64,000 bases of DNA from Alkalicella caledoniensis. Lineage in GTDB: Bacteria > Bacillota > Proteinivoracia > Proteinivoracales > Proteinivoracaceae. Positions within the stretch are counted from its first letter, which is position 1; every line of letters begins with the position of its first letter. The DNA is taken from the NCBI RefSeq assembly GCF_014467015.1, contig NZ_CP058559.1:2914001-2978000 (forward strand). The letters run 5' to 3'. The notes beneath the pieces were generated by a model. That model saw only the letters and a list, made by a program, of their open reading frames with translations. It did not search any database and had not been told where the DNA came from. A program made the translations under genes and the position numbers. Below, in pieces: positions 1-64,000 of this stretch.

Positions 1-65
1 AAACTAACCAAGTAGATCGGCGAGCAACTAGCTCATACGTATGGCTTAAGGCATAAATATATGTA

Positions 66-96
66 AATCCCCACTTCTTGACAGGAAGTGGGGATT
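66..96. terminator. Inverted repeat, possible terminator
   Basis: A 12-bp perfect stem (AATCCCCACTTC and its complement) with a 7-base loop. No T-run follows on the plus strand, so it is a weak terminator or a remnant. I see no gene in the first 230 bases of the window. Confidence 0.4.
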
Positions 97-230
97 AAAA
101 TGTATTATCCAGAATTAGTTCCTCTGACAAGAAGGGAATTTATGAGTAAAATAGAATAAAGTATCAATAAAGGGATGTATTTACGTGTAAATATGTGTTT
201 GGAATATTTCTTTTGTGAGGGGGAGAAGAA

Positions 231-1811
231 ATGGCTTTTGTAAAAAATAAGGCAAGGGTATTACTAGTACTTATATTGATTATCTCACTCAATATGATGG
301 GATGCTCAAATCAACCTATCAATGATACTGAAAGCAAAGGTAGTGTAGAAAAAGAAGAAAATAACGAAACATATATTATAAACAGTCATGAAATTGAGCA
401 GACACAAAACTTCAAAGGAGTGGATCATCAAGTAGGTCGAGGTCCTGGGACAGATAAATACGAGGGATATTACCTTGTTAAGAGAGGATTTGGTTATGGA
501 ATTACAGGAACAAGGACCCAAGAAGATATGTGGGTTAAATACCCCGACAGAACATATGGCTGTGTAACCCAAGAAGAATACGACAAGGTATTTGCAAAGA
601 TTGAAGCAGCCGTAGAAGATTTTAGTATTGATGATGAGTTTCTCTGGGCAATTGGCCAAACTTTAAAGAGAGTTCCCTTTACTTACTATGATAGAAATAG
701 CCCGCTGGAAGCCGGAAGACATGAAACCTTAGGGGGATTCCAAAAAACAGAACCTACTATCCTTTATAGCATAGGTAAAGAAGACTACATTACATACAGG
801 GCGGGTCTTGGTTTATCTGTTAAACTAGGAAGTTCAGCCAAAGATCCAAGGGATGCTTCGCCAGCCTCAGCTTATGATGTGCTTTTTAGAAAACGTAAAG
901 ACTGTGATGCATCTGCTCAGGTAAAGTTAGCTATTTTCGATATACTAGGATACGATACACAAATGATAGCCACTGCAAACCATGCTGAAGCCTATTATAA
1001 AATAGGGGGACAATGGTGGTGGGGGAGTCGATCTTATGATCTGAGTACTATTAAAGAAGGTAACAGAGTTGCAGTAAAGCATAGAGGTATAGATGAGGAA
1101 AATGTAAAAGTCAGCAATAGACCGCCTATGGAAGATTATGATATTAGCCAACAAGTTGGACAGGGCCCTGGTACTGGGAAATATGAAGGATATTATCTTA
1201 TAAACAAGGGTTTTTCTTACACTATAGATGGAACTACTACAAAAGAAGATATGCTTGTAAAATACCCAGGAAGAACTTACGGTTGTGTAACTCAAGAAGA
1301 GTATGACAAAGTTTTAGAAAAGGTAGAAAGAACCCTTAACGAAACAACTTTGCCTAAGAGCATGTTATGGAGTATAGATCAGACACTAGATAGAATTCCC
1401 TATGATACCTACGACAGATACGGTGAATTGGAATCAGACAAGTGGTATACGTTGTATCAATTTCAGCAACAGTGGGGATTTATGCTGTGGGAAACAGGGC
1501 GTGATGATTTTATTAAAGTTGCAAACGGTTTAACTATGAGTGCTAAGTTGAATCTAGAAGCCAAAGACTCAGAAAATGCAACACCTACATCGGCATATGA
1601 TGTTTTATTTAATAGAAGGACAGATGGTTATGGCCTAGCTTGGCTAGATTTAGCAGTGTTAGATGTACTAGGTTATGATGCTCAGATGAGAACTAGAGGG
1701 GAACACCCATTTATATATGTCAAAGCTGGTACTAGGTGGTGGAGTATGTGGGGTCATACAACAAACCTCTTGACTGGAAGAGTAATTGTTCCCTCAAGAG
1801 GTCAATATTAG
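231..1811 (+). CDS. Lipoprotein with two tandem transglutaminase-like domains
   Basis: A 526-aa protein with a basic start, a hydrophobic stretch (residues 9-23) and a lipobox-like NMMGC ending in Cys25, so probably anchored to the outer face of the membrane. Residues about 66-290 and 307-526 are the same domain twice: each begins VG.GPGT.KYEGYY, carries KYP.RTYGCVTQEEYDKV and later SAYDVLF and LGYD.QM. The first repeat has KDCDASAQ (Cys225) and a His251 before a Trp-rich strand, which resembles the Cys-His arrangement of transglutaminase-like cysteine enzymes. In the second repeat His492 remains but Gly466 replaces the Cys, so that half looks inactive. The start has a GAGGGGGAG ribosome site. 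It stands alone, with its own terminator. The transglutaminase-like assignment is by pattern only; the substrate is unknown. Confidence 0.8.
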   Translation: MAFVKNKARVLLVLILIISLNMMGCSNQPINDTESKGSVEKEENNETYIINSHEIEQTQNFKGVDHQVGRGPGTDKYEGYYLVKRGFGYGITGTRTQEDMWVKYPDRTYGCVTQEEYDKVFAKIEAAVEDFSIDDEFLWAIGQTLKRVPFTYYDRNSPLEAGRHETLGGFQKTEPTILYSIGKEDYITYRAGLGLSVKLGSSAKDPRDASPASAYDVLFRKRKDCDASAQVKLAIFDILGYDTQMIATANHAEAYYKIGGQWWWGSRSYDLSTIKEGNRVAVKHRGIDEENVKVSNRPPMEDYDISQQVGQGPGTGKYEGYYLINKGFSYTIDGTTTKEDMLVKYPGRTYGCVTQEEYDKVLEKVERTLNETTLPKSMLWSIDQTLDRIPYDTYDRYGELESDKWYTLYQFQQQWGFMLWETGRDDFIKVANGLTMSAKLNLEAKDSENATPTSAYDVLFNRRTDGYGLAWLDLAVLDVLGYDAQMRTRGEHPFIYVKAGTRWWSMWGHTTNLLTGRVIVPSRGQY

Positions 1812-1818
1812 CATATAT

Positions 1819-1852
1819 AGAACAAGGCAGGTGAATCTGCCTTGTTCTTTTG
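1819..1852 (+). terminator. Intrinsic terminator
   Basis: 12-bp perfect stem (AGAACAAGGCAG) with a 6-base loop and a T-run, 8 bases after the lipoprotein stop codon. Confidence 0.85.
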
Positions 1853-2112
1853 CAATATGTTGCCAACCAATCTCTTAGATGGGTACTGAGCCGCTAAGAT
1901 ATATAATATTATGTAGGTGTTTACTTCAGATTATTAAGAATTATTCAAGGATTATATTGCCAGAGGCTAAAACATGTGAGATAATTCAAGTGTTAATGCA
2001 TCCAAGGCTCGTAAGGCAAACGGAAAAGGTTGAGATGGAAATATGTATAAAGGTGATATCCCATGTACCAATGTACTGTTAAAAATAAAGGAATAAAATA
2101 TGAGGTGAAAAA

Positions 2113-2994
2113 ATGCCAAAAACAGAAAGATATGTACCTGTTAAAGGTAACACGGAAATAGTCAAAACAAGTGAAAAAATGTATATTGTTTTGTTTATAA
2201 TGCTCGCTCTTTTGAGTGGGTGGATTGGACTTCTCATTGACATGGTTTTACCAGAACAATTAGAAGAGCAAACCCTTGGGATGGGAATATGGTTAGTATT
2301 ACCCTTCCTATGCGGTATTGCCATAAGAGCCTTTCGAAAAGATTGGAAAGACTTAGGAATCAAACCAAGATTCAAACAAAATGTTAAATGGTTTGGTTTG
2401 GCTATTCTATTTTTCCCTGCAATTACATTATTGTTTACCCTATTAGCTTGGATTTTAGGATTAGTGAGTTTTTCATCCTTTTCAGCTGCATCCATTATAC
2501 CTAGTATTGCTTCTATGTTTATTGCACTAATTATAAAGAATATCTTCGAAGATTTTGCATGGCAGGGGTATTTGACTCCGAAACTTGCAGCAGTAAAAAT
2601 CAATGATTTCAAACTCTATTTAATCGTAGGTTTGGTATGGGCTTTCTGGCATGCTCCCTATTATCTATACTTTCTGCCAGATAGTATGTACAGTACCCCC
2701 TTAGATAGAATTCTTGATGCGCTTGTTAAGAGTCCCATTATTATTACTATATGGGCTGTCATTTTTGTAGAGATGACTAGAATTACACGCTCCGTCTGGC
2801 CAGCTGTTTTAATGCATACATTTGAAGATCTTATCCCTAATTTTTTGATACTTGAAGAAAAGATCATTGAGTTTAAAGGGGTAGGAAATATCTTATTTAA
2901 TCCATTGACGGGTATTATACCACTTGCAGCATGTTTAGCTTTTGGCCTTTGGCTAAGGAGAAAACGAATTGACAGAGATGAGCTATTAATTTGA
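2113..2994 (+). CDS. CPBP-family intramembrane metalloprotease
   Basis: A 293-aa multi-pass membrane protein of the CPBP (CAAX protease and bacteriocin processing) family. The three conserved motifs of the family are visible: E146-D147 in FEDFAWQGYL, H180 in WAFWHAPYY and H235 in VLMHTFED. The first motif departs from the usual EExxxR (it reads ED with Gln where Arg is expected), so activity may differ. Members cleave prenylated or bacteriocin-like peptides within the membrane, or serve in self-immunity; the substrate here cannot be told. The start follows GAGGTG. It is monocistronic, between a terminated lipoprotein gene and a degraded gene remnant. Confidence 0.85.
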   Translation: MPKTERYVPVKGNTEIVKTSEKMYIVLFIMLALLSGWIGLLIDMVLPEQLEEQTLGMGIWLVLPFLCGIAIRAFRKDWKDLGIKPRFKQNVKWFGLAILFFPAITLLFTLLAWILGLVSFSSFSAASIIPSIASMFIALIIKNIFEDFAWQGYLTPKLAAVKINDFKLYLIVGLVWAFWHAPYYLYFLPDSMYSTPLDRILDALVKSPIIITIWAVIFVEMTRITRSVWPAVLMHTFEDLIPNFLILEEKIIEFKGVGNILFNPLTGIIPLAACLAFGLWLRRKRIDRDELLI

Positions 2995-3052
2995 GTGTAG
3001 CGTTGTTTGGCTGACATCAAACTATCTTCATCTATAGAAATAGCCTAAATCA

Positions 3053-3177
3053 CTTGTGCCTCTTTCTTCGGCCGATTATAAAGCAGCTCCATCCTCTTAT
3101 ATGAAAACTGAATACACGACCCAATGGCTAATACTATAACTACAGTTCAGTAAAAAACGGGTTCTGCTAGTAAAAAC
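3053..3177 (-). pseudogene. Remnant of a third YczE-like membrane protein gene
   Basis: This 125-base stretch aligns by eye with the 3' end of the two intact YczE-like genes (starts at 12683 and 45058, minus strand), including the segments for the C-terminal KK-rich tail and the last membrane segment. Only the end of the gene is left and it is diverged, with no usable frame. The rest of the 306-base gap between 2994 and 3303 holds nothing recognisable apart from the ribosome site of the next gene. Confidence 0.65.
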
Positions 3178-3302
3178 CTAAAAGAAAAACATGGATTACT
3201 GCTATATGTTTTTCTTTATTTTTTATCGACCTACATATAAAACAAAAAGAGATAAATTTCGTATTAACAATACGAATATGGCTTAAATAGAGGAGAATCC
3301 AA

Positions 3303-3722
3303 ATGAACAGTTTAACACAAGCACAGTTAAAAGACCTAGACAAAATAGTAGAGATCGACAAATCTGTAATAGGACACAATGGTAGGAAAGACATGCTAAA
3401 GAAATCAATAGAATCTGAGTCATGCCTTATTTCCATGCAAGAAAATGAAATAGCTGGTTTCCTAACCTATAACACCAATTTCTTCGGATATAGTTTCATT
3501 GAATTAGTAATAGTATCTCCCCAGGAAAGAAGAAAAGGCCATGCCACAGCCCTGCTCCAACACTTTGTTAAAATAGCATCCACAGAGAAAATATTCTCAT
3601 CAACTAACCAATCAAACACTAGAATGCAAGAAGTATTCGAAAGAAATGGCTTCACCAGAAGCGGAATAATCGAAAACCTCGATGAAGGAGACCCGGAATT
3701 AATTTATTTTAAACTTAAATAA
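3303..3722 (+). CDS. GNAT-family N-acetyltransferase
   Basis: A 139-aa single-domain acetyltransferase. The acetyl-CoA binding signature is seen as VSPQERRKGHATALL (around residues 68-82; R/Q-x-x-G/A type), followed by the family's C-terminal FERNGF and a closing beta strand. It transfers an acetyl group from acetyl-CoA to an unknown amine. The start follows GAGGAGA. It is a single gene with its own terminator. Confidence 0.85.
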   Translation: MNSLTQAQLKDLDKIVEIDKSVIGHNGRKDMLKKSIESESCLISMQENEIAGFLTYNTNFFGYSFIELVIVSPQERRKGHATALLQHFVKIASTEKIFSSTNQSNTRMQEVFERNGFTRSGIIENLDEGDPELIYFKLK

Positions 3723-3778
3723 AAAAGGGTATTTAGCTCTGCTACATTTGTATCAATGGATATAAAAGAACACTAATC

Positions 3779-3812
3779 AAACCCCTGCTTTGAAAAGCAA
3801 GGGTTATTTTTC
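3779..3812 (+). terminator. Intrinsic terminator
   Basis: Stem AACCCCTGCTTT/AAGCAAGGGTT with loop GAA, then ATTTTT, about 60 bases after the acetyltransferase. Confidence 0.75.
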
Positions 3813-3877
3813 TAGGTCTTTCTATGATATTGATTAAAAAAAGGTTATAATATAGAATACAAATAAGATTTAGATGA

Positions 3878-3890
3878 CTATCTAATTAGA
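3878..3890. promoter_or_regulatory. Operator-like palindrome before the ArsR-type regulator gene
   Basis: CTATCTAATTAGA, containing the perfect palindrome TCTAATTAGA, lies directly against the ribosome site of the regulator gene. The same 13 bases occur 28 bases before the start of the ABC exporter operon. The position fits autorepression. Confidence 0.55.
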
Positions 3891-3900
3891 GGTGATAACC

Positions 3901-4926
3901 ATGCCCATGGACATACATAAAAACATAGATGTGCCAAAGACAACAGTATTATTTTCCATAAACATAGAACTAATAGGAGCAGTACACCTTCTGGCAAATA
4001 GCTCCCACCATGAATTTGCTAAAGAGTGGGTGGATATAACATATAAGAATATATCTGAGGCAAGCAGGGAGTTTCTAAAAATCATACCAAAACTTCCCAT
4101 GGCAGGCATAGAACTTTACAGCTTGTTTATCAGCACTAGGGATTTTGATGACGTGGAGGGTTTTTTACAGCGTATAGAGAAAACTAATGATCTTGACTTT
4201 ATAAGTGAAGTCTATGACGTTGAAAGGGAAAAAGTAATAAGCATTAGAGAAAATCCAGAAGAACTACCTAAATTTATGGAAGACAACTACATGGTTGAAG
4301 AAGAGTGCAGGGAAGGGCTAGAATATATTTTATATGAAACAACATCCTTTAGAAGGGGTCTTGTAAAGGTATTAGGTGAAATATACAATCAACTCTTTAC
4401 AGATAAGATAAAGACCCTTGAAGAACTATTCACCCATTCCATTGACAGTATAAATAACCAGCTAAAATCAAAGAAACCCCTGGTAGTCGCCCAAGAACTT
4501 ATGGGCAAGACCTTTCACAGGGTGTTTCCATTTAAAGAATTTATTTTTATCCCATCTTATTTCTTAAGCCCCCATAGATTCAGAACATTTACCCCTGAGG
4601 TCCAAATTCTAATCTACGATGTAAGAAGGGACTGCCTGTACTTAAATGAAGTGGGGGAGAAGATAACAAATGCCATGAAGGTGCTGTCAGACAGGACAAG
4701 GCTAGAAATTGTACGGCAGCTTCTCCTTGGGCCTACCTACGGAAAGGTACTGGCATCAAGGCTAGATCTTACAACAGCCACAATCTCCCATCACCTAGAG
4801 CAACTTAGGGCTGTAGGCTTGATTGAGGAAGATAAGGTAAAGAATACAAAGTACTTTAATGTAAAAAAAGATGAATTAGAAAAACTCCTAGGTCAAATTA
4901 GCGACTATCTATATAATAAACTTTAA
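3901..4926 (+). CDS. ArsR-type winged-helix transcriptional regulator with large N-terminal domain
   Basis: A 341-aa protein. The C-terminal third (about residues 255-335) is an ArsR-type winged helix: LSDRTRLEIVRQLL, then the recognition helix TTATISHHLEQLRAVGL. The first 250 residues are a helical domain without metal-binding cysteines; a similar architecture occurs in DUF5937-like ArsR regulators, but I cannot name the ligand. The start chosen is ATG 3901, 5 bases after GAGGTGAT; a GTG 9 bases upstream lies inside that ribosome site. A palindrome overlaps its leader and recurs before the ABC-2 exporter genes downstream, so it probably controls both itself and the exporter. Confidence 0.85.
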   Translation: MPMDIHKNIDVPKTTVLFSINIELIGAVHLLANSSHHEFAKEWVDITYKNISEASREFLKIIPKLPMAGIELYSLFISTRDFDDVEGFLQRIEKTNDLDFISEVYDVEREKVISIRENPEELPKFMEDNYMVEEECREGLEYILYETTSFRRGLVKVLGEIYNQLFTDKIKTLEELFTHSIDSINNQLKSKKPLVVAQELMGKTFHRVFPFKEFIFIPSYFLSPHRFRTFTPEVQILIYDVRRDCLYLNEVGEKITNAMKVLSDRTRLEIVRQLLLGPTYGKVLASRLDLTTATISHHLEQLRAVGLIEEDKVKNTKYFNVKKDELEKLLGQISDYLYNKL

Positions 4927-4932
4927 GACTAA

Positions 4933-4969
4933 AAGAATGTGTCAGGTAAACACCTGGCACATTCTTTTT
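4933..4969 (+). terminator. Intrinsic terminator
   Basis: Stem AGAATGTGTCAGGT/ACCTGGCACATTCT with loop AAAC and a T-run, just after the regulator gene. Confidence 0.85.
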
Positions 4970-5109
4970 AATTTTGTCTTATTGAGGATACCCTTGTGAC
5001 AGTGTGGTTTGTTTTTGTCATTATTCTAATGAAATATAATTTCCAACTAATTTAACAATTTCGTAAAAACATAGTATTGACTAACCCAATCAATGGAAAT
5101 ATAATATAG

Positions 5110-5122
5110 CTATCTAATTAGA
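5110..5122. promoter_or_regulatory. Operator-like palindrome before the ABC exporter operon
   Basis: An exact second copy of CTATCTAATTAGA (palindrome TCTAATTAGA), 28 bases before the first exporter gene. It is the likely site of the adjacent ArsR-type regulator. Confidence 0.55.
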
Positions 5123-5149
5123 TATATATCTTACAAGGGAGATGGTTAT

Positions 5150-6127
5150 ATGAATAAGGTAATTGAAGTTAAGAACTTAGTTCGAGAGTATGACTCAGCA
5201 AAGGGGATAATCAAAAAGGAAAATGTAAAGATTCAAGCACTTAAGGGCATTTCCTTTGACGTTAACAAAGGTGAAATATTTGGATTGCTTGGACAAAATG
5301 GGGCAGGAAAGACCACCACAATTAAGATACTTACAACCCTATTGGCTCCCACATCTGGGGAAGCTGAAGTTCTAGGCTACAAATCCTTTGGAGAAGAAAA
5401 GCAATTAAGACCCCTTATTAACTTCATATTCGGGGGAGAAAGGGGTCTATACTGGAGGCTAAGTGCAAGGGATAACCTAACATACTTTTCGGACCTTTAC
5501 AAAGTGGATAAAAAGACCAGACAAAAAAGAATACCAGAGCTACTAGAACTGGTAGGACTAAGTGATAGGGCCGACGAGAAAGTTGAGACCTATTCTAAGG
5601 GGATGAAACAAAGACTCATGATAGCTAGGGGCCTTGTAAACGACCCAGAAGTTATATTCATGGATGAACCAACAATAGGCTTAGATCCTGTAGGAGCAAG
5701 GGACCTTAGAAAGATAATTAGGAACCTATCTTCACTTGGTAAAACAATAATGCTTACAACTCACTATATGTTTGAAGCCGATGAGCTTTGCGATAGAATC
5801 GCCATAATCAATAAAGGTGAACTAGCAGCACTAGATACACCTATGAACCTAAAGAGTATAAACTCAGGATTTTCTGTAATGGAAGTTAAGGTCATAGGGG
5901 TCACCCCAGATAAAATTAATAAGATAAGAAGCCTAGAAGGCATAGAAAATGTATTTGTATCCCAGCAAGAACTGTTGCAAGTTCTACAAATACAATGCTC
6001 TAACTGTAGTGATATGACACCTAAAGTAATGAATATATTAAAGGACAACAAAACCTTGGGAATAAACATCAGGGAGGCAACTCTAGAAGATGCATACTTG
6101 AATCTAGTGGGGGGAGTTACCGCATGA
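5150..6127 (+). CDS. ABC-2 type exporter, ATP-binding subunit
   Basis: A 325-aa ABC ATPase of the drug/antibiotic exporter type. Walker A is GQNGAGKTT (residues 48-56), the signature is YSKGMKQR (148-155), Walker B is VIFMDEP (168-174), and the switch His lies in LTTHYMFEADE. The C-terminal 90 residues form the extension typical of DrrA/CcmA-like ATPases. It drives the two permeases encoded next; its stop codon overlaps the first permease start (ATGA). Expression probably depends on the regulator at 3901 through the shared palindrome. The exported compound is unknown. Confidence 0.9.
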   Translation: MNKVIEVKNLVREYDSAKGIIKKENVKIQALKGISFDVNKGEIFGLLGQNGAGKTTTIKILTTLLAPTSGEAEVLGYKSFGEEKQLRPLINFIFGGERGLYWRLSARDNLTYFSDLYKVDKKTRQKRIPELLELVGLSDRADEKVETYSKGMKQRLMIARGLVNDPEVIFMDEPTIGLDPVGARDLRKIIRNLSSLGKTIMLTTHYMFEADELCDRIAIINKGELAALDTPMNLKSINSGFSVMEVKVIGVTPDKINKIRSLEGIENVFVSQQELLQVLQIQCSNCSDMTPKVMNILKDNKTLGINIREATLEDAYLNLVGGVTA

Positions 6128-6909
6128 TAAGTGTACTAAAAATAATCTGGGGCAGCTGCATGATACAAATGAAACAGTCCTTTGCAAGGGCTACATTTAA
6201 ATTTTGTGTCCTAGTTCAACCCATTATATATGCAGTAATAACATACATGATGTTTAGAAACTCAGGCATAGAAAACTTCACATCCTATGTTGTCTTAGGA
6301 ACAGGAATAATGAGCCTGTGGAGTTCCATCTGCTTCTCCTCCGCTGGAGATATCGAAAGGGAGCGATACATGGGAACATTACAAATAGTCACATCGGTTC
6401 CAGTACAATTCAAAATCATAATGCTAGGTAAAGTCCTAGGGAATACAATTTTAGGCCTCATGTCCATGGTAATTACATTTGTATTTGTAAGTGTAGTATT
6501 TGGAGAAGTATTAACAATAGCAAATCCTTTAGTTTTTATGGCATCACTAATAATTTCCCTATTTTCCTTTATGGCCATATCCATGCTATTAGCCCCAAGC
6601 TTTACATTGTCTAGAAACTCCAGAGCATTGATGAACTGCCTAGAGTATCCAATATTCATCCTTTGTGGAGTGTTATTTCCCATAGAAGTTCTTCCAGTAT
6701 GGATAAGACCCCTATCATATATACTGTCTCCTACATGGGCAATTAAGCTATTAAGGGATAGCTCCCTTGGAATTCACGATTTTAGCAACTTTGCCACGAA
6801 TATAGCAATAATAATTCTAATCACAGTCATTTACTCCATAGTAGCATCTAAGCTCTTTGATAGAATAGACAAAGAAACAAGAATAAAGGCCACATTGGAG
6901 GTGCAGTAA
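6124..6909 (+). CDS. ABC-2 type exporter, permease subunit
   Basis: A 261-aa membrane protein with about six hydrophobic segments, of the ABC-2 permease family: the region around GDIERERYMGTLQIVTSVPV matches the family's conserved cytoplasmic stretch after the second membrane segment, and CGVLFPIEVLPVWIRPLSY the conserved loop before the last ones. It starts by a 4-base overlap with the ATPase gene, so the two are translationally coupled. It probably pairs with the next protein as a heterodimeric channel. Confidence 0.85.
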   Translation: MISVLKIIWGSCMIQMKQSFARATFKFCVLVQPIIYAVITYMMFRNSGIENFTSYVVLGTGIMSLWSSICFSSAGDIERERYMGTLQIVTSVPVQFKIIMLGKVLGNTILGLMSMVITFVFVSVVFGEVLTIANPLVFMASLIISLFSFMAISMLLAPSFTLSRNSRALMNCLEYPIFILCGVLFPIEVLPVWIRPLSYILSPTWAIKLLRDSSLGIHDFSNFATNIAIIILITVIYSIVASKLFDRIDKETRIKATLEVQ

Positions 6910-6911
6910 AT

Positions 6912-7709
6912 ATGTTAGTATTAGACATCATAGGAAGATTCTTTAGGCAATCAATTCTGTCATTTAAATCACTGTTCGGATGGCTAGACCCTAAGATATA
7001 CGTATTAGTGAAGGTTATAAATCCCATATTTGTAATTATGTTCTTTTCCCTTTTAGCTAAGTACACATATGGAGTAGATGATGTAACACCATGGGTAATA
7101 GGAAACTCATTTCTACTATGTACCTATAACGCAATATTCGGTGTAGGGAATGTACTAGCAATTGAAAGGGTTTTTGGTACATTAAAAATAGTCATAGCAT
7201 CTCCATCCAATAAATTCTTGGTGTTTGTAGGCAGAGCCTTCATGCATATAATAGATGCAGTGATAACTGTGCTGATAGGACTAATAGCAGGAGCATTGAT
7301 ATTTGGAGTAAGCTTTAAAGGAGTGAACTTCCCACTATTTGCCCTTAATATATTTGTAGCAATGTTTGCAGCCTCAGGTCTGGGGCTGATGATAGGAAGT
7401 TTTGGACTATGGATAAGGGATATGAACCTACTAATGAATACAGCAGCCATGGGACTACTGGCTTTAACGGGTGCAAATTTCCCCATAGAGATGTTCCCAA
7501 ACATAATACAAAAAGTCTGCTATGGGCTACCTGTCACAAGAAGCATTAAAGCAGCTGCACTACTAATGGATGGGGGGAGCAGGGATATGGTATACAGACT
7601 CATGTCCCAAGAAATAGTAGTGGGAATAATATACACAACTTTAGGATATGTACTACTTAAAATAATGGAGAGAGTTGCAAAAAATACTGCTTCACTGGAT
7701 ATATACTAG
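6912..7709 (+). CDS. ABC-2 type exporter, second permease subunit
   Basis: A 265-aa membrane protein, a distant paralogue of the preceding permease: AIERVFGTLKIVIASPSNKF corresponds to the same conserved loop and GANFPIEMFPNIIQKVCYGLP to the other. It starts 2 bases after the upstream stop with GGAGGTG in front. It ends the three-gene exporter operon, which is closed by two strong hairpins. Confidence 0.85.
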   Translation: MLVLDIIGRFFRQSILSFKSLFGWLDPKIYVLVKVINPIFVIMFFSLLAKYTYGVDDVTPWVIGNSFLLCTYNAIFGVGNVLAIERVFGTLKIVIASPSNKFLVFVGRAFMHIIDAVITVLIGLIAGALIFGVSFKGVNFPLFALNIFVAMFAASGLGLMIGSFGLWIRDMNLLMNTAAMGLLALTGANFPIEMFPNIIQKVCYGLPVTRSIKAAALLMDGGSRDMVYRLMSQEIVVGIIYTTLGYVLLKIMERVAKNTASLDIY

Positions 7710-7723
7710 ACTCCCTTCTATAT

Positions 7724-7765
7724 AAAACAACCTCTACTTTGTTAAAAGAAAGTGGAGGTTGTTTT
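7724..7765 (+). terminator. Intrinsic terminator of the exporter operon
   Basis: Stem AAAACAACCTC..ACTTT with its near-complement AAAGT.GAGGTTGTTTT, ending in a short T-run. Confidence 0.8.
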
Positions 7766-7810
7766 AAACAAAGAAAGAGCATCTATTTGAAGATGCTCTT
7801 TCTTTGTTTA
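7765..7810. terminator. Second, perfect 20-bp hairpin
   Basis: A perfect 20-bp stem (TAAACAAAGAAAGAGCATCT) with a 6-base loop directly follows the first terminator. It has T-rich flanks in both directions, so it could stop transcription on either strand. Confidence 0.7.
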
Positions 7811-8027
7811 GTTACATAGACCTGATAACTTTCTAAAATGATTAATGCTAAGAATATAAAAAAGGTCGGTTACTCACATAAAGTGAACAATTGATCTTTT
7901 GAACTTCTTCAAATGCTGACATTAAAAAATGTAGAGAGGAAGATGTCCCCACATTTCTATAACTTCAAGCAGGATAATAGTGAGGCTAAATTGAATATAG
8001 TATTATCTGAAAACTAGGAGGATAACA

Positions 8028-9011
8028 TTGAATAATTTAGCCAGTATACTAAAAAAATACATTACCGCTTTAATGATTTTACTACTAGTGCTGTTAGTAG
8101 TATTTGTAATAAATCAAGTTTATCAGCTATATATTATAACATCAAATATTAACCAAACTTTAGGGCAAATAGTACTGCTTGTGCTCACTGCCATTTTTGG
8201 GAGCGCACTTATTCTCCCTGTAATTATGTATTTAAAACTTCCCAGGGGGTTAAAAGTCCCTAAACAAGGAGATGAGGAAGGCTATAGTAGATACATAGCA
8301 AATTTAAGAAAACGCCTAAGAAAAAATAAACATCTCCTAAACACTGGATTCCAATTTAGTGATAAAGAAAGTACCGAAGCTCAAGTAAAAGCTGCATTAA
8401 AAGAACTAGACAGTCAGGCAGAAGGAATTGTAAAAAAGTACTCATCAACGGTGTTTATAACCACAGCCATATCACAAAATGGTTCCTTAGATGGGTTATT
8501 CGTGTTACTAAACCTCAGCAAAATGATTTGGAATATAGCCCATATATACAATCAACGGCCAACAGTCAAAGAACTAGTATTACTTTACATAAACGTTGGT
8601 GGTACAGTACTCATGGCTAAAGAGATTAACGAACTAAACTTAATTGATGAACAGCTAGAACCTGTTATAACTGCCCTACTAGGGGAAACCATACTAGCAT
8701 CTCAAACAGTAATCGTTTCTAATCTAGTGGTAAACTCAGTGCTAGAAGGAAGCGCCAATGCCTTTTTGTCATTGAGGGTAGGTAAAATTGCCATGAAATA
8801 TTGCAGCAGCTTAACTGAAGTAGATCGAAAAAGCGTAAGAAAAGCTGCAACACTAGAAGCATGTGAACTCCTTGGTACTATAGTAAAACAAAACACATCC
8901 CTTATAGTAAAATCAGTAGTTAAAGGTGCTGGAAAGGGCACTATTAAGTTGCTCAGAAAAAGCAAAGAAAAACTATTTAGTTTCGGTAAGAAAAAAAGTA
9001 TGGACATTTAG
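8028..9011 (+). CDS. DUF697-like membrane protein
   Basis: A 327-aa protein with two N-terminal membrane segments (about residues 13-34 and 45-67), a charged linker, and a C-terminal half resembling the DUF697/YcjF-type domain (small hydrophobic helices; TTAISQNGSLDGLFVLLNLSKMIW). The start is a TTG, chosen because AGGAGG sits 5 bases upstream and no ATG is nearby. The C-terminus is strongly basic (KLLRKSKEKLFSFGKKKS). The function of such proteins is unknown; some sit beside GTPases, but none is here. It is followed after 60 bases by a RidA gene. Confidence 0.7.
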   Translation: MNNLASILKKYITALMILLLVLLVVFVINQVYQLYIITSNINQTLGQIVLLVLTAIFGSALILPVIMYLKLPRGLKVPKQGDEEGYSRYIANLRKRLRKNKHLLNTGFQFSDKESTEAQVKAALKELDSQAEGIVKKYSSTVFITTAISQNGSLDGLFVLLNLSKMIWNIAHIYNQRPTVKELVLLYINVGGTVLMAKEINELNLIDEQLEPVITALLGETILASQTVIVSNLVVNSVLEGSANAFLSLRVGKIAMKYCSSLTEVDRKSVRKAATLEACELLGTIVKQNTSLIVKSVVKGAGKGTIKLLRKSKEKLFSFGKKKSMDI

Positions 9012-9020
9012 AACACCTCC

Positions 9021-9046
9021 CAAGCTAAGCCAAGCTAAGCTAAGCC
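9021..9046. repeat. Short tandem repeat
   Basis: CAAGCTAAGC is repeated about two and a half times between the DUF697-like gene and the RidA gene. It is probably neutral slippage DNA. Confidence 0.5.
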
Positions 9047-9071
9047 TATAAAAAAGGAAGGATGATTAAAA

Positions 9072-9458
9072 ATGCCGAGAAAATCTTTCACTGCCAAAGG
9101 AGCAGTGGCAATTGGACCATACTCCCACGCAGTACAAACAGGAAATCTTTTATACCTATCTGGCCAAACCCCTATAGATCCAAAAACAGGAAAATTAGTA
9201 GAAGGTGACATAGGAGCCCAAACTAAACAATGCTTTGAAAACCTATTTAACGTACTAGCTGCAGCTGACCTGACACCAGACCATGTAATAAAAGTGAACG
9301 TATTCCTAACTAACATGCAAGATTTTAGCGAAATGAACGCAGTGTACCAACAACAATTCACAGAGCCCTACCCCTCACGAACAACCATAGGAGTAGCAGA
9401 ACTACCACTGGGAGCAAAAGTGGAAATAGAGATGATAGCTGAAATTGAAAAGCAATAG
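9072..9458 (+). CDS. ridA: RidA-family enamine/imine deaminase
   Basis: A 128-aa protein of the RidA/YjgF/UK114 family at its usual length. It hydrolyses reactive enamine/imine intermediates such as 2-aminoacrylate. Family features are present: GPYSHAV near the N-terminus, YLSGQTP, the substrate-carboxylate Arg103 in PYPSRTTIGV and the acidic residues of VEIEMIA near the end. The start follows a GGAAGGA site. It is a cytosolic trimer in known members. The neighbours do not point to a special pathway. Confidence 0.93.
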   Translation: MPRKSFTAKGAVAIGPYSHAVQTGNLLYLSGQTPIDPKTGKLVEGDIGAQTKQCFENLFNVLAAADLTPDHVIKVNVFLTNMQDFSEMNAVYQQQFTEPYPSRTTIGVAELPLGAKVEIEMIAEIEKQ

Positions 9459-9490
9459 CTCGCAGCCTATGTTTATTTAGTTGTTACAAT

Positions 9491-9526
9491 AATGAAAACC
9501 CACATAAACAGGGTTTTCATTTTTTA
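9491..9526 (+). terminator. Intrinsic terminator
   Basis: Perfect 11-bp stem AATGAAAACCC/GGGTTTTCATT with T-run. The rest of the 346-base gap to 9805 holds only a small GC-rich inverted repeat (GGGTAGG/CCTACCC near 9617-9640) and no gene I can support. Confidence 0.85.
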
Positions 9527-9804
9527 TTTAGAACTTGCACAAAAATCTGCCTAATCCAGTGTTAGGATATTTCTTTATGATGTAAATAAAAAGATAGATC
9601 CAGTAGTTAGTGTAGGGGTAGGGCTCCGTACCTACCCGGACCCTCAAAAACATCTGCTAGCCCCTGTCTACACAAAATAAATGTCTAATCTAAGCAGGAA
9701 AAAAATGTATAAGAGAGAATACATAAACTAGCAACAGGAAAAACGTGCTTTATTGCCCTTAATTATAAACTACTCATATCAAAAAGTATCGAAGGAGAGA
9801 TAAA

Positions 9805-11025
9805 ATGAAAACCATATTTGATCTAAGAAAAAACCAAGAAGATAAAATCTATGAAGACATACAAAGCTTATATGATGAACCATTGAACATTGTAAGACTA
9901 GGAGGAAAATCCATAAAACCGTGCATTGGTTGTTGGAACTGTTGGCTCAAAACCCCTGGTATATGCGTAATGAAGGATTCCATGAGCGAAATCTACCCCG
10001 ATTATGTAAATAGTGATACGGTAATTTTCCTAATAGACACAGCCCAGGGATTTATCAACAATAAAGCTAAAGCTTTTTTGGACAGGACAATCCCCCATTA
10101 CCATCCATACATAGAAATCGTAAACGCAGAGTGTCATCATGTAGCGAGATACCAATCATACCCCGATATGGTTTTTTATTTTGATAACCAAGGATTAAAA
10201 AATCAAGAAGAACAAGTTATTGAAGATTACCTATATCGCACTGCCTTTCACTTTAAAGGTAAATCCTATAGAATTCTAAAAGACGGCAACACACAAATCC
10301 GTCCACTGGAATCAAGGAAACCTAAAAGACAAACTGTGGCCTTCAGGTCAGTTGAACCCATGGAAAAACTTGTGATCTATAACGGATCACCTAGACGAAG
10401 TGGCAGCAATTCTGAACTTATCCTGGGAAAAGCTGCTGAAACCCTTGGTGACAAAATCGAGATACGTGATTTGAAAAAAGAAGATATGTGGGGAGAATGG
10501 GCTGATAACTTTACAAACGAGAAACACGTTATGTTCTTTATGCCCCTATACGTCCATGCAATGCCCTCCCATGTCATGGCATTTATAGAAAAACTTAAAA
10601 CCTCCGATGGTAGCATAAGCTTCTTTGTCCAATCGGGTTTTCCTGAAAGCAGTCAATCCCACTATCTCGAAGCATATTTTGAACAATTGGCACTGAGACT
10701 TGGAAGAACATATACTGGTACAGCCATAAAAGGTGGAATAGAAGGATTGAGGGCAAGATCTCCTCAAAACCAAGAAAAAACCATTGTGCCATTGGTAAAG
10801 ACCATTGAGAATTTAGTCAATGAAGGTAATTTCAACATAAAAAATATTGAACAACTAGCCATACCCGTTCAATTTGGCACAGTTGTGTCAACTATCGTTA
10901 AACTAGTGTCTAAAACAGGGATGATAAACTCATTTTGGGATCAACAACTCAAAGCAAATCAAGCATACGAAAAAAGCTTTGATCGTCCGTACTTATCCTT
11001 ACCCAGCGAACACCCTAAAGCTTAA
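9805..11025 (+). CDS. Double flavodoxin-like NAD(P)H-dependent FMN oxidoreductase
   Basis: A 406-aa protein in which two flavodoxin-like halves are joined. The N-terminal half (about 1-165) keeps the C.GCWNCW....G.C...D.M signature of iron-sulfur-flavoprotein/FMN reductases but has lost the phosphate-binding loop normally found at the start. The C-terminal half (about 183-350) starts with a proper FMN loop, YNGSPRRSGSNSE, and has MPLYVHAMPSHV for flavin contact but lacks the Cys motif. Together the two halves look like one reductase rearranged or partly duplicated. The last 50 residues are a separate short extension. The start follows GGAGAGA. The redox partner and role are unknown. Confidence 0.75.
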   Translation: MKTIFDLRKNQEDKIYEDIQSLYDEPLNIVRLGGKSIKPCIGCWNCWLKTPGICVMKDSMSEIYPDYVNSDTVIFLIDTAQGFINNKAKAFLDRTIPHYHPYIEIVNAECHHVARYQSYPDMVFYFDNQGLKNQEEQVIEDYLYRTAFHFKGKSYRILKDGNTQIRPLESRKPKRQTVAFRSVEPMEKLVIYNGSPRRSGSNSELILGKAAETLGDKIEIRDLKKEDMWGEWADNFTNEKHVMFFMPLYVHAMPSHVMAFIEKLKTSDGSISFFVQSGFPESSQSHYLEAYFEQLALRLGRTYTGTAIKGGIEGLRARSPQNQEKTIVPLVKTIENLVNEGNFNIKNIEQLAIPVQFGTVVSTIVKLVSKTGMINSFWDQQLKANQAYEKSFDRPYLSLPSEHPKA

Positions 11026-11103
11026 ACTCCACAATGCACTACCTACTTCGTATAAATCAATGATAACATGGACGGAGTTTTCTAAAAAAAGCACATAGCT
11101 ATT

Positions 11104-11143
11104 AAAAATCCACCGAAGAGCCAATCTTTAGTGGATTTTTCAA
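11104..11143 (+). terminator. Probable terminator
   Basis: AAAAATCCAC pairs with GTGGATTTTT across a 17-base loop, about 80 bases after the flavodoxin-like gene. Beyond it, to 11360, I see no gene. Confidence 0.6.
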
Positions 11144-11360
11144 TATAGCAAACAGAGAATCCTACAACAGTTTTTGTGCCCATTTACGTTGCAGGATTGT
11201 CTGCCATTGTATGTAACACGTGTTTATATCCATGTGGGGGTTAATTATTGAAAATACATAAATATTAAAAGGAATTTAGGTCAAAATGAAGAATTTATAT
11301 ATTAGACAATATGTGGAAGCTACATAACTATCTATTAAAGGTAAAGAAGAAATAGTCATT

Positions 11361-11940
11361 GAATGGATGTAAAGTAGATACCAGTGTAAGGAGAGATGAT
11401 CGTGAAATGTTATTATCATAGCGATAGTGAAGTGGTTGCAGTATGTAAAATCTGTAATAAAAACCTTTGCAAAGAATGTTATGACTTAGGGGATAGTGGT
11501 AGATGCAAGCCTTGTATAACTAAAGCAACGGAGCAAAAACATAGGCAAAGGGAGTTTAGAATCAAAAATGAAAGTGTTGAATATGTAAGAAATGCAGGGA
11601 TTTTTTCAGTATTAGGCGCATTTATAGGCTATACCACATCCATAAGATACCTTAGTGGAATAGAAAATAGCGATATACCTGCTCTAGTTTATAAATTAGG
11701 TTTCATATTACTATTTGCCTATTTGGGGATTTCACTTATTTGTGGATTGAAGATAATGAACGGGACATTTCGCTCCATGGGAAGTTTAGGGTTGTTATTG
11801 ATTTTTATATGGCCAATTTATGTTGCATTGCTAATAATTGCCCTTATGATTGGAATGTTTTGCTCAGTTCCACTATTACTGTACCATCTTTATAAACTGT
11901 ACATAAAGCCACCAGTTCCTCACCAGCAAAGTATGTAATT
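11361..11940 (+). repeat. Duplicated block, copy 1 (zinc-ribbon membrane protein gene)
   Basis: This 580-base block, starting at GAATGGATGTAAAG, is nearly identical to 14326-14908. The copies differ by scattered substitutions and a few bases in the leader. They are in direct orientation. Confidence 0.85.
11402..11938 (+). CDS. Zinc-ribbon membrane protein, copy 1
   Basis: A 178-aa protein. The N-terminus (MKCYYHSDSEVVAVC then CNKNLC, CYD, CKPC) is a B-box-like zinc-binding module with paired Cys/His ligands, followed by a charged stretch (residues 40-60) and about three membrane segments (residues 65-165). The GTG start at 11402 is preferred because AAGGAG lies 8 bases upstream; the ATG at 11396 is too close to it. 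A nearly identical copy lies 3 kb downstream. Many clostridial proteins with this layout are of unknown function; metal sensing or protein contact are possible roles. Confidence 0.75.
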   Translation: MKCYYHSDSEVVAVCKICNKNLCKECYDLGDSGRCKPCITKATEQKHRQREFRIKNESVEYVRNAGIFSVLGAFIGYTTSIRYLSGIENSDIPALVYKLGFILLFAYLGISLICGLKIMNGTFRSMGSLGLLLIFIWPIYVALLIIALMIGMFCSVPLLLYHLYKLYIKPPVPHQQSM

Positions 11941-12009
11941 CAGTGGAAGCGTAGGAAAAGACGAAACTTATCCAACAGTTAAAAAGCCACAATAAATTAA
12001 GACTAAAAT

Positions 12010-12050
12010 AAAAAGAGTATTTACCCACCGTAGGAGTAAATACTCTTTTT
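12010..12050 (-). terminator. Bidirectional terminator
   Basis: 14-bp stem AAAAGAGTATTTAC/GTAAATACTCTTTT with A- and T-runs on both sides. It serves the YczE-like gene on the minus strand and possibly the zinc-ribbon gene on the plus strand. The same hairpin is present at 44386-44425. Confidence 0.85.
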
Positions 12051-12071
12051 GACTTCCCTTAAAGAAACAAT

Positions 12072-12683
12072 CTAAACAACAGCTGCCTCTTTCTTCGGCC
12101 TATTATAAAGTACATCCATCTTTCTATATGCGTACTGAATGCAAGGACCAATTGCCAATACTATAACAACAGTTCCGTAAGAAACAGGACCTGCTAAAAA
12201 TAACCCAGTTGTAAGGGCAGTAATTTCACATATTAGCCGAGAAAAAGCCATGCTAATATTAAACCTTTTGTGGACAACCATCATAAGACTATCAATAGGA
12301 GTAGGTGGAAACTTAGCCTGAAGATAAGACCCTACACCCAATGCCATACATACAAAACTAATTGCAAACAACAACATTTTTTCAGGTAAAGTTACAATAT
12401 CAATAAAGCTATACAGAAATAAGTTGATATCGATAAAAACACCTAGGATGAAAACAGTTAAAAAAGAAAGAAATTCAGGCTTCTTTTTAGCTAAAGAAGC
12501 ATTGAACAACATAAGTAGGCCACCAGTAATTATATTCCATGATCCAGGGCTTAAGCCAACCTTATTAGTCAAGCCCACAAATACCGAGTCCCAAGCACCA
12601 GTGCCTAACTCCGCCACAATAACACCAGTAATACCAACTGCAGAGATAAATAAGCCAATAAAATAAAATAGATAACGTTTCAC
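12072..12683 (-). CDS. YczE/YitT-like membrane protein, copy 1
   Basis: A 203-aa protein with five or so membrane segments, resembling the YczE/YyaS/YitT family (YFIGLFISAVGI at the start, GTGAWDSVFVGL in the first loop, FPPTPIDSLMMV in the middle). In this copy the start is GTG, with AAGGTGG upstream; the copy at 45058 has ATG. The last residues differ slightly (EAAVV against KAAVA). The family is of unclear function, possibly transport. It ends at the bidirectional terminator. Upstream (12706-12741) is an inverted repeat TATATAGAGT/ACTCTATATA and further out a palindrome, both shared with copy 2. Confidence 0.85.
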   Translation of the reverse strand: MKRYLFYFIGLFISAVGITGVIVAELGTGAWDSVFVGLTNKVGLSPGSWNIITGGLLMLFNASLAKKKPEFLSFLTVFILGVFIDINLFLYSFIDIVTLPEKMLLFAISFVCMALGVGSYLQAKFPPTPIDSLMMVVHKRFNISMAFSRLICEITALTTGLFLAGPVSYGTVVIVLAIGPCIQYAYRKMDVLYNRPKKEAAVV

Positions 12684-12705
12684 AGTTCAACCACCTTCAG
12701 CTATT

Positions 12706-12741
12706 TATATAGAGTCTATTTACTTCAGTATACTCTATATA
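12706..12741 (-). promoter_or_regulatory. Inverted repeat in the YczE-like promoter region
   Basis: TATATAGAGT and ACTCTATATA are separated by 16 bases, 23 bases upstream of the GTG start, and overlap the likely -10 region. It is conserved in copy 2, so it may be an operator. Confidence 0.4.
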
Positions 12742-12785
12742 TAATAGGTCAAGTCAAGGGGTAAAATGAAAAAAATTCTACAATA

Positions 12786-12801
12786 TAGAACTATGGTTCT
12801 A
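12786..12801. promoter_or_regulatory. Palindrome upstream of YczE-like copy 1
   Basis: TAGAACTATGGTTCTA, one mismatch from the perfect palindrome in copy 2 (45159-45174). It lies about 100 bases upstream of the gene. The rest of the 593-base gap to 13277 has a GGTAGCT/AGCTACC inverted repeat near 13146-13180 and, on the minus strand just before it, about 28 codons that read like the end of a protein (ending ELWQVQ, stop near 13078), which may be another gene remnant. I see no complete gene there. Confidence 0.4.
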
Positions 12802-13276
12802 AAAACTATATATAAGACAGATTTTATGGAGAATACTTCATACAAACCTGGAAAGAAGAACATCAAGCAAATAAAGAACAGAAAGTAGCATGATATGCAC
12901 TAGAATAATCACCCTTAATATGAAAGATCCGGGATTCTTTTTATATAATTATAGAACAACAAAATTCGCGTTAGGAGCAGGAAACCTAGGATAAAGACGA
13001 ATAACTAATGTAAAGCAAAACATAGTGAATAGTCAAAGCATAAATAGTAATAATATAATATCGACTTCACAATTATTGTACCTGCCATAACTCCAATATG
13101 GCCCGCTGCATTTCCTCTACAAATGTGGACGAATCTTCAGCTTTGGTAGCTCCCCGAAGTTAATGTTCTAGCTACCTCATTGTGCTAGGAACTTACTATG
13201 TAATTATCATATTCTATTTAGTAATGATATAATAAACATGTGATATTATCTTAAATAGTTAAGGAGGTTGAATATC

Positions 13277-13600
13277 ATGACTTCTAATTTTATTTCAATT
13301 CAAGCGATTGAACAAAAGGCAGTTCCTATATTAAAAAAATACCCAATCCATAAGGCAATATTATTTGGTTCATATGCAAAAGGTGAGGCTGTTAACGGTA
13401 GTGACATAGATTTATATATCGACACAAAGGGAAAATTAAGAGGCCTTGACTTTGTTGGATTGTTAGAAATCCTTGTTAATACTTTAGGAGTTGAAATAGA
13501 CTTAATAGATAAATCGCATATTGATCCAGATTCTTTAATAATGCAAGAAATTGAAGATAAGGGTGTGGTAATATATGAAAAATCAGAAGATTATTCTTAA
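13277..13600 (+). CDS. MNT-type nucleotidyltransferase (MntA-like antitoxin)
   Basis: A 107-aa minimal nucleotidyltransferase. The catalytic signature LFGSYAKGEAVNGSDIDLYI (GS-x10-DxD type) is complete, with the third acidic residue in VEIDLID. In MNT/HEPN toxin-antitoxin modules such proteins AMPylate and silence the HEPN RNase. The start is ATG 13277, 9 bases after AAGGAGG; an in-frame TTG lies inside that site. The HEPN partner overlaps its 3' end by 26 bases but is broken, so this antitoxin has nothing left to neutralise here. Confidence 0.85.
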   Translation: MTSNFISIQAIEQKAVPILKKYPIHKAILFGSYAKGEAVNGSDIDLYIDTKGKLRGLDFVGLLEILVNTLGVEIDLIDKSHIDPDSLIMQEIEDKGVVIYEKSEDYS

Positions 13601-13900
13601 GATAATTAATTATATTGACTCTATATTGAGATACATCAATGATGTAGATTATACTGAATTTAGAAATAACAGCATGATGGTGGAAGCTTGCGTCTTTAAT
13701 TTAAGTCAAATGGTGAGTTAGTGAATAAACTAGATAAAGGGTATATTTTAAAACACCCTGAAATTCCTTAGTTTAAAATGAGAGGTTTAAGAAATCGTAT
13801 AGTTCATGATTATGAGGGTGTTAATTTGAACCTAATATGGGAAATTATTGATATGGACATAAGAGTATTGAGAACACAACTAATGGAGCTAAGCAATTAG
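13575..13900 (+). pseudogene. Broken HEPN toxin gene (MNT/HEPN pair)
   Basis: An ATG inside the antitoxin gene opens a frame of 49 codons starting MKNQKIILKIINYIDSIL, typical of HEPN (DUF86-like) RNases. It stops after SQMVS at TAGTGA because of a one-base shift. In the shifted frame the protein continues, meets a TAG where Trp is expected (near 13771), and then shows the catalytic RNRIVHDYEG motif (R-x4-H) and a normal C-terminus ending at 13900. Two independent lesions show that the toxin is dead. Confidence 0.8.
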
Positions 13901-13940
13901 CTTCTTTTTTATTATATGAAAAATACAACGCATGTACATT

Positions 13941-13982
13941 AAGCCTCACTAAATTATATTAGCCATTAGTGGGGCTTATTTT
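13941..13982 (+). terminator. Intrinsic terminator
   Basis: AAGCCTCACTAA pairs with TTAGTGGGGCTT, followed by ATTTT, 40 bases after the broken HEPN gene. Confidence 0.7.
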
Positions 13983-13988
13983 AACTCA

Positions 13989-14325
13989 TAAGCAGGAAAT
14001 ATATGTAATTAAAGCGAATACCTTAAGTAACAAACTAACCGAGGTGAGGGGTATTTTAAAGCAGGGTATCTACGAAGAAATTATAAACCAAAAGCTTAAA
14101 AAGAATCTCCAGGATTTATCACTGGAGGCTTTTGATATTGGTAAAGAAAAGATAGATGTGGAAGAAGCTCGGAAGCTTCTTTCTTCATACATATCTCAAG
14201 TGACAAGAAGGGCACTGAACTATGTGAGGGACAACTATAATGACGACAATGAAGCCATATTAAACCAGATTAGAACCTGCAACGATATCATATCTACACT
14301 GCACAAGAACTTAGATGATGACGAT
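13989..14325 (+). pseudogene. Truncated 5' end of the PLD/DEAD helicase gene
   Basis: About 335 bases match the leader and first 97 codons of the helicase gene at 46501 (ILKQGIYEEII, RKLLSSYISQVTRRALNYVRDN and NQIRTCNDIISTLHKNLDDD). The start codon has changed from ATG to ATT, and the sequence stops where the duplicated zinc-ribbon block begins, adding EWM and a stop. It is a dead fragment in the same orientation as the long copy. Confidence 0.85.
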
Positions 14326-14908
14326 GAATGGATGTAAAGCAAAAGATACCAGTGTAAGGAGAGATGATCGTGAAATGTTATTATCATAGCGATAGAGAAG
14401 TGGTTGCAGTATGTAAAATCTGTAATAAAAACCTTTGCAAAGAATGTTATGACTTAGGGGATAGTGGTAGATGCAAGCCTTGTATAACTAAAGCAACGGA
14501 GCAAAAACATAGGCAAAGGGAGTTTAGAATCAAAAATGAAAGTGTTGAATATGTGAGAAATGCAGGGATTTTTTCAGTATTAGGCGCATTTATAGGCTAT
14601 ACCACATCCATAAGATACCTTAGTGGAATAGAAAATAGCGATATACCAGCCCTAGTTTATAAATTAGGTTTCATATTACTATTTGCCTATTTGGGGATTT
14701 CACTTATTTGTGGACTGAAGATAATGAACGGGACATTTCGCTCTATGGGAAGTTTAGGGTTGTTATTGATTTTTATTTGGCCAATTTATGTAGCGTTGCT
14801 GACAATTGCCATTATGATTGGAATGTTTTGCTCCCCTCCACTATTACTGTACCATCTTTATAAACTATACATGAAGCCACAAGTCCCTCATCAGCAAAGA
14901 ATGTAATT
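14326..14908 (+). repeat. Duplicated block, copy 2 (zinc-ribbon membrane protein gene)
   Basis: The direct repeat partner of 11361-11940. Its left edge cuts the helicase fragment exactly at GAATGGATG, so this block was joined to the fragment by a recombination event. Confidence 0.8.
14370..14906 (+). CDS. Zinc-ribbon membrane protein, copy 2
   Basis: A 178-aa near-twin of the protein starting at 11402, with a few substitutions (for example DREVV for DSEVV near the start and TIAIMIGMFCSPP near the end). The zinc ligands and membrane segments are kept, so both copies look functional. The GTG start is chosen as for copy 1. It is the last gene before the nicotinate island. Confidence 0.75.
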   Translation: MKCYYHSDREVVAVCKICNKNLCKECYDLGDSGRCKPCITKATEQKHRQREFRIKNESVEYVRNAGIFSVLGAFIGYTTSIRYLSGIENSDIPALVYKLGFILLFAYLGISLICGLKIMNGTFRSMGSLGLLLIFIWPIYVALLTIAIMIGMFCSPPLLLYHLYKLYMKPQVPHQQRM

Positions 14909-15052
14909 CATTAGAAACTCAAGAAAATACGTTTTCCTAAAGATTAACATAGTATTTAGAAATAATAGGCATAGTTATGGAACTCTACTAATATTCCTGA
15001 TAATTGCATAAATATAGGATTCTAAGAAACAACCACAACTGCACAGAGTACG

Positions 15053-15089
15053 AAATCTCACTGATAACTAACGTCCAGTGGGATTTTTG
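15053..15089 (+). terminator. Intrinsic terminator
   Basis: AAATCTCACTG pairs with CAGTGGGATTT, then a T-run. The 427-base gap from 14907 to 15333 otherwise holds only the leader of the sigma-54 activator gene. Confidence 0.75.
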
Positions 15090-15203
15090 TAATTAAATAA
15101 GCAATTTATTGAATACATCCTTTACTAATATAGAAAGTATTTAAACAATAGTTAATAGTTTTAATAAGTCAGTATTCAGTAACAATGTTCTTATATTTAT
15201 ATG

Positions 15204-15234
15204 CTTTTCAGGTGTTAGAATAACTTTTCAGGTG
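15204..15234. promoter_or_regulatory. Two direct repeats 20 bp apart upstream of the activator gene
   Basis: CTTTTCAGGTG occurs at 15204-15214 and again at 15224-15234, exactly 20 bases apart, so on the same face of the helix. The TTTCA core resembles the half-site of the palindromes upstream of the nicotinate operons. It may be a site for autoregulation. Confidence 0.4.
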
Positions 15235-15333
15235 AATATGATTTTTATTTACCATTAAGCTTTAAGAGGATTATATAGAACAATGTCGAATAATATCAAA
15301 AAAAGAATGAAAATGAAAAAAAGAGGTGGTTAA

Positions 15334-16908
15334 ATGTATAATAACAGTCTTTTGGAGATACTTCTGGATTCCCTAGAAATTATTGCTAAGATTACCGGAG
15401 GGTATGCTACATTAACTGATAAATACGGGTACAGAATTAAAACAATTGATTCTGCTGGGAATGTTAAAGTAGAGCTTGAGGGAAGTTACTACGATTCTGC
15501 AGCTGAGGCATACCTAAAGAAAAAAGCTATATCGGGTGTTTCAAGTATTGAAGATGGTGCACAAGCTTGGTGTATTCCTATTAATGACTATGTATTATGT
15601 AGCAGTAATATAGAAATAGTTAAAAATAATAATAGGTTGAAGGAATCTTTGATTCAGTCTCTACCCTTTATTTCTCGGGTGGCTGGTGGAGAAGCGGTGG
15701 TCTTTGATTCAGAGGGAGTTAGAATAGCGACAGTGAGTTCTAAGGGTGAAATAAAAGAAGATTACTTAGGGAAAGCAAGCAAAGATGCAAAAGAGGCCAT
15801 GGAGAAACAAAGACCAATTATTGGTGGCTCGAATTATGTCAGTGGTGCTAGTGCAGTGCGGATTCCCATAACTAAGGAGTTTGGTTTTGGATTTAATAAC
15901 GAAGATACTACTATTGCAAGTCAAATACTAATTAACGAGGTAAAAAAACACCAGACAGCGAAGTATTCGCTAGACGATATAATTGGTGAATCAGCATCAC
16001 TAGTTAAAGCAAAGAATATTGTAAAAATTACGGGGAAATCAAGTTCTAGTGTTCTAATTTTTGGCGAAACTGGAACTGGGAAAGAACTATTCGCTCAATC
16101 GGTACACAACCTAAGTGACAGAAGTTCAAAACCATTCGTGGCAATCAATTGTGCTGCAATTCCTCCAAATCTAATGGAAAGTAACTTTTTCGGATATGAA
16201 GGAGGAGCTTTTACTGGTGCGAGGAAAGATGGATCCCCTGGTGTATTTGAGCAAGCAAATGGAGGGACTATTTTTCTGGACGAAATAAGCGAAATGGATC
16301 TAGATTTACAATCGAAAATACTTAGGGTCCTCCAAGAACGTGAAGTTAAACGTCTAGGCTCAAATAAAGTAATTCCTTTAGATATAAGGGTTGTATCTGC
16401 TACTAATAAAGACTTAGAAGAAATGGCTCGGAGCGGTAAGTTTAGGCAGGATTTATTTTATAGGCTCAATGTAGTTGATATAAATTTGCCTGCTCTAAGG
16501 GAGATAAGATCAGACATCCGATTGATAGTTAAAAATGCTATTTATCAAATGAATAGAAGTTTTGGAAAGTTTGTTGAGGATATAGATGAAGAAGCTTTAT
16601 CTTATATGACTAGCTATCATTGGCCAGGTAATGTTAGAGAATTAATTAACTGTATAGAAAGGATTTTTAATGTAATCGGAAGTAATAGAATAATAACAAA
16701 AGAATTTTTGCCTAATAAGCTTTTAGATAATCAAATTACAGTGGGCGAGCAGGGAGACTTAAGTACCATGCTAGCTAAATACGAAAAAAGAATAATTGAA
16801 AATAGCTTGAAGGATAACAATGGTGTTAAAGCCAAAGTTGCTAGACAGCTGAATATAAGCAATACAACTTTATGGCGTAGGATGAAAGAACTTGAAATTG
16901 ATAACTAA
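15334..16908 (+). CDS. Sigma-54-dependent transcriptional activator of nicotinate catabolism
   Basis: A 524-aa enhancer-binding protein. The N-terminal 200 residues hold two tandem copies of a small sensor domain: LEIIAKITGGYATLTDKYG (13-31) and LPFISRVAGGEAVVFDSEG (110-128), each followed by a strand-rich half ending near residues 90 and 188. I do not recognise this domain. The AAA+ core has Walker A GETGTGKE (244-251), the sigma-54 contact loop GAFTGA (291-296) and Walker B FLDE (314-317); a Fis-type helix-turn-helix (VARQLNISNTTLWRRM) ends the protein. The gene lies directly upstream of ndhF, divergent sites ATTTCA-N4-TGAAAT and -24/-12 promoters occur before both catabolic operons, and no other activator is in the island, so it very likely switches on the pathway. 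The inducer is inferred to be nicotinate or an intermediate. Confidence 0.9.
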   Translation: MYNNSLLEILLDSLEIIAKITGGYATLTDKYGYRIKTIDSAGNVKVELEGSYYDSAAEAYLKKKAISGVSSIEDGAQAWCIPINDYVLCSSNIEIVKNNNRLKESLIQSLPFISRVAGGEAVVFDSEGVRIATVSSKGEIKEDYLGKASKDAKEAMEKQRPIIGGSNYVSGASAVRIPITKEFGFGFNNEDTTIASQILINEVKKHQTAKYSLDDIIGESASLVKAKNIVKITGKSSSSVLIFGETGTGKELFAQSVHNLSDRSSKPFVAINCAAIPPNLMESNFFGYEGGAFTGARKDGSPGVFEQANGGTIFLDEISEMDLDLQSKILRVLQEREVKRLGSNKVIPLDIRVVSATNKDLEEMARSGKFRQDLFYRLNVVDINLPALREIRSDIRLIVKNAIYQMNRSFGKFVEDIDEEALSYMTSYHWPGNVRELINCIERIFNVIGSNRIITKEFLPNKLLDNQITVGEQGDLSTMLAKYEKRIIENSLKDNNGVKAKVARQLNISNTTLWRRMKELEIDN

Positions 16909-16910
16909 CT

Positions 16911-16926
16911 ATTTCAGATTTAAAAT
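16911..16926. promoter_or_regulatory. Imperfect activator site upstream of ndhF
   Basis: ATTTCAGATTTAAAAT, one mismatch from the palindrome ATTTCA-N4-TGAAAT. It lies immediately after the activator stop codon and 133 bases upstream of the -24 element. Confidence 0.5.
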
Positions 16927-16929
16927 ACT

Positions 16930-16945
16930 ATTTCACTTTTGAAAT
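16930..16945. promoter_or_regulatory. Activator-binding palindrome upstream of ndhF
   Basis: ATTTCACTTTTGAAAT, a perfect 6+6 palindrome with 4-base spacer, 114 bases upstream of the -24 element. The same palindrome occurs twice before hgd. Confidence 0.7.
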
Positions 16946-16976
16946 ACATCGAAACAGCTTTGCCATAGGCACTTAC

Positions 16977-17012
16977 AATAGAGACCTTTTCAATTTTGAA
17001 AAAGTCTCTATT
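16977..17012. terminator. Hairpin with an embedded activator-like site
   Basis: AATAGAGAC/GTCTCTATT flanks TTTTCAATTTTGAAAA (16987-17002), giving one long hairpin. It could end the activator transcript although no long T-run follows. The core TTTCA-N4-TGAAA matches the activator site, so it may serve both purposes. Confidence 0.55.
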
Positions 17013-17043
17013 ATTATAATAGCCATATACCTGGTTTTTAAAA

Positions 17044-17059
17044 TGGCACAGTAATTGCA
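17044..17059 (+). promoter_or_regulatory. Sigma-54 (-24/-12) promoter of the ndh operon
   Basis: TGGCACAGTAATTGCA matches the sigma-54 consensus TGGCAC-N5-TTGCA exactly, with the GG and GC 10 bases apart. It lies 51 bases before the ndhF start. Confidence 0.9.
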
Positions 17060-17109
17060 TTATAAATGATGACAGCGCTGATAGATAAAAAAAGTTAGGA
17101 GGGATGGAT

Positions 17110-17991
17110 ATGAAACAATTTAGCTACTATGCTCCAACTGATTTAGAAGGAGTACTAAAGATTTTGGCACATGGAGAAGACACATACTTCATTGCTGGCG
17201 GAACCGATATTATGATCCAGATGAGGAAAAAGTGGGTTCAACCTAGAAAACTAATTGATTTAAAGCAGGTAAGTGAAATAAATTACATCCGAGAAGATGG
17301 TGACGTAATTAGAGTAGGGGCAACAACCACATTTACTCAGCTCGAAAGATCAGACTTAATTAAGAGATACGCAAAGGTTTTAGCAAACTCTGCTGCAGAA
17401 GTAGGGTCCCCACAGATACGTAACTTAGGAACCGTAGGAGGTAATATAGCTAACTCGTCTGCCGCAGCAGACTCTGTTACTGCGCTAATGGCTCTCGATG
17501 CTAAACTTAAGCTAGTTAGCCTAAGTGGTGAGAGAGTAGTGGAACTAAAAGAATTTTATATAGGAAATGGAAATACCAGCCTTAAACCTGATGAAGTTAT
17601 AACTGAAGTGTTCTTCAATAAACGTGAGTATTCTGAGTTCAAAAAATTAGGTAGAAGAAAAGCTTTAGCTATTGTTGTTTTAAGTGTGGGCGCAGCTTTT
17701 AAGTTAAACATGAATGAAAACACGTTTTCCAATGTTAAAATCTCCCTTGGTGCAGTAGCAAGACATCCAATGAGGGCTTATGAAGCAGAGCAAATACTTG
17801 AAGGGCAGGAAATAAGCTTCCTAAAATTAGAAGAATGCATCGAGAAAATCTCTGAAATAGCAGAAGCAAGTGTTACAAACTCTCCGTTTAAGCTTTTAGC
17901 TCCTTATAAAAAAGAAAGTATCAAAGGTGTAGCAAGACAAGTACTAGAAAATCTATACAACGAACAAGTTAAAGCAAATAAGGGGGTATAG
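17110..17991 (+). CDS. ndhF: Nicotinate dehydrogenase, FAD subunit
   Basis: A 293-aa FAD-binding subunit of the xanthine dehydrogenase family. FIAGGTDIM near residue 30 and LGTVGGNIANSSAAADS (about 109-125) are the flavin-contact loops of this family; the length is normal. It passes electrons from the iron-sulfur subunit to NADP+ in the hydroxylation of nicotinate to 6-hydroxynicotinate. The start is ATG 17110, 7 bases after AGGAGGG; the ATG at 17104 is too close. It is the first gene behind the sigma-54 promoter, 2 bases before ndhS. The specific substrate rests on the neighbouring split molybdenum subunits and the rest of the pathway. Confidence 0.92.
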   Translation: MKQFSYYAPTDLEGVLKILAHGEDTYFIAGGTDIMIQMRKKWVQPRKLIDLKQVSEINYIREDGDVIRVGATTTFTQLERSDLIKRYAKVLANSAAEVGSPQIRNLGTVGGNIANSSAAADSVTALMALDAKLKLVSLSGERVVELKEFYIGNGNTSLKPDEVITEVFFNKREYSEFKKLGRRKALAIVVLSVGAAFKLNMNENTFSNVKISLGAVARHPMRAYEAEQILEGQEISFLKLEECIEKISEIAEASVTNSPFKLLAPYKKESIKGVARQVLENLYNEQVKANKGV

Positions 17992-17993
17992 TC

Positions 17994-18458
17994 ATGGAAA
18001 AAGTAAAGATCGTATTTAACCTAAACTACAAAGATGTCGAGATTGAGATATATCCTAACACAAGACTAATAGATATGTTGAGGGAACAGTTTAACCTCAC
18101 AAGTGTTAAAGAGGGCTGCTCTGAAGGAGAGTGTGGCGCCTGTACTGTAGTCCTTGACGATGAACCTGTTACGTCTTGTGTAGTGCTAGCACCTCAAGTT
18201 CATGGCAGATCTGTTCTTACCCTTGAGGGATTGTCCGAAAATGGAGAACTTGATAAACTACAGCAGGCATTCATAGATGCTGGAGCTGTTCAATGTGGAT
18301 TTTGTACCCCAGGAATGATTTTATCTGGTAAAGCGCTTTTGATGAGAAAACCAAACCCAACTGAGGAAGAAATTAAACAATCAATTTCAGGTAATCTATG
18401 TAGATGTACTGGGTATGCAAAGATTGTTGATGCCATTCAAATAGCTTCACAAAAGTAA
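17994..18458 (+). CDS. ndhS: Nicotinate dehydrogenase, [2Fe-2S] subunit
   Basis: A 154-aa iron-sulfur subunit carrying two [2Fe-2S] clusters. The plant-ferredoxin-type cluster is held by Cys42, 47, 50 and 62 (GCSEGECGACTVV, SC), the second by Cys101, 104, 136 and 138 (CGFC, CRCTGY). It relays electrons from the molybdenum centre to the FAD subunit. It starts 2 bases after ndhF with GGGGG upstream and is followed by ndhL after 16 bases. Confidence 0.95.
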   Translation: MEKVKIVFNLNYKDVEIEIYPNTRLIDMLREQFNLTSVKEGCSEGECGACTVVLDDEPVTSCVVLAPQVHGRSVLTLEGLSENGELDKLQQAFIDAGAVQCGFCTPGMILSGKALLMRKPNPTEEEIKQSISGNLCRCTGYAKIVDAIQIASQK

Positions 18459-18474
18459 AGAGAGGAGGAGAAGG

Positions 18475-19761
18475 GTGTTGGAAGAAAAAAATTACAGTGT
18501 TATAGGAAAAAGTGTAACGAAAAAAGATGTGTTAGCTAAAGTAACAGGAAAAGCTCAATATGCGGCCGATATTACATTAGACAATATGTTATTTGGTAAG
18601 GTGTTAAGAAGCACTGTTCCTGCTGCAATAGTAAAGAAAATAGATACTTCTAAAGCAAAGGAATTGCCAGGTGTAGTTTCTGTTCTGACCGCTAAGGACA
18701 TTCCGGGAGAAAATAGTGTAGGAATTATTATTAAGGATGAGCCAATTCTAGTGACCAATAAAATTAGAAGAATTGGAGATCCATTGGCGATTATAGCTGC
18801 AGAGACCATGGAAATAGCTGAAGAAGCTTTAGGACTGATTAAAGTAGATTTAGAAGAACTACCTGTCGTATCAAACATTGAACAGGCTCTTGATAAAAAC
18901 TCCCCTGTAATACACGGAGGAGAAAGTAACATTTTATCTACCAAGTTAATGGTTAAAGGGGATGTAGATAATGCATTCAAGGAGTGTGATATTATAATTG
19001 AAAATTCCTATAAAACTAGTATGATATCACATATGTTTATAGAGCCAGAAGCTGCAGTAGCAAAGTATGAAGATGGAAAAATAACCGTATGGAGCTCAAC
19101 ACAAAACACTCACTTTGACAGGGATGAAGTGGCGAGGATGCTAAACATGCCACAGAACAGAGTGCGTTGCATATGTGCTGAAACAGGCGGTGGCTTTGGT
19201 GGTAAGCTAGATATTTCTTTACAATGCTATTCTGCTTTATTAGCTTACTACTCTAAAAGACCAGTAAAGATGGTTAACACTCGTGAAGAATCAACAACTG
19301 TGTCGTCAAAACGCCATCCAACCCTCATGAAGTATAAGACAGGAGCAAAAAAAGATGGAAAACTTCATGCTATGGAAGTTGAGATTTTCCAGGACACAGG
19401 TGCGTACTCTTCATATGGGCTAGGGGTAATTACTAGAAGTGTTGTACATAGTACAGGTCCCTATGAGGTGCCTAATTTACGCGTAAAATCTACAATGGTA
19501 TATACAAATAACCCTATGGCAGGCGCAATGAGAGGATTTGGTGTTCCTCAAGTAGCAATAGCACACGAGGGTCAAATGGATGCACTTGCAAAAGAATTAA
19601 ATATGACTCCAGTGGAGATTAGGTTAATAAATGCCCTTAAAGTAGGATCGACTACAGGAACTAAACAAATTCTTGATAATAGCGTAGGCATCACAGAGAC
19701 AATAATTAAAGCAGTAGAAAAAAGCAAAGAAGTAATCTCGCAGGAAAGGAGGAGCTTATAA
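18475..19761 (+). CDS. ndhL: Nicotinate dehydrogenase, large molybdopterin subunit
   Basis: A 428-aa protein equal to the N-terminal half of a usual 750-800-aa molybdenum hydroxylase subunit. It has the a/b hammerhead domain (about 10-130), the cofactor loop GGGFGGK (about 240) and AMRGFGVPQ (about 345), and ends shortly after. The remaining domain is encoded by ndhM, which overlaps by one base. This split is the known hallmark of the selenium-containing nicotinate dehydrogenase of E. barkeri, and no other family member there was reported to have it. GTG 18475 or TTG 18478 may be the start; both follow GAGGAGGAG. The split is real, not a frameshift: ndhM has its own AGGAGG site. Confidence 0.92.
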   Translation: MLEEKNYSVIGKSVTKKDVLAKVTGKAQYAADITLDNMLFGKVLRSTVPAAIVKKIDTSKAKELPGVVSVLTAKDIPGENSVGIIIKDEPILVTNKIRRIGDPLAIIAAETMEIAEEALGLIKVDLEELPVVSNIEQALDKNSPVIHGGESNILSTKLMVKGDVDNAFKECDIIIENSYKTSMISHMFIEPEAAVAKYEDGKITVWSSTQNTHFDRDEVARMLNMPQNRVRCICAETGGGFGGKLDISLQCYSALLAYYSKRPVKMVNTREESTTVSSKRHPTLMKYKTGAKKDGKLHAMEVEIFQDTGAYSSYGLGVITRSVVHSTGPYEVPNLRVKSTMVYTNNPMAGAMRGFGVPQVAIAHEGQMDALAKELNMTPVEIRLINALKVGSTTGTKQILDNSVGITETIIKAVEKSKEVISQERRSL

Positions 19762-20747
19762 TGAAAAAAAGAGGCGTAGGAATGGGTTGTATGTGGTATG
19801 GGGTTGGTAATACTGGGCTACCTAATCCAGCAGCAGCTTTTGTTGAGGTTCATAGTGATGGTTCAGTTACAGTGCTAACAGGTGCTGCAGACATAGGACA
19901 GGGATCTGACACTGTCATGTGCCAGATTGTGGCAGAAGCACTAGGGGTCCATTATGAAGACGTTAGTGTATTATCTGCTGACAGTGGTGTTACCCCAGAG
20001 TCTGGCGCATCATCTGCCAGTAGACAAACATATATTTCAGGAAATGCTTGCTTAAATGCAGCAAATATGGCTAAAGAAACCATTGTAAAAGTAGCCGCAG
20101 AATTATTGGGTACTACAGCTTCTAACGTAGAATTGCGGGATAGGAGAGCCTTTGACAAAAATAACACCGACAACCACATCCTATATTCCAAAGTATTAAT
20201 GACCATGAAGCAAAAGGGTATTATCGCTGTAGGAAGTGGTAGCTTTAATCCAGATACCACAGGGTTAAATCCAGAAAACCTAGAAGGCAGTCCATATGGA
20301 ACTTACGCCTTTGCAACTCAGATTGTTGAGGTTGAAGTGGACACCGAAACTGGAGAAGTTGATGTTATAAAAATCATCGCAGCCCATGATGTAGGTACAG
20401 CCATCAACAAACAAAATGTTGAGGGGCAAATTGAAGGTGGAGCGTTGATGGGAGTTGGATACGCATTACTTGAGGAAATAGAGCTAGATAACGGTAAAAT
20501 AAAAAATCCAAATTTTACAAGTTACTTAATCAATACAGCAATGGACACACCCAAAATATATCCAATTATTGTTGAAGAACATAGCGAAACTGGACCCTTT
20601 GGAGCAAAAGGAGTCGGTGAACCTACATTGATCCCTACTGCACCGGCAATCTTAAGTGCAATAGAAGATGCCATAGGTATTAGATTTAATGAAGTTCCTG
20701 TAACTCCTGAAAAAATTATTAAGTCTCTAAAAAATGGAGGTAAGTAA
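19761..20747 (+). CDS. ndhM: Nicotinate dehydrogenase, medium molybdopterin subunit
   Basis: A 328-aa protein equal to the C-terminal half of a molybdenum hydroxylase large subunit. GAADIGQGSDTVM (about 33-45) is the cofactor-binding Q-loop and GAKGVGEPTLIPTAPA (about 280-295) holds the catalytic Glu. It joins NdhL to make the active site; in E. barkeri the enzyme carries labile, non-selenocysteine selenium, and no in-frame UGA is seen here either. It starts at ATG 19761 overlapping the ndhL stop, with GGAGGAG upstream. Confidence 0.92.
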   Translation: MKKRGVGMGCMWYGVGNTGLPNPAAAFVEVHSDGSVTVLTGAADIGQGSDTVMCQIVAEALGVHYEDVSVLSADSGVTPESGASSASRQTYISGNACLNAANMAKETIVKVAAELLGTTASNVELRDRRAFDKNNTDNHILYSKVLMTMKQKGIIAVGSGSFNPDTTGLNPENLEGSPYGTYAFATQIVEVEVDTETGEVDVIKIIAAHDVGTAINKQNVEGQIEGGALMGVGYALLEEIELDNGKIKNPNFTSYLINTAMDTPKIYPIIVEEHSETGPFGAKGVGEPTLIPTAPAILSAIEDAIGIRFNEVPVTPEKIIKSLKNGGK

Positions 20748-20749
20748 AA

Positions 20750-21781
20750 ATGTCAAATACTAATGAAAAAGTTAGTTTCTTTAAAAGAAAGAACATAGAG
20801 TTCTCTGTTAAAAGGTACTTAATTGACACTTTAAGCTTCATGGCACTTGGTCTTTTTTCTTCACTAATAATCGGTAGTATAATGAATACAATCGGAAGTA
20901 AACTTGGGATACCATTTTTATCAGAAACAGTATGGCCCATTGCTAACAGTATGACTGGACCAGCTATAGCAGTTGCAGTAGCCTTTGGTCTTCAGGCTCC
21001 GCCTTTAGTAATGTTCTCAGCAGTAATAGTGGGAGCTGCTGGAGCGGCAAACGGTGGAGGACCTGTAGGTGCTTTGCTGGCAACGTTAGTTGGTGTGGAG
21101 TTCGGTAAAATGGTTTCAAAGGAAACAAAAGTGGATATAATCGTAACACCAGCTGTAACAATACTAGTTGGCTGCTTAGTTGCAAGCTTTGTTGCACCAG
21201 CTGTTGGAGCATTTATGACAAAGTTTGGTGAGTTAATTATGTATGCAACAGAGCTACACCCTGTTCCAATGGGTAGTTTAGTTGCTGTACTAATGGGAAT
21301 TGCCTTAACACTACCTATAAGTAGTGCTGCAATAGCAATAATGTTAAGCTTAAGTGGCATAGCTGCAGGAGCTGCCGTTGTTGGATGCTGTTGTCAGATG
21401 GTAGGTTTTGCTGTGCAAAGTTATAAAGATAATGGTTGGGGTGGAGTTTTTGCCCAAGGAGTTGGAACATCAATGCTCCAAGTACCAAATATCGTTAAAA
21501 AACCAATTATTTGGTTACCGCCAATTATAGCATCTGCTATACTTGGTCCAATTTCCGCTAGAGTATTACAAATGGAAAACACACCAATGGGTGCAGGTAT
21601 GGGAACCAGTGGTTTAGTAGGTCAGTTCGAAGCTATTTCAGCAATGGATGGTGGAGCTGGTATGTATCTATCCATATTTCTAATGCACATAGCACTACCA
21701 GCAATACTAGTGTATGTAATTTCTAAAGTCATGTATTCTAAACAAATACTTAAACCAGGTGATATGAAGTTAGACCTATAA
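20750..21781 (+). CDS. PTS-EIIC-like membrane transporter, candidate nicotinate permease
   Basis: A 343-aa membrane protein with about nine hydrophobic segments, of the stand-alone PTS IIC-like family (PTS_EIIC_2 type): rich in small residues, with GAAGAANGGGPVGALLATLVG, ELHPVPMGSLVAVLMGIALTLP and GGAGMYLSIFLMHIALP. There is no phosphorylatable IIA or IIB domain or gene nearby, so it is unlikely to work as a sugar PTS. It starts 2 bases after ndhM in the same sigma-54 operon, which suggests that it imports nicotinate or exports a by-product. The substrate is inferred from position only. Confidence 0.75.
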   Translation: MSNTNEKVSFFKRKNIEFSVKRYLIDTLSFMALGLFSSLIIGSIMNTIGSKLGIPFLSETVWPIANSMTGPAIAVAVAFGLQAPPLVMFSAVIVGAAGAANGGGPVGALLATLVGVEFGKMVSKETKVDIIVTPAVTILVGCLVASFVAPAVGAFMTKFGELIMYATELHPVPMGSLVAVLMGIALTLPISSAAIAIMLSLSGIAAGAAVVGCCCQMVGFAVQSYKDNGWGGVFAQGVGTSMLQVPNIVKKPIIWLPPIIASAILGPISARVLQMENTPMGAGMGTSGLVGQFEAISAMDGGAGMYLSIFLMHIALPAILVYVISKVMYSKQILKPGDMKLDL

Positions 21782-21819
21782 AAAAGTATTGTAACATCTT
21801 ATAAAAAACTAAATATCAA

Positions 21820-22058
21820 GCGTGGGGCTTAGCCCTTCCACTTTAGGGAGGAGTCTTCAGAGCTGTGAATCGGGGTAATCCATAAGCCGAGGAGCCGAGA
21901 AGAGGACAATGAGTTAAAGTGGTACTGCAGCGTTCAAGGATTGAAAATGGCAGGGGAGGACGATTAGGTGACTAATCACTATCAAATAAAGGTATTCTCA
22001 TAGATACCTTTATTTGAATATGGTGAAAACTCCTCCAAATTTAACGGGGGAGTTTTTT
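21820..22058 (+). ncRNA. Structured RNA leader, riboswitch candidate, with terminator
   Basis: This gene-free stretch folds extensively: GGGC/GCCC hairpin (21825-21835); an 8-bp long-range helix CCACTTTA (21838-21845) with TAAAGTGG (21915-21922) enclosing UCGG/CCGA (21870-21890); CTGC/GCAG (21925-21953) with inner UUCAA/UUGAA; GATTAG-GTGA-CTAATC with a GNRA loop (21962-21977); a 12-bp hairpin (21983-22016); then a terminator (22026-22058). GGAGGAGT at 21847-21854 is complementary to ACTCCTCC (22029-22036), the left arm of the terminator, so two exclusive folds are possible. It precedes a probable molybdate-type importer and a MocA-like gene, so a Moco- or metal-sensing RNA is plausible. I cannot match it to a known class from memory. 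Confidence 0.6.
22026..22058 (+). terminator. Intrinsic terminator at the end of the RNA leader
   Basis: AAAACTCCTCC pairs with GGGGGAGTTTT, followed by TT, about 105 bases upstream of the importer operon start. Confidence 0.8.
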
Positions 22059-22162
22059 ATTTCGAAGGAAATTATTTCATTTAGTCTTTTTCTCTTAGTA
22101 AGGATTATTGTTCTAGTTATCATATACAGGAGACATAGCATGTTCCTGATGGAGGTGTGACA

Positions 22163-22690
22163 GTGAATATTTTCCTAACAGGTGGAAAGCAAGTTGGCAA
22201 ATCTACAATAATAAATTCAGTAACAAATGAACTGGGTATAGGGGAGAAAACCATTGGGTTTAGGACATTGTTGAATCCTAGTACAGAAATAAGGACGTTT
22301 TATATAGAACCAATTAATATTTCACTATTAGAAAACCCATACAAAGACATAGGTTACTTTAAGGACGGTACAAAAACAGGGATTACATCTACCTTTGAAG
22401 ATTATGGAGTTAAATTACTAGAAAAATGTTTATCAGAGAGATCCTCAATAGTCCTCTTAGATGAAGTTGGTTTTTTTGAGGAAGGAGCACGAAATTTCCA
22501 AAAAAAGTTACATGAACTTCTAGACTCTCCTAAGACGGTCCTAGGTGTAATTAAAGAACATACATCCGAATTCTTGGACTCCATAAGATTTCGAGAAGAT
22601 GTGAGGATTTTACATGTAACACTAGTTAACAGAGAAGAAATTAAAATAGAACTTATAAAAATAATTAAAAATTTAAAACTAGAAAATTAG
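22163..22690 (+). CDS. THEP1-like nucleoside-triphosphatase
   Basis: A 175-aa P-loop protein similar to the NTPase_1/THEP1 family. Walker A is FLTGGKQVGKSTII (residues 3-16) and Walker B SIVLLDEVGFFEEGARNF (about 91-108), the latter with the family's typical acidic/aromatic pattern. It is preferred to start at GTG 22163, 7 bases after GGAGG; GTG 22157 touches that site. It leads the importer operon, 13 bases before the lipoprotein start. Its role with a metal-oxyanion importer or cofactor synthesis is unclear; related genes occur beside molybdenum-hydroxylase systems in clostridia, but I state this as inference. Confidence 0.75.
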   Translation: MNIFLTGGKQVGKSTIINSVTNELGIGEKTIGFRTLLNPSTEIRTFYIEPINISLLENPYKDIGYFKDGTKTGITSTFEDYGVKLLEKCLSERSSIVLLDEVGFFEEGARNFQKKLHELLDSPKTVLGVIKEHTSEFLDSIRFREDVRILHVTLVNREEIKIELIKIIKNLKLEN

Positions 22691-22703
22691 AGGAGTGAAT
22701 AAA

Positions 22704-23783
22704 ATGATTAAATCCAATAAAACAATGATACTTGTGATACTTTTACTTACATCAATAATTATGTCAGGGTGCTTGGGCTCACAGCAAAACCCCTCTGACA
22801 CAATAACAGAGACTAATAGAACTGTTATAGATCAAAAAGGTAGAGAAGTTGAGATTCCCAAAGAAATTAACAGCGTTGTGTCCACCTATGGCCCAGCCAC
22901 TAATTTGATTTTCGCAGTAGGGGCACAACACAAACTTGTGGCGGTGCCTGATAAAACACATTCTAACAAGTTTTTTACCAGTGTTTATCCAGAGGTGCTG
23001 AAATTAGATGAAATTGGCAGCAGAGGCGAAGGGTTAAATATCGAAGCAGTTATAGCATCAAACCCTGATGTTGTTATATTATTTCCCGGGAATGATAATG
23101 AAACAATAATAGAACAGCTTGCTACACAGAAGATTCCAGCTGTTGTAATTAACCCAGAAAGTATAGAAGAGATTTTAGAATGTATCGAACTACTTGGGGA
23201 TGTTTTAGGGAGAGAAGCACAAGCTAAAGAGTTAATTGCCTATTACATTGAGAGTCTAGAGCTTGTGGAGAGTAGGGTGTCTAACATATCCTTAGACCAA
23301 CGTAAAAAGGTATACTTAGCGGGATCTAATGGATTATTGTCAACAACATCTTCTGATATGTATCAACACCATCTGATTGAACAAGCAGGTGGAATTAACG
23401 TTGCAAGTTCCTTAAATGGAGGTTGGAACCAAGTTTCAGCAGAACAGTTAATAAAATTTAACCCCGATTTTATTACTTCCGTACAATATAGCAAAGGGAA
23501 TGTAGCACAGGAAATATCAGACAATAAACAGTTTAGTAATATAGAAGCAATAAAAAATAAACAGGTTTATATTTTCCCCTCAAATTTAGGGGGATGGGAT
23601 ATGCCAGAGCCTAGGTCCATATTAGGGATCCTGTGGTTATCAAATATGCTATATCCTGAAGAATTTGCTGACATGGACATATTAAAAGAAATAGAGGAAT
23701 TTCATCTAAATTTCTATGGCAAGAATTTCACAGAACTTGGGGGAATTTTAAATGATAATGAAATTCTGGAGAAAATTAAATAG
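22704..23783 (+). CDS. ABC importer substrate-binding lipoprotein (FecCD/BtuF type)
   Basis: A 359-aa lipoprotein with signal peptide and lipobox (IIMSGC, Cys23). The class III binding-protein fold is seen from DQKGREVEIPKEINSVVS, LNIEAVIASNPDVVILF and the long linker helix after residue 160. Such proteins bind haem, siderophores, cobalamin or, in MolA of Haemophilus, molybdate/tungstate. Placement between ndhFSLM and a MocA-like gene favours molybdate. The start is ATG 22704, 8 bases after AGGAG. Its 3' end overlaps the permease gene by 32 bases. Confidence 0.88.
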   Translation: MIKSNKTMILVILLLTSIIMSGCLGSQQNPSDTITETNRTVIDQKGREVEIPKEINSVVSTYGPATNLIFAVGAQHKLVAVPDKTHSNKFFTSVYPEVLKLDEIGSRGEGLNIEAVIASNPDVVILFPGNDNETIIEQLATQKIPAVVINPESIEEILECIELLGDVLGREAQAKELIAYYIESLELVESRVSNISLDQRKKVYLAGSNGLLSTTSSDMYQHHLIEQAGGINVASSLNGGWNQVSAEQLIKFNPDFITSVQYSKGNVAQEISDNKQFSNIEAIKNKQVYIFPSNLGGWDMPEPRSILGILWLSNMLYPEEFADMDILKEIEEFHLNFYGKNFTELGGILNDNEILEKIK

Positions 23784-24792
23784 TAATCTTAAAAACAAAA
23801 AAAGTACCATATTTATTTTTTTCATAGTAACTATATTCATTTCTTTATTTTCTGGACGTTATAGCGTAAAGGTTGATGAAATATTGACTTTGTTTCAAGA
23901 GCTTCCTAATTTTCTATTAGGAAATGAAATAACAAGTAATCAGAGTTTAGTATTTTACTATATCAGACTCCCAAGAATTATTTTAGCTTTAGTAACTGGC
24001 GTAGTACTAGGTGGAACAGGTGTTGTTTTTCAAGGGGTCTTTAAAAACCCCTTGGCCTCCCCAGATGTGTTAGGAGTCACAGCAGGGTGTACTGTTGGTG
24101 CTGCTATAGCCATACTACTCCCCTTTGAAGGCAATCTAATTATACAAGTAACAGCATTTGTGTTTGGTATAGTTACAGTTTTTATTACATATGGTCTTGC
24201 AAAAGCTTCAAAAAACAAAAACATAGTGATGCTAGTGCTAGCTGGCATGGTTGTATCCGCATTCTTTTCAGCTATGCTGTCACTAATTAAATACATGGCA
24301 GATCCATTTGAACAACTTCCAGCTATTGTTTTTTGGACAATGGGAGGATTCCATAGAGCTTCATGGCCTAGGATTCAAACGCTACTTATAACAGTTCTAC
24401 CGTGTATTATTTTTTTAAAATCTACATCTTGGAAGTTGAACATACTGTGCTTGGGTGATGAAGATGCACAGGGATTAGGTATAAATGTAAAGAGACTGCG
24501 CCTTATAATACTGAGTATATCTGCATTTATGGTTGCAAGCTGTATTAGTATTACTGGAACCGTTGGATGGGTGGCTTTAGTCGTACCCCACATTACTAGG
24601 TTATATGTTGGAGCAGATCACAGTAGGCTACTTCCGATGAGTATGTTGGTTGGCGGAGGTTTCACAGTACTAATGGATACTATAGCAAGATCACTTACAA
24701 CTTCCGAGATCCCAATCAGTATACTAACAGCAGCCATTGGTGCACCAGTCTTTGCTTACTTACTTATAGTTAAAAGCACTGTGGAGGGATAA
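23752..24792 (+). CDS. ABC importer permease, FecCD type
   Basis: A 346-aa permease with about ten membrane segments of the FecCD/BtuC/MolB family: YIRLPRIILALVTGVVLGGTG, FKNPLASPDVLGVTAGC and GTVGWVALVVPHITRLYVG are the conserved loops. It is the membrane channel for the binding protein before it and the ATPase after it. ATG 23752 starts within the preceding gene, so translation is coupled. Confidence 0.9.
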   Translation: MIMKFWRKLNSNLKNKKSTIFIFFIVTIFISLFSGRYSVKVDEILTLFQELPNFLLGNEITSNQSLVFYYIRLPRIILALVTGVVLGGTGVVFQGVFKNPLASPDVLGVTAGCTVGAAIAILLPFEGNLIIQVTAFVFGIVTVFITYGLAKASKNKNIVMLVLAGMVVSAFFSAMLSLIKYMADPFEQLPAIVFWTMGGFHRASWPRIQTLLITVLPCIIFLKSTSWKLNILCLGDEDAQGLGINVKRLRLIILSISAFMVASCISITGTVGWVALVVPHITRLYVGADHSRLLPMSMLVGGGFTVLMDTIARSLTTSEIPISILTAAIGAPVFAYLLIVKSTVEG

Positions 24793-24794
24793 TT

Positions 24795-25562
24795 ATGACT
24801 ATAAAAATTACAGATATCCAATTTAACTATAATCAGAGGCGTGTCCTAAAAGGATGTTCGTTAATTATTGAAAGAGGTAACATATACGGTCTTTTAGGTG
24901 CTAATGGAGCGGGAAAAACAACCCTAATGAAAATTATAAAGGGACTGCTTAAACCGCAAAATGGAGATGTTGAAATTGATGGAAGAAACACTTTAGCAAT
25001 GACCATAGAGGAAATATCCCAAAAGATTGCTACTGTTTCCCAAGACACTAATCAAGTATTTCCTTTTTCTGTACTTGATATGGTAACTATGGGGAGGAAT
25101 CCTCACATCAAGCTTTTCGGTAAGCCAATAAAGGAAGATTACATAAAGGCAGAGGAGTCTTTAGCATTGGTAGGAGGGCTTTACTTAAAAGAGAGAATTT
25201 TTAATGAGCTAAGTGGCGGGGAGAGGCAATTAGTTATGATAGCTAGAGCATTAGCACAACAAACTCCATACATATTATTTGATGAACCTACTGCTCACTT
25301 GGATTTTACAAATCAGCATGTAATTTTAAAAGTTATAAGGGATGTTGTAAAGAAAAATAATTTAGGGGTCTTAATTTGCATGCACGACCCTAATCTAGTG
25401 TACCAGTATTGCTCACACTCAGTGATGATACATGAGGGTCAAGTTCTTAGTAAAGGTTTAACAAAAGAAGTTTTTAATGAAGGCAATCTATCTTACCTCT
25501 ATGGAACATCCACTAAAATCAGTCGAATAGACAATGGACTAATCTATGTTTCAGCTAAGTAA
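24795..25562 (+). CDS. ABC importer ATP-binding protein
   Basis: A 255-aa ATPase of the FepC/BtuD/MolC type. Walker A is GANGAGKTT (about 34-42), signature LSGGERQL (about 138), Walker B ILFDEPTAHLD (about 158-168), and switch His in CMHDPN. It starts 2 bases after the permease stop and ends 23 bases before the MocA-like gene. Confidence 0.92.
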   Translation: MTIKITDIQFNYNQRRVLKGCSLIIERGNIYGLLGANGAGKTTLMKIIKGLLKPQNGDVEIDGRNTLAMTIEEISQKIATVSQDTNQVFPFSVLDMVTMGRNPHIKLFGKPIKEDYIKAEESLALVGGLYLKERIFNELSGGERQLVMIARALAQQTPYILFDEPTAHLDFTNQHVILKVIRDVVKKNNLGVLICMHDPNLVYQYCSHSVMIHEGQVLSKGLTKEVFNEGNLSYLYGTSTKISRIDNGLIYVSAK

Positions 25563-25585
25563 TCTTACCTTAGGAGAGAAAAAGT

Positions 25586-26152
25586 ATGATAACAGCTATT
25601 ATAATGGCATCAGGTTACTCGAGAAGAATGAAACAAAACAAACTACTATTAAAGATATTCGGTAAACCTATGGTGGAACATGTTATCGATATAGCAAAAA
25701 AAGGATCTCTAGATGAGATCTTATTGATATATAAGGACCAGGAAGTTAAAGAGATAGCGAGTAAAAATAATGTTAATTCATTGTATAACAAATATGCATA
25801 TCTAGGACAAAGTGAGGCCATAAAATTAGGAGTCAGCAACTCCCATGAAGACACTGAGGGATATATGTTTTTAACATCGGACCAACCACTGCTGACAGAA
25901 GACATACTAAATAGACTAATCCACAAATTTAATCAAAATAAGGACTGCATAATAGTGCCTTTATATGGGGACAAGCCTGGCAGTCCTTGTATATTTCCAA
26001 AGAAATTCAAGAATCAACTACTTAGCCTTTCAGGAGATACTGGAGGCAGAAGAATAATCAAAGGCAATACACAGCATGTACTATATGTGAATATAGAAGA
26101 GCATGCAGGACATGACATTGATAAATGGGAGGACTATATAGGAATTTTTTAA
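25586..26152 (+). CDS. mocA: MocA-like molybdenum cofactor nucleotidyltransferase
   Basis: A 188-aa MobA/MocA-type nucleotidyltransferase. The N-terminal loop IIMASGYSRRMKQNKLLLKIFGKP is the NTP-binding signature, and TSDQPLLT the metal-binding DxP motif. MocA-type enzymes join CMP to molybdopterin to make the MCD cofactor used by xanthine dehydrogenase-family enzymes such as nicotinate dehydrogenase; some relatives (YgfJ) act in selenium-dependent hydroxylase maturation. It is co-directional with the importer genes and directly precedes the second sigma-54 operon. Confidence 0.85.
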   Translation: MITAIIMASGYSRRMKQNKLLLKIFGKPMVEHVIDIAKKGSLDEILLIYKDQEVKEIASKNNVNSLYNKYAYLGQSEAIKLGVSNSHEDTEGYMFLTSDQPLLTEDILNRLIHKFNQNKDCIIVPLYGDKPGSPCIFPKKFKNQLLSLSGDTGGRRIIKGNTQHVLYVNIEEHAGHDIDKWEDYIGIF

Positions 26153-26174
26153 AGCTTTCAAATATGACAAGGAT

Positions 26175-26190
26175 ATTTCATTTTTGAAAT
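26175..26190. promoter_or_regulatory. Activator-binding palindrome 1 upstream of hgd
   Basis: ATTTCATTTTTGAAAT, a perfect copy of the site before ndhF, 117 bases upstream of the -24 element. Confidence 0.7.
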
Positions 26191-26240
26191 CAAGAAACAA
26201 CCCTAAGGAGAGTGTTTTGTGGTTATTGCGTTAAAAAACC

Positions 26241-26256
26241 ATTTCAATAATGAAAT
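26241..26256. promoter_or_regulatory. Activator-binding palindrome 2 upstream of hgd
   Basis: ATTTCAATAATGAAAT, the same palindrome 51 bases upstream of the -24 element. Confidence 0.7.
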
Positions 26257-26306
26257 AAACTAGAATAACTTCAAGCTAATCCTAGGCATATATGGGACAT
26301 TTATAT

Positions 26307-26322
26307 TGGCATAGTATTTGCA
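26307..26322 (+). promoter_or_regulatory. Sigma-54 (-24/-12) promoter of the hgd-to-DUF1185 operon
   Basis: TGGCATAGTATTTGCA fits the -24/-12 consensus with correct spacing, 41 bases before the hgd start. Confidence 0.9.
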
Positions 26323-26362
26323 TTTATACAAGGCGTAGAAAAAAATAACTGGAGGTTAGGAT

Positions 26363-27262
26363 ATGAGGATAGGTTTTATAGGACTTGGAGCAATGGGTAA
26401 AGGGATGGCCACGAATTTAGTGAAAAGTGTCAATCAATTGGTTGTTTATGATATAAACATAGCAGTTGTCAACGAACTAAAAGAACTAGGTGCTGAAGTG
26501 GCTAAATCTCCTAAAGACTTGGCTGAAAAAGTAGATGTTATTATGACATCTTTACCAAATTCACAAATAGTTCAAATGACTATGCTAGGTGAAAATGGTG
26601 TCTTAGAAGGGGCAAAGCCAGGAAGCGTTATTGTTGATTTCAGCAGTATAACGCCAAAGACAATTCAACACATCGCTAGGGAAGCAAACAAAAAAGATAT
26701 AGAAGTTCTAGACGCTCCAGTCAGTGGCGGTCAAATAGGGGCAGAAAAAGGAACTTTAACCATAATGGTTGGAGGAAAGGAAGAGGTATTAAACAAAATA
26801 CTTCCATTATTAAACTGCGTTGGAACTTCTATCAAACACGTAGGAGATGTGGGCGCTGGCGATACAATTAAACTAGTAAACAACTTACTACTTGGAGTAA
26901 ATATGGCTGCAGTTTCAGAAGCGTTAACTTTAGGTGTTAAAGCTGGCCTAAAGCCAGAAATTTTATATGATGTTATCTCTCAAAGCTCAGGAAATTCATA
27001 TGCACTAAAAGCAAAGTATGAAAAATTCATAGCTAAGGGGAACTTTGAGCCTGGATTTATGATTGATTTGCAATATAAAGATTTACAATTAGCTATCGAT
27101 ACTGCAAAGGACCTACAATTTCCACTACTTATAGGAAATTTAGCACAACAATTGTATGAAATTGCTAGGGCAGAAGGTAATGGCAATAAGGATATATCTG
27201 CAATAATAAATACATTTGAAAATTGGGGTCAAGTAAAAGTAAGGGAAAGGGAGGCAGAATAA
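26363..27262 (+). CDS. hgd: 2-(hydroxymethyl)glutarate dehydrogenase
   Basis: A 299-aa member of the 3-hydroxyisobutyrate/phosphogluconate dehydrogenase family. The NAD-binding loop is GFIGLGAMGKGMATNL (residues 4-19), the substrate motif DAPVSGGQIGAEKGTL (about 119-134), and the catalytic Lys lies in GDTIKLVNNLL (about 172). It reduces (S)-2-formylglutarate to (S)-2-hydroxymethylglutarate with NADH. It is the first gene behind the second sigma-54 promoter, with TAATG overlap to the next gene. Alone it could be another beta-hydroxyacid dehydrogenase; the cluster fixes the role. Confidence 0.9.
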   Translation: MRIGFIGLGAMGKGMATNLVKSVNQLVVYDINIAVVNELKELGAEVAKSPKDLAEKVDVIMTSLPNSQIVQMTMLGENGVLEGAKPGSVIVDFSSITPKTIQHIAREANKKDIEVLDAPVSGGQIGAEKGTLTIMVGGKEEVLNKILPLLNCVGTSIKHVGDVGAGDTIKLVNNLLLGVNMAAVSEALTLGVKAGLKPEILYDVISQSSGNSYALKAKYEKFIAKGNFEPGFMIDLQYKDLQLAIDTAKDLQFPLLIGNLAQQLYEIARAEGNGNKDISAIINTFENWGQVKVREREAE

Positions 27263-28668
27263 TGGAGTTAAAAAGGTTGATCGAAGAAAAACTCCCTCTA
27301 ACTATAGGGGAAACAATTGAAATCGCACACAGTGAGGGTGTAAGGGTAGTAGATGTTGTTCTAGCAGAAGCTGAACTAACAACAGGAAAAAGTAAAGAAG
27401 AGATTCTACAACAATCATACGAACAGTTTGCACACAATTTAAAAGCTGTGGAAATCGGGTTAGAAACAGGTCACAGTTTGCTTTTAGGCAGCACAGGGGC
27501 ACAACTACATAAAATTGAGGGAAATGCTTTGTTTGAAGATGGTTTTATTGACAAAGTATTAAAATATACAATTGCAGCCCAAGTAGGAAATCATGAAATA
27601 GGGTTAAATCCTTGTGCGGGTACTGGAGACTCTTGCCCCTATACAGGTTTTATAAAGGCATTAGAAGAAACTGGTGGAAGTAAGGAAGAAGTATGTGAAA
27701 CAACTGCTCTAATCTTAAAGATAGGATCAATGTTTAGAGTGGGAAAGGTTACCACAGGGTGTAATATGGAAGGTTTTGGAGCAGGAGCAGCGGCCATAGC
27801 CGCTGCAATGGTGCATGTGAAATGCGGAACACCCAAGGATATGGAGAGAGCTATGGTACTATCCATATCACCTACCATCGCAGTTCCTTGTACACCAAGG
27901 GTTATGGTTCCAGCCCTTTGCGCAACCCATATCGGGGGGGCCATATTAATTGGATCCCTTGCAGCGAGTTTAACAACTAAAACAGATATAGAAGTAAACG
28001 TTCCTATAGATGTAATGCTTGCCATGGCTACTGAAATACATCCTGTATCTGCAAAGCATATAGTTCCGATGGTCAATGACTATATGAGACCTTTCTTTAA
28101 GACAAAGCCTCAAGTGGAAAAACTCATAGACCAGGAAATAAAAGACCTAGAGCAAGAGAACATTAGCAAAACATTACAGAGGTCTAAAGAGGTGGCCAAA
28201 AAGCTAGCTCATGGTGCCAAACCTATAAACCAAACATTGGGAGTAGCTGTAGTTGGGGGTAGTTCACAAGCAGTGGGATCACCCACAAATACAGGCAGAA
28301 TCGCACACTATCTCTCAAAAGGACAAATCAAAAAAGTTAAAATCGAATTGTATGGTGAGCTCTTCGACAGAAGGGGTATCAATATACCAGGAACACTAAT
28401 GGGGGCAGTTTTCGGTGCTTCCACAAATGATTACAAAATGTATAGACAAGTTATGGAATCTGTAGAACGACTGGGTATAGAAGTGGAAATAATCAGAGCA
28501 GAAGAACATCAAGTACAACGGGTGACTATTGAGACTAATGAGGGAACTTTTATGGTAGATGCATTAAATAGAGGTGGAGGACGATTAGTACTAAGAAAAG
28601 CCACACCATCTGTCCAAAGGGCTGCAGAGATAGCCGAAGAGCTATCCATTGTTCTTGCTGAAGAATAG
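27262..28668 (+). CDS. hmd: 2-(hydroxymethyl)glutarate dehydratase, serine dehydratase-like
   Basis: A 468-aa protein related to the alpha domain of [4Fe-4S] L-serine dehydratases, with a C-terminal regulatory-like part. Cluster-type cysteines lie in NPCAGTGDSCPYTG, TTGCNMEGFGAGA and VPCTPRVMVPALCATH; the glycine-rich helices are typical. It is predicted to dehydrate 2-hydroxymethylglutarate to 2-methyleneglutarate, as proposed for E. barkeri. The start is ATG 27262, overlapping the hgd stop (TAATG). An upstream in-frame start exists but lies in hgd. Confidence 0.87.
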   Translation: MELKRLIEEKLPLTIGETIEIAHSEGVRVVDVVLAEAELTTGKSKEEILQQSYEQFAHNLKAVEIGLETGHSLLLGSTGAQLHKIEGNALFEDGFIDKVLKYTIAAQVGNHEIGLNPCAGTGDSCPYTGFIKALEETGGSKEEVCETTALILKIGSMFRVGKVTTGCNMEGFGAGAAAIAAAMVHVKCGTPKDMERAMVLSISPTIAVPCTPRVMVPALCATHIGGAILIGSLAASLTTKTDIEVNVPIDVMLAMATEIHPVSAKHIVPMVNDYMRPFFKTKPQVEKLIDQEIKDLEQENISKTLQRSKEVAKKLAHGAKPINQTLGVAVVGGSSQAVGSPTNTGRIAHYLSKGQIKKVKIELYGELFDRRGINIPGTLMGAVFGASTNDYKMYRQVMESVERLGIEVEIIRAEEHQVQRVTIETNEGTFMVDALNRGGGRLVLRKATPSVQRAAEIAEELSIVLAEE

Positions 28669-28680
28669 GGGGGCTGGAAC

Positions 28681-29898
28681 ATGAATATTTTAGAGAAAAT
28701 TATCGCTCAAAAAGCAGGGGTTAAAACTGTTAAAGTAGGCGATGAACTGACTGTAAAAGTGGACTTGGCAATAGCCCACGATGTGACAGCACCCATGGCA
28801 ATTAAGCAATTTCGTTCAATAAATGTAGATAAGGTATTTGACAAGGAACGCGTGGTATTTGTAATGGACCACTGCGTTCCATGCGCAACAGTGGATTCTA
28901 GGCAACAACAAAAATATATCAAGGAATTTGCACAAGAGTTTGGAACTAGACTTTTCGACAAATCTGAAGGTGTAATTCATCAAGTAATAAGTGATGAGAA
29001 ACTATATAAATCAGGAGATTTAATAGTTGGCGCAGACTCACATACTTGTACAGCAGGAGCTTATGGAGCAATAGCATTGGGTGTAGGGTCCACAGATTTA
29101 GCAGCAGTAATGGCTTTAGGAACAATAGACATGGAAGTTCCTGTAACTCACCTTATAAGAATAGAAGGTAGCTTAAGCAAAGGGGTATATGCTAAAGATA
29201 TAATTCTACATGTAATAGGGATGTTTGGAACAAACGGCTTTACAGATAGGGGAGTAATTTTATCAGGTAGTACAATACTGGGTTTATCTGACGATGAGAA
29301 GATGACAATTTCAAATATGATGATTGAGATGGGAGCTATGATTGGCTATATAGATCAAAGCAAAGAATTTGATGCTAAGTATATTGGGAAAGTATCCAAG
29401 GAAACAGTCATTCTTGCAGAAGATATACAGCCAGTGGCAGCATGCCCTTCTTCACCTGACAACATAAAGGTAATTGAAAACATTGAAGGGGTTAAGATAA
29501 ATCAGGCAGTTATCGGAAGCTGCACTAATGGTCGAATTTCTGACATGATTATTGCTGCAGAGGTCTTAAAGGATAGAAAAGTAAGTGAAAATGTAAACTT
29601 AGTGGTATGTCCTGCATCTAAAAAAGTGTTGACTGAAATGGAACACCAAGGATTAACTAAAATTCTTAGGGATGCTGGAGCCATTGTCACAAACCCCGGT
29701 TGTGGTCCATGTTATGGAGCCCACCAAGGTCTATTGAATCATGATGATATAGCAATAAGTACAACGAATAGGAATTTCCCCGGGAGAATGGGACATAAGG
29801 ACGCTCAAATATATTTAGCATCTCCTCGAGTAGTGGCAGAAAGTGCAGTCCAGGGACATATTGTGAGACCTGGGACAGTAATTCCATTGGAGGTATAG
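28681..29898 (+). CDS. dmdA: 2,3-dimethylmalate dehydratase, large subunit
   Basis: A 405-aa aconitase/LeuC-type subunit. Its cluster ligands are in VGSCTNGRISD (about 280) and NPGCGPCYGAHQG (about 338), and the active-site stretch VGADSHTCTAGAYGAIALGVGSTD is complete. With DmdB it hydrates dimethylmaleate to (2R,3S)-2,3-dimethylmalate. It lies 12 bases after hmd and 2 bases before dmdB. LeuC-like enzymes act on other substrates too; the neighbours make this assignment firm. Confidence 0.9.
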   Translation: MNILEKIIAQKAGVKTVKVGDELTVKVDLAIAHDVTAPMAIKQFRSINVDKVFDKERVVFVMDHCVPCATVDSRQQQKYIKEFAQEFGTRLFDKSEGVIHQVISDEKLYKSGDLIVGADSHTCTAGAYGAIALGVGSTDLAAVMALGTIDMEVPVTHLIRIEGSLSKGVYAKDIILHVIGMFGTNGFTDRGVILSGSTILGLSDDEKMTISNMMIEMGAMIGYIDQSKEFDAKYIGKVSKETVILAEDIQPVAACPSSPDNIKVIENIEGVKINQAVIGSCTNGRISDMIIAAEVLKDRKVSENVNLVVCPASKKVLTEMEHQGLTKILRDAGAIVTNPGCGPCYGAHQGLLNHDDIAISTTNRNFPGRMGHKDAQIYLASPRVVAESAVQGHIVRPGTVIPLEV

Positions 29899-29900
29899 TT

Positions 29901-30425
29901 ATGAAAAAGTTTACAGGAAAAGTATTCAGTTTAGATGACAACGTGGATACAGATCAGATATTACCGGGATATGCCATGTCTTATCCTGAAAATGATCTAA
30001 AAAATTATACCCTTAAGGGAAGTATTATTCCGGAGTTCCCTCAACTTGTTAAAGGTGGAGACATTATAGTTGCTGGAGAAAACTTTGGCTGTGGTTCTAG
30101 CAGGGAGCAAGCTCCTTTTGCCTTAAAGGAATCAGGGGTATCAGTTATAATCGCTAAATCTTTCGCAAGGATATTTAGGCGTAATGCCATTAACATAGGC
30201 TTACCAGTAATAACTTGTGACCAAGTCCATCAAATCCAAGAAGATATGGATAAAGAAGACCTGTTTGAAGTAGACATCAAATTCCTTACAGTTAAAAATT
30301 TATCAAAAAACAAAACTTATTCACTAAACGGTTTGACAAATGTGACATTGGAAACCCTGCAAGCAGGTGGACTTATGAACAAGGTGATTAAAAAGCTAGA
30401 AGAGAAGGGGTGTCATAATGGCTAA
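29901..30425 (+). CDS. dmdB: 2,3-dimethylmalate dehydratase, small subunit
   Basis: A 174-aa LeuD-type swivel domain: [16 protein letters not shown] near the N-terminus, the catalytic loop [18 protein letters not shown] (about 57-74) and [16 protein letters not shown]. It completes the DmdAB active site. Its 3' end overlaps mgm by 8 bases. Confidence 0.92.
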
Positions 30426-32277
30426 GTATAGACCAAATACAGAAAGAATCATCAGAGAAGACATTGAAAGAATTCAAGCATATGAAAAAGCCTTTGGCGT
30501 AAAGATGCCTTACATTGATGAAAATGGTGATATTCAAGGTTTACCAGCACCATATCCGAGGGAAGTTAATGGTGTTATTCGAAGTGGTTATCGTTTAACT
30601 GAGCTTGGTAGAAAAGCAGTGGAAACTGGCAATCCAATACAAAACCCAATTTTGGGTAGGAACAGTGCCGAAGAGACCTTCAATGAATCACAGCATATGT
30701 ATAAAATGGCTGAAAAGCTAGGAATAAACTTGTTTCAATTTGTTCACTCTGAAGCAACAAGACATATAGACCCATTAGACGGTATCGAACTTATCGAGCA
30801 ATCAAGGGGTAAAGGTGGTATAACTCCTGAAGGTGAAAGACAGTTTGTGGAAATGGGTGGTGGATCTACACATCCAATTAGAATAAATGCTACTGGTGAT
30901 ACCACTCATCTTAACGTACTTAATGCTCTAATAGCAGGATTTGATGGAACAGATCTAGGTCCTGTTATCCACGTTCACTTTGGAGGCAGAGGTATTCATG
31001 ACTTTAAAACAAAGGTAACCAATGGATATAAAGCTATTCAATTATGTGCGGAGAACAATATCTTCGTTCAACTTGATACCCATAAACATATAAACAACAT
31101 AATGGGAACTGATGGAATGGCGCTAGCAATGTGTTTACTTGCTGAGGGATTAGCTGTAAAAGCAGGATTAGACAGGGCCCTTAGTGCTATCCAGATGAAT
31201 GTTGCAGGAATAAACCTATTAGCCGACTTAGCCCTAATAAAAGCTTATCGTGAGACAATTTGGAGTGAGTTTATCATTGCTGTTCCAGAGACATTCCAAA
31301 ACCCACCTGCAGATTTAATAGCGGAACAAGCACACTTTGCTAGAATGGCAGCATCGGCAAAACTGGCGGGAGCGAACTTCTATAGACCAAAGGCCGCAGA
31401 AAATGTTGGGATACCTACTGGTGAGTCCATGGCGAAAGCTATTTGGGCTACGCAAGATGTATTCAACAATACCTATAAGGTTGATATAAAAGATGAATAT
31501 ATCCACAAAAGAAAAGAAGAAATTAAGGCAGAGGCCATGGCTGTATTAACGGCTGCCCTTAAGAGAGAAACCATGATTAAGCCTGAAGAAGTAACAGCAG
31601 AATTCTGGTTACAATACGACTCCAATGATTTAATCGAAATGATTGTAGAAGCTGGTAAAAGTGGCATTTTAGATACACCAAGGGCAGGAGGCTGGGATTT
31701 AAAAAGATTTGTAAAAACAAATAGAGATTTTGATGGTATCAGAAGGTATGTCAAAGGTTTTACTCCAATAGGTGTAGATGAAAAGTATATGCCTTTAACA
31801 AAAGAAAACATAGAAGTTAAAGGGGAAAATGTTATAACAAAGAAGGAAAAAATACTCTTAGCTACTGTTGGAGCTGACGCCCATGTTGTTGGAATTAACA
31901 TGGTCAAAGAAGCAATAGAGCAAGCAGGGTACGAAGTGATTTTCCTAAGGGGAATGAACTTGCCAGAAACTGTGGCAGAGGTTGCTGCTGAAACAAAGGC
32001 AGATGTTGTAGGAGTAAGTAACTTATTGGGTCTGGGTGTTACTCTTTTCCCAAGGGTAGACTCACGACTTAAAGAGCTTGGCATAAGAGACGATGTGGTA
32101 CTTATGTCAGGTGGTAGAATAGCTGAAAAAGAAGAAGAACACGCGATGTTCGAGGAAAAAATAGCTAATGAGGGAACTGGGTTCTTAGGCGTTGATGGAT
32201 TCTTTGGTCCCGGCACTGATGTAAAAGAATGTATAAAATGGATAGAAGAGCAGTTACAAGATAAAAGGGGTGAATAA
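30418..32277 (+). CDS. mgm: 2-methyleneglutarate mutase, coenzyme B12-dependent
   Basis: A 619-aa carbon-skeleton mutase. The N-terminal 460 residues make the barrel domain; the C-terminal B12-binding domain has the base-off motif [10 protein letters not shown] (Asp487, His489, Gly492), then [13 protein letters not shown] and VLMSGGR. It converts 2-methyleneglutarate to (R)-3-methylitaconate by a radical mechanism. It is translated from an 8-base overlap with dmdB and is followed after 4 bases by mii. A MutL/GlmL-like protein nearby may protect or reactivate it. Confidence 0.93.
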
Positions 32278-32281
32278 TTAA

Positions 32282-33430
32282 ATGGAACAAATAAAAACAA
32301 GAGTAGTTATTATGAGAGCAGGGACAAGTAAAGGAATATTTATAAAAGACTCTGACCTTCCAACTGACTCAAAGGAAAGGGATGAACTAATCCTTAAAAT
32401 ATTTGGAAGTCCAGATATTAGACAAATAGATGGTTTAGGCGGCGCCGATCCACTGACTAGTAAGCTAGCCATAATTGGTCCTTCCACCAGGGAGGATGCA
32501 GATGTGGACTATACCTTCGGTCAGGTTTCATATAGTGCTCCCAAAATTGACTACTCTGGTAACTGTGGCAATATATCTGCTGGGGTAGCCCCATTCGCTG
32601 TGGATGAGGGGCTAGTAAAAGCTACCGAGCCAATTACAACAGTAAGAGTGCATAACACAAATACTGGGAAAATTTTGGTTGAGAAAGTTGAAGTTATAAA
32701 TGGAATGGCTAAAGTTAAAGGTGACTTCAGCATAGCTGGTGTCCCAGGAACTGGCTCGCCAATCTCCATTGACTTTTCAGATTCACAAGGTTCTAGTACA
32801 GGCAAGCTTCTACCCACTGGCAATGTTGTTGACAAAATCGAAGTTACTGGTTATGGAAAGATAGATGCTTCCTTAGTAGATGCAGCAAACCCAGTTGTCT
32901 TTGTAAAAGCAGAAGACTTGGGTCTAACTGGTATAGAAACACCCGCTGAAATAGATAAAAACAAAGAGCTTTTACAAACCTTAGAAGAGATTAGAGGTAA
33001 GGCAACAGTGATGATGGGGCTTGTAGACAAATGGGAAAAGGCCGTGGAAGAGGTACCAGCTTTCCCAATGATAGCATTTGTATCACCAGCTAAAACATAT
33101 AAAGATTTTACTAAAGGTAAGCAAATAAACGAAAGTGAAATAGATTTTGTTTCAAGACTAATGTTCATGCAAGTTGTACATAAGACCTATGCTGGCACAG
33201 CTACCATTTGTACAGGTGCTGCAGCTCGCATTGAGGGAACAGTGGTAAACCAGGCAATGAAACAAGGCAATAGAGGGCACCAAGACATCCTGAGAATTGG
33301 ACACCCAGCAGGGATAATCACTATCGATGTGGGGGCAAGTGAAAAAGAAAACGTGTGGAACCTAGATAAAGCAGTAATTGAGAGGACAGCCCGAAGAATT
33401 ATGGAGGGCTTTTGTTTCACCGCGAAATGA
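32282..33430 (+). CDS. mii: 3-methylitaconate isomerase
   Basis: A 382-aa PrpF/DapF-fold isomerase. RAGTSKGIFI (residues 11-20) and YSGNCGNISAGVAPFAVDEG (about 95-114) are the signature stretches, with the Cys of NCGN in the active site. It moves the double bond of (R)-3-methylitaconate to give 2,3-dimethylmaleate. It starts 4 bases after mgm. Confidence 0.92.
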   Translation: MEQIKTRVVIMRAGTSKGIFIKDSDLPTDSKERDELILKIFGSPDIRQIDGLGGADPLTSKLAIIGPSTREDADVDYTFGQVSYSAPKIDYSGNCGNISAGVAPFAVDEGLVKATEPITTVRVHNTNTGKILVEKVEVINGMAKVKGDFSIAGVPGTGSPISIDFSDSQGSSTGKLLPTGNVVDKIEVTGYGKIDASLVDAANPVVFVKAEDLGLTGIETPAEIDKNKELLQTLEEIRGKATVMMGLVDKWEKAVEEVPAFPMIAFVSPAKTYKDFTKGKQINESEIDFVSRLMFMQVVHKTYAGTATICTGAAARIEGTVVNQAMKQGNRGHQDILRIGHPAGIITIDVGASEKENVWNLDKAVIERTARRIMEGFCFTAK

Positions 33431-33439
33431 GGTTAAGCC

Positions 33440-34864
33440 ATGACTAAATTCGATTACTTGATTGTTGATATAGGTAGCACTTATACAAAACAAAGGCTAT
33501 TTAAAAACAAGCAGCTAGTTGCCAGTGTACAGAGCCCTACCACCATCGAAGATGTTCAAATGGGCATAGATCAAGGTGATAAAGAGATTAAAGCAAGTCT
33601 TGGAATGCAAGAATACGAAGTGGAAAGTGTTTTAGCTTCAAGTAGTGCTGCTGGCGGACTTAAGATGGTTGCTATGGGTTACATGTCAAGGGTTACAGCC
33701 AAGGCTGCAAAGGAAGTTGCCATGAACTCTGGTGCAAAGATACTAGAGATAATATCCCATGAAGACCCTCCTGAATATAGAATTCAAATCATTAAAGAGA
33801 CGGATCCAGATATAGTTCTACTGGCAGGTGGTACTGACTTTGGTGATGAGACATCTTTAGTAGAAAATGCAGAACTACTAGCTAGATGTGACACAAAGGC
33901 AGTAGTGGTAATCGCAGGGAATATTATGGCACAAAAAAAAGCTGAACAAATTTTACAAGGTGCTAATATTAGCTGTGTTAGAGCAGCTAATATTATGCCC
34001 ACAATACATCAACTTAAAGTGGAAGAAGCTAGAGATATCATTCATAAAGAGTTTATTAAACAAATCACTAAAGCCAGAGGTCTCAGTGCATTAAAAAACA
34101 AAATAACCAACGAGAAAATAGTCCCAACACCAGGAGCAGTTCTTATGGCAACAGAGTTACTTGCAAAGGGAACCTATGAAAAAGAAGGTTTAGGCGAAGT
34201 TATAATAGTGGACCTAGGTGGGGCAACAACAGATGTCCACTCAGTAATACCAAGACTTTCAGAACTAAAAGATGAAGAAATAGGCCTAATAATTAGCAAT
34301 GAAAAGCAAATATCCCATCGCACTGTTGAGGGTAATTTGGGTCTAAGGGTAAGTGCATTAGGAGTTCTTGAAACAGTGAATCCAAAAGCTATATTGAAAA
34401 AAAGAGGTCTCGATTTAGACAATAATTTAGATTTATTCATAGGTTATTGCCAACATCTTGATGAAAAACCCATGCACTTGCCTAAAAATCAGGTGGAATA
34501 CGAATTTGATACTTTACTGGCTGAGACAGCTGTGGAAGTGGCCCTAAAACGCCACGCAGGTTATATATCCACAAACTATGACCCAATAACAGGGATAACA
34601 CCTGGAATGCCAGTGGGAAGAGATTTGAGAAATGTTGAAACGTTGATTGCTGTTGGGGGTATATTTGCCCATAGGAGCAAGGAAGAAGGGGAGAGGATAA
34701 TTAGAAATGCCCTGAAAGAACGAGGGGTTTCACTCCTACCTAAAGACCCAAAAATCTTAATTGATGCAAATTATCTACTTTATACTGGTGGAATTATATC
34801 GCAGGTGGATGAGGAGTATGCATTTGACGTACTAATAAATCAATTTAAAAATAACAGGGGGTAG
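33440..34864 (+). CDS. MutL/GlmL-like ATPase, probable mutase chaperone
   Basis: A 474-aa ASKHA-fold ATPase of the MutL/GlmL family found beside glutamate mutase genes: phosphate loop VDIGSTYTKQRLF at the start, SSSAAGGLKMVAMGYMS, VLLAGGTDFGDET and VDLGGATTDVHS. In that system the protein is thought to aid the B12 mutase. Lying between mii and dml, it most likely serves Mgm, by keeping its cofactor or exchanging damaged B12. This is inference from family and position. Confidence 0.87.
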   Translation: MTKFDYLIVDIGSTYTKQRLFKNKQLVASVQSPTTIEDVQMGIDQGDKEIKASLGMQEYEVESVLASSSAAGGLKMVAMGYMSRVTAKAAKEVAMNSGAKILEIISHEDPPEYRIQIIKETDPDIVLLAGGTDFGDETSLVENAELLARCDTKAVVVIAGNIMAQKKAEQILQGANISCVRAANIMPTIHQLKVEEARDIIHKEFIKQITKARGLSALKNKITNEKIVPTPGAVLMATELLAKGTYEKEGLGEVIIVDLGGATTDVHSVIPRLSELKDEEIGLIISNEKQISHRTVEGNLGLRVSALGVLETVNPKAILKKRGLDLDNNLDLFIGYCQHLDEKPMHLPKNQVEYEFDTLLAETAVEVALKRHAGYISTNYDPITGITPGMPVGRDLRNVETLIAVGGIFAHRSKEEGERIIRNALKERGVSLLPKDPKILIDANYLLYTGGIISQVDEEYAFDVLINQFKNNRG

Positions 34865-34868
34865 ACCA

Positions 34869-35735
34869 ATGAAAAAAACAACTAAATTAAGAGAACTATT
34901 GAAAGTAAAGGAAATATTAGTAGCACCTGGAGCCCATGATGCTTTAACAGCAAGGGTTATTGAAAAGTCAGGTTTTAAGACTGTGTATATGACTGGTTAT
35001 GGCCAAGCTGCCAGTGCCTTAGGAAAACCAGACATTGGACTTTTAAGTATGACAGAAATGCTAGATAGGGCACGCAAAATGGTTTCAGCTGTGGATGTCC
35101 CAGTAATTGCTGATGCTGATACAGGTTTTGGGAATGCAATAACAGTAATGAGAACTGTAGAAGAATATGAAATGGCAGGGGTAGCTGGAATCCAACTAGA
35201 AGACCAGGTGGCACCGAAGAGATGTGGCCATATGCTAGGAAGAAAAGTAGTTTCATTAGATGAAATGGTTGGTAAAATTAAAGCAGCTAAAGAGGCGCGT
35301 AAAGACCCTGATTTTGTGATTATTGCCCGTACCGATGCAAGGACAGTTCATGGAATTGAAGAAGCCGTTAAAAGGGCAAAGGCATACGAAGAAGCTGGAG
35401 CTGATGTGATATTTGTTGAATCTTTAGAAACCTTAGAAGAAATGCAATTAATCCATGAAACACTAACTGTTCCTACACTTGCAAACATGGTTGAAGGTGG
35501 AAGAACACCACTATTGACAAATGACGAACTTGAAGAAATAGGTTATGGTTTAGTAATATATCCAACAGCATCTACCTATGTTTACGCTAAGGCAATGCTT
35601 GATTTAATGAATAAATTAAAGACCGACAAAACAACTGCTAATTACACTGATCAAATGATTACCTTTCCTGAGTTCAATAAGTTAGTAGGTTTAGAGGACT
35701 ACGCTAAGTTAGAAGATAAGTTCGTAAGGGAGTAA
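34869..35735 (+). CDS. dml: 2,3-dimethylmalate lyase
   Basis: A 288-aa protein of the isocitrate lyase/PEP mutase family. GAHDALTARVIEKSGFKTVY at the start, PVIADADTGFGNAI with Mg-binding Asp, EDQVAPKRCGHM with the catalytic KRCGH loop, and IIARTDA are all present. It splits (2R,3S)-dimethylmalate to propionate and pyruvate, the end of the pathway. Its length is normal and it is 4 bases after the MutL/GlmL-like gene. Confidence 0.92.
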   Translation: MKKTTKLRELLKVKEILVAPGAHDALTARVIEKSGFKTVYMTGYGQAASALGKPDIGLLSMTEMLDRARKMVSAVDVPVIADADTGFGNAITVMRTVEEYEMAGVAGIQLEDQVAPKRCGHMLGRKVVSLDEMVGKIKAAKEARKDPDFVIIARTDARTVHGIEEAVKRAKAYEEAGADVIFVESLETLEEMQLIHETLTVPTLANMVEGGRTPLLTNDELEEIGYGLVIYPTASTYVYAKAMLDLMNKLKTDKTTANYTDQMITFPEFNKLVGLEDYAKLEDKFVRE

Positions 35736-35760
35736 GAGAATCATTTAAGGGGGATGGAAA

Positions 35761-36930
35761 ATGAATAAAAGTCTAGCAATAAAAAATATCGGCACTTTGA
35801 TAACAGGTGATATTAACAATCCAGTTTCTACAGCTAATACGGTTATAGTGATACACGGAAAAATCGAGAAAATAGGTGATGAAAGCTTACTGACTGATTA
35901 TAAGTGTGATGAAGTCATCGATGCAATGGGTACAACATTGGCGCCGGGGCTTATCGATTCTCATGTACATCCAGTTTTGGGAGATTTTACCCCAAGACAA
36001 AATACCTTAGGATTTATAAACAGCTCACTCCATGGTGGTGTAACATCTATGATTTCTGCTGGAGAAGCACACACACCTGGTCGCCCTAAAGATCCAGCCG
36101 GGACAAAAGCGCTAGCTATACTAGCCCACAAGTCTTCAAAATCTAGACCGGGTGGAGTTAAGCTTCATGGTGGAGCAGTGATTTTAGAAGAAGGTCTTAT
36201 TGAAAAAGACTTTGAAGAAATGGCTAAAGAGGGAGTATGGCTTGTGGGTGAAGTTGGTTTAGGGTCAATAAAAGATCCTGAAAAAGCTGCACCCATGGTA
36301 AAGCTAGCTAAGAAACATGGCTTTAAAGTAATGATGCACACTGGAGGAACATCAATACCAGGAAGTAGCACCATTTCATCCGATGATGTCATTAGAACAG
36401 GACCTGATGTTGTATCTCATATAAATGGTGGACCTACTGCTGTATCACTGACAGAGATGGAAAAAATAATAGATAATACAGATATGGCTTTAGAAATTGT
36501 TCAATGTGGAAACTTTAAAGTAATGAAAGAAACTGTTAATAAAGTAAAATCAAGGGATCAATTACAAAGGATAATCATAGGAAATGACTCTCCTTCAGGT
36601 TCAGGTATAATACCACTAGGAATTTTGAGGACAATCGCCTACGTTGCTTCAGAGGCAGAGGTATCCGCAGCAGAAGCATTGTGTTTTGCCACTGGAAATA
36701 CTGCGCAGGTCTATGGTTTAAACACTGGGTTGGTTGAAGAAGGTAAAGAAGCGGATTTTGTAATCATGGATACTCCTCTAGGTTCTATTGGGAAAAATGC
36801 CATCGAAGCCCTAGAGGCAGGGGACCTCCCAGGGATTTCTATGGTGATAATAGATGGTCAAATTCAGTTTGCAAAGAGTAGAAATACTCCACCTGCTACA
36901 AAAATGGCTAAAGTAGAGGGGGCAGTTTAG
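35761..36930 (+). CDS. ena: Enamidase (tetrahydro-6-oxonicotinate hydrolase)
   Basis: A 389-aa amidohydrolase with metal ligands HVHP (about residue 68), and further His in MHTGG, SHINGG and NDSPSG regions. It hydrolyses 1,4,5,6-tetrahydro-6-oxonicotinate to ammonia and (S)-2-formylglutarate; the E. barkeri enzyme has Fe and Zn. It follows dml by 25 bases and touches hnr (stop at 36930, hnr ATG at 36931). Confidence 0.92.
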   Translation: MNKSLAIKNIGTLITGDINNPVSTANTVIVIHGKIEKIGDESLLTDYKCDEVIDAMGTTLAPGLIDSHVHPVLGDFTPRQNTLGFINSSLHGGVTSMISAGEAHTPGRPKDPAGTKALAILAHKSSKSRPGGVKLHGGAVILEEGLIEKDFEEMAKEGVWLVGEVGLGSIKDPEKAAPMVKLAKKHGFKVMMHTGGTSIPGSSTISSDDVIRTGPDVVSHINGGPTAVSLTEMEKIIDNTDMALEIVQCGNFKVMKETVNKVKSRDQLQRIIIGNDSPSGSGIIPLGILRTIAYVASEAEVSAAEALCFATGNTAQVYGLNTGLVEEGKEADFVIMDTPLGSIGKNAIEALEAGDLPGISMVIIDGQIQFAKSRNTPPATKMAKVEGAV

Positions 36931-38445
36931 ATGATCCATATTTACCTGGATAAATGTAAGGGATGTAATATCTGTGTAAAAAACTGTCCATTGGATGCTA
37001 TTGAGGTTAAAAATAAAAAAGCCTATACAAAGGACAATTGTGTATCCTGCGGGATTTGTGTTAGGGTCTGCCCGTTTAAGGCCATAGAAAAAGACACACT
37101 TAACACGCAAAACTACTTAATTTGTAAAAACTGTCCCGTAAACTGTACAATACCTGAAGGAAAAACAGGTGCATGTACGAGATATCAAAGTAATGGTAAT
37201 GAAATCATTAGAAATAGAAAGCTAGTTGTAGAAGGTGTATACAAGTCTAACAAAGAAAAACTAGGCTTTGAGCCTATAATCACAGGTGTAGGAAGCGGAA
37301 CTAGCTATCCCTGCTGTCGGCCAGCTCCAGCAATAGTCCAAGAGAATGTGGATGGTGTAGATGTAGTAACAGTTGTAACAGAGGCTCCCCTAAGTTACAG
37401 CGGGGTAAAAGTCAAGATAGATACAAATATGCATATAGGGGATGAAGGTGCAAAGGTAAAACGAGACGGTAAAATAGTTGGAATGGTTACTACTGAAGAA
37501 TACGGTTCTAAAATGCTAACATTAGGTGGAGCCAATTTATTAAGCAATGGAAATGATGGGTTTATTGTTGCGAAAACCATAGTTGACTTAGCAAATAGTC
37601 GAAGAGTAACTTTAAAGGTTGAAAGTGGTAGTACACTAGAATTACAACAAGGGCACCCACCAATAATTGATGGAAAAAAAGAAAAACTCATGCGCGTTGG
37701 CTGTGGTAGTGCAACCGTCGGTATGTTTGCTAGACAAATGTCAGAAGTAGTAGATGAAGCTATAATATTGGACTATCATGTAATAGGTTTACTTTCAGAA
37801 CATTTTGCTGGCGAAGAAGTTGGCCTTACTTATAGTGGAGTCGTTCCATATGGTGTAAAAAGTACAAGGGGAAGATATTTTGGAAAACACGGCCATGGTT
37901 GGGGAGGAACTGAAATAATGGACCCCATTGACTCTGTAGCAGAAGTTGATATGAAACTAGCACGACCTGGTATGAAAATCCTAGTAACAGAAACTACAGG
38001 TCAAAAAGCTGCCTTACTTGAAGTTCAACACGATGGTTCTGTGAAGGATATCGGGCTTAATGAACAGATCTTAGAGGTCGTTAATCTGATTTCGTCTACC
38101 TGCGAGGAATCTAGTGTCTCAGTTATTTATACGGGTGGAACAGGAGGAAGTGCAAGGGCTGGAGTATCAACACTACCAAGAAAACTAACCGATGCCATTC
38201 ACAATGATGAGGTATTAATGACAGTGGCAGGAGCACCAGCCTTTGTTCTACCAGGAGGAGGAATAAATTTTATGGTTGATGTTGGGAAAATGGTTCCTGA
38301 ATCGACCACATGGGTGCCTACCCCTGCAACGGTTGCTCCTGTGGAATATACTATGACACGCAAGAAATACGAAGAAATCGGCGGACATAAAGCTCAGATT
38401 ATGACAAAAGAGGATCTTTATAAGAAATTCAAGCTAGGTAACTAG
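36931..38445 (+). CDS. hnr: 6-hydroxynicotinate reductase
   Basis: A 504-aa iron-sulfur flavoprotein. Residues 9-60 are a ferredoxin domain with two [4Fe-4S] motifs (CKGCNICVKNCP and CVSCGICVRVCP). CKNCPVNC plus GACTRY (about 66-86) is a third Cys set, fitting the reported single [2Fe-2S] cluster. The remaining 400 residues, with GSGTSYPCCRPAPA and TGGTGGSARAG, form the reductase part. It reduces 6-hydroxynicotinate to 1,4,5,6-tetrahydro-6-oxonicotinate with ferredoxin electrons; the E. barkeri enzyme was reported to carry covalently bound flavin. It lies directly behind ena and 2 bases before the UPF0280 gene. Confidence 0.9.
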   Translation: MIHIYLDKCKGCNICVKNCPLDAIEVKNKKAYTKDNCVSCGICVRVCPFKAIEKDTLNTQNYLICKNCPVNCTIPEGKTGACTRYQSNGNEIIRNRKLVVEGVYKSNKEKLGFEPIITGVGSGTSYPCCRPAPAIVQENVDGVDVVTVVTEAPLSYSGVKVKIDTNMHIGDEGAKVKRDGKIVGMVTTEEYGSKMLTLGGANLLSNGNDGFIVAKTIVDLANSRRVTLKVESGSTLELQQGHPPIIDGKKEKLMRVGCGSATVGMFARQMSEVVDEAIILDYHVIGLLSEHFAGEEVGLTYSGVVPYGVKSTRGRYFGKHGHGWGGTEIMDPIDSVAEVDMKLARPGMKILVTETTGQKAALLEVQHDGSVKDIGLNEQILEVVNLISSTCEESSVSVIYTGGTGGSARAGVSTLPRKLTDAIHNDEVLMTVAGAPAFVLPGGGINFMVDVGKMVPESTTWVPTPATVAPVEYTMTRKKYEEIGGHKAQIMTKEDLYKKFKLGN

Positions 38446-38447
38446 AT

Positions 38448-39281
38448 ATGATTAGCGTATTAGATGATAAAAGGGTGTACCTAGAAATCGGTCCTATTCG
38501 GATGGTTTTGGACGTTACAATGAACTATCTAAGGGACCCTAAATTAGGAACAGAAATTGCAAAATATGTACTAGAACAGTTTAAAAAGACCCTAGAATTC
38601 ATGCCATATGTAAAAGGACAGAAACAATGGGAAGGGCACTTGGAAGAGCTGCCTCTTCCCCTCCAAAAGATGTTAAATGCAGTAACGAAGTGTGGGGATG
38701 AAACAATGACACCACTTGCGGGTGTAGCTGGTTCTTTTTCAGACTTAGCCTTGGAAAAAGCTTTAGAGCTTGGATGTAATAGGGCGATAATTAATAATGG
38801 TGGTGACATAGCTTTAAGGGATCTAGAGAGAACCATAAATGTTGGGATACCACTTTTAAATAGTACTAAACCCTCCTATGTCATATCTATCGAGCCAAAT
38901 GATGGTGTAAGGGGCATATGTTCAAGTGGATTTGGTGGAAGAAGCTTTACAAAGGGTGTCGCTGATCTAGCAGTTATACTGGCCAGTGATGCTGCTATAG
39001 CAGATGTATGTGCAACCCATATTGCAAATGAAACAAGTCTAGAATCTCCTAGGATACTTAGGAGCTATCCCGAGAAAATCGACAGTGGAACAGACATACC
39101 TGGCCATTTAGTTACCTTAAAAGTTGGTAACTTATCAGAGGTTGAGAAACTGACCGCACTAGTAAATGGGTATGAGGCATCAGAAAGACTATTAAATAAA
39201 GGAGTTATCAAGGGGGCATTCATAGCCGTTGGCGAAAATATGATTAAGTTACCCGAACATATTGATTTTAGGAAAATCTAA
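38448..39281 (+). CDS. UPF0280/ApbE-like protein, possible flavin transferase
   Basis: A 277-aa protein of the UPF0280 family, related to ApbE flavin transferases: MTPLAGVAGSFSDLALEKAL (about 87-106) and AIINNGGDIALR (about 109-121) match the ApbE core strands (ApbE has TPLAA.AG and NNGGDI). It starts 2 bases after hnr, whose product in E. barkeri has covalent flavin, so a role in attaching that flavin is a reasonable guess. No signal peptide is seen, so it acts in the cytosol, unlike most ApbE. No experiment supports this yet that I know of. Confidence 0.75.
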   Translation: MISVLDDKRVYLEIGPIRMVLDVTMNYLRDPKLGTEIAKYVLEQFKKTLEFMPYVKGQKQWEGHLEELPLPLQKMLNAVTKCGDETMTPLAGVAGSFSDLALEKALELGCNRAIINNGGDIALRDLERTINVGIPLLNSTKPSYVISIEPNDGVRGICSSGFGGRSFTKGVADLAVILASDAAIADVCATHIANETSLESPRILRSYPEKIDSGTDIPGHLVTLKVGNLSEVEKLTALVNGYEASERLLNKGVIKGAFIAVGENMIKLPEHIDFRKI

Positions 39282-39299
39282 ATTTTAGGAGGAAAAGAT

Positions 39300-39881
39300 A
39301 TGAAAATTAGAAAGTTTTATACCATTGTTGAAGAGCCTATTACTGATGGTCAAAAGCTAATTGAGGGAAAAAACCAAAAGAAAGTATCTGTGGCAGTTGT
39401 AATTGAGAATCCCTTTGCTGGTAAATATCAAGAAGATTTATCTTCACTTGCCGATTGGAGTGAAGAGATAGCACCACTTCTTGTGGAGAAAGCGCTAAAG
39501 GCAGCAAATATAGATATTTCTGAAGCTGAAAGCTATGGAAAAGCCGCCATAGTAGGTGGAAATGGTGAATTAGAGCATGCCGCGGCACTACTGCATCCTA
39601 AATTGGGCAAACCTTTTAGAGAAGGGTTAGGTGGTGGAAAATCCATTATCCCATCTGCAAAAAAAATGGGCTATCCAGGAGTAAGCATTGATGTACCGCT
39701 TCATTATAAAGATGCCGCCTTCGTAAGAACACACTTCGATGCCATGGAAGTTAGAGTTCCAGATGCACCTAGGGATAATGAATTAGTACTTATTGTTTCA
39801 GTGACAAACTGTGGTAGACCACACCCAAGGGTAGGTGGGCTTACCATCGCTGAGGCTAAGTGTGTAGATGGCTTAAGATAA
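39300..39881 (+). CDS. Amino acid synthesis family protein (DUF1185-like)
   Basis: A 193-aa protein similar to the AA_synth/DUF1185 family: RKFYTIVEEPITDGQ at the start, NPFAGKY, GKAAIVGGNGELEHAAALLHP and GRPHPRVGGLTIAEAK at the end. The family has no settled function and is often found beside amidohydrolases and ring-opening enzymes. It is last in the operon, 18 bases after the UPF0280 gene, and is followed by a terminator-like hairpin. It may act on a formylglutarate or lactam intermediate; this is speculation. Confidence 0.78.
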   Translation: MKIRKFYTIVEEPITDGQKLIEGKNQKKVSVAVVIENPFAGKYQEDLSSLADWSEEIAPLLVEKALKAANIDISEAESYGKAAIVGGNGELEHAAALLHPKLGKPFREGLGGGKSIIPSAKKMGYPGVSIDVPLHYKDAAFVRTHFDAMEVRVPDAPRDNELVLIVSVTNCGRPHPRVGGLTIAEAKCVDGLR

Positions 39882-39883
39882 AA

Positions 39884-39925
39884 AATAGCTCATCTAAAAT
39901 TAGATATAATTTTGGATGAGCTATT
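39884..39925 (+). terminator. Hairpin at the end of the nicotinate operon
   Basis: AATAGCTCATCTAAAAT pairs with ATTTTGGATGAGCTATT over an 8-base loop, directly after the DUF1185-like stop. The downstream T-rich stretch is weak, so some read-through to the chemoreceptor is possible. Confidence 0.7.
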
Positions 39926-39950
39926 ACTTTCTATGAAGGAGGGTCAAGGC

Positions 39951-41942
39951 ATGAAAACTATTAAAATTCAGTTAATCGTGGTCTTCACATTGATAATAGT
40001 TATTTCAATAGGTAGTTTAAGTATTATTTCTATAAATAGAGCATCAAGTGCCATTTTAAATGAAGCTGAAAAAGCTCTAGGAAACTCTGTTGTAGAAGCT
40101 GGGAAGTATATAACTTCAAGGGTAGATAATCAATTAACATATGTTGAAACATTATCGCAAAACCAAATTATTTTTGATGATGAAATGCCATGGGAGGAAA
40201 AAGCAAACTACTTCTATGAGGAAGCGAAAAGGACAGGCTATACTGGTTTTGCCTTTGCGGATATAAAAGGTGAATCTAGGGTGTTTGATCATGAGCGTAC
40301 AGTTTTAGATATAAGTGAAAGAGATTATTTTCAAGGGGCCTTAACTGGAACTGCGACAACTTCGGATATTATAATAAGTTTACTTGGAGATGGGGCCATT
40401 ATAATTTATGCTGTGCCAGTTAAAGTAAATAATGAGATTATAGGTGTATTTTATGGTTGGAGAGATGGGTTAGCAATAAGTGAAATCCTAGCGGATATTA
40501 GTTTTGGCGAAACCGGAGAGTCATATACCCTTAACAAAGTAGGGACGGTAACAGGACATGCTGATACTACTATGGTGTTAAACCAATTTAACTTTTTTAA
40601 TGACTTAGATGATTCATACCAAGAGCTGATAGAAGTTAAACATAAAATTGTTGATGGTTCTGTAGGAATAGATAGAGTCATGTATGGGGAGCAATCCATA
40701 TTGGGATATGCACCAGTGGAAAAAACACCGTGGATGGTTGTACTATCTGTTCCAGAAAAAGAGTTGCTTTCGGAAATTGACGAACTTAAAAGAACATTAC
40801 TAGTCATTGTATCAATAACAATTTTAATAGGAATTGGTATAACCTATTTTACTAGTATATTTGTAGTAAAACCCATAAAAAAAGCTGTGGACCATGCTAA
40901 TAACATAGCTAAGCTTGATATACGAAATGACGTACCCCAAACTTTATTAAATAGAAAGGATGAGATGGGTACTTTAAGTAGAGCACTACAAAGTATAACG
41001 GACAACTTAAGGACCTTTGTAAAGCATGTGGATAAAACATCAGAAGAGGTGGCAAAATCTTCTGGAGAATTAAGTTTATCAATAAACCAGTCACTTCAAG
41101 CAAATACTGAAGTTGCAAAAACTATAGAAGAAATAGCTAAAGGCGCATCAGAACAAGCAGAAAACACAGAAAAAGGCGCAGTTAACATAAATGATTTAAC
41201 TATGCTTATAGAAGAAGAACGAAGAAGTATTGATATACTTAATAAATCAGTATACCAAGTAGATACCTTGAAAGAAGAAGGATTGCAAATATTAAAAGGC
41301 TTGAACACTGATACTGAAAGGAGTAATGATTCCTTAAGTGAAATATCTTCTAAGATTGTTGATACTAATAAAAGTGTAGGAAGAATAGAAGAAGCAAGTA
41401 GTATGATAAAGTCAATTGCAAATCAAACTAACCTATTGGCATTAAACGCTGCAATAGAAGCTGCTAGGGCAGGAGAAACTGGTAGAGGTTTTGCTGTGGT
41501 TGCTGACGAGATAAGAAAACTAGCAGAACAATCCAGTGATTTTGCAGAAGAAATATCCGTGGTAATAAAAGAGCTAACAGAAAAAACAACGTCAACAGTT
41601 GCCCTAATGGACACTGTCACCGAAATTGCCAAACTACAAACACAAAGTGTAGAGCAAACAGATGAGAAATTTAGTGGCATTGCAACTTCGATAGAAAATA
41701 TGAACAATCTCATTGAAGGTGTGACAGAAATAGCTAAGGGAATGGAAGCTAAGAAAGAGGAAATTGTAAATATAATACACAACTTATCGGCCATTTCACA
41801 ACAACATGCTGCCGGTAGTGAAGAGACATCGGCATCTGTACAACAACAAAATACATCCATGTCTGAGATTGCTACAGCTACTGAAAGACTAGCTCAGTTG
41901 GCAAGAGAGATGCGAGATAGTTTTTCAGGGGTAAAGTATTAA
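39951..41942 (+). CDS. Methyl-accepting chemotaxis protein
   Basis: A 663-aa chemoreceptor. One membrane segment (about 8-30), an extracytoplasmic sensing domain of about 240 residues that looks like a dCache domain ([33 protein letters not shown]), a second membrane segment (about 280-304), HAMP, and a signalling helix with the tip [19 protein letters not shown]. The start is ATG 39951, 7 bases after AAGGAGGG. It follows the nicotinate operon by 70 bases with only a hairpin between, so nicotinate or a metabolite may be the attractant. The ligand is unknown. Confidence 0.9.
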
Positions 41943-42011
41943 AAAGATAGCAATAAATTGATGTGAGACCAAAGGCATACCTTACGGAGTATATGCTTTT
42001 GAATAGTAAAT

Positions 42012-42060
42012 AAAAGAATCCACTAAGAAAAACTGAACTCTTGGTGGATTTCTTTTGTTT
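42012..42060 (+). terminator. Intrinsic terminator
   Basis: AAAAGAATCCAC..AGA pairs with TCT..GTGGATTTCTTTT, 70 bases after the chemoreceptor gene. Confidence 0.7.
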
Positions 42061-42143
42061 ATGCTCGGCACTAACCCACGGGAACGAACAAAAGGGCGAA
42101 CTCTAGGTAGCTGATAATGTCTAACAAAAAGGTAGACATCAAG

Positions 42144-42243
42144 CATGAAAAATATGTAATTAAAGCGAATACCTTAAATAACAAATTAACCGAGGTAAAA
42201 CTCAATATAGAAGAGGAAGAAGAGGTTCTAACCTCTCCATGTA
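42144..42243 (+). pseudogene. Internally deleted remnant of the helicase gene 5' region
   Basis: The first half matches the leader shared by the helicase gene and its fragment at 13989 (ATATGTAATTAAAGCGAATA, then AACCGAGGT); the second half matches an internal part of the helicase near 46780-46820 (GAGGTGCTAACCTCT-like). About 290 bases between these are missing. It is not coding. The rest of the gap 41943-42419 holds only the terminator. Confidence 0.65.
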
Positions 42244-42419
42244 GACTTTGAAACTGCAAATCTTTATGCAAATAAGTTTTGGATAAAGTATTTTACTCCA
42301 ATGTCTCTTTCCTTGACTGAGGTGGTATTATTTAATAAATAAATCAGATTAATGGGGGGATTTTTAAGTCTTATGGCGAATTCAAATTATAACAAAAGCA
42401 GGGGGATGGGTGATAAAAC

Positions 42420-42602
42420 ATGATATTGATAATTATCTTTGGAATACCAGTAGCTTCTATAATATTCTACGTAAGTACCATGGGAATCTTAGAAAAAATT
42501 AAGAAGAATGAGGAAACCATAGTAAATATATGTTTAGGAAGTTTGTCATTTGCTTTCATTATGTTTTCTTTAGTGTATTCAATTTTAGTTGGTGCTAACT
42601 AA
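42420..42602 (+). CDS. Small two-helix membrane protein
   Basis: A 60-aa protein with two hydrophobic segments (about 1-21 and 36-56) around a charged loop (EKIKKNEET). GGGATGGGTGAT lies upstream at a fair distance. It could be a real small membrane protein; no family is recognised. It lies between the helicase remnant and the IS256-family element. Confidence 0.45.
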   Translation: MILIIIFGIPVASIIFYVSTMGILEKIKKNEETIVNICLGSLSFAFIMFSLVYSILVGAN

Positions 42603-42657
42603 TAAATTCTACATAATCAAAAATTACGGTAATAAGAAATAAAGCGAGAGCGTAATA

Positions 42658-44182
42658 AATTACGTGTAATTGGATAATAATACCACTAAAAAAGGGGTTG
42701 TCCAATTATGACTACAAAGGGTAATTTATTAGCCAAAGAATTAGCAAAAGAGTGCCGAAGTGTAGAAGAAGTACAAGAACACTTAAAAAGTTTATTCAAA
42801 GATACTATGCAGGAAATCTTCGAAGCTGAAATGGATGAGCATTTAGGCTATGATAAACACTCACCCATTGGCGATCATTCAGGGAATAGTAGAAATGGTT
42901 ACAACAAGAAAACCATTAAGACTAAGTACGGAGAATCAACCATAGAAATCCCAAGGGATCGTAATGGGGATTTTGAACCACAAGTAATCAAGAAATATCA
43001 ACGGACTAGCAATGAGCTCGAAGATAAAATAATATCCATGTATGCTAACGGAATGACCACACGTGACATAGAAAGCCATATGCAAGATATCTACGGCATC
43101 GAGGTATCAGCAACAATGGTTAGTAAAGTTACAGACAGGATACTACCTATGATTGCTGAATGGCAATCTAGGCCACTAGATAGGATCTACCCTATAGTTT
43201 TCCTTGATGCAATTCACTTTAAAGTTCGTGAAGATAACAGGATAATTAATAAAGCGGCTTACAGTGTACTAGGTATAAATATGGCAGGTCACAAGGAAGT
43301 TTTAGGAATATGGATTGGTGGTAACGAAAGTTCAAAGTTCTGGCTAGGAGTACTTAATGACCTTAAAAATAGAGGTGTAGAAGACATCCTAATTGCTTGT
43401 AAGGACGGACTTTCAGGCTTTTCTGAGGCTATTAACTCTGCCTTTCCAAAAACAGAAATACAGCTATGTGTTATTCACCAAATCAGAAACTCGATGAAGT
43501 ATGTTTCGTATAAAGAAATGAAACAGGTAATGGTAGACCTGAAAAAAGTATACCAAGCTTTAACTCTTGATGAAGCAGAATATGCTTTTGAAGAGTTCAA
43601 AGAAAAGTGGGGTAAAAAACACCCAATAATTATTAAATCATGGGAAAAAAATTGGGATGAGTTAACTGTTTACTTTAAGTATCCTAACGAGATACGTAAA
43701 TTGATCTATACTACAAATACCATCGAAGCATACCATAGACAGCTGCGTAAAGTTACTAAAACTAAAACATCTTACCCTAACGATGAAGCCTTAGAAAAAA
43801 TATTGTACTTAGCTACCATGGAAATATCTAAGAAGTGGACTCAACCACTTAGGATCTGGAAACAATGTATCTCCCAGTTTGCAATATATTTTGAGGATAG
43901 AATTGACTCAAATTTAGCTGTTTAGTGCTGGGCTTTGCCCAGGAGTTTATCGCTTTAGTTCTCCCAAGGATAGAAAAAAGGGCAAAAAAAGATAGAGGGT
44001 CAGATCCTCTATCCTCGGCAGAACCTTACTAATCGCTCAGGTTACTCTCCAGTATTGCCTTATCCTTTTAGTAAGTAAGAGCCATGAATATTATATCCCA
44101 GTAATGGGAAAATATTTCTGATGTATGTTTAGATTTTCTACTAGTAGATGCAGTAAAGTAAGAAATCCAATTACACTAAATT
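42658..44182 (+). mobile_element. IS256-family insertion sequence
   Basis: An element of about 1.5 kb holding one intact transposase gene. The ends are imperfect 18-bp inverted repeats: AATTACGTGTAATTGGAT (42658-42675) and its near complement (44165-44182), 16 of 18 matching. I could not identify a clear target duplication. The 240 bases after the transposase hold a GATAGAGG/CCTCTATC hairpin and no gene. A further 260 bases to the YczE-like terminator also hold no gene. Confidence 0.8.
42708..43925 (+). CDS. IS256-family (Mutator-type) transposase
   Basis: A 405-aa transposase of the usual length. The Mutator signature is complete: DEHLGYDKHSPIGDHSGNSRNG near the start, DAIHFKVRED with the first catalytic Asp, DGLSGFSEAI with the second, CVIHQIRNSMKYVSYK, and TNTIEAYHRQLRKVTKTK with the third acidic residue. 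It appears intact and could be active. Confidence 0.93.
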   Translation: MTTKGNLLAKELAKECRSVEEVQEHLKSLFKDTMQEIFEAEMDEHLGYDKHSPIGDHSGNSRNGYNKKTIKTKYGESTIEIPRDRNGDFEPQVIKKYQRTSNELEDKIISMYANGMTTRDIESHMQDIYGIEVSATMVSKVTDRILPMIAEWQSRPLDRIYPIVFLDAIHFKVREDNRIINKAAYSVLGINMAGHKEVLGIWIGGNESSKFWLGVLNDLKNRGVEDILIACKDGLSGFSEAINSAFPKTEIQLCVIHQIRNSMKYVSYKEMKQVMVDLKKVYQALTLDEAEYAFEEFKEKWGKKHPIIIKSWEKNWDELTVYFKYPNEIRKLIYTTNTIEAYHRQLRKVTKTKTSYPNDEALEKILYLATMEISKKWTQPLRIWKQCISQFAIYFEDRIDSNLAV

Positions 44183-44385
44183 ATTTATACTCCCAATAAA
44201 GCAGGAAATAGTTATTATAGAAGTTTATTAACTAATTGACTCTTAACAATTAAAACATCTCCATGGTTTGTAATAGTTACATTCAATTGTAACCTAACCG
44301 AGGCTTCAGCCTTGGCAAACAGTACGGCAAAGCACAATGAAGATTATCCAGCATTTAAGAAACTATATAAAATTACTACTAAAAT

Positions 44386-44425
44386 AAAAGAGTATTTACC
44401 CCCCGTAGGAGTAAATACTCTTTTT
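44386..44425 (-). terminator. Bidirectional terminator, copy 2
   Basis: The same hairpin as at 12010-12050 (AAAAGAGTATTTAC/GTAAATACTCTTTT), serving the minus-strand YczE-like gene. Confidence 0.85.
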
Positions 44426-44446
44426 GACTTCCCTTAAAGAAACAAT

Positions 44447-45058
44447 CTAAGCAACAGCTGCCTTTTTCTTCGGCCTATTATAAAGAACATCCATCTTTCT
44501 ATATGCGTACTGAATGCAAGGACCAATTGCCAATACTATTACAACAGTTCCGTAAGAAACAGGTCCAGCTAAAAATAATCCAGTTGTAAGGGCAGTAATT
44601 TCACATATTAGCCGAGAAAAAGCCATGCTAATATTAAACCTCTTGTGGACAACCATCATAAGACTATCAATGGGAGTAGGTGGAAACTTAGCCTGAAGAT
44701 AAGACCCTACACCCAATGCCATACATACAAAACTAATTGCAAACAACAACATTTTTTCAGGTAAAGTTACAATATCAATAAAGCTATACAGAAATAAGTT
44801 GATATCGATAAAAACACCTAGGATGAAAACAGTTAAAAAAGAAAGAAATTCAGGCTTCTTTTTAGCTAAAGAAGCATTGAACAACATAAGTAGGCCACCA
44901 GTAATTATATTCCATGATCCAGGACTTAAGCCAACCTTATTAGTCAAGCCCACAAATACAGAGTCCCAAGCACCAGTGCCTAACTCCGCCACAATAACAC
45001 CAGTAATACCAACTGCAGAGATAAATAAGCCAATAAAATAAAATAGAAAACGTTTCAT
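44447..45058 (-). CDS. YczE/YitT-like membrane protein, copy 2
   Basis: A 203-aa protein almost identical to the product of 12072-12683; here it starts with ATG and ends KKKAAVA. Features are as in copy 1. Both copies keep the whole frame and the same upstream inverted repeats, so selection or very recent duplication is likely. Confidence 0.85.
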   Translation of the reverse strand: MKRFLFYFIGLFISAVGITGVIVAELGTGAWDSVFVGLTNKVGLSPGSWNIITGGLLMLFNASLAKKKPEFLSFLTVFILGVFIDINLFLYSFIDIVTLPEKMLLFAISFVCMALGVGSYLQAKFPPTPIDSLMMVVHKRFNISMAFSRLICEITALTTGLFLAGPVSYGTVVIVLAIGPCIQYAYRKMDVLYNRPKKKAAVA

Positions 45059-45158
45059 AGTCCAACCACCTTCAGCTATTTATATAGAGTCTATTTACTT
45101 CAGTATACTCTATATATAATAGGTAAAGTCAAGGGAAAAAATAAAAAATTCTACAATA

Positions 45159-45174
45159 TAGAACTATAGTTCTA
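45159..45174. promoter_or_regulatory. Perfect palindrome upstream of YczE-like copy 2
   Basis: TAGAACTATAGTTCTA, 16 bases, fully palindromic, about 100 bases upstream of the gene on the minus strand. The equivalent site in copy 1 has one change. It is a candidate repressor site. Confidence 0.45.
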
Positions 45175-45342
45175 AAATAGTTTTAAAAGTTATATCTAAA
45201 GAAAATTTAGACGAGTTTCTAAGTGGTATCACAAGAAGAAAGCATCAGATAGAAGCTTGGAAACTATAAAATATTTGCACCGAAATGAGGATGCTTTATG
45301 AACCTACTGAACAAATTCACCGAGGGAGAATCATCTAAACTA

Positions 45343-45456
45343 TGAACAAGTTTGATATTTTCACTTGGATAACCCATCATGGAAATAAAGCCAGTATGAA
45401 CCTAGCAATAACATTGGGGTTACAGAATATCAAAGAGAATATGCGATTAGTATAGA
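45343..45456 (+). CDS. Possible 37-aa small ORF
   Basis: ATG to TAG gives a peptide starting MNKFDIFTWITHHGNKASMN; a GAGGGAG lies 13 bases or more upstream. Its stop codon sits inside a strong terminator stem. It may be a real small gene or the leftover of a longer one. The other sequence in the 489-base gap 45059-45547 shows no gene. Confidence 0.25.
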
Positions 45457-45490
45457 AAAGGCATGCCGTTTTGTGCATGCCTTTTCTATA
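45451..45490 (+). terminator. Strong intrinsic terminator
   Basis: A perfect 16-bp stem TATAGAAAAGGCATGC with 8-base loop; the 3' arm contains TTTTC. Confidence 0.75.
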
Positions 45491-45547
45491 CTGAAGAAGG
45501 ATATCCATTAAGTTTATAGAATACACATTGCAAGAGAGGTGAATTAT

Positions 45548-46285
45548 ATGGACGAAAATGTATTTTTCAACAGGGGTTTAAGGGTTGCATTGCGTATGGG
45601 TTCTATTTTTATTTTCTTGGTGGCTGGATACCAGATATTTTTCACCTCCAACTACGACTTAAATTGGACTTATCTGATTTTTACATTATCGATTATTGCA
45701 TTCTTTGTATTTTCTCCAAGGGATAATAGATCCGAAGAAAATAGCAATTCAAATAAAGGGCTAAGAATATGGACAATGATTCTAATAATTCTAAGTCTCG
45801 CTTTAAGTATTTATAACTATCGTCAATATTACTCCATCATCATCCATGAGGCAGGAGAGTATAGTTTTACCAGTGATACTACGCCTTATTTTGCCATAGA
45901 AGAACCTAGCAAAATATTTGAAGGCATCAGCCCATCAATACACCCTATTTTCAATTTGGAGAAATATATAATGGACGATGTCTTTGTCGAGAGTTTACTG
46001 AGGGATGTATCAAACTTTGAAGGTAAGAGTTTGTTTTTTTTTCAGATAATGAATATCGAAAAGATAAGATTTAAAGAAGGTAAGCCAGTTGAGGTTTACT
46101 TTCCAATAGAAAAGGATGCGCCCCAGGGACAATCAGGACCAATAATAGTAAAAATATTCCCAAATGAAATGGTCTTTACTGTTATCTATATGCGCGGTTC
46201 CGGCTTGAGAACTTATCAGATTGATTATTCTCAAGAAACTATGGAGTACCTCACAAAAATATACAACAAGTTCGGGCATGATTAG
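45548..46285 (+). CDS. Membrane protein of unknown function
   Basis: A 245-aa protein with three N-terminal hydrophobic segments (about 15-32, 38-55 and 72-92) and a 150-residue outside or cytosolic domain rich in beta strands (EAGEYSFTSDTTPYF; PQGQSGPIIVKIFPNEMVFTVIYM). I do not recognise it. The start is ATG 45548, 6 bases after GAGAGGTG. It stands alone between the YczE-like gene and the helicase. Confidence 0.7.
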   Translation: MDENVFFNRGLRVALRMGSIFIFLVAGYQIFFTSNYDLNWTYLIFTLSIIAFFVFSPRDNRSEENSNSNKGLRIWTMILIILSLALSIYNYRQYYSIIIHEAGEYSFTSDTTPYFAIEEPSKIFEGISPSIHPIFNLEKYIMDDVFVESLLRDVSNFEGKSLFFFQIMNIEKIRFKEGKPVEVYFPIEKDAPQGQSGPIIVKIFPNEMVFTVIYMRGSGLRTYQIDYSQETMEYLTKIYNKFGHD

Positions 46286-46500
46286 GAATTATCTATAATC
46301 GCCATAAAATAGTACTAAATTTCTGAAACATCAGGTCCTCACTTTGAGGTCCTTTTTATTGTTTTCCTGATGGCTGACTGCTCTACTAACTACTAAACTT
46401 CGTGGCTAAAGGTATATGTGTTTAACAAAAGTCAACAAAAGAAGGAAATATATGTAACAAACACGAATACTAAAGTAACAAACTAACCGAGGTGAGGGGT

Positions 46501-48966
46501 ATGTTAAAGCAGGGTATCTACGAAGAAATTATAAACCACAAGCTTAAGAAGAATCTTCAGGATATATCACTGGAGTCCTTTGATATTGGCAAAGAAAAGA
46601 TAGATGTGGAAGAAGCTCGGAAGCTTCTTTCTTCATACATATCTCAAGTGACAAGAAGGGCACTTAACTATGTACGGGACAACTTTAGCGACGACAAAGA
46701 AGCCCTATTAAACCAGATAAGAACATGCAACGATATCATATCTACACTACACAAAAACTTAGACGATGACGAATTCGAAAAGCTCAAGATAGCAGAAGAA
46801 GGAGAGGTGCTAACCTCTGTTTACTCACGTCTAAACAGCATAAAATCCATAAACAAAGAAATACCAGTAAGACCAGTAACGCCTATATCACAAAGCTCAC
46901 TATTTACTGGATCAAACTACGAGCCTAACATGATGAGTGAATTACAAAAAGAAATCCTATCCTCCGATTCCATTGATATGCTAGTCTCATTCATTAAGTG
47001 GAGTGGACTCAGAACCATACTTGAACAGCTTAAACACTTTACTGAACAGAAAAACGGTAAACTCAGGATAATCACCACATCATACATGGAAGCAACTGAC
47101 CTTAAAGCTATAATGGAGCTAAGTAAGTTAAAAAATACAGAAGTTAAGATATCCTATGACGTTGACAGAACTAGACTTCACGCAAAAGCATATATGTTTA
47201 AACGGGAAACAGGCTTCAGCACATGCTATATAGGTTCTTCTAACCTATCAAACCCAGCCCTAACATCGGGCCTTGAGTGGAACATAAAAGTAACAGAAAA
47301 AGACTCCTTCGACATTATCAAAAAGTTTGAAGCAACATTTGAAAGCTACTGGAATGATGACGAATTTATTCACTTTAACCCCGATGAAGAGCAAGATATA
47401 TCAAAGCTAAAAACAGCCCTCAGCAAAGAAAAGAACAAAGAAGCCAGTGACTTTAGCTTCAACTTTGACATAGAGCCGTACCACTACCAAAAGGAAATAC
47501 TAGAACAATTACAAGTTGAAAGGGAAGTATACGGTAGATACAAAAACCTACTAGTAGCAGCAACAGGTGTAGGAAAAACAGTAATCTCCGCATTCGACTA
47601 TAAAAGATTCAAAAGGGAAGCTAAAGAATCAGCTAAACTACTTTTTGTTGCCCATCGAGAAGAAATCCTTAAACAAAGCAGGGATACATTCAGGGGCATA
47701 TTAAAGGACAATAACTTTGGAGATTTACTAGTTGGGTCAAACAAATCCCCAGAATCAATAAACCACCTATTTATCAGTATCCAGAGTTTTAATAGTAACA
47801 AACTACACCAAAACACCACAGAGGACTACTATGACTTTATTATTGTAGACGAATTCCACCATGCTTCGGCCCCTTCATATCAAAAGCTACTAAGTCACTA
47901 TAAACCTAAAATACTTCTAGGACTTACAGCTACACCAGAGCGTATGGACGGACAAGATATCCTCCAATATTTTGATGATACCATAGCCAGTGAAATGCGA
48001 TTAACAGAAGCCATAAATAGAAAACTACTATCTCCTTTTCAATACTTTGGTGTAAGTGACACAGTGGACTTATCAAAACTAAAGTGGAGTAGAAAAGGAT
48101 ATGACACAAAAGAACTGGAAAATGTCTACACACTAAACGACAAGAGAACCTATGATGTAATAGTCAAAAACATCCACAAGTACGTAACTGACATCGAGGA
48201 AGTAAAAGGACTAGGCTTTTGTGTTAGTGTAGAACATGCCAAATACATGGCCAAATTCTTTAACACCAAAGTCAACATCCCATCAATAGCATTACACGGT
48301 AACTCCGACAACCAAACCAGGGAAGGAGCAAAAGAAAGACTAGTAAAAGGAGAAATCAAATTTATATTCGTAGTTGATCTGTATAACGAAGGTGTAGATA
48401 TCCCAGAGATAAATACAGTACTTTTCCTAAGACCAACAGAAAGTTTAACGGTATTTCTACAACAGCTAGGAAGGGGCCTAAGGATATCAGAGGGAAAAGA
48501 CTGCCTGACAGTCCTAGACTTTGTAGGACAAGCCCACAAAAACTACAGCTTCGAGGATAAGTTCCGGGCTTTAATAGGCCCAACAAAACGATCCATTAGA
48601 AACTATGTGGAAGATGGATTCAACACACTACCCAAAGGCTGCTTTATCCAGCTAGAAAAACAAGCAAAGGAATATATCCTAAGAAACATTAAAGAAACTG
48701 CCAACACCAAGAAAAACCTCATAAACAAGATGAAATACTTTAAAGAGGACACAGGACTAGAACTAACAATCTCAAACTTATTAAAGTATCACCATATCTC
48801 CATCTATGACCTATACGGCAGCTCAAAAAATAGGACATTTACCAGCATGAAAATAGAAGCAAGACTACAAGAAAAAGACCCTGCACTAGATACAGAACTA
48901 TTTACCAAAAGGGTATCAAGACTATTTCATATAAACTCAAGAAAGCTACTTAAGTTCCTACTTTAG
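46501..48966 (+). CDS. PLD/DEAD-box helicase, main part (frameshifted gene)
   Basis: An 821-aa frame holding a helical N-terminus (1-120), a phospholipase D-like nuclease domain (about 135-285; HAKAYMFKRETGFSTCYIGSSNLSNPAL is the HxK signature) and an SF2 helicase: Walker A AATGVGKT (about 355), DEFH box (about 448), LTATPER, and QQLGRGLR (motif VI, about 655). Usual relatives continue into a DUF3427 C-terminus; here the frame ends at KLLKFLL, and the missing part continues in another frame from about 48960. ATG 46501 follows GAGGTGAGGGG; the GTG 46492 is within that site. It is probably a DNA-targeting defence protein, perhaps inactive because of the shift. Confidence 0.8.
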   Translation: MLKQGIYEEIINHKLKKNLQDISLESFDIGKEKIDVEEARKLLSSYISQVTRRALNYVRDNFSDDKEALLNQIRTCNDIISTLHKNLDDDEFEKLKIAEEGEVLTSVYSRLNSIKSINKEIPVRPVTPISQSSLFTGSNYEPNMMSELQKEILSSDSIDMLVSFIKWSGLRTILEQLKHFTEQKNGKLRIITTSYMEATDLKAIMELSKLKNTEVKISYDVDRTRLHAKAYMFKRETGFSTCYIGSSNLSNPALTSGLEWNIKVTEKDSFDIIKKFEATFESYWNDDEFIHFNPDEEQDISKLKTALSKEKNKEASDFSFNFDIEPYHYQKEILEQLQVEREVYGRYKNLLVAATGVGKTVISAFDYKRFKREAKESAKLLFVAHREEILKQSRDTFRGILKDNNFGDLLVGSNKSPESINHLFISIQSFNSNKLHQNTTEDYYDFIIVDEFHHASAPSYQKLLSHYKPKILLGLTATPERMDGQDILQYFDDTIASEMRLTEAINRKLLSPFQYFGVSDTVDLSKLKWSRKGYDTKELENVYTLNDKRTYDVIVKNIHKYVTDIEEVKGLGFCVSVEHAKYMAKFFNTKVNIPSIALHGNSDNQTREGAKERLVKGEIKFIFVVDLYNEGVDIPEINTVLFLRPTESLTVFLQQLGRGLRISEGKDCLTVLDFVGQAHKNYSFEDKFRALIGPTKRSIRNYVEDGFNTLPKGCFIQLEKQAKEYILRNIKETANTKKNLINKMKYFKEDTGLELTISNLLKYHHISIYDLYGSSKNRTFTSMKIEARLQEKDPALDTELFTKRVSRLFHINSRKLLKFLL

Positions 48967-49009
48967 TTACTTAAAGAGCCAAGGAATCAACAATGAAGAA
49001 GGACAGCTA

Positions 49010-49666
49010 ATGCTTAACATGTTCTACTACTCCTTCTACGACAATGCCCCTAAAAAAGAAGGATTCACCACAATTGAAGAAGGGATACAACAATTACTAA
49101 AGAGCCCAGAAATCAAAGCAGAGATCACCGAAATCTTACAATACAACTACAACAATCTAAAGCAAATAGAAGTAGAACATGACTTCAACTTTCCATGCCC
49201 ACTTGGCATCCACAGTAAATACACCACAGCACAAATCATGGCAGCTTTTGGCTACTACAACCAAGAAGCAAACCCAGCTTTCAGAGAAGGTGTAAAGCAC
49301 TTCAAAGAAAAGAACCTAGACATATTCTTCATCACCCTTAACAAATCCGAAAAAGACTTCTCTCCATCAACCCTATATGAAGACTATGCCATCAACGAAA
49401 AACTTTTCCACTGGCAAACCCAGAGCCAAGTATCAGAAGATAGCAAAACAGCACAAAGGTACATAAACCACAAAAAGATAGGGAACAAAATAGCCCTATT
49501 CATAAGGGAATATAAACAAGAAAATGGCTACACATCACCATTTATGTTCCTAGGAACATGTGACTACGTAAGCCATTCAGGAAATAAGCCCATGAGCTTC
49601 ATCTGGAGATTAAAACATGAGATGCCTCCGATACTGATGCCTAAGGCGAATAAGAATGTACTGTAG
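49010..49666 (+). pseudogene. DUF3427-like C-terminal part of the helicase
   Basis: About 218 codons that continue the helicase in a frame shifted by one base; the sense sequence can be followed back to FSYLKSQGINNEEGQLM around 48963. FNFPCPLGIHSKYTTAQIMAAFGYYN and FLGTCDYVSHSGNKPMSFIWRLKHEMPP are typical of DUF3427 ends. Either a one-base deletion or a sequencing error has cut the gene. The last 260 bases occur again at 53736-53997. Confidence 0.75.
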
Positions 49667-49784
49667 AATATTTTCTGGAATAACAATCTATTACAACAAT
49701 CACCCAATTAGGGGAAATGGAAAAACTTCAAGCCTTACCCCGAAGTTTTCCCGAAATTATCTATCAAAAAAGGAGGTGTGGCCT

Positions 49785-50321
49785 ATGATGTTGCAATTGA
49801 TTGATGATGTAAACAACGCATTGGAGGCGGACTGCTATTATTCAGCCTTGGCACTAGCGCTTACCTTTCCTGATATATGCGGTAAGGCTGAGTATCCCAA
49901 AGAAAAAAATACTGCAAAACGCTATAAAGATTGGTATAACGAGCATATCGGTAAATATGAGCAGTGTCCTTGCCGCAGTATGCCAATGCCTTATTTAAGT
50001 GGCGAAGTGGTTTATAGTCTGAGAAATTCTCTATTACATCAAGGAACCCCCAACATTGATGTCGATAGAATAAAAAACTGCAACAATAAAATTGATCACT
50101 TTGTGCTTGTCTTGGAATCAAAGAAGCCATTCGACATTTATAGTGATGCATCATGCATCTATAATCGCAGTGTAAAGACTTACCGAGTAAACGTACGACG
50201 CTTGTGCTTAATACTTTGTAGTTCTGCTAGAGGCTATTATAAAGCTAATCAGGATAAGTTTGACTTCTTCCGTTGCTCCATTATTGACTGGGACTCTGAG
50301 GTTGATAAGATACATATTTGA
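49785..50321 (+). CDS. HEPN-like protein of unknown function
   Basis: A 178-aa mostly helical protein. SLRNSLLHQG (Arg80-Asn81 to His85) is an R-x4-H motif as in HEPN ribonucleases, and the surrounding helices fit; otherwise I recognise no family. AGGAGG lies 8 bases before ATG 49785. It begins 118 bases after the helicase end and lies, with the next gene, between the two copies of the helicase 3' end, so the pair may have come in together. A toxin or defence role is inferred from the motif and place. Confidence 0.7.
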   Translation: MMLQLIDDVNNALEADCYYSALALALTFPDICGKAEYPKEKNTAKRYKDWYNEHIGKYEQCPCRSMPMPYLSGEVVYSLRNSLLHQGTPNIDVDRIKNCNNKIDHFVLVLESKKPFDIYSDASCIYNRSVKTYRVNVRRLCLILCSSARGYYKANQDKFDFFRCSIIDWDSEVDKIHI

Positions 50322-50534
50322 AATCTGGATATATAAGCGCACTTCGTATTATGTTTATTAGTGGTAAGGGCTCTATAACATTATTGGTATACTTTTATAA
50401 GATTTCATAGTGACAGTCTGTGGGGATATGTTGCTAAATCTTACAACCGACGAGATGGTAGTATTGATGTCAAGGAAATATGGAAATGTGCTTGGGAAGG
50501 CTTGTTATAAGCCGTTCACGGGTTTTAGATTTAT

Positions 50535-50566
50535 AAAGTAAAAAAAAATGTAGATTTTTTTACTTT
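50535..50566 (+). terminator. Hairpin, probable terminator
   Basis: AAAGTAAAAAAA pairs with TTTTTTTACTTT over a short loop, 210 bases after the HEPN-like gene. The rest of the 509-base gap 50322-50830 shows no gene. Confidence 0.55.
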
Positions 50567-50830
50567 AAGGAAACATTTCAAAGAAAGCCTTTACAAACCG
50601 CATAGAATGGATTAGATGTCATCGTGTGCGTACATAACAGATTGTATGTCAGTGGTTCACGAGTGATCAAATTAGATGTTTCTGTGAAAATGCTAGGGGC
50701 TGAGAGAGTAGGTTGGATGTTGTTTGTTGTAAAACGACTCTGTTAATGTATTAGATAGTTTTTGTTGCGTGTTTAATTTTGAATTTAATATAAAGAGTAC
50801 TACATGGAATAAATATTAGAGGGGTTACTC

Positions 50831-53215
50831 ATGAAAAAAGAATTGGAAAATCTACATGTCGAACTTCAACAGTATAAAGAAAGTGTGTTTAATACAGAGT
50901 ATGACCTCGATAGAATCATATATGACTTGGATAGTCATATAAGTTTACTGTCCAATCAAGCGGATAAACTCGACTACTTGGTTTCTATCGGTAGCGGACT
51001 GATGTGTGGACTGCTTGACATTCTTTGGGTTGGAGAGTTTAGCTTGGAACGGGGTCAGAATATTGCAAGTGATGAAATTAATAGCTTTGTCACAAAAACG
51101 GCGAAATTACTGGGTTGTAGAGATGAGGATTTAGAGTCAGCTGTTAGATTTCTCGAAAAGAAATTCCCAATACCCAGCGATGGAAATACACACGACTTTT
51201 GTAGCGGCTTGCATCATCATCTACGGGATTTCGCCCACCATCCAACGATTGTCGGACTTATATTTTCTCTACTTACGCAATTTACTGGTAAGTCATACGG
51301 TACAGATGTCAAAGGAACTTTTATGGCTGTAGACGTTCCTGAAGTGAGCAGAGCCTTTATTGGAAATGATGTGTCATCAAAAATTCTCTTTGGAACGATT
51401 ACTTGGTTTTTCCACCTCGTGAGTGATGTGGCAGGTTCAAGTTCTTCTGTAGGTAAGAGTGGTGGAACCGGAATACCCGGCCCTTTGCTAGCTTTAGCAA
51501 AAGAATTATCTGTGCTTCCTTTTTTTAAGAACATAAATATTGGAAACAATTCAATATCAGTGTTTTTGTCAAAGCTATTCAGTGGCACCTTACTTGCAAA
51601 ACACGATGAAAAAGGTAGGATTATTAAAGATACTGTACTGAAATTTGATTTGCGTGGTGAGCTTGGTGTTGGAATTGAAATTGGGCGTCAGTCATTTCCA
51701 GTTGTCGCTAATGAGTGTATTGTCAGAAGTTTTTACTTCATACGCCGTCTTGCTCTCGAAATACATGAAAACGATATTCGAAATATCGAAGTTCTAAAAC
51801 AGATTGACTGGGGAAAGGTAACACCATTAAATACTCCTACAATAGCCAGAATGCTTACGATTGCAACAGGCGTGTTTACTACTGTTGATGTTGGTGAAGC
51901 AATTGTCACTCAAAAATACTGGGTGTCAATTAATTACGTTGGTGTCGGGCGGTTTGCTGTTGCTATCGGAGAGGATGTTTCTTGGTGTTTTAAAGCCAGA
52001 AGTATCAAGGAAATAAAGCAGATGTATGAGGATATTCAACGATTTGCATACACTCAGGCACATGAAAATATTTACAAAAGGATGGTTGCTGATATGGATA
52101 TGGATAAGCTCGGATTAACGGTTGAACAAACAATGATTCTGTATAATCTGGAATATTATAAAACTCTTAATGATATTCAGTTCACAAAATTACCTTTTAA
52201 CAATGAAGGTGTAAAGCATCTAAAACAGAGCTGGCTTGATGAGTGGAAAGAATACATCTCAAAAGGCTTTTCAAGTTTCTTGCAAATTGAGGATGTTAAA
52301 CTTCATTGGTATACAAAGCAAGAGCTAATCCAGAAAATAGAGGAAAATGCTCCGCAGAACACATGGTTTCGCTTGGTTTTGCTTGAAACAATGATTTTTG
52401 AGCCATATTATCCCTTGGGACTAGAAAAAGATAAAAAAGGCAAAGATATACCAAGCAAGAAATACAAAGATCTTCAAAACATCATTACTGGATATAAGAA
52501 AGGTGACGGCGACGAATACATTGATTCGTTTTTCTCTGGAAGCTATTACTCAAAAGGCTATATCAAGAGGCTTCGAAAGTGCTATAATAAAATGTTTCGC
52601 GAACTTAATGAGGTTCTCAAAACAGTAATTACTTCGGTGTCTATAACGACATTAATAACGATTGTAACCATTGCAACAGCTGGTGCATTAGCCCCATCGA
52701 TTGCTGTTGCGTTGGTAGGCTCGAATTTTGCGGGACTTAGTGGAGCCGCCTTAACAAGTGCTTGTCTTGCTTATCTTGGAGGCGGTGCAATTGCAATTGG
52801 TGGTGCTGGAATGGCTGGAGGCACAATAGCAATTGTGGGTGGAGGCGCTATTCTGGGATTCGGTGTGGGTGCTGGTGTAGGAGGTGCAGTGGGAGCTGTT
52901 GGATTACTTGGAAAGAAAAACACTATTTTACAATCAGCAAAGCTCCTTGTGTCAGTCAGAGAAATATTTCTCAATGACGAACATGATACAATATATTCAA
53001 ATAGTGTATATGAGAAGTATGTGCAGAGTATAATGGATATCGAGAAAGGTATCGTTGAGTTAAAACTTCAAGCAGATGTGGCGAATGGAAAAGAAAAGAA
53101 GGAACTCCAAGATAAGATAAAAAAAGCCCAAGAGTCTGTTGAGGCTATGAAAATCGCAAGAAAAAATTTAAGAAAATTTATAAGTTCTTTCGAAGAGGGA
53201 TTAGCTCAAGTATAG
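50831..53215 (+). CDS. Large protein with glycine-rich membrane segment, unknown function
   Basis: A 794-aa protein I cannot name. Residues 1-60 are a helical start; GLHHHLRDFAHHPTIVGLIF (about 126-145) has a cluster of His. Around residues 597-695 lies a long hydrophobic, glycine- and alanine-rich stretch (GGGAIAIGGAGMAGG, GGGAILGFGVGAGVGG), like pore-forming or membrane-inserting domains, followed by a charged coiled coil to the end (ELQDKIKKAQESVEAM). The start follows GAGGGGT. With the HEPN-like gene before it, it fits a defence unit with a membrane effector, but this is inference. It has its own terminator. Confidence 0.75.
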   Translation: MKKELENLHVELQQYKESVFNTEYDLDRIIYDLDSHISLLSNQADKLDYLVSIGSGLMCGLLDILWVGEFSLERGQNIASDEINSFVTKTAKLLGCRDEDLESAVRFLEKKFPIPSDGNTHDFCSGLHHHLRDFAHHPTIVGLIFSLLTQFTGKSYGTDVKGTFMAVDVPEVSRAFIGNDVSSKILFGTITWFFHLVSDVAGSSSSVGKSGGTGIPGPLLALAKELSVLPFFKNINIGNNSISVFLSKLFSGTLLAKHDEKGRIIKDTVLKFDLRGELGVGIEIGRQSFPVVANECIVRSFYFIRRLALEIHENDIRNIEVLKQIDWGKVTPLNTPTIARMLTIATGVFTTVDVGEAIVTQKYWVSINYVGVGRFAVAIGEDVSWCFKARSIKEIKQMYEDIQRFAYTQAHENIYKRMVADMDMDKLGLTVEQTMILYNLEYYKTLNDIQFTKLPFNNEGVKHLKQSWLDEWKEYISKGFSSFLQIEDVKLHWYTKQELIQKIEENAPQNTWFRLVLLETMIFEPYYPLGLEKDKKGKDIPSKKYKDLQNIITGYKKGDGDEYIDSFFSGSYYSKGYIKRLRKCYNKMFRELNEVLKTVITSVSITTLITIVTIATAGALAPSIAVALVGSNFAGLSGAALTSACLAYLGGGAIAIGGAGMAGGTIAIVGGGAILGFGVGAGVGGAVGAVGLLGKKNTILQSAKLLVSVREIFLNDEHDTIYSNSVYEKYVQSIMDIEKGIVELKLQADVANGKEKKELQDKIKKAQESVEAMKIARKNLRKFISSFEEGLAQV

Positions 53216-53241
53216 ATTAATATTGACTCGTAAATCGCAGT

Positions 53242-53277
53242 GCACTCTACATTTTAATTATTGTAGAGTGCTTTCTT
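53242..53277 (+). terminator. Intrinsic terminator
   Basis: Perfect stem GCACTCTACA/TGTAGAGTGC with TTTCTT after it, 26 bases past the stop. Confidence 0.8.
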
Positions 53278-53292
53278 CATAATCATGGAGAG

Positions 53293-53376
53293 TCAGTCTA
53301 GGATATACCCTTCATACTTTAATTCACCGGAATAATAACGCGAGCTACCAAGTTTGACTTTTAACTCTTTAGACAT
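53293..53376 (-). CDS. Possible 27-aa small ORF
   Basis: On the minus strand, AAGGAGG is followed 10 bases later by an ATG and 27 codons (starting MSKELKVKLGSSRYYSGELK). The ribosome site is strong, but the ORF is short and alone, perhaps the head of a lost gene. The rest of the gap 53216-54037 holds a CACCTACA/TGTAGGTG inverted repeat near 53500 and the remnants listed below. Confidence 0.3.
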   Translation of the reverse strand: MSKELKVKLGSSRYYSGELKYEGYILD

Positions 53377-53554
53377 CAACTTTCAACCTCCTTCGAGTTC
53401 TGTTCGATTTTGCCTAAATAACAAAAAACACGTAACGAATCTAGCCTATATATATGCCAATGTTTTTGACCTGGTTACGGTGGACAAGAATAAAACAACA
53501 CCTACACAGGTTGTAGGTGCTTTACATGGAAAATCTAATACTAATCAGGTATTT

Positions 53555-53611
53555 TGTCGAAATTTGTAATATTTAGTCTATAAAGAGGATTTTCATGTCT
53601 ATTTATTGAAC
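53555..53611 (+). repeat. Intergenic repeat, copy 1
   Basis: TGTCGAAATTTGTAATATTT and the following bases, ending TTATTGAACT, match 55312-55369 at most positions. It is a dispersed intergenic sequence of unknown role. Confidence 0.55.
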
Positions 53612-53735
53612 TTATATTTATAAATTGCTGTTTAAAAGGACATAGTCGAATAAAAAAATCACTTCAACTTGGTAGACGAATTTAGGGAGGATAGAAAAAC
53701 TTCCATCCTTACCCGGAATGGTGTACCTTATATTA

Positions 53736-53997
53736 CACTGGCAAACCTAAAGCCAAGTATCAGTAGAAAGCAAAACAGCCCAAAGATACAGAAACCATAA
53801 AAAGACAGGAAATAAAATAGCCATGTTCATTAGAGAATACAAAACAGAAAATGGATACACATCCCCATTCATGTTCCTCGGGAGATGTGACTACATTAGC
53901 CACTCAGGGAATAAACCCATGAGCTTCATATGGAGACTAAAGCATGAATGCCTCCTATTTTGATGCCGAAGGCGAATAAGAGTATTTTGTATGTCGT
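53736..53997 (+). pseudogene. Second copy of the helicase 3' end
   Basis: About 260 bases match 49420-49680, from GGCAAACC..AGCCAAGTATCAG through the DUF3427 end to GAATAAGA; small indels break the frame. It is in direct orientation, with the HEPN-like and glycine-rich genes between the two copies. Confidence 0.8.
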
Positions 53998-54037
53998 AAT
54001 GGACAAAAAAACCTAATAGAAGGGAGTGAAGGACAAC

Positions 54038-54751
54038 ATGATGAACTTACCTTCAAATGAAAAGGTAGAAGTAAGGCTACTGGAAAAGCTGCTTGACTAT
54101 AACTATTTAACCAACAGCTATAAGATCTACTGGTTTTCCGGTATGTTTAAAGAAATAATACGTGGTAACAATAAAATACCATTTAAAAGGATAGCCTGCA
54201 GGATGATATGTGATGCTTGGTATCCAGTAGTTCAATATCACCTTAGTTTTGGAATCAGTGACCAGCTAAAAGATATAGTGCTAATGATTAACAATAAATA
54301 CATCTTCAGTAGTGATATCAAAGAAGAACAATTGCTGAATTTCTTAATGTATTCAGACGACCCAGAGATTGAAAGTAAAATAAGGGAGCTTTGCAAGTAT
54401 GTTCCCTATAGGCTAATCTCACCATTCTACTCCGACACATTAGTGGGACGTAAAGATGGTGAGAAAAATCGACTCATCACAGAGCTATCACTATCGTCCC
54501 AAGAAGCTTTATACCAAATACATACACAAGACAACTATATAGAAGTAAACGAACAATGGTTCATGTACATCTATGAAAATCAAAACATAATACAAGGATG
54601 GCTGAATTACAAACTTGTGCACTACCTACAAAAGAAAAACCCTAACGTACCTGCCATCCCATTTAAGCTCCATCCCCCGTATCAACGGGACCTAAGAACT
54701 GCCACAAAATTCTGGGGAGAAGTGATAAAGCACAGAAAAATAAATGACTAA
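54038..54751 (+). CDS. HNH nuclease gene, N-terminal part (in-frame stop after it)
   Basis: A 237-aa frame of helical, Trp- and Tyr-rich sequence (KIYWFSGMFKEIIRG; WYPVVQYHLSFG) seen in front of HNH domains in defence loci. The frame ends at TAA after KIND, but the same frame continues without break (YTGFPLTRENYSIYG) into the HNH part. Homologues read KIYTG-like sequence here, so the stop is probably a mutation. ATG 54038 follows GAAGGA. Confidence 0.65.
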   Translation: MMNLPSNEKVEVRLLEKLLDYNYLTNSYKIYWFSGMFKEIIRGNNKIPFKRIACRMICDAWYPVVQYHLSFGISDQLKDIVLMINNKYIFSSDIKEEQLLNFLMYSDDPEIESKIRELCKYVPYRLISPFYSDTLVGRKDGEKNRLITELSLSSQEALYQIHTQDNYIEVNEQWFMYIYENQNIIQGWLNYKLVHYLQKKNPNVPAIPFKLHPPYQRDLRTATKFWGEVIKHRKIND

Positions 54752-54799
54752 TATACAGGATTTCCTCTAACCCGCGAAAATTACAGTATCTATGGGACA

Positions 54800-55156
54800 A
54801 TGAGTATAGATCACTTCATACCATGGAGCTTTGTATTACATGACCAACTATGGAATTTGATTCCCACATTCAAAAATATCAATAGCTCCAAAAGCAATAA
54901 GCTTCCTGACCTATATGCCCATATAGATAAATACTGCAGCTTACAGTACGATGCATTCACACTAATGAGACAAATCAAGCCATCAAAATCTTTCCTAGAA
55001 GATTACCTAACAATCAATCAGAACTTAGATATAAATGAATTACTTAAAGTTAAAAGAGCAATCCCGCGGGAAGAATTCACAGAATCATTAAAAACAACCA
55101 TTATTCCATTGTATCAGATAGCTTATAATCAAGGGTATGAGGTTTGGGCTGGTTGA
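54800..55156 (+). pseudogene. HNH nuclease gene, C-terminal part
   Basis: In frame with the previous ORF after a TAA codon (54749-54751). SIDHFIPWSFVLHDQLWNLIPTFKNINSSKSNKLP is a HNH-type metal-binding region with DH, then N, then K/N (written here in pieces: SIDHFIPWSF, LWNLIPTF, NSSKSNKLP). The ATG at 54800 is too far inside the fold to be a natural start. A single base change would restore a 372-aa nuclease. Confidence 0.7.
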
Positions 55157-55311
55157 TAATAGTGAATAGAGCTATTGAGCTTACAGATAAGGTAGCTGTT
55201 TAGAAAATAAAAGGGCATGAATTCTTAACAATTGTTAACTAGTATTAAAATCTACAAAAATCTAACTACACCACCGTGTACGTCAGATTTTCTCTATTCT
55301 ACTAAATCTGG

Positions 55312-55369
55312 TGTCGAATTATGTAATATTTTGCCATAAAAGAGGGTTTTTATGTATCCTTATTGAAAT
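55312..55369 (+). repeat. Intergenic repeat, copy 2
   Basis: TGTCGAATTATGTAATATTT and following bases, ending TTATTGAAAT, the second copy of the element at 53555-53611. It lies in the promoter region of the DruH-like gene. Confidence 0.55.
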
Positions 55370-55440
55370 GATTAAAGAAGTAAGTGAAAGATTGAAAGAT
55401 ATATAAGTTAATAAATAATATATGCCTTGGGGTGAAAGCA

Positions 55441-56898
55441 ATGTTTAAGTCAGATAAAGTCAAAAAAGCTTTGGTTGATATTAGCAAGGGTATAAAGATA
55501 GATAAAGAAAAGTTTCTGCTAGGTACAATAGAGATATGTTTAGAAACATATGAAGAAATTATTAATTTAACCAATGGTTTATTAAAAAGAAATAATTACT
55601 TCTGGAACACCGAAGAAAAAGAACTTATATCTATGGCATTAGTTACCTTCGCTATTAACGATTACGGAGGCGGTAGATTCTGGAGTGAGTTTGCCGAGAA
55701 ACTTAGGTATGACACTAGCGAAGTAACGAGAATTGGTAAAGAAGTGTTCGAAAATTTTTGTATTAGTAACAACTTATATTTCCATGTAGGAAACAAAAAT
55801 AAAGGATATGTAACTTCTATACTATGTCACGCTATTATACCTAACTCCAACCTCCCTAGATTCTTTGACTTTTTACAAGATCTGTACTTCAAAGATTTAG
55901 AAGAAGACTATATTGACCAAGAAGTAGAAGAACTCATCCAATATATGCAGAAGCTTTTTACCAAATACATAGAAGATGATGATATTAGCCTTGTCGTGCA
56001 GGGTTCCAAAATGACCATAGCTAACCAACAGTTGCCTAAAGCTTTTCGTCTAGCTTTTGTAAAGTCACCCCAAAAAGTTGCAACTATATTAGAAAGGCTA
56101 CTACTGTACATAAACCAGAGAAATTATGGGCAAATGGTCGAGTACCTTGAGCAAGATCGTTTTGATATTTTTTTTGATCATCACCGTTTTGAAATGAATG
56201 GGAAAGTGGGACCCAATAAATGGGGCGGAAAGAGCCAATCAAGTAAAAAGTTCATCACTGCTCAATATTATATAGAAAACGAAGAAATCTATTTACAACT
56301 ACCAAGGCAAATTATTGATTCGGACTACATAAATCATAATATTTACTTACAGATTTCATTTGGGAGCCAAGTCATTCATGAACAGGAACTGACTTTAACT
56401 AAAAGTCGTCTTCTATTTAAAACTGAACAAGAACTAGTCAAATTACCATCTTTCAACACAGAAATATCATACAAAATAATAGCGGGACCAAATACAATAC
56501 ACGCTTCTAAAGGTTCCCTAAATAGAGAGTTTATTATCTTTGATCATGAAGGGAATGAAGTAAACCCTAGAAAACTTACAGACGAAACAATAAAAGTAGT
56601 AACTCCGTATGATAGCGAAGTATTAACAGATGATGCTGAAACTATTGTCCTAAAATATGGGACCTATAGAATCACCACAGTCTTTTTGAATGAAGAGTCC
56701 CTTATAATAATCAACAATAAAGTCCTATCACCCAATGTAGCATCACTTAAAACTGAGGTTGAAGATAAATATAGGTACCCAGGCATAGTAATAGAAGAAT
56801 CAACAAAACAGTACAGCGTATACTCTAAGATACCAACAATAAAGTTAAGAATGCCATATGGAAAGAGTACTGTTTATGGTAACCTAAAATTACCCTAG
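55441..56898 (+). pseudogene. DruH-like protein, N-terminal part, cut by IS21-family element
   Basis: A 485-aa frame with no catalytic motif I recognise. The N-terminal half is helical (SILCHAIIPNSNLPRFFDFLQDLYFKDLE); the second half is beta-rich, possibly stacked sandwich domains. The frame ends in TAG exactly at the left end of an IS21-family element; removing the element joins it in phase to the frame at 59366. The combined protein (about 950 aa) directly precedes a DUF1998-type helicase, the layout of Druantia type III (druH-druE). The assignment rests on size and context. ATG 55441 follows GGGGTGA. Confidence 0.55.
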
Positions 56899-56980
56899 TG
56901 TAACAGTTGAAAATTCCCCTAGAGGAAATATATAATATCCCTATGACATCATAGGGGAGGACAGGGGAGTGATTACTTTA

Positions 56981-58549
56981 ATGAATAAACAAGAAATTAT
57001 TTTATCAAATTTAAGAGATGGGGTTTCTCAATGGGAAATCCATAGAAGGACAGGCATTGACCGTAAGACAATTAGAAAGTATATCAGAGAGTATGAGGCA
57101 AAGAAGGCAGAATTAGTAGGAAATGAAATAGAAGATACTACTCTAATCGAAGATTTAGTATCACCACCAAAGTATAAGGCAAGAAAGCCAGTGAAGAGAA
57201 AATTGACTGATGAAATTATTGGCGAGATCAATAACTACCTAAAAGAAAATGAAGAGAAACAAAATACAGGTAGAAGAAAGCAGCAAAAGAAGAAGATTGA
57301 TATATTTGAGTGCCTATCCGAGAAAGGCTATGACATAAGCTATTCAACTGTCTGTAGCTATATTAGAAAGGTTGAAAAAGAAAGTAAGGAAGCCTACATT
57401 CGTCAAGAATACTCATATGGAGATAGTACTGAGTTTGATTGGGGTTATGTAAAGTTAATAATTGGAGGAAAGCCAAAGACTTTTCAGATGGGAGCATTTG
57501 CAAATGCCATGGGGAACCACCGGTATGCTCACCTTTATCACAATCAGAAAATGGAGAGTTTCCTTGACGTTCATGTGCGTTTTTTCAAAAAAATGAATGG
57601 TGTCCATCGGACAGTAGTATACGATAACATGAAAGTAGCAGTAAAAAGCTTTGCTGCTAAGAATGAAAAGGAACCAACTGATGACTTACTAAAACTATCT
57701 CTTTATTATGGATTTAGATATCGATTTTGCAATATAGCCAAAGGGAATGAAAAAGGTCGAGTTGAGCGAAGTGTTGAGTACATTAGAAGAAAGGCATTTA
57801 GTAAAAGGGACACCTTTGATAGCTTAGAAGAAGCTAATGAGTATTTAGAAAAAGAACTAGATAAACTTAACTCAAAGCCCACAAAAGCAAATGGCGGGAA
57901 AAGCCCTAGGGAGGTTTTAGAGGAAGAACAAAAGCACCTCCTTTCCCTAATGCCTGATTATGATACTGCAAGAACAGCAGAGTATAGAGTTAGTAAATAC
58001 TCAACAATAAGCATTGATGAAAATAAATATTCTGTACCTGATCACTTGGTAGGAAAGTTCGTTTTCGTTAAGATATATCCTCACCAAATCCAGATTTATT
58101 ATGACCAACAGAAAATTGCAGAACATAAAAGAAGTTATGGCAACTTTACTTGGACACTTAATATTGAGCACTACGTTAATACAATAAAAAAGAAGCCTGG
58201 GTCCCTTCATTCAAGCGCCGCCATACGCCAAATGGATACCAAGCTCCAAAAAATATATCATAACTATTATACCGAAAATCCTAGAGAATTCATAGAGCTT
58301 CTTGAAATTATTGGCGAAAAAGGTCTATATCCAACATTAAAAATCATAGAAAGACTTGAAAGAATCAGCATAACCAGTGTTAGCACAGAGAAGATAAAAC
58401 TGCTGATTAACAGAGAAGAGGAACCACAAACAAAGATTATTGAAAGGACTACTGATATTATTGCAAACTCAAAGTTCATATTAAATCACTATGGAAAACT
58501 CTTAGGCAATAATCAAGCAGCCTTTCAAAAGGAGGCTACGATAATATGA
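56981..58549 (+). CDS. istA: IS21-family transposase
   Basis: A 522-aa transposase: N-terminal helix-turn-helix (GVSQWEIHRRTGIDRKTIRKYI), an integrase core (YGDSTEFDWGYVKLIIGG first Asp; VVYDNMKVAV second; AKGNEKGRVERSVEYIRR third acidic residue) and a C-terminal Mu-type domain. Complete. ATG 56981 is preferred over GTG 56969, which touches AGGGGAG. Its stop overlaps the istB start region. Confidence 0.93.
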   Translation: MNKQEIILSNLRDGVSQWEIHRRTGIDRKTIRKYIREYEAKKAELVGNEIEDTTLIEDLVSPPKYKARKPVKRKLTDEIIGEINNYLKENEEKQNTGRRKQQKKKIDIFECLSEKGYDISYSTVCSYIRKVEKESKEAYIRQEYSYGDSTEFDWGYVKLIIGGKPKTFQMGAFANAMGNHRYAHLYHNQKMESFLDVHVRFFKKMNGVHRTVVYDNMKVAVKSFAAKNEKEPTDDLLKLSLYYGFRYRFCNIAKGNEKGRVERSVEYIRRKAFSKRDTFDSLEEANEYLEKELDKLNSKPTKANGGKSPREVLEEEQKHLLSLMPDYDTARTAEYRVSKYSTISIDENKYSVPDHLVGKFVFVKIYPHQIQIYYDQQKIAEHKRSYGNFTWTLNIEHYVNTIKKKPGSLHSSAAIRQMDTKLQKIYHNYYTENPREFIELLEIIGEKGLYPTLKIIERLERISITSVSTEKIKLLINREEEPQTKIIERTTDIIANSKFILNHYGKLLGNNQAAFQKEATII

Positions 58550-59307
58550 TGCAGAAAGAGACCATTAAAAGAATTAATGAACTTTGTAAAGAATTGAAGC
58601 TGCCAGGAACTAGCAAAGATTATCAAGAAAGGATAGATGAAGCCTACAGAGGAAGTTTATCTTATGAGGACTTTTTAATTGACCTTTTAGAAAAAGAATA
58701 TGATTTGCGGAAAGAAAATGGTCGTAAAAACCGCATAAGAAACGCTAAATTCCCCTACAAAAAGTACCTAGAAGACCTTTCCATTAAAGACCTACCTGCT
58801 GATGCAGGGGAAAAAGTTAAAATCTTCTCCACCCTAAAATTCATAGAGACAGGTCAAAACATAATACTAGCTGGAAACCCAGGGACTGGTAAGAGTCACA
58901 TGGCCATCGGACTAGGCATAAAAGCCTGTAATGCGGGCTACAAGGTTTTGTTTACAACAATACCTCTACTAGTTAATGAGCTTAAAGAATGCCGCTCACA
59001 GAAGACTCTTAGAAGCTTTGAGAACCGTTTTGAAAAATATGATTTGATCATAGCAGACGAGCTTGGATATATATCCTTTGATAAAGAAGCATCCGAACTA
59101 CTTTTTACTTACTTATCTTTAAGAGCGGGGAGAAAGTCGACTATCATAACAACCAATCTTTCTTTTGATCGCTGGGAAGAGATTTTCAAAGATCCAGTTA
59201 TGACTGCTGCAATGGTAGATCGCTTAACTCACAAGTCTTACATTGTAAATATGAACGGTAACTCCTATCGCTTAAAAGAAACTCAAGACTGGCTAAATCA
59301 GCAATAA
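58546..59307 (+). CDS. istB: IS21-family transposition helper ATPase
   Basis: A 253-aa AAA+ ATPase with Walker A LAGNPGTGKSHMA (about 101-113) and Walker B LIIADELGYISF (about 166-177), sharing the DnaC-like fold. It helps IstA choose targets. AGGAGG lies in the end of istA; the two overlap by 4 bases. Confidence 0.93.
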   Translation: MMQKETIKRINELCKELKLPGTSKDYQERIDEAYRGSLSYEDFLIDLLEKEYDLRKENGRKNRIRNAKFPYKKYLEDLSIKDLPADAGEKVKIFSTLKFIETGQNIILAGNPGTGKSHMAIGLGIKACNAGYKVLFTTIPLLVNELKECRSQKTLRSFENRFEKYDLIIADELGYISFDKEASELLFTYLSLRAGRKSTIITTNLSFDRWEEIFKDPVMTAAMVDRLTHKSYIVNMNGNSYRLKETQDWLNQQ

Positions 59308-59365
59308 TTTTTTTGCTCCTCTAGGGGAAAATTAAATTACTATTTAGAGGAATTTTCAGTTGACA

Positions 59366-60754
59366 ATTACAAGTACAGAAGACTATATAATTACACTTAA
59401 TGAAAACAACTATAGTCTCAATAATATATGTCATGAAAAAATAAATAATATTCCTGATGGCAGTGGAGAATCCCTTGCACAAATAGAAATAAAAGAAAAA
59501 TTTATTTTAGCAATTAATCCCATACAAATAACCATTAGAGAAAAAGGTACTAATCGAATACATATTGAGGACAATATATTTATACTTCAATCTTTAAGAT
59601 ATGAATTTGATAAGAAATATTATTACAAGGAAGACGAAGCTATTCTAACAGGACTGTATGCAGATGATATTAATTTAGCCGAAAAGGTAAATGACTCTAC
59701 TAAAATAAATCTCAGAAAAAATAAATCGTATAAAACTCAAATTTTACATAAAAACAATAGGTACTGGCTAACCATTGAAATCCCAATACTATACTGGAAG
59801 TTTGATAATGTAAAATCAGATATGAAAACAAGCAGATATATTTGGCATGAAGACGTAGAAACTTACAATCTTTTCATCAACTATCCAAGTGATATTAAAC
59901 CACCAGGGCTGCATGTAATAACAGAAAGCAGTATTGAAGTTATTCAAGGAAAATTCACAAGGGAGGGCTACAAATATTCACTAGAGTACCTGTTTAAAGT
60001 CACAAACCAAGGCCCCATATCACTTGGGGTGATAATAGACGGTAACCAAGAGGCAATCACAGAGATTCACTTTAATCCTGTGATTAAAAACCTAAGTGTA
60101 GCCTACTATGACAATAATTCTCTTATCAATGGACTAGTTGCAAGCTGGAGCTTTTTAGGAAGTGGAGAACTCTCAGCAGATATTGTATACTCCGAAACCT
60201 CAAAAGTGATAAAAAACTATAAACTTAAAAAAGGTCAGCAAATTTTAGATAAGAAGATAGAACTATTTTATGGTGAGCATGAAATTAAACTATATCAAGT
60301 TCAGGAAGATGACTTTTTTGTAGGCTCAGAAGTTCGAACTGACCTTGCCCAACAAGAGTTCATTGTTGGAGATCCGATAATTGTAAAAACGAAAAGCAAA
60401 ATATTGAAGTGTAAAAAGTGCCTTTGTGAAGACATAGAGTATGATGTTCAAAACTTTTATCTAAAGGACTTAAGGTTTTCCTCAAAATGGGGGCACTATG
60501 TGGCTACGGGGTATTACCTTAAAAGGGATAAATACACAGGACAAGAACGAATATGGTACTTTACGAAACACAACCCATTTGAACTTAGACTACTAAACCA
60601 AGAAGATAATCAGTACATATTTGAAATAGTGGATAAAGATCAAGATGGTTTGATCTATGATAAACAAACAACCAACATTAATCCAGTATACGAAGATGGT
60701 GATGTTTCTAGGTTCAAACTCATTGATGAGGTAGTTTTAGAAATAATAGAATGA
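59366..60754 (+). pseudogene. DruH-like protein, C-terminal part
   Basis: About 462 codons open from the right end of the IS21-family element. No Met occurs in the first 150 codons, so it is the separated 3' part of the gene at 55441, not a gene with its own start. It continues the beta-rich sandwich-like pattern and ends with KCKKCLCEDIEY and FYLKDLRFSSKWGHYVATGYYL. The stop is 10 bases before the helicase ATG. Transcription from inside the element could still express the helicase. Confidence 0.6.
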
Positions 60755-60764
60755 GGTGATAAAA

Positions 60765-63700
60765 ATGGGATTAAATCCTATTTCAGCTTCTGATAGCATT
60801 GTAAAAAAATATTTAAGATATATGGAAACAACCTTCTTTATAAACGATAAGGACTATATGAAACAGTTTAAGAAACATATTTCAAAGCCAGAGCATTTTG
60901 CCAAAGGGCCATACCTGGATTTTTCAGACTCCTTCGAACTTGGAAAGAGTATTAATGACCTTATGGCAGAAGGTATCCTAAGTGAAGAATTCCAAAAACT
61001 GTATATAAACGAACCCAAATTGCTATCAAGAAGTCTTTACAAGCATCAGGAACTAGCCATTAGAAAAATAACTGATGAACTAAACCTAGTAGTTTCCACG
61101 GGGACAGGCTCAGGTAAAACAGAATCCTTCTTACTACCAATAGTAAATCATTTAATGAAAGAAAAAGATGATAACAACCTAAGCGCAGGTGTCAGAGCCT
61201 TAGTAGTTTATCCAATGAATGCATTGGCAAATGATCAAATGAAAAGAATGCGAGAACTATTCGCAGCCTATCCAGACATAACATTCGGTGCATATACTGG
61301 GGAAACTGAAAAAGACGATGTAAAGGGTAAAGCAAAGTATATGGCACTAAATAATGGTCAACAACCTTTACCAAATGAAAAAATCTCAAGAAACCAAATG
61401 AAAGATAGTCCTCCTCAAATCCTTATAACGAACTATGCAATGCTAGAATATCTGTTACTTAGGCCACAAGACAACGTATTTTTTCATGGGCCCCATTCAG
61501 ATAAGTGGAAATACATAGTTTTAGATGAAGCTCACACATATACAGGTGCCACAGGGATAGAGGTCTCAATGTTACTGAGGAGACTAAAGAATACTCTAAG
61601 TAATAATAATAAAATTAAGTTCATACTTACTAGTGCAACATTAGGTGATGAAGATGATAATCAAGAAATCTGCGATTTTGCATCACAACTTTGCGCAGGA
61701 GCAAAATTTGACACAGAAAGTATAGTAAGGGCATTTAGATATTCCTACTTTAATTCTAAAGGTTCTAAAAAATATCCTAGTGAAATCTACTTGGAGCTTA
61801 ATAATCTAATAGAAGAAAACGCATCATTAGAAAAATATAAAGAAACCATTACTAAGTTCGACTCTGAATTTACAAGTAAATCCGAAACTGTACCCAATTT
61901 CCTCTATGATTTTATTGTTCAAGATAACCTTTACTATGAAGCGAGAAGGGTACTTGTAAATGAGCCAGCTACACTAAGAAATATATCAAATGAACTATCA
62001 ATAAAAGAAACGGAATTAGTAGCATTTGTAACAGTTGCTAGCAAAGCGGAAAAAGATAATATCATGCTATTAGATGCAAGATACCATATGTTCGTTAGAG
62101 CCTTGGAAGGAGCATATTTAACTCTAGGATGCCATAAAGACCTATCCATAATTCCCCGTGAGAAAACATATGTCAATGGACAAGAACATAAAAACTACAA
62201 AATTTCGGTTTGCAGATACTGTGGGCAAATATACATAGAGGCAACAATAGAAGGCTCTTTCTTAACCCAGAAAAAGGAAAACGAGGCTACGGAGAAAAAC
62301 AACTTTTTTATGCTAATTGATGGTCAAAATCATGAATCAACAGACGAAGATATAATAGATACGGAAGAAGAACAAATATACAACCTTTGTGGTAAATGTG
62401 GAAAAATTGAAAAGGCAAATGTATTAAGAAGCCAAATGTGTCACTGTGGACAAGCACACGTAGTAAAAGTAAAAGAACCAATAGATAAAAAGAAGACTTT
62501 GAAAAAATGTATGAGTTGCGGATTACAAGATACTCAGGGAAGTGTTCTAAGGGGATTTTACTTAGGACAAGAAGCTGCAGCCAGCGTTATAGGGTCCAGT
62601 CTTTACGAAGAAATTCCATCTATACATGTGGAAGTGTTGGAACAAACCCATCACTATGAAGATGACTTTTTTGGAAGCCTTACTAGTAGCACAGTAAGCG
62701 TAAAAGATGTTATAAATAAACCCACTGCAAAACAGTTATTAGTTTTCTCTGACAGTAGACAAGAAGCTGCTTACTTCGCAAGTTATTTTGACTTCACATA
62801 CAATAATATTTTGAGAAGAAGATTGTTTATTGAGGCTTTAAAAGAAGTCGGTGAGTATTCAGATGAAAAAGGAATTGAAATAAAAAAGGCAGCTATAAGA
62901 CTAGCTGCACTTTTAGAACAGCATGATATTGTGGAATCAGAGATATCCCTTAAAGAAGCGTGGAAGACAATACTTTATGAAATTTCCAGCAATGATAGAA
63001 ATAGCTTGGAAAATCTAGGTCTAGTGTCTTTTGAATACCAAGGATTTGTTGCTCCTCAAATAGGCTTTTATAAAGGGGAAGAAGTCCAAGCCATTCAAAG
63101 AGTATTAGCAAATAGCTTTAAGCGAGATTGTATGTTTGACTTTCCCCTTGCTAAAGAAATGCTAAAATCCGATAAAGAATATTACACATACAAAGGCCTC
63201 GAATGTACCATGTCATTAACGAAAATAGACAAGAAAAACAACTACTGTAAATCATGGATATCAAACAAGAATTCAAACATTAGAATAAATTATGTTGAAA
63301 AAACTACAGGAAATAACAAAAAAGAGATCAATAATTTCTTAGAAGGCGTATGGCAAAGAATCTTTTTGCAACAAAATCAGTTCTATGGAGGCCTAGTAGC
63401 AAAAAGGCCAAACGAGTATATAATGGACATCAGTAAATTTAAAATCCGCACCCCATTTACACATAAAATGCAGTGGTATATCTGTGATAAATGTGGCAAA
63501 ATTACTGTCAACAATATAAAAAACATTTGTTTAGCCTACAGGTGTGAAGGGAAATTAACACTCTGTGATTTTGAAAATGAATTTGCTAACAATCATTATA
63601 GAAAACAATATTTAGAACTAGATATTTTCCCGATGAAAGTAAAAGAACATACCGCACAGCTTAGTCCAGAGAGTGCAAAAAAATACCAAGAGATGTTTGT

Positions 63701-64000
63701 AAAGAAAGATATCAATGTACTAAGCTGCTCTACAACATTTGAAATGGGCGTAGATGTTGGGGAACTAGAAACAGTATTCATGAAAAACATGCCACCTACT
63801 CCAGCAAACTATGCACAACGGGCTGGTCGTGCTGGTAGAAGGAAAGATTCAGTGGCATACTCCTTGACATTTTGTAGGCTGTCTTCCCATGACTTAACAT
63901 ACTTCAATTCACCCATAAAGATGATAAGAGGAAAGATATATCCCCCTAAATTCAAGACTGAAAATGAAAAAATAGTAAAAAGACATATTAATGCAGCTAT
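60765..64000 (+). CDS. DUF1998-type DEAD/DEAH helicase, DruE-like (partial, runs off window)
   Basis: An open frame of 1078 codons without stop up to the window end. SF2 helicase motifs: Walker A STGTGSGKTESF (about 112-123), LVVYPMNALANDQ, DEAH in VLDEAHTYTG (about 248), LTSATLG (about 287), an insertion with zinc-type Cys pairs (CRYCGQ, CGKCG, CHCGQ, CMSCG; about 482-590), then TTFEMGVDVGELETVFM and QRAGRAGRR (about 990-1025). This layout is that of DUF1998 helicases such as MrfA and DruE; the expected DUF1998 end lies beyond the window. ATG 60765 follows GAGGTGAT. With the DruH-like gene it suggests Druantia type III. Confidence 0.85.
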   Translation, partial: MGLNPISASDSIVKKYLRYMETTFFINDKDYMKQFKKHISKPEHFAKGPYLDFSDSFELGKSINDLMAEGILSEEFQKLYINEPKLLSRSLYKHQELAIRKITDELNLVVSTGTGSGKTESFLLPIVNHLMKEKDDNNLSAGVRALVVYPMNALANDQMKRMRELFAAYPDITFGAYTGETEKDDVKGKAKYMALNNGQQPLPNEKISRNQMKDSPPQILITNYAMLEYLLLRPQDNVFFHGPHSDKWKYIVLDEAHTYTGATGIEVSMLLRRLKNTLSNNNKIKFILTSATLGDEDDNQEICDFASQLCAGAKFDTESIVRAFRYSYFNSKGSKKYPSEIYLELNNLIEENASLEKYKETITKFDSEFTSKSETVPNFLYDFIVQDNLYYEARRVLVNEPATLRNISNELSIKETELVAFVTVASKAEKDNIMLLDARYHMFVRALEGAYLTLGCHKDLSIIPREKTYVNGQEHKNYKISVCRYCGQIYIEATIEGSFLTQKKENEATEKNNFFMLIDGQNHESTDEDIIDTEEEQIYNLCGKCGKIEKANVLRSQMCHCGQAHVVKVKEPIDKKKTLKKCMSCGLQDTQGSVLRGFYLGQEAAASVIGSSLYEEIPSIHVEVLEQTHHYEDDFFGSLTSSTVSVKDVINKPTAKQLLVFSDSRQEAAYFASYFDFTYNNILRRRLFIEALKEVGEYSDEKGIEIKKAAIRLAALLEQHDIVESEISLKEAWKTILYEISSNDRNSLENLGLVSFEYQGFVAPQIGFYKGEEVQAIQRVLANSFKRDCMFDFPLAKEMLKSDKEYYTYKGLECTMSLTKIDKKNNYCKSWISNKNSNIRINYVEKTTGNNKKEINNFLEGVWQRIFLQQNQFYGGLVAKRPNEYIMDISKFKIRTPFTHKMQWYICDKCGKITVNNIKNICLAYRCEGKLTLCDFENEFANNHYRKQYLELDIFPMKVKEHTAQLSPESAKKYQEMFVKKDINVLSCSTTFEMGVDVGELETVFMKNMPPTPANYAQRAGRAGRRKDSVAYSLTFCRLSSHDLTYFNSPIKMIRGKIYPPKFKTENEKIVKRHINAA

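Follow-up and report, generated by a model that had tools for sequence, protein, structure and literature searches.

The window analysed here, a 64,000-nucleotide stretch of the Alkalicella caledoniensis genome, carries a gene for an enhancer-binding protein (EBP) followed in the same direction by genes related to nicotinate fermentation, with an array of palindromes and a predicted sigma-54 promoter upstream of both ndhF and hgd. The features are as follows, in window coordinates:

15334..16908, + strand: enhancer-binding protein (EBP), 524 aa (Pfam, orthologue alignment and structure prediction)
16911..16926: palindrome 1 of the ndh array, ATTTCAGATTTAAAAT, one mismatch
16930..16945: palindrome 2 of the ndh array, ATTTCACTTTTGAAAT, perfect, 19 bp after site 1
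16987..17002: palindrome 3 of the ndh array, TTTTCAATTTTGAAAA, two mismatches, at the tip of a hairpin 3′ of the EBP gene
17044..17059, + strand: predicted sigma-54 promoter of ndhF, TGGCACAGTAATTGCA
17104..21781, + strand: ndhF, ndhS, ndhL and ndhM (nicotinate dehydrogenase) and a PTS_EIIC_2-family membrane protein
22157..26152, + strand: NTPase, FecCD-type ABC transporter (binding protein, permease and ATPase) and MocA-like cytidylyltransferase, in the same direction, with putative operon membership
26155..26170: palindrome 1 of the hgd array, CTTTCAAATATGACAA, weak, three mismatches, 20 bp before 26175
26175..26190: palindrome 2 of the hgd array, ATTTCATTTTTGAAAT, perfect
26241..26256: palindrome 3 of the hgd array, ATTTCAATAATGAAAT, perfect
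26307..26322, + strand: predicted sigma-54 promoter of hgd, TGGCATAGTATTTGCA
within 26363..39881, + strand: hgd, a serine-dehydratase-like ORF, dmdA, dmdB, 2-methyleneglutarate mutase and mii
within 26363..39881, + strand: GlmL-like, dimethylmalate lyase-like, enamidase and 6-hydroxynicotinate reductase-like genes and two conserved ORFs

Genes, activator and promoter arrays at the locus

The best PDB matches of four of the window's genes were 2-hydroxymethylglutarate dehydrogenase for hgd (3cky), enamidase for the enamidase gene (2vun), nicotinate dehydrogenase for ndhL (3hrd) and 3-methylitaconate isomerase for mii (3g7k), all of which we take to be nicotinate fermentation enzymes of Eubacterium barkeri. 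The 6-hydroxynicotinate reductase gene (hnr) and the dehydratase gene were assigned by context, the latter being the serine-dehydratase-like ORF, a probable 2-(hydroxymethyl)glutarate dehydratase. With nicotinate dehydrogenase, 6-hydroxynicotinate reductase, enamidase, hgd, dehydratase, mutase, isomerase, hydratase and lyase present, the downstream genes are predicted to be an essentially complete nicotinate fermentation set.

The gene adjoining both operons had been described in the first-pass annotation as an uncharacterised enhancer-binding protein, and Pfam found the domains expected from that description. Its layout comprises an N-terminal, tandem PAS/GAF-like sensor (residues ~1-195), a sigma-54 interaction domain of the AAA+ type (residues 216-383; PF00158, E 1e-68), whose GETGTGKE motif was invariant in the alignment of orthologues, and a Fis-type HTH (residues 481-520; PF02954, 41.4 bits). 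No Pfam family matched residues 1-200. The fold predicted with moderate confidence for this N-terminal part (pLDDT 75) consisted of two similar alpha/beta halves, and Foldseek related the model to sensor structures of the tandem PAS, PAS-GAF, Cache and DhaR kinds. As the TM-scores were near 0.3, the PAS/GAF-like assignment is a lead from modelling and not proof. The sigma-54 gene rpoN was found in the same genome (PF04552, 201.8 bits).

The ATTTCA-N4-TGAAAT palindromes noted in the first reading were recovered as perfect copies at 16930, 26175 and 26241, with one mismatch at 16911 and two at 16987, and both -24/-12 promoters matched TGGCAY-N5-TTGCW exactly. Moreover, a weak site at 26155 had been overlooked, and its inclusion gives hgd a three-site layout like that of ndhF. 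The sharing of palindromes by the two operons thus stands, while its wording is better replaced by a three-site array with the core TTKCA-N4-TGMAA. Within the 64-kb window, four palindromes with at most one mismatch were found against 0.5 expected, all four at the ndhF and hgd promoters, whereas with two mismatches no enrichment over shuffled sequences was observed (13 vs. 10.4 expected); the claim therefore rests on the near-perfect copies and their position. A further strict -24/-12 match at 51583 lay within an ORF with no palindrome nearby and was discarded.

Distribution of the sites and the activator across genomes

Pattern searches were extended to the whole 3.7 Mb genome, in which five perfect palindromes were found, three of them being those at 16930, 26175 and 26241. 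The remaining two fell within coding regions whose surrounding 10 kb showed no -24/-12 promoter, and were considered background. Strict -24/-12 elements (TGGCAY-N5-TTGCW) occurred 38 times, compared with three times for the reversed control, and only two of these 38, those of ndhF and hgd, had a palindrome with at most one mismatch within the 300 bp upstream. In total, four such sites lay near strict -24/-12 elements genome-wide, against 0.12 expected (Poisson P ~9e−6).

To place the EBP in its phylum, 398 sampled genomes were searched for orthologues, defined by full-length alignment, and 11 genomes were found to have one, counting the window's own. Another orthologue was present in Sedimentibacter acidaminivorans, resulting in 12 EBP genomes, 11 of them besides the source genome; additional class-level samples of 3 and 20 genomes provided no new orthologues. 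The 2-methyleneglutarate mutase was found in 13 of the 398 genomes: 10 had both proteins, one the EBP only and three the mutase only (Fisher P ~1e−16, for counts that are not independent, as the genomes share ancestry). In G120, the EBP, ndh, hnr and enamidase (ena) genes were detected with no mutase match. The EBP lay within or adjoining the pathway clusters, G058 being the case in which the pathway genes are on other contigs: there, a contig ends close to the EBP gene, and the pathway genes found elsewhere each follow the same kind of array. Furthermore, the first operon beside the EBP varied among genomes, being ndh, hgd, ena or a methyltransferase operon.

The scan of related genomes proposed with the first reading showed, for each of the 12 EBP genomes, TTKCA-N4-TGMAA sites 3′ of the EBP gene and then a -24/-12 element; some of these genomes have a G+C content of 53-56%. 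At most promoters, a tandem pair of sites 18-21 bp apart was followed by a third site 53-83 bp on, a layout from which G058 and G207/G300 depart partly. The site model was drawn up by eye from these promoters and its fit is partly by construction, which is limited by a leave-one-genome-out procedure, where a cluster promoter site was the top-ranked one in 10 of 11 test sets. Only G004 departed from this; its sites have two mismatches each and its hgd gene showed neither sites nor a -24/-12 match. Perfect copies without a nearby -24/-12 element in G300, G053 and G063 were set aside. In G058, the genome-wide search returned four perfect palindromes, three of them at nicotinate promoters. One of these three is on a short contig with three sites and a -24/-12 element, followed by the enamidase and 6-hydroxynicotinate reductase genes, which constitutes a third promoter of the regulon.

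The three genomes having the pathway and no EBP orthologue (G370, G389 and G241) showed no comparable promoter site in the 152 kb examined, and their clusters had their own -24/-12 promoters. The EBPs near them were of the PrpR_N-PAS type where scanned (beside the G370 and G389 clusters), with a similar EBP in G241. These resemble the present system in having a sigma-54 activator adjoining the same pathway and -24/-12 promoters, but their sensor (PrpR_N plus PAS) is unrelated to that of this EBP and they have no matching promoter sites. Orthologous clusters lacking both the palindrome and the activator, which the first-pass annotation had named as evidence against its proposal, therefore do exist in three genomes; however, the two are absent together and another sigma-54 activator is found there, which supports the pairing while showing that it is not universal for the pathway. 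Judging from these comparisons, sigma-54 control is common to both lineages, and the activator and its site change together.

A putative sigma-54 regulon and other readings of the sites

The best-supported reading remains that of two sigma-54 operons with one activator and one site type, given the joint presence of EBP and sites across the 12 genomes and of rpoN. We assign a probability of roughly 0.88 to the EBP acting, as a one-component sigma-54 activator, specifically on nicotinate fermentation through the palindromes at ndhF and hgd, which it very probably binds. In the mechanism proposed, the N-terminal, tandem PAS/GAF-like domain would sense a compound of the pathway inside the cell, nicotinate or 6-hydroxynicotinate being the most likely, and the Fis-type HTH would bind TTKCA-N4-TGMAA at the pair of sites ~19-20 bp apart and the third one 57-66 bp on. 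The EBP would form oligomers at these arrays, from which its AAA+ ring would reach the RNA polymerase-sigma-54 complex at the -24/-12 element and open the promoters of ndhF and hgd. The cell would thereby induce the hydroxylation of nicotinate jointly with the later steps leading to propionate and pyruvate.

Among the alternatives, the sites might be those of a different regulator (for example, another EBP or a repressor of the sigma-70 type), with the adjacent EBP acting elsewhere. The genome holds at least 15 EBP-like matches and the pairing of EBP and sites comes from linkage; yet, in the 12 genomes, the sites are always found either in the gap separating the EBP gene from its neighbour or in front of pathway genes, none occur at the clusters of the three genomes that have the pathway but not this EBP, and no other strict -24/-12 promoter of the source genome has a near-perfect copy, all of which makes this alternative improbable. 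Slightly less credit is given to the palindromes being RNA hairpins or parts of terminators instead of protein-binding sites. In the window, the third site of the ndh array is inside a stable hairpin 3′ of the EBP gene (−15.7 kcal/mol, z −6.7), and it is likewise in a hairpin in G207, G063, S. acidaminivorans and G053, which agrees with such a role. On the other hand, the third site of the hgd array by itself folds at only −2.4 kcal/mol, and the 18-21 bp spacing of the pair and its placement before -24/-12 elements recur. Moreover, none of the 15 departures from T-A at positions 4/13 was paired (9 G-A, 3 A-A and 3 T-C), with no compensatory change in 40 sites, so the sequence is conserved and not the pairing; these uncompensated changes suggest that a dimeric protein recognises the duplex DNA, rather than RNA pairing. 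The hairpin may end the EBP transcript while also carrying the third site. Finally, chance matches in AT-rich DNA would agree with the lack of excess over shuffles at two mismatches in the window and with the genome-wide level of near matches (40 palindromes with one mismatch or none vs. 45 for the reversed control), but are discarded almost entirely by the position beside strict -24/-12 promoters, the repeated three-site geometry and the recurrence in all orthologous clusters, including those of 53-56% G+C genomes.

With the sites read as operators of the EBP, the arrangement can be compared with the sigma-54 regulons reconstructed in 57 Clostridiales (Nie et al. 2019, PMC6615313). As described there for fermentation regulons such as those of PrdR (proline) and OrdR (ornithine), an EBP with a Fis-type HTH adjoins its target operon, and several upstream sites precede a -24/-12 promoter that controls fermentation genes. 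In contrast, the site type common to 15 EBP groups in that article, TGT-N10-12-ACA, is unlike TTKCA-N4-TGMAA, and no nicotinate regulon is among the 39 EBP groups that it tabulates, nor does ‘nicotin’ appear in its main text. The best NCBIfam match of the EBP was PrdR (NF041552, residues 149-519), at 385.6 bits against an equivalog cut-off of 795 and with the N-terminal sensor unmatched. No regulator of anaerobic nicotinate fermentation was found described in the open-licence literature, in agreement with the earlier suggestion that the site/regulator pair is new. Hence, the pair appears to be a real, so far undescribed regulon recurring in 11 other anaerobes.

MttB-family genes and significance of the regulon

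In two of the EBP genomes, the regulon includes genes of the MttB superfamily of methyltransferases. In G318, an array and a -24/-12 element precede genes for a corrinoid protein, MttB, an SSS symporter and a methyl-THF methyltransferase, followed by the ndh genes, while in G058 one MttB gene lies 3′ of the EBP gene and its sites and another copy comes after ena, hnr and two ORFs. An SSS symporter accompanies the MttB-superfamily genes in both regulons, the two proteins are 59% identical over the part compared, and the MttB frame is open without an in-frame TAG. At E <= 1e−120, this clade was found in only four of the 398 genomes, all four having the EBP (Fisher P 3e−7). No palindromes were seen at the promoters of the MttB copies of G058 C42, G367 and G117 C3 themselves. 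In G053, the MttB cluster that precedes the EBP gene belongs to another clade (27% identity), has a racemase-like gene and was excluded from this proposal.

As the regulon includes MttB-family genes in two lineages, demethylation of trigonelline (N-methylnicotinate) to nicotinate is suggested, trigonelline being, by hypothesis, the obvious candidate substrate; one open-access article lists it as a potential but hitherto unknown substrate of such methyl metabolism (PMC10805028). That the nicotinate regulon of some anaerobes recruited a corrinoid MttB system which demethylates trigonelline and feeds nicotinate fermentation is put forward tentatively, with odds a little short of even.

Overall, anaerobic nicotinate fermentation gains a concrete candidate regulator and operator, and sigma-54 control seems to be kept although the type of activator differs between lineages. 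Furthermore, searching for the operator can reveal regulon members that no annotation had pointed to, as with the enamidase operon of G058, and the regulon points to a possible trigonelline demethylase.

Palindromes and activators at the nicotinate clusters

A stable hairpin 3′ of the gene for the sigma-54 enhancer-binding protein (EBP) was found to enclose the third palindrome, both in the window (16975-17022) and at loci of compared genomes (L049:7028-7080, L051:16170-16215 and L026:11645-11690), so that a putative operator and a possible terminator overlap. Moreover, genomes G053 and G063 each had one near-perfect palindrome 5′ of the EBP gene (L053:8795-8810 and L051:18183-18198, respectively), located in G063 between this gene and a divergent symporter gene, and these single upstream palindromes suggest possible autoregulation. 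Nicotinate clusters without the window-type EBP adjoined a different one (L108:4680-6602, L110:7019-8983 and L107:1415-3349), which presented PrpR_N and PAS domains (Pfam) in G370 and G389 and was assigned in G241 by its similar sequence start. GTTTCA/TGAAAC-like words were present in the promoters of the clusters with this alternative EBP.

MttB-superfamily methyltransferases

The nicotinate regulon included MttB-superfamily methyltransferase genes (L058:6978-12007, L056:16152-16721 and L143:5081-5605), accompanied by an SSS symporter gene and, in G318, also by corrinoid and methyl-THF methyltransferase genes, trigonelline demethylation being their candidate role. Extra MttB copies appeared in G058 and G117 alongside xanthine-dehydrogenase-type molybdenum hydroxylase genes (L121:1561-12329 and L123:960-13980), where the palindromes were absent; other N-methyl heterocycles are possibly the substrates of these copies.

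Candidate transport and chemotaxis genes

20750-21781, PTS_EIIC_2-family membrane protein
39912-41942, dCache-domain chemoreceptor, immediately 3′ of the hgd gene cluster

The PTS_EIIC_2-family protein is a candidate nicotinate transporter. Five more genomes (L026, L051, L053, L055 and L057) carried homologues within their nicotinate operons or close to them, and no other PTS parts were found near the window gene. Finally, the chemoreceptor may mediate chemotaxis to nicotinate.

Follow-up and report, generated by a model that had tools for sequence, protein, structure and literature searches.

The gene-free leader in front of a molybdate-type importer operon in Alkalicella caledoniensis looks like a riboswitch, a known kind of regulator, but of a new class. 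We put at about 60% the probability that it is an OFF riboswitch acting on transcription, from a class without an entry in Rfam, whose ligand would be the molybdenum cofactor (Moco), a derivative of it or its oxyanion; that it is a conserved cis-regulatory RNA is nearly certain. At the level of sequence, this reading is suggested by a multi-helix domain found in four genomes, a G-rich linker 3′ of it, a terminator arm complementary to the linker, and importer genes further 3′. All coordinates refer to the stretch of DNA that was analysed, here called the window (64,000 nucleotides of contig NZ_CP058559.1).

The leader is bounded by a gene ending at 21781 and by an NTPase gene, and the interval from 21782 to 22156 contains no open reading frame of at least 80 amino acids in the window's ORF list, in agreement with the original prediction of a stretch without a gene. 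It consists of three parts:

21819-21984, plus strand: conserved aptamer-like domain of 166 nt, the part with covariance-model matches in genomes G277, G410 and G477.
21982-22018, plus strand: AT-rich hairpin between domain and terminator, seen in the fold, with a sequence that is not conserved.
22025-22060, plus strand: intrinsic terminator, with a 12-bp stem, a 9-nt loop and a T run, as had been predicted.

The folding energy of the whole leader is low compared to shuffles (z = -3.96), and once the terminator and the complete AT-rich hairpin are removed, the z value is -0.42, with 62 of 200 shuffles folding as well or better. Folding energy alone is weak evidence for the leader, which stands above chance because of homology and covariation, not because of energy. 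A promoter scan gave a single match, on the opposite strand, with no excess over shuffles.

Covariance models, refined stepwise from the single window leader (R1) to two (R2) and three (R3) sequences, identified relatives of the leader in three other, distantly related genomes at 98-166 bits. R1 yielded a 98.2-bit match in G277, directly 5′ of an NTPase homologue; G277 is of another family than the window genome (G000), within the same phylum. R2 found the leader of Lutibacter sp. B2 (G410), at 132.7 bits on a truncated locus and 152.6 bits in full, and R3, run on 393 relatives of G410, found that of G477 at 166 bits. The three domains are 72-75% identical to that of the window over the alignment. 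The small membership, four leaders of which two share 84% identity, counts against our best explanation.

The genomes searched sum to 1833, many of them counted more than once, and the E-values of R1-R3 are unreliable given their short calibration, with chance matches down to 1.5e-4. At E ≤0.1, R1 matched 8 of 398 genomes, of which G000 and G277 were accepted. The remaining matches were rejected: L034 overlaps long ORFs; L038 lies inside an ORF, and R2 scores only another place in that locus, at 4.6 bits; L036, L037 and L039 drop to 9.7, 11.8 and 10 bits under R2; and L040 drops out of the R2 list. The R2 scan matched 3 of 380 genomes, a set that seems to overlap with those scanned before, G277 being accepted and L048 and L049, both inside protease-like ORFs, rejected, while the R3 scan matched 3 of 393, with G410 and G477 accepted and L121, inside a 637-aa ORF, rejected. 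All rejected genome-scan matches score at most 23.3 bits. No further member emerged with R1 from 31 relatives of the window genome (two matches, G000 and the rejected L034) or from 101 relatives of G277 (two matches, G277 and again L034), and R2 matched only G277 itself among 26 genomes of its class. The NTPase has a match in 64 of 398 genomes; R1 was run on 29 of these loci besides that of the window, and the leader was found only at the G277 locus. A first DNA-pattern scan of genome contigs gave no match, and a second gave 55 stretches, one of which is a member by R2 (L078, the G410 locus) and 54 of which are not; this second pattern would miss G477, so absence by pattern says little. Viral contigs gave 0, 1 (a non-member) and 0 matches to DNA patterns and no relative in a protein scan, plasmids and phages gave no match, and blastn over 101 genomes returned the window itself only. 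No description of the leader RNA was found in the open-access literature; as papers are not searchable by sequence, a description may have been published outside it. In L036, between fliR- and flhB-like ORFs, positions 1501-1606 hold a palindromic stretch that partly matches the P3 loop motif (CCAUAAG) and is possibly a separate structure.

The domain is composed of the following helices:

21820-21823, plus strand: 5′ strand of Px (GCGU), which pairs with 21930-21933 in all four leaders; two of its four pairs change on both sides.
21930-21933, plus strand: 3′ strand of Px, inside the loop of P4.
21824-21836, plus strand: P0 hairpin (GGGGC UUA GCCCU), with both-side changes in two pairs of the model-fitted alignment and one of the unfitted.
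21838-21846, plus strand: 5′ strand of P1, which pairs with 21914-21922; two pairs have both-side changes.
21914-21922, plus strand: 3′ strand of P1, which pairs with 21838-21846.
21854-21858, plus strand: 5′ strand of P2 (UCUUC), which pairs with 21899-21903; two pairs have both-side changes.
21899-21903, plus strand: 3′ strand of P2 (GAAGA), which pairs with 21854-21858.
21870-21890, plus strand: P3 (UCGG/CCGA) with a 13-nt loop; three of four pairs change on both sides.
21925-21953, plus strand: P4 (CUGC at 21925-21928, GCAG at 21950-21953), invariant.
21933-21937 and 21941-21945, plus strand: P4a, the distal helix of P4, with both-side changes in three pairs of the fitted alignment.
21962-21977, plus strand: P5 hairpin, with a GNRA loop that is GUGA here and GCGA in G277; one pair has both-side changes, and the loop stays GNRA.

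Covariation was counted on alignment A8, a MAFFT alignment of the four leaders that was not fitted to any structure. Over seven helices and 33 pairs, all 132 cells contain standard pairs, and 11 of the 33 pairs change on both sides. These changes, which the original prediction had named as its test, are found in every helix except P4, which lacks covariation because it is invariant, a point against our best explanation. None of 500 shuffles reaches the observed pairing and covariation, and structures slid along the alignment are 36-55% paired. In an exhaustive scan, made with no model, for helices of at least four pairs held in all four leaders, P3 and Px head the list, followed by two registers of the P2 strand and then P1. 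The leader has in these helices a conserved structured domain with covariation, which is one mark of a riboswitch. Within the P3 loop, UAAUCCAUAAG is invariant in all four leaders and is likely a ligand or tertiary site.

Px was not drawn beforehand; it was proposed by RNAalifold on A8, as columns 2-5 with columns 114-117, and reads GCGU/GCGU, GUGC/GCAC, ACGC/GCGU and GGGC/GCCC in the four sequences. It crosses P4 (CUGC/GCAG), which RNAalifold, unable to write pseudoknots, omitted when drawing Px, and the two helices therefore make a pseudoknot if both form; the domain is probably pseudoknotted in this way. Of the fold first described, the long-range stem stands as P1, with 9 bp including one G-U where 8 bp had been given, as do the GNRA hairpin and the terminator, while the pseudoknot helix Px had been missed.

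A terminator-type hairpin precedes the first gene in all four loci; that of the window was not picked up by a simple consensus scan, which allows loops of up to 8. Three strands of the leader are relevant to how this hairpin could be controlled:

21953-21960, plus strand: G-rich linker 3′ of P4 (GGGGAGGA), the proposed antiterminator strand, which pairs with the 5′ arm of its own terminator in all four leaders.
21834-21839, plus strand: CCUUCC, invariant and complementary to linker positions 21954-21959 in all four leaders, with no double changes.
21847-21854, plus strand: GGAGGAGT, complementary to 22029-22036, a strong match special to the window genome.

The predicted energy of the linker with its own terminator arm is -11.0 kcal/mol in the window, -18.0 in G277, -13.8 in G410 and -15.1 in G477. 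The window pairing is the weakest of these, with only six pairs at -11.0 versus -15.6 for the terminator stem, which also counts against our best explanation. In G410, where both linker and arm are changed, the arm fits its own linker best of the four (-13.8 versus -8.4, -6.4 and -7.4 with the other three linkers). The remaining arms discriminate less, and the G410 linker scores -14.8 with the arms of both G277 and G477, slightly better than with its own. The original prediction had assigned the switching role to another strand. GGAGGAGT at 21847-21854 is indeed the exact complement of ACTCCTCC at 22029-22036 in the window, but this pairing is not conserved: with its own arm, the site scores -15.3 kcal/mol in the window and -7.4, -5.1 and -7.7 in the three relatives, and a complement of at least 8 bases to the terminator arm is present in 92 of 2000 shuffles. 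We rejected it as a conserved antiterminator site, since it is weak in three relatives whereas the linker at 21953-21960 pairs in all four. Mutually exclusive pairings in the expression platform, a second mark of a riboswitch, are indicated by complementarity in all four leaders, and the covarying domain joined to a linker complementary to the terminator arm argues for the riboswitch-like logic that had been proposed.

The leader is followed by five genes on the same strand:

22163-22690, plus strand: NTPase_1 gene (PF03266, 79.8 bits), starting at GTG 22163 by homology, with the ORF called from 22157.
22695-23783, plus strand: periplasmic-binding-protein gene of the importer (PF01497), with HI_1472 (MolA), E = 1.3e-34, among its best PDB relatives.
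23752-24792, plus strand: FecCD-type permease gene (PF01032).
24795-25562, plus strand: importer ATPase gene (PF00005).
25586-26152, plus strand: gene for the molybdenum cofactor cytidylyltransferase MocA (TIGR03310, 192 bits, cut-off 186.45).

These genes are preceded in the window by XDH-type subunits and a PTS_EIIC_2 protein, which lie 5′ of the leader. The G277 leader lies between XDH-type subunits, a permease, YqeC, a MocA-like ORF, XdhC and YqeB on the 5′ side and, on the 3′ side, the NTPase, DUF364, an NMT1/SsuA-like binding protein, a permease, an ATPase and a molybdopterin-binding domain protein. The order in G410 is XDH-type subunits, nucleobase permease, PucR, leader, binding protein, FecCD permease and ATPase, with no adjoining NTPase, and the last three proteins share 51, 57 and 47% identity with their window counterparts; that in G477 is an aldehyde-oxidoreductase-type Mo subunit, a DVU_155x/TrsS cluster, leader, FecCD permease, ATPase, binding protein, DUF364 and NTPase. 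Thus all four leaders lie between Mo-hydroxylase genes (5′) and importer genes (3′), and position before genes linked to one ligand, a third mark of a riboswitch, is found here as importer genes in all four loci with a molybdenum context. The importers resemble the molybdate transporter MolBC-A in three of the four loci; that of G277 is of another type, with its NMT1/SsuA-like binding protein, which we count against our best explanation.

Several features of these and related loci were noted in passing. Lutibacter sp. B2 is filed under Bacteroidota by its NCBI name, but the importer proteins of its loci L078/L108 share 47-57% identity with their window counterparts; this assignment may be mistaken. 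The Mo-binding hydroxylase subunit of the window is split over two adjacent ORFs of 428 and 328 aa (18475-20747), and looks naturally split rather than frameshifted because the same split is present in L114 and L115. Small LysR-type HTH proteins (PF00126), ModE-like by eye, adjoin NTPase or Mo genes at L116 4629-4967 and L114 13954-14319, and are another sign of Mo or W control for such genes. The window also has two near-identical 180-aa ORFs about 3 kb apart (11396-11938 and 14364-14906), with a B-box-like zinc start and a membrane part by eye, and an ORF at 9072-9458 that, judged by eye, we take to resemble the RidA family. Stretches neighbouring related loci carry a TPP riboswitch (L112 3205-3309) and a glycine riboswitch and tRNA-Sec (L118 387-492 and 42-132).

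The strongest pointer to Moco as the ligand is that homologous operons elsewhere follow RF01055, the Moco/Tuco riboswitch family. The importer and NTPase operons of G167, G080 and G069 are preceded by RF01055 copies of 75.8, 72.1 and 86.8 bits, which show the P3 helix of that family in the alignments (shortened in G080); the original prediction had missed these riboswitches. Five of 11 fetched regions (L109-L113) have importer genes next to the NTPase; three of the five have RF01055 upstream, L110 ends at a contig end, and L113 is without RF01055 upstream (the Rfam scan of related loci omitted L117 because of its size). The order permease, ATPase, binding protein, NTPase is common to G477, which has the new RNA, and to G069 and G080, which have the Moco RNA, with DUF364 between the last two genes in G477; the G477 permease is 56% identical to those of G069 and G080. 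With the molybdenum context of the loci, these RF01055 copies make the molybdenum-related ligand originally predicted from the downstream genes likely.

Regulski et al. (2008, PMC2408646) associate Moco with the P3-bearing RNAs of the RF01055 family and the tungsten cofactor with those that have no P3. The one RF01055 copy found in the window genome is without P3 in the alignment, and precedes a TupA-like tungstate-binding gene (250.7 bits, below the family cut-off of 400). G277 has two copies over the cut-off; the 66-bit copy is without P3 in the alignment, and the second seems to be so by length and sequence. Because the RF01055 copies there are P3-less, the new RNA may stand in for P3-bearing RF01055 in these genomes, although this rests on few genomes. 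Going further, and with less than even odds, we tentatively consider that it is a second Moco riboswitch class, with a fold unrelated to RF01055, that serves the Mo importer where RF01055 copies are all of the P3-less or tungsten-cofactor type.

In the proposed mechanism, ligand binding would hold the domain together and keep the linker from the terminator arm; the terminator would form and the importer would not be made. Without ligand, the linker would pair with the terminator arm and transcription would continue. In a cell with sufficient molybdenum cofactor, the importer would be switched off, and we infer this OFF response here as the usual logic for importers. CCUUCC may alternatively pair with the linker, a pairing incompatible with P0 and with the two initial pairs of P1; the folded domain could sequester the linker in this way. 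The most plausible ligand is the molybdenum cofactor, in its pterin form or as the cytosine dinucleotide made by MocA, with molybdate or the tungsten cofactor next best.

Purine or selenium metabolism would also fit the neighbouring genes, which counts against our best explanation, and a riboswitch or leader sensing another ligand (a purine such as xanthine or urate, a compound of selenium, or a different substrate of the importer) has to be weighed. XDH-type hydroxylases, a nucleobase permease and PucR adjoin the leader, and YqeB/YqeC in G277 and TrsS in G477 are tied to selenium by name. However, Moco riboswitches precede the homologous operons of G167, G080 and G069, the stretches L109, L111 and L112 show no XDH homologue among the ORFs compared, and the binding protein is MolA-related, all of which makes another ligand unlikely. 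The terminator and antiterminator layout would equally suit an attenuator whose effector is a protein and not a small molecule, and the linker could be protein-held, but extended unpaired stretches without variation and a pseudoknot that extends over 160 nt, which are typical of ligand-binding RNAs, render such an attenuator distinctly improbable. A plain terminator of the preceding operon, surrounded by structure that arose by chance, would account for the unremarkable energy of the domain alone and for an 8-base complement of the sort given by 92 of 2000 shuffles; it is contradicted by the four homologues and by covariation in every helix but P4, and is scarcely credible.

The preferred reading also requires that the leader belong to no known RNA class; the original prediction, which could not place it in one, had named a search of Rfam and of RF01055 in particular as the check. 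None of the 4227 families of Rfam 15 has a match at gathering score anywhere in the window, and none was obtained on the leaders at such scores. With E up to 10, the window leader gave only matches far below gathering scores and the G277 and G410 leaders nothing near any gathering score, and no match was obtained on the G477 leader at E up to 0.001. RF01055 (gathering score 36 bits) is absent from the window, G277 and G410 leaders under permissive filters with E up to 10 and from the G477 leader at E up to 0.001, and in the reverse direction the RF01055 copies L042-L044 are not listed by the new model with E up to 10. Strong divergence within RF01055 would fit the kind of operon downstream, which in relatives has RF01055 at the same place, and a GNRA hairpin is present in both RNAs. 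Nevertheless, the failure of the models in both directions and a different helix plan lead us to consider such divergence very improbable, and we dropped membership in the Moco family for want of a model match.

If the new RNA is a second class unrelated to RF01055, it would be a clean case of two RNA folds that reach the same regulatory end on homologous importer operons, and the importer with its NTPase and DUF364 genes would be tied to molybdenum. Moco and its tungsten twin are described as served by one RNA class (PMC9971707), and the two cofactors are hard to tell apart; a cell with the second class could read the Mo cofactor and the W cofactor with two different RNA folds, which would open a new way to study the discrimination of Mo and W by cells.

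Comparison with known systems places the RNA as follows. The T-box leader (RF00230) likewise has a terminator platform, and AAAGUGGUACUGCAGC at 21917-21932 presumably resembles the T-box sequence. We rejected it, since the matches listed for the window leader with E up to 10 do not include RF00230 and the AAAGUGGUACUGCAGC stretch is accounted for by P1, P4 and Px; moreover, the genes 3′ of the new RNA are not amino-acid genes. Moco-II (RF01713) is named after the same cofactor but is listed for Proteobacteria (PMC2864571), and it is likewise missing from these listed matches (E up to 10). At the protein level, the window's encoded binding protein is related to HI_1472 (E = 1.3e-34) of MolBC-A from Haemophilus influenzae, a type II importer whose MolA is reported to bind molybdate and tungstate (PMC4031551); the likeness is a protein relationship only and says nothing about the RNA. 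The nearest parallel among RNAs is RF01055, which precedes Mo/W importer and Mo-enzyme genes, has a multi-helix domain with a GNRA loop and, in some members, uses a terminator platform (PMC2408646). Unlike the new RNA, whose sequence has no covariance-model match to it and by eye no common core, RF01055 is described as a P1-closed multistem junction with a tetraloop receptor in P2 and a GNRA loop on P4 (PMC2408646). This arrangement is not found in the consensus helices of the four members, which have instead the Px/P4 pseudoknot and a GNRA hairpin, P5, outside the main domain. By analogy with the homologous operons, the new RNA seems to do the job of the Moco riboswitch with another fold.
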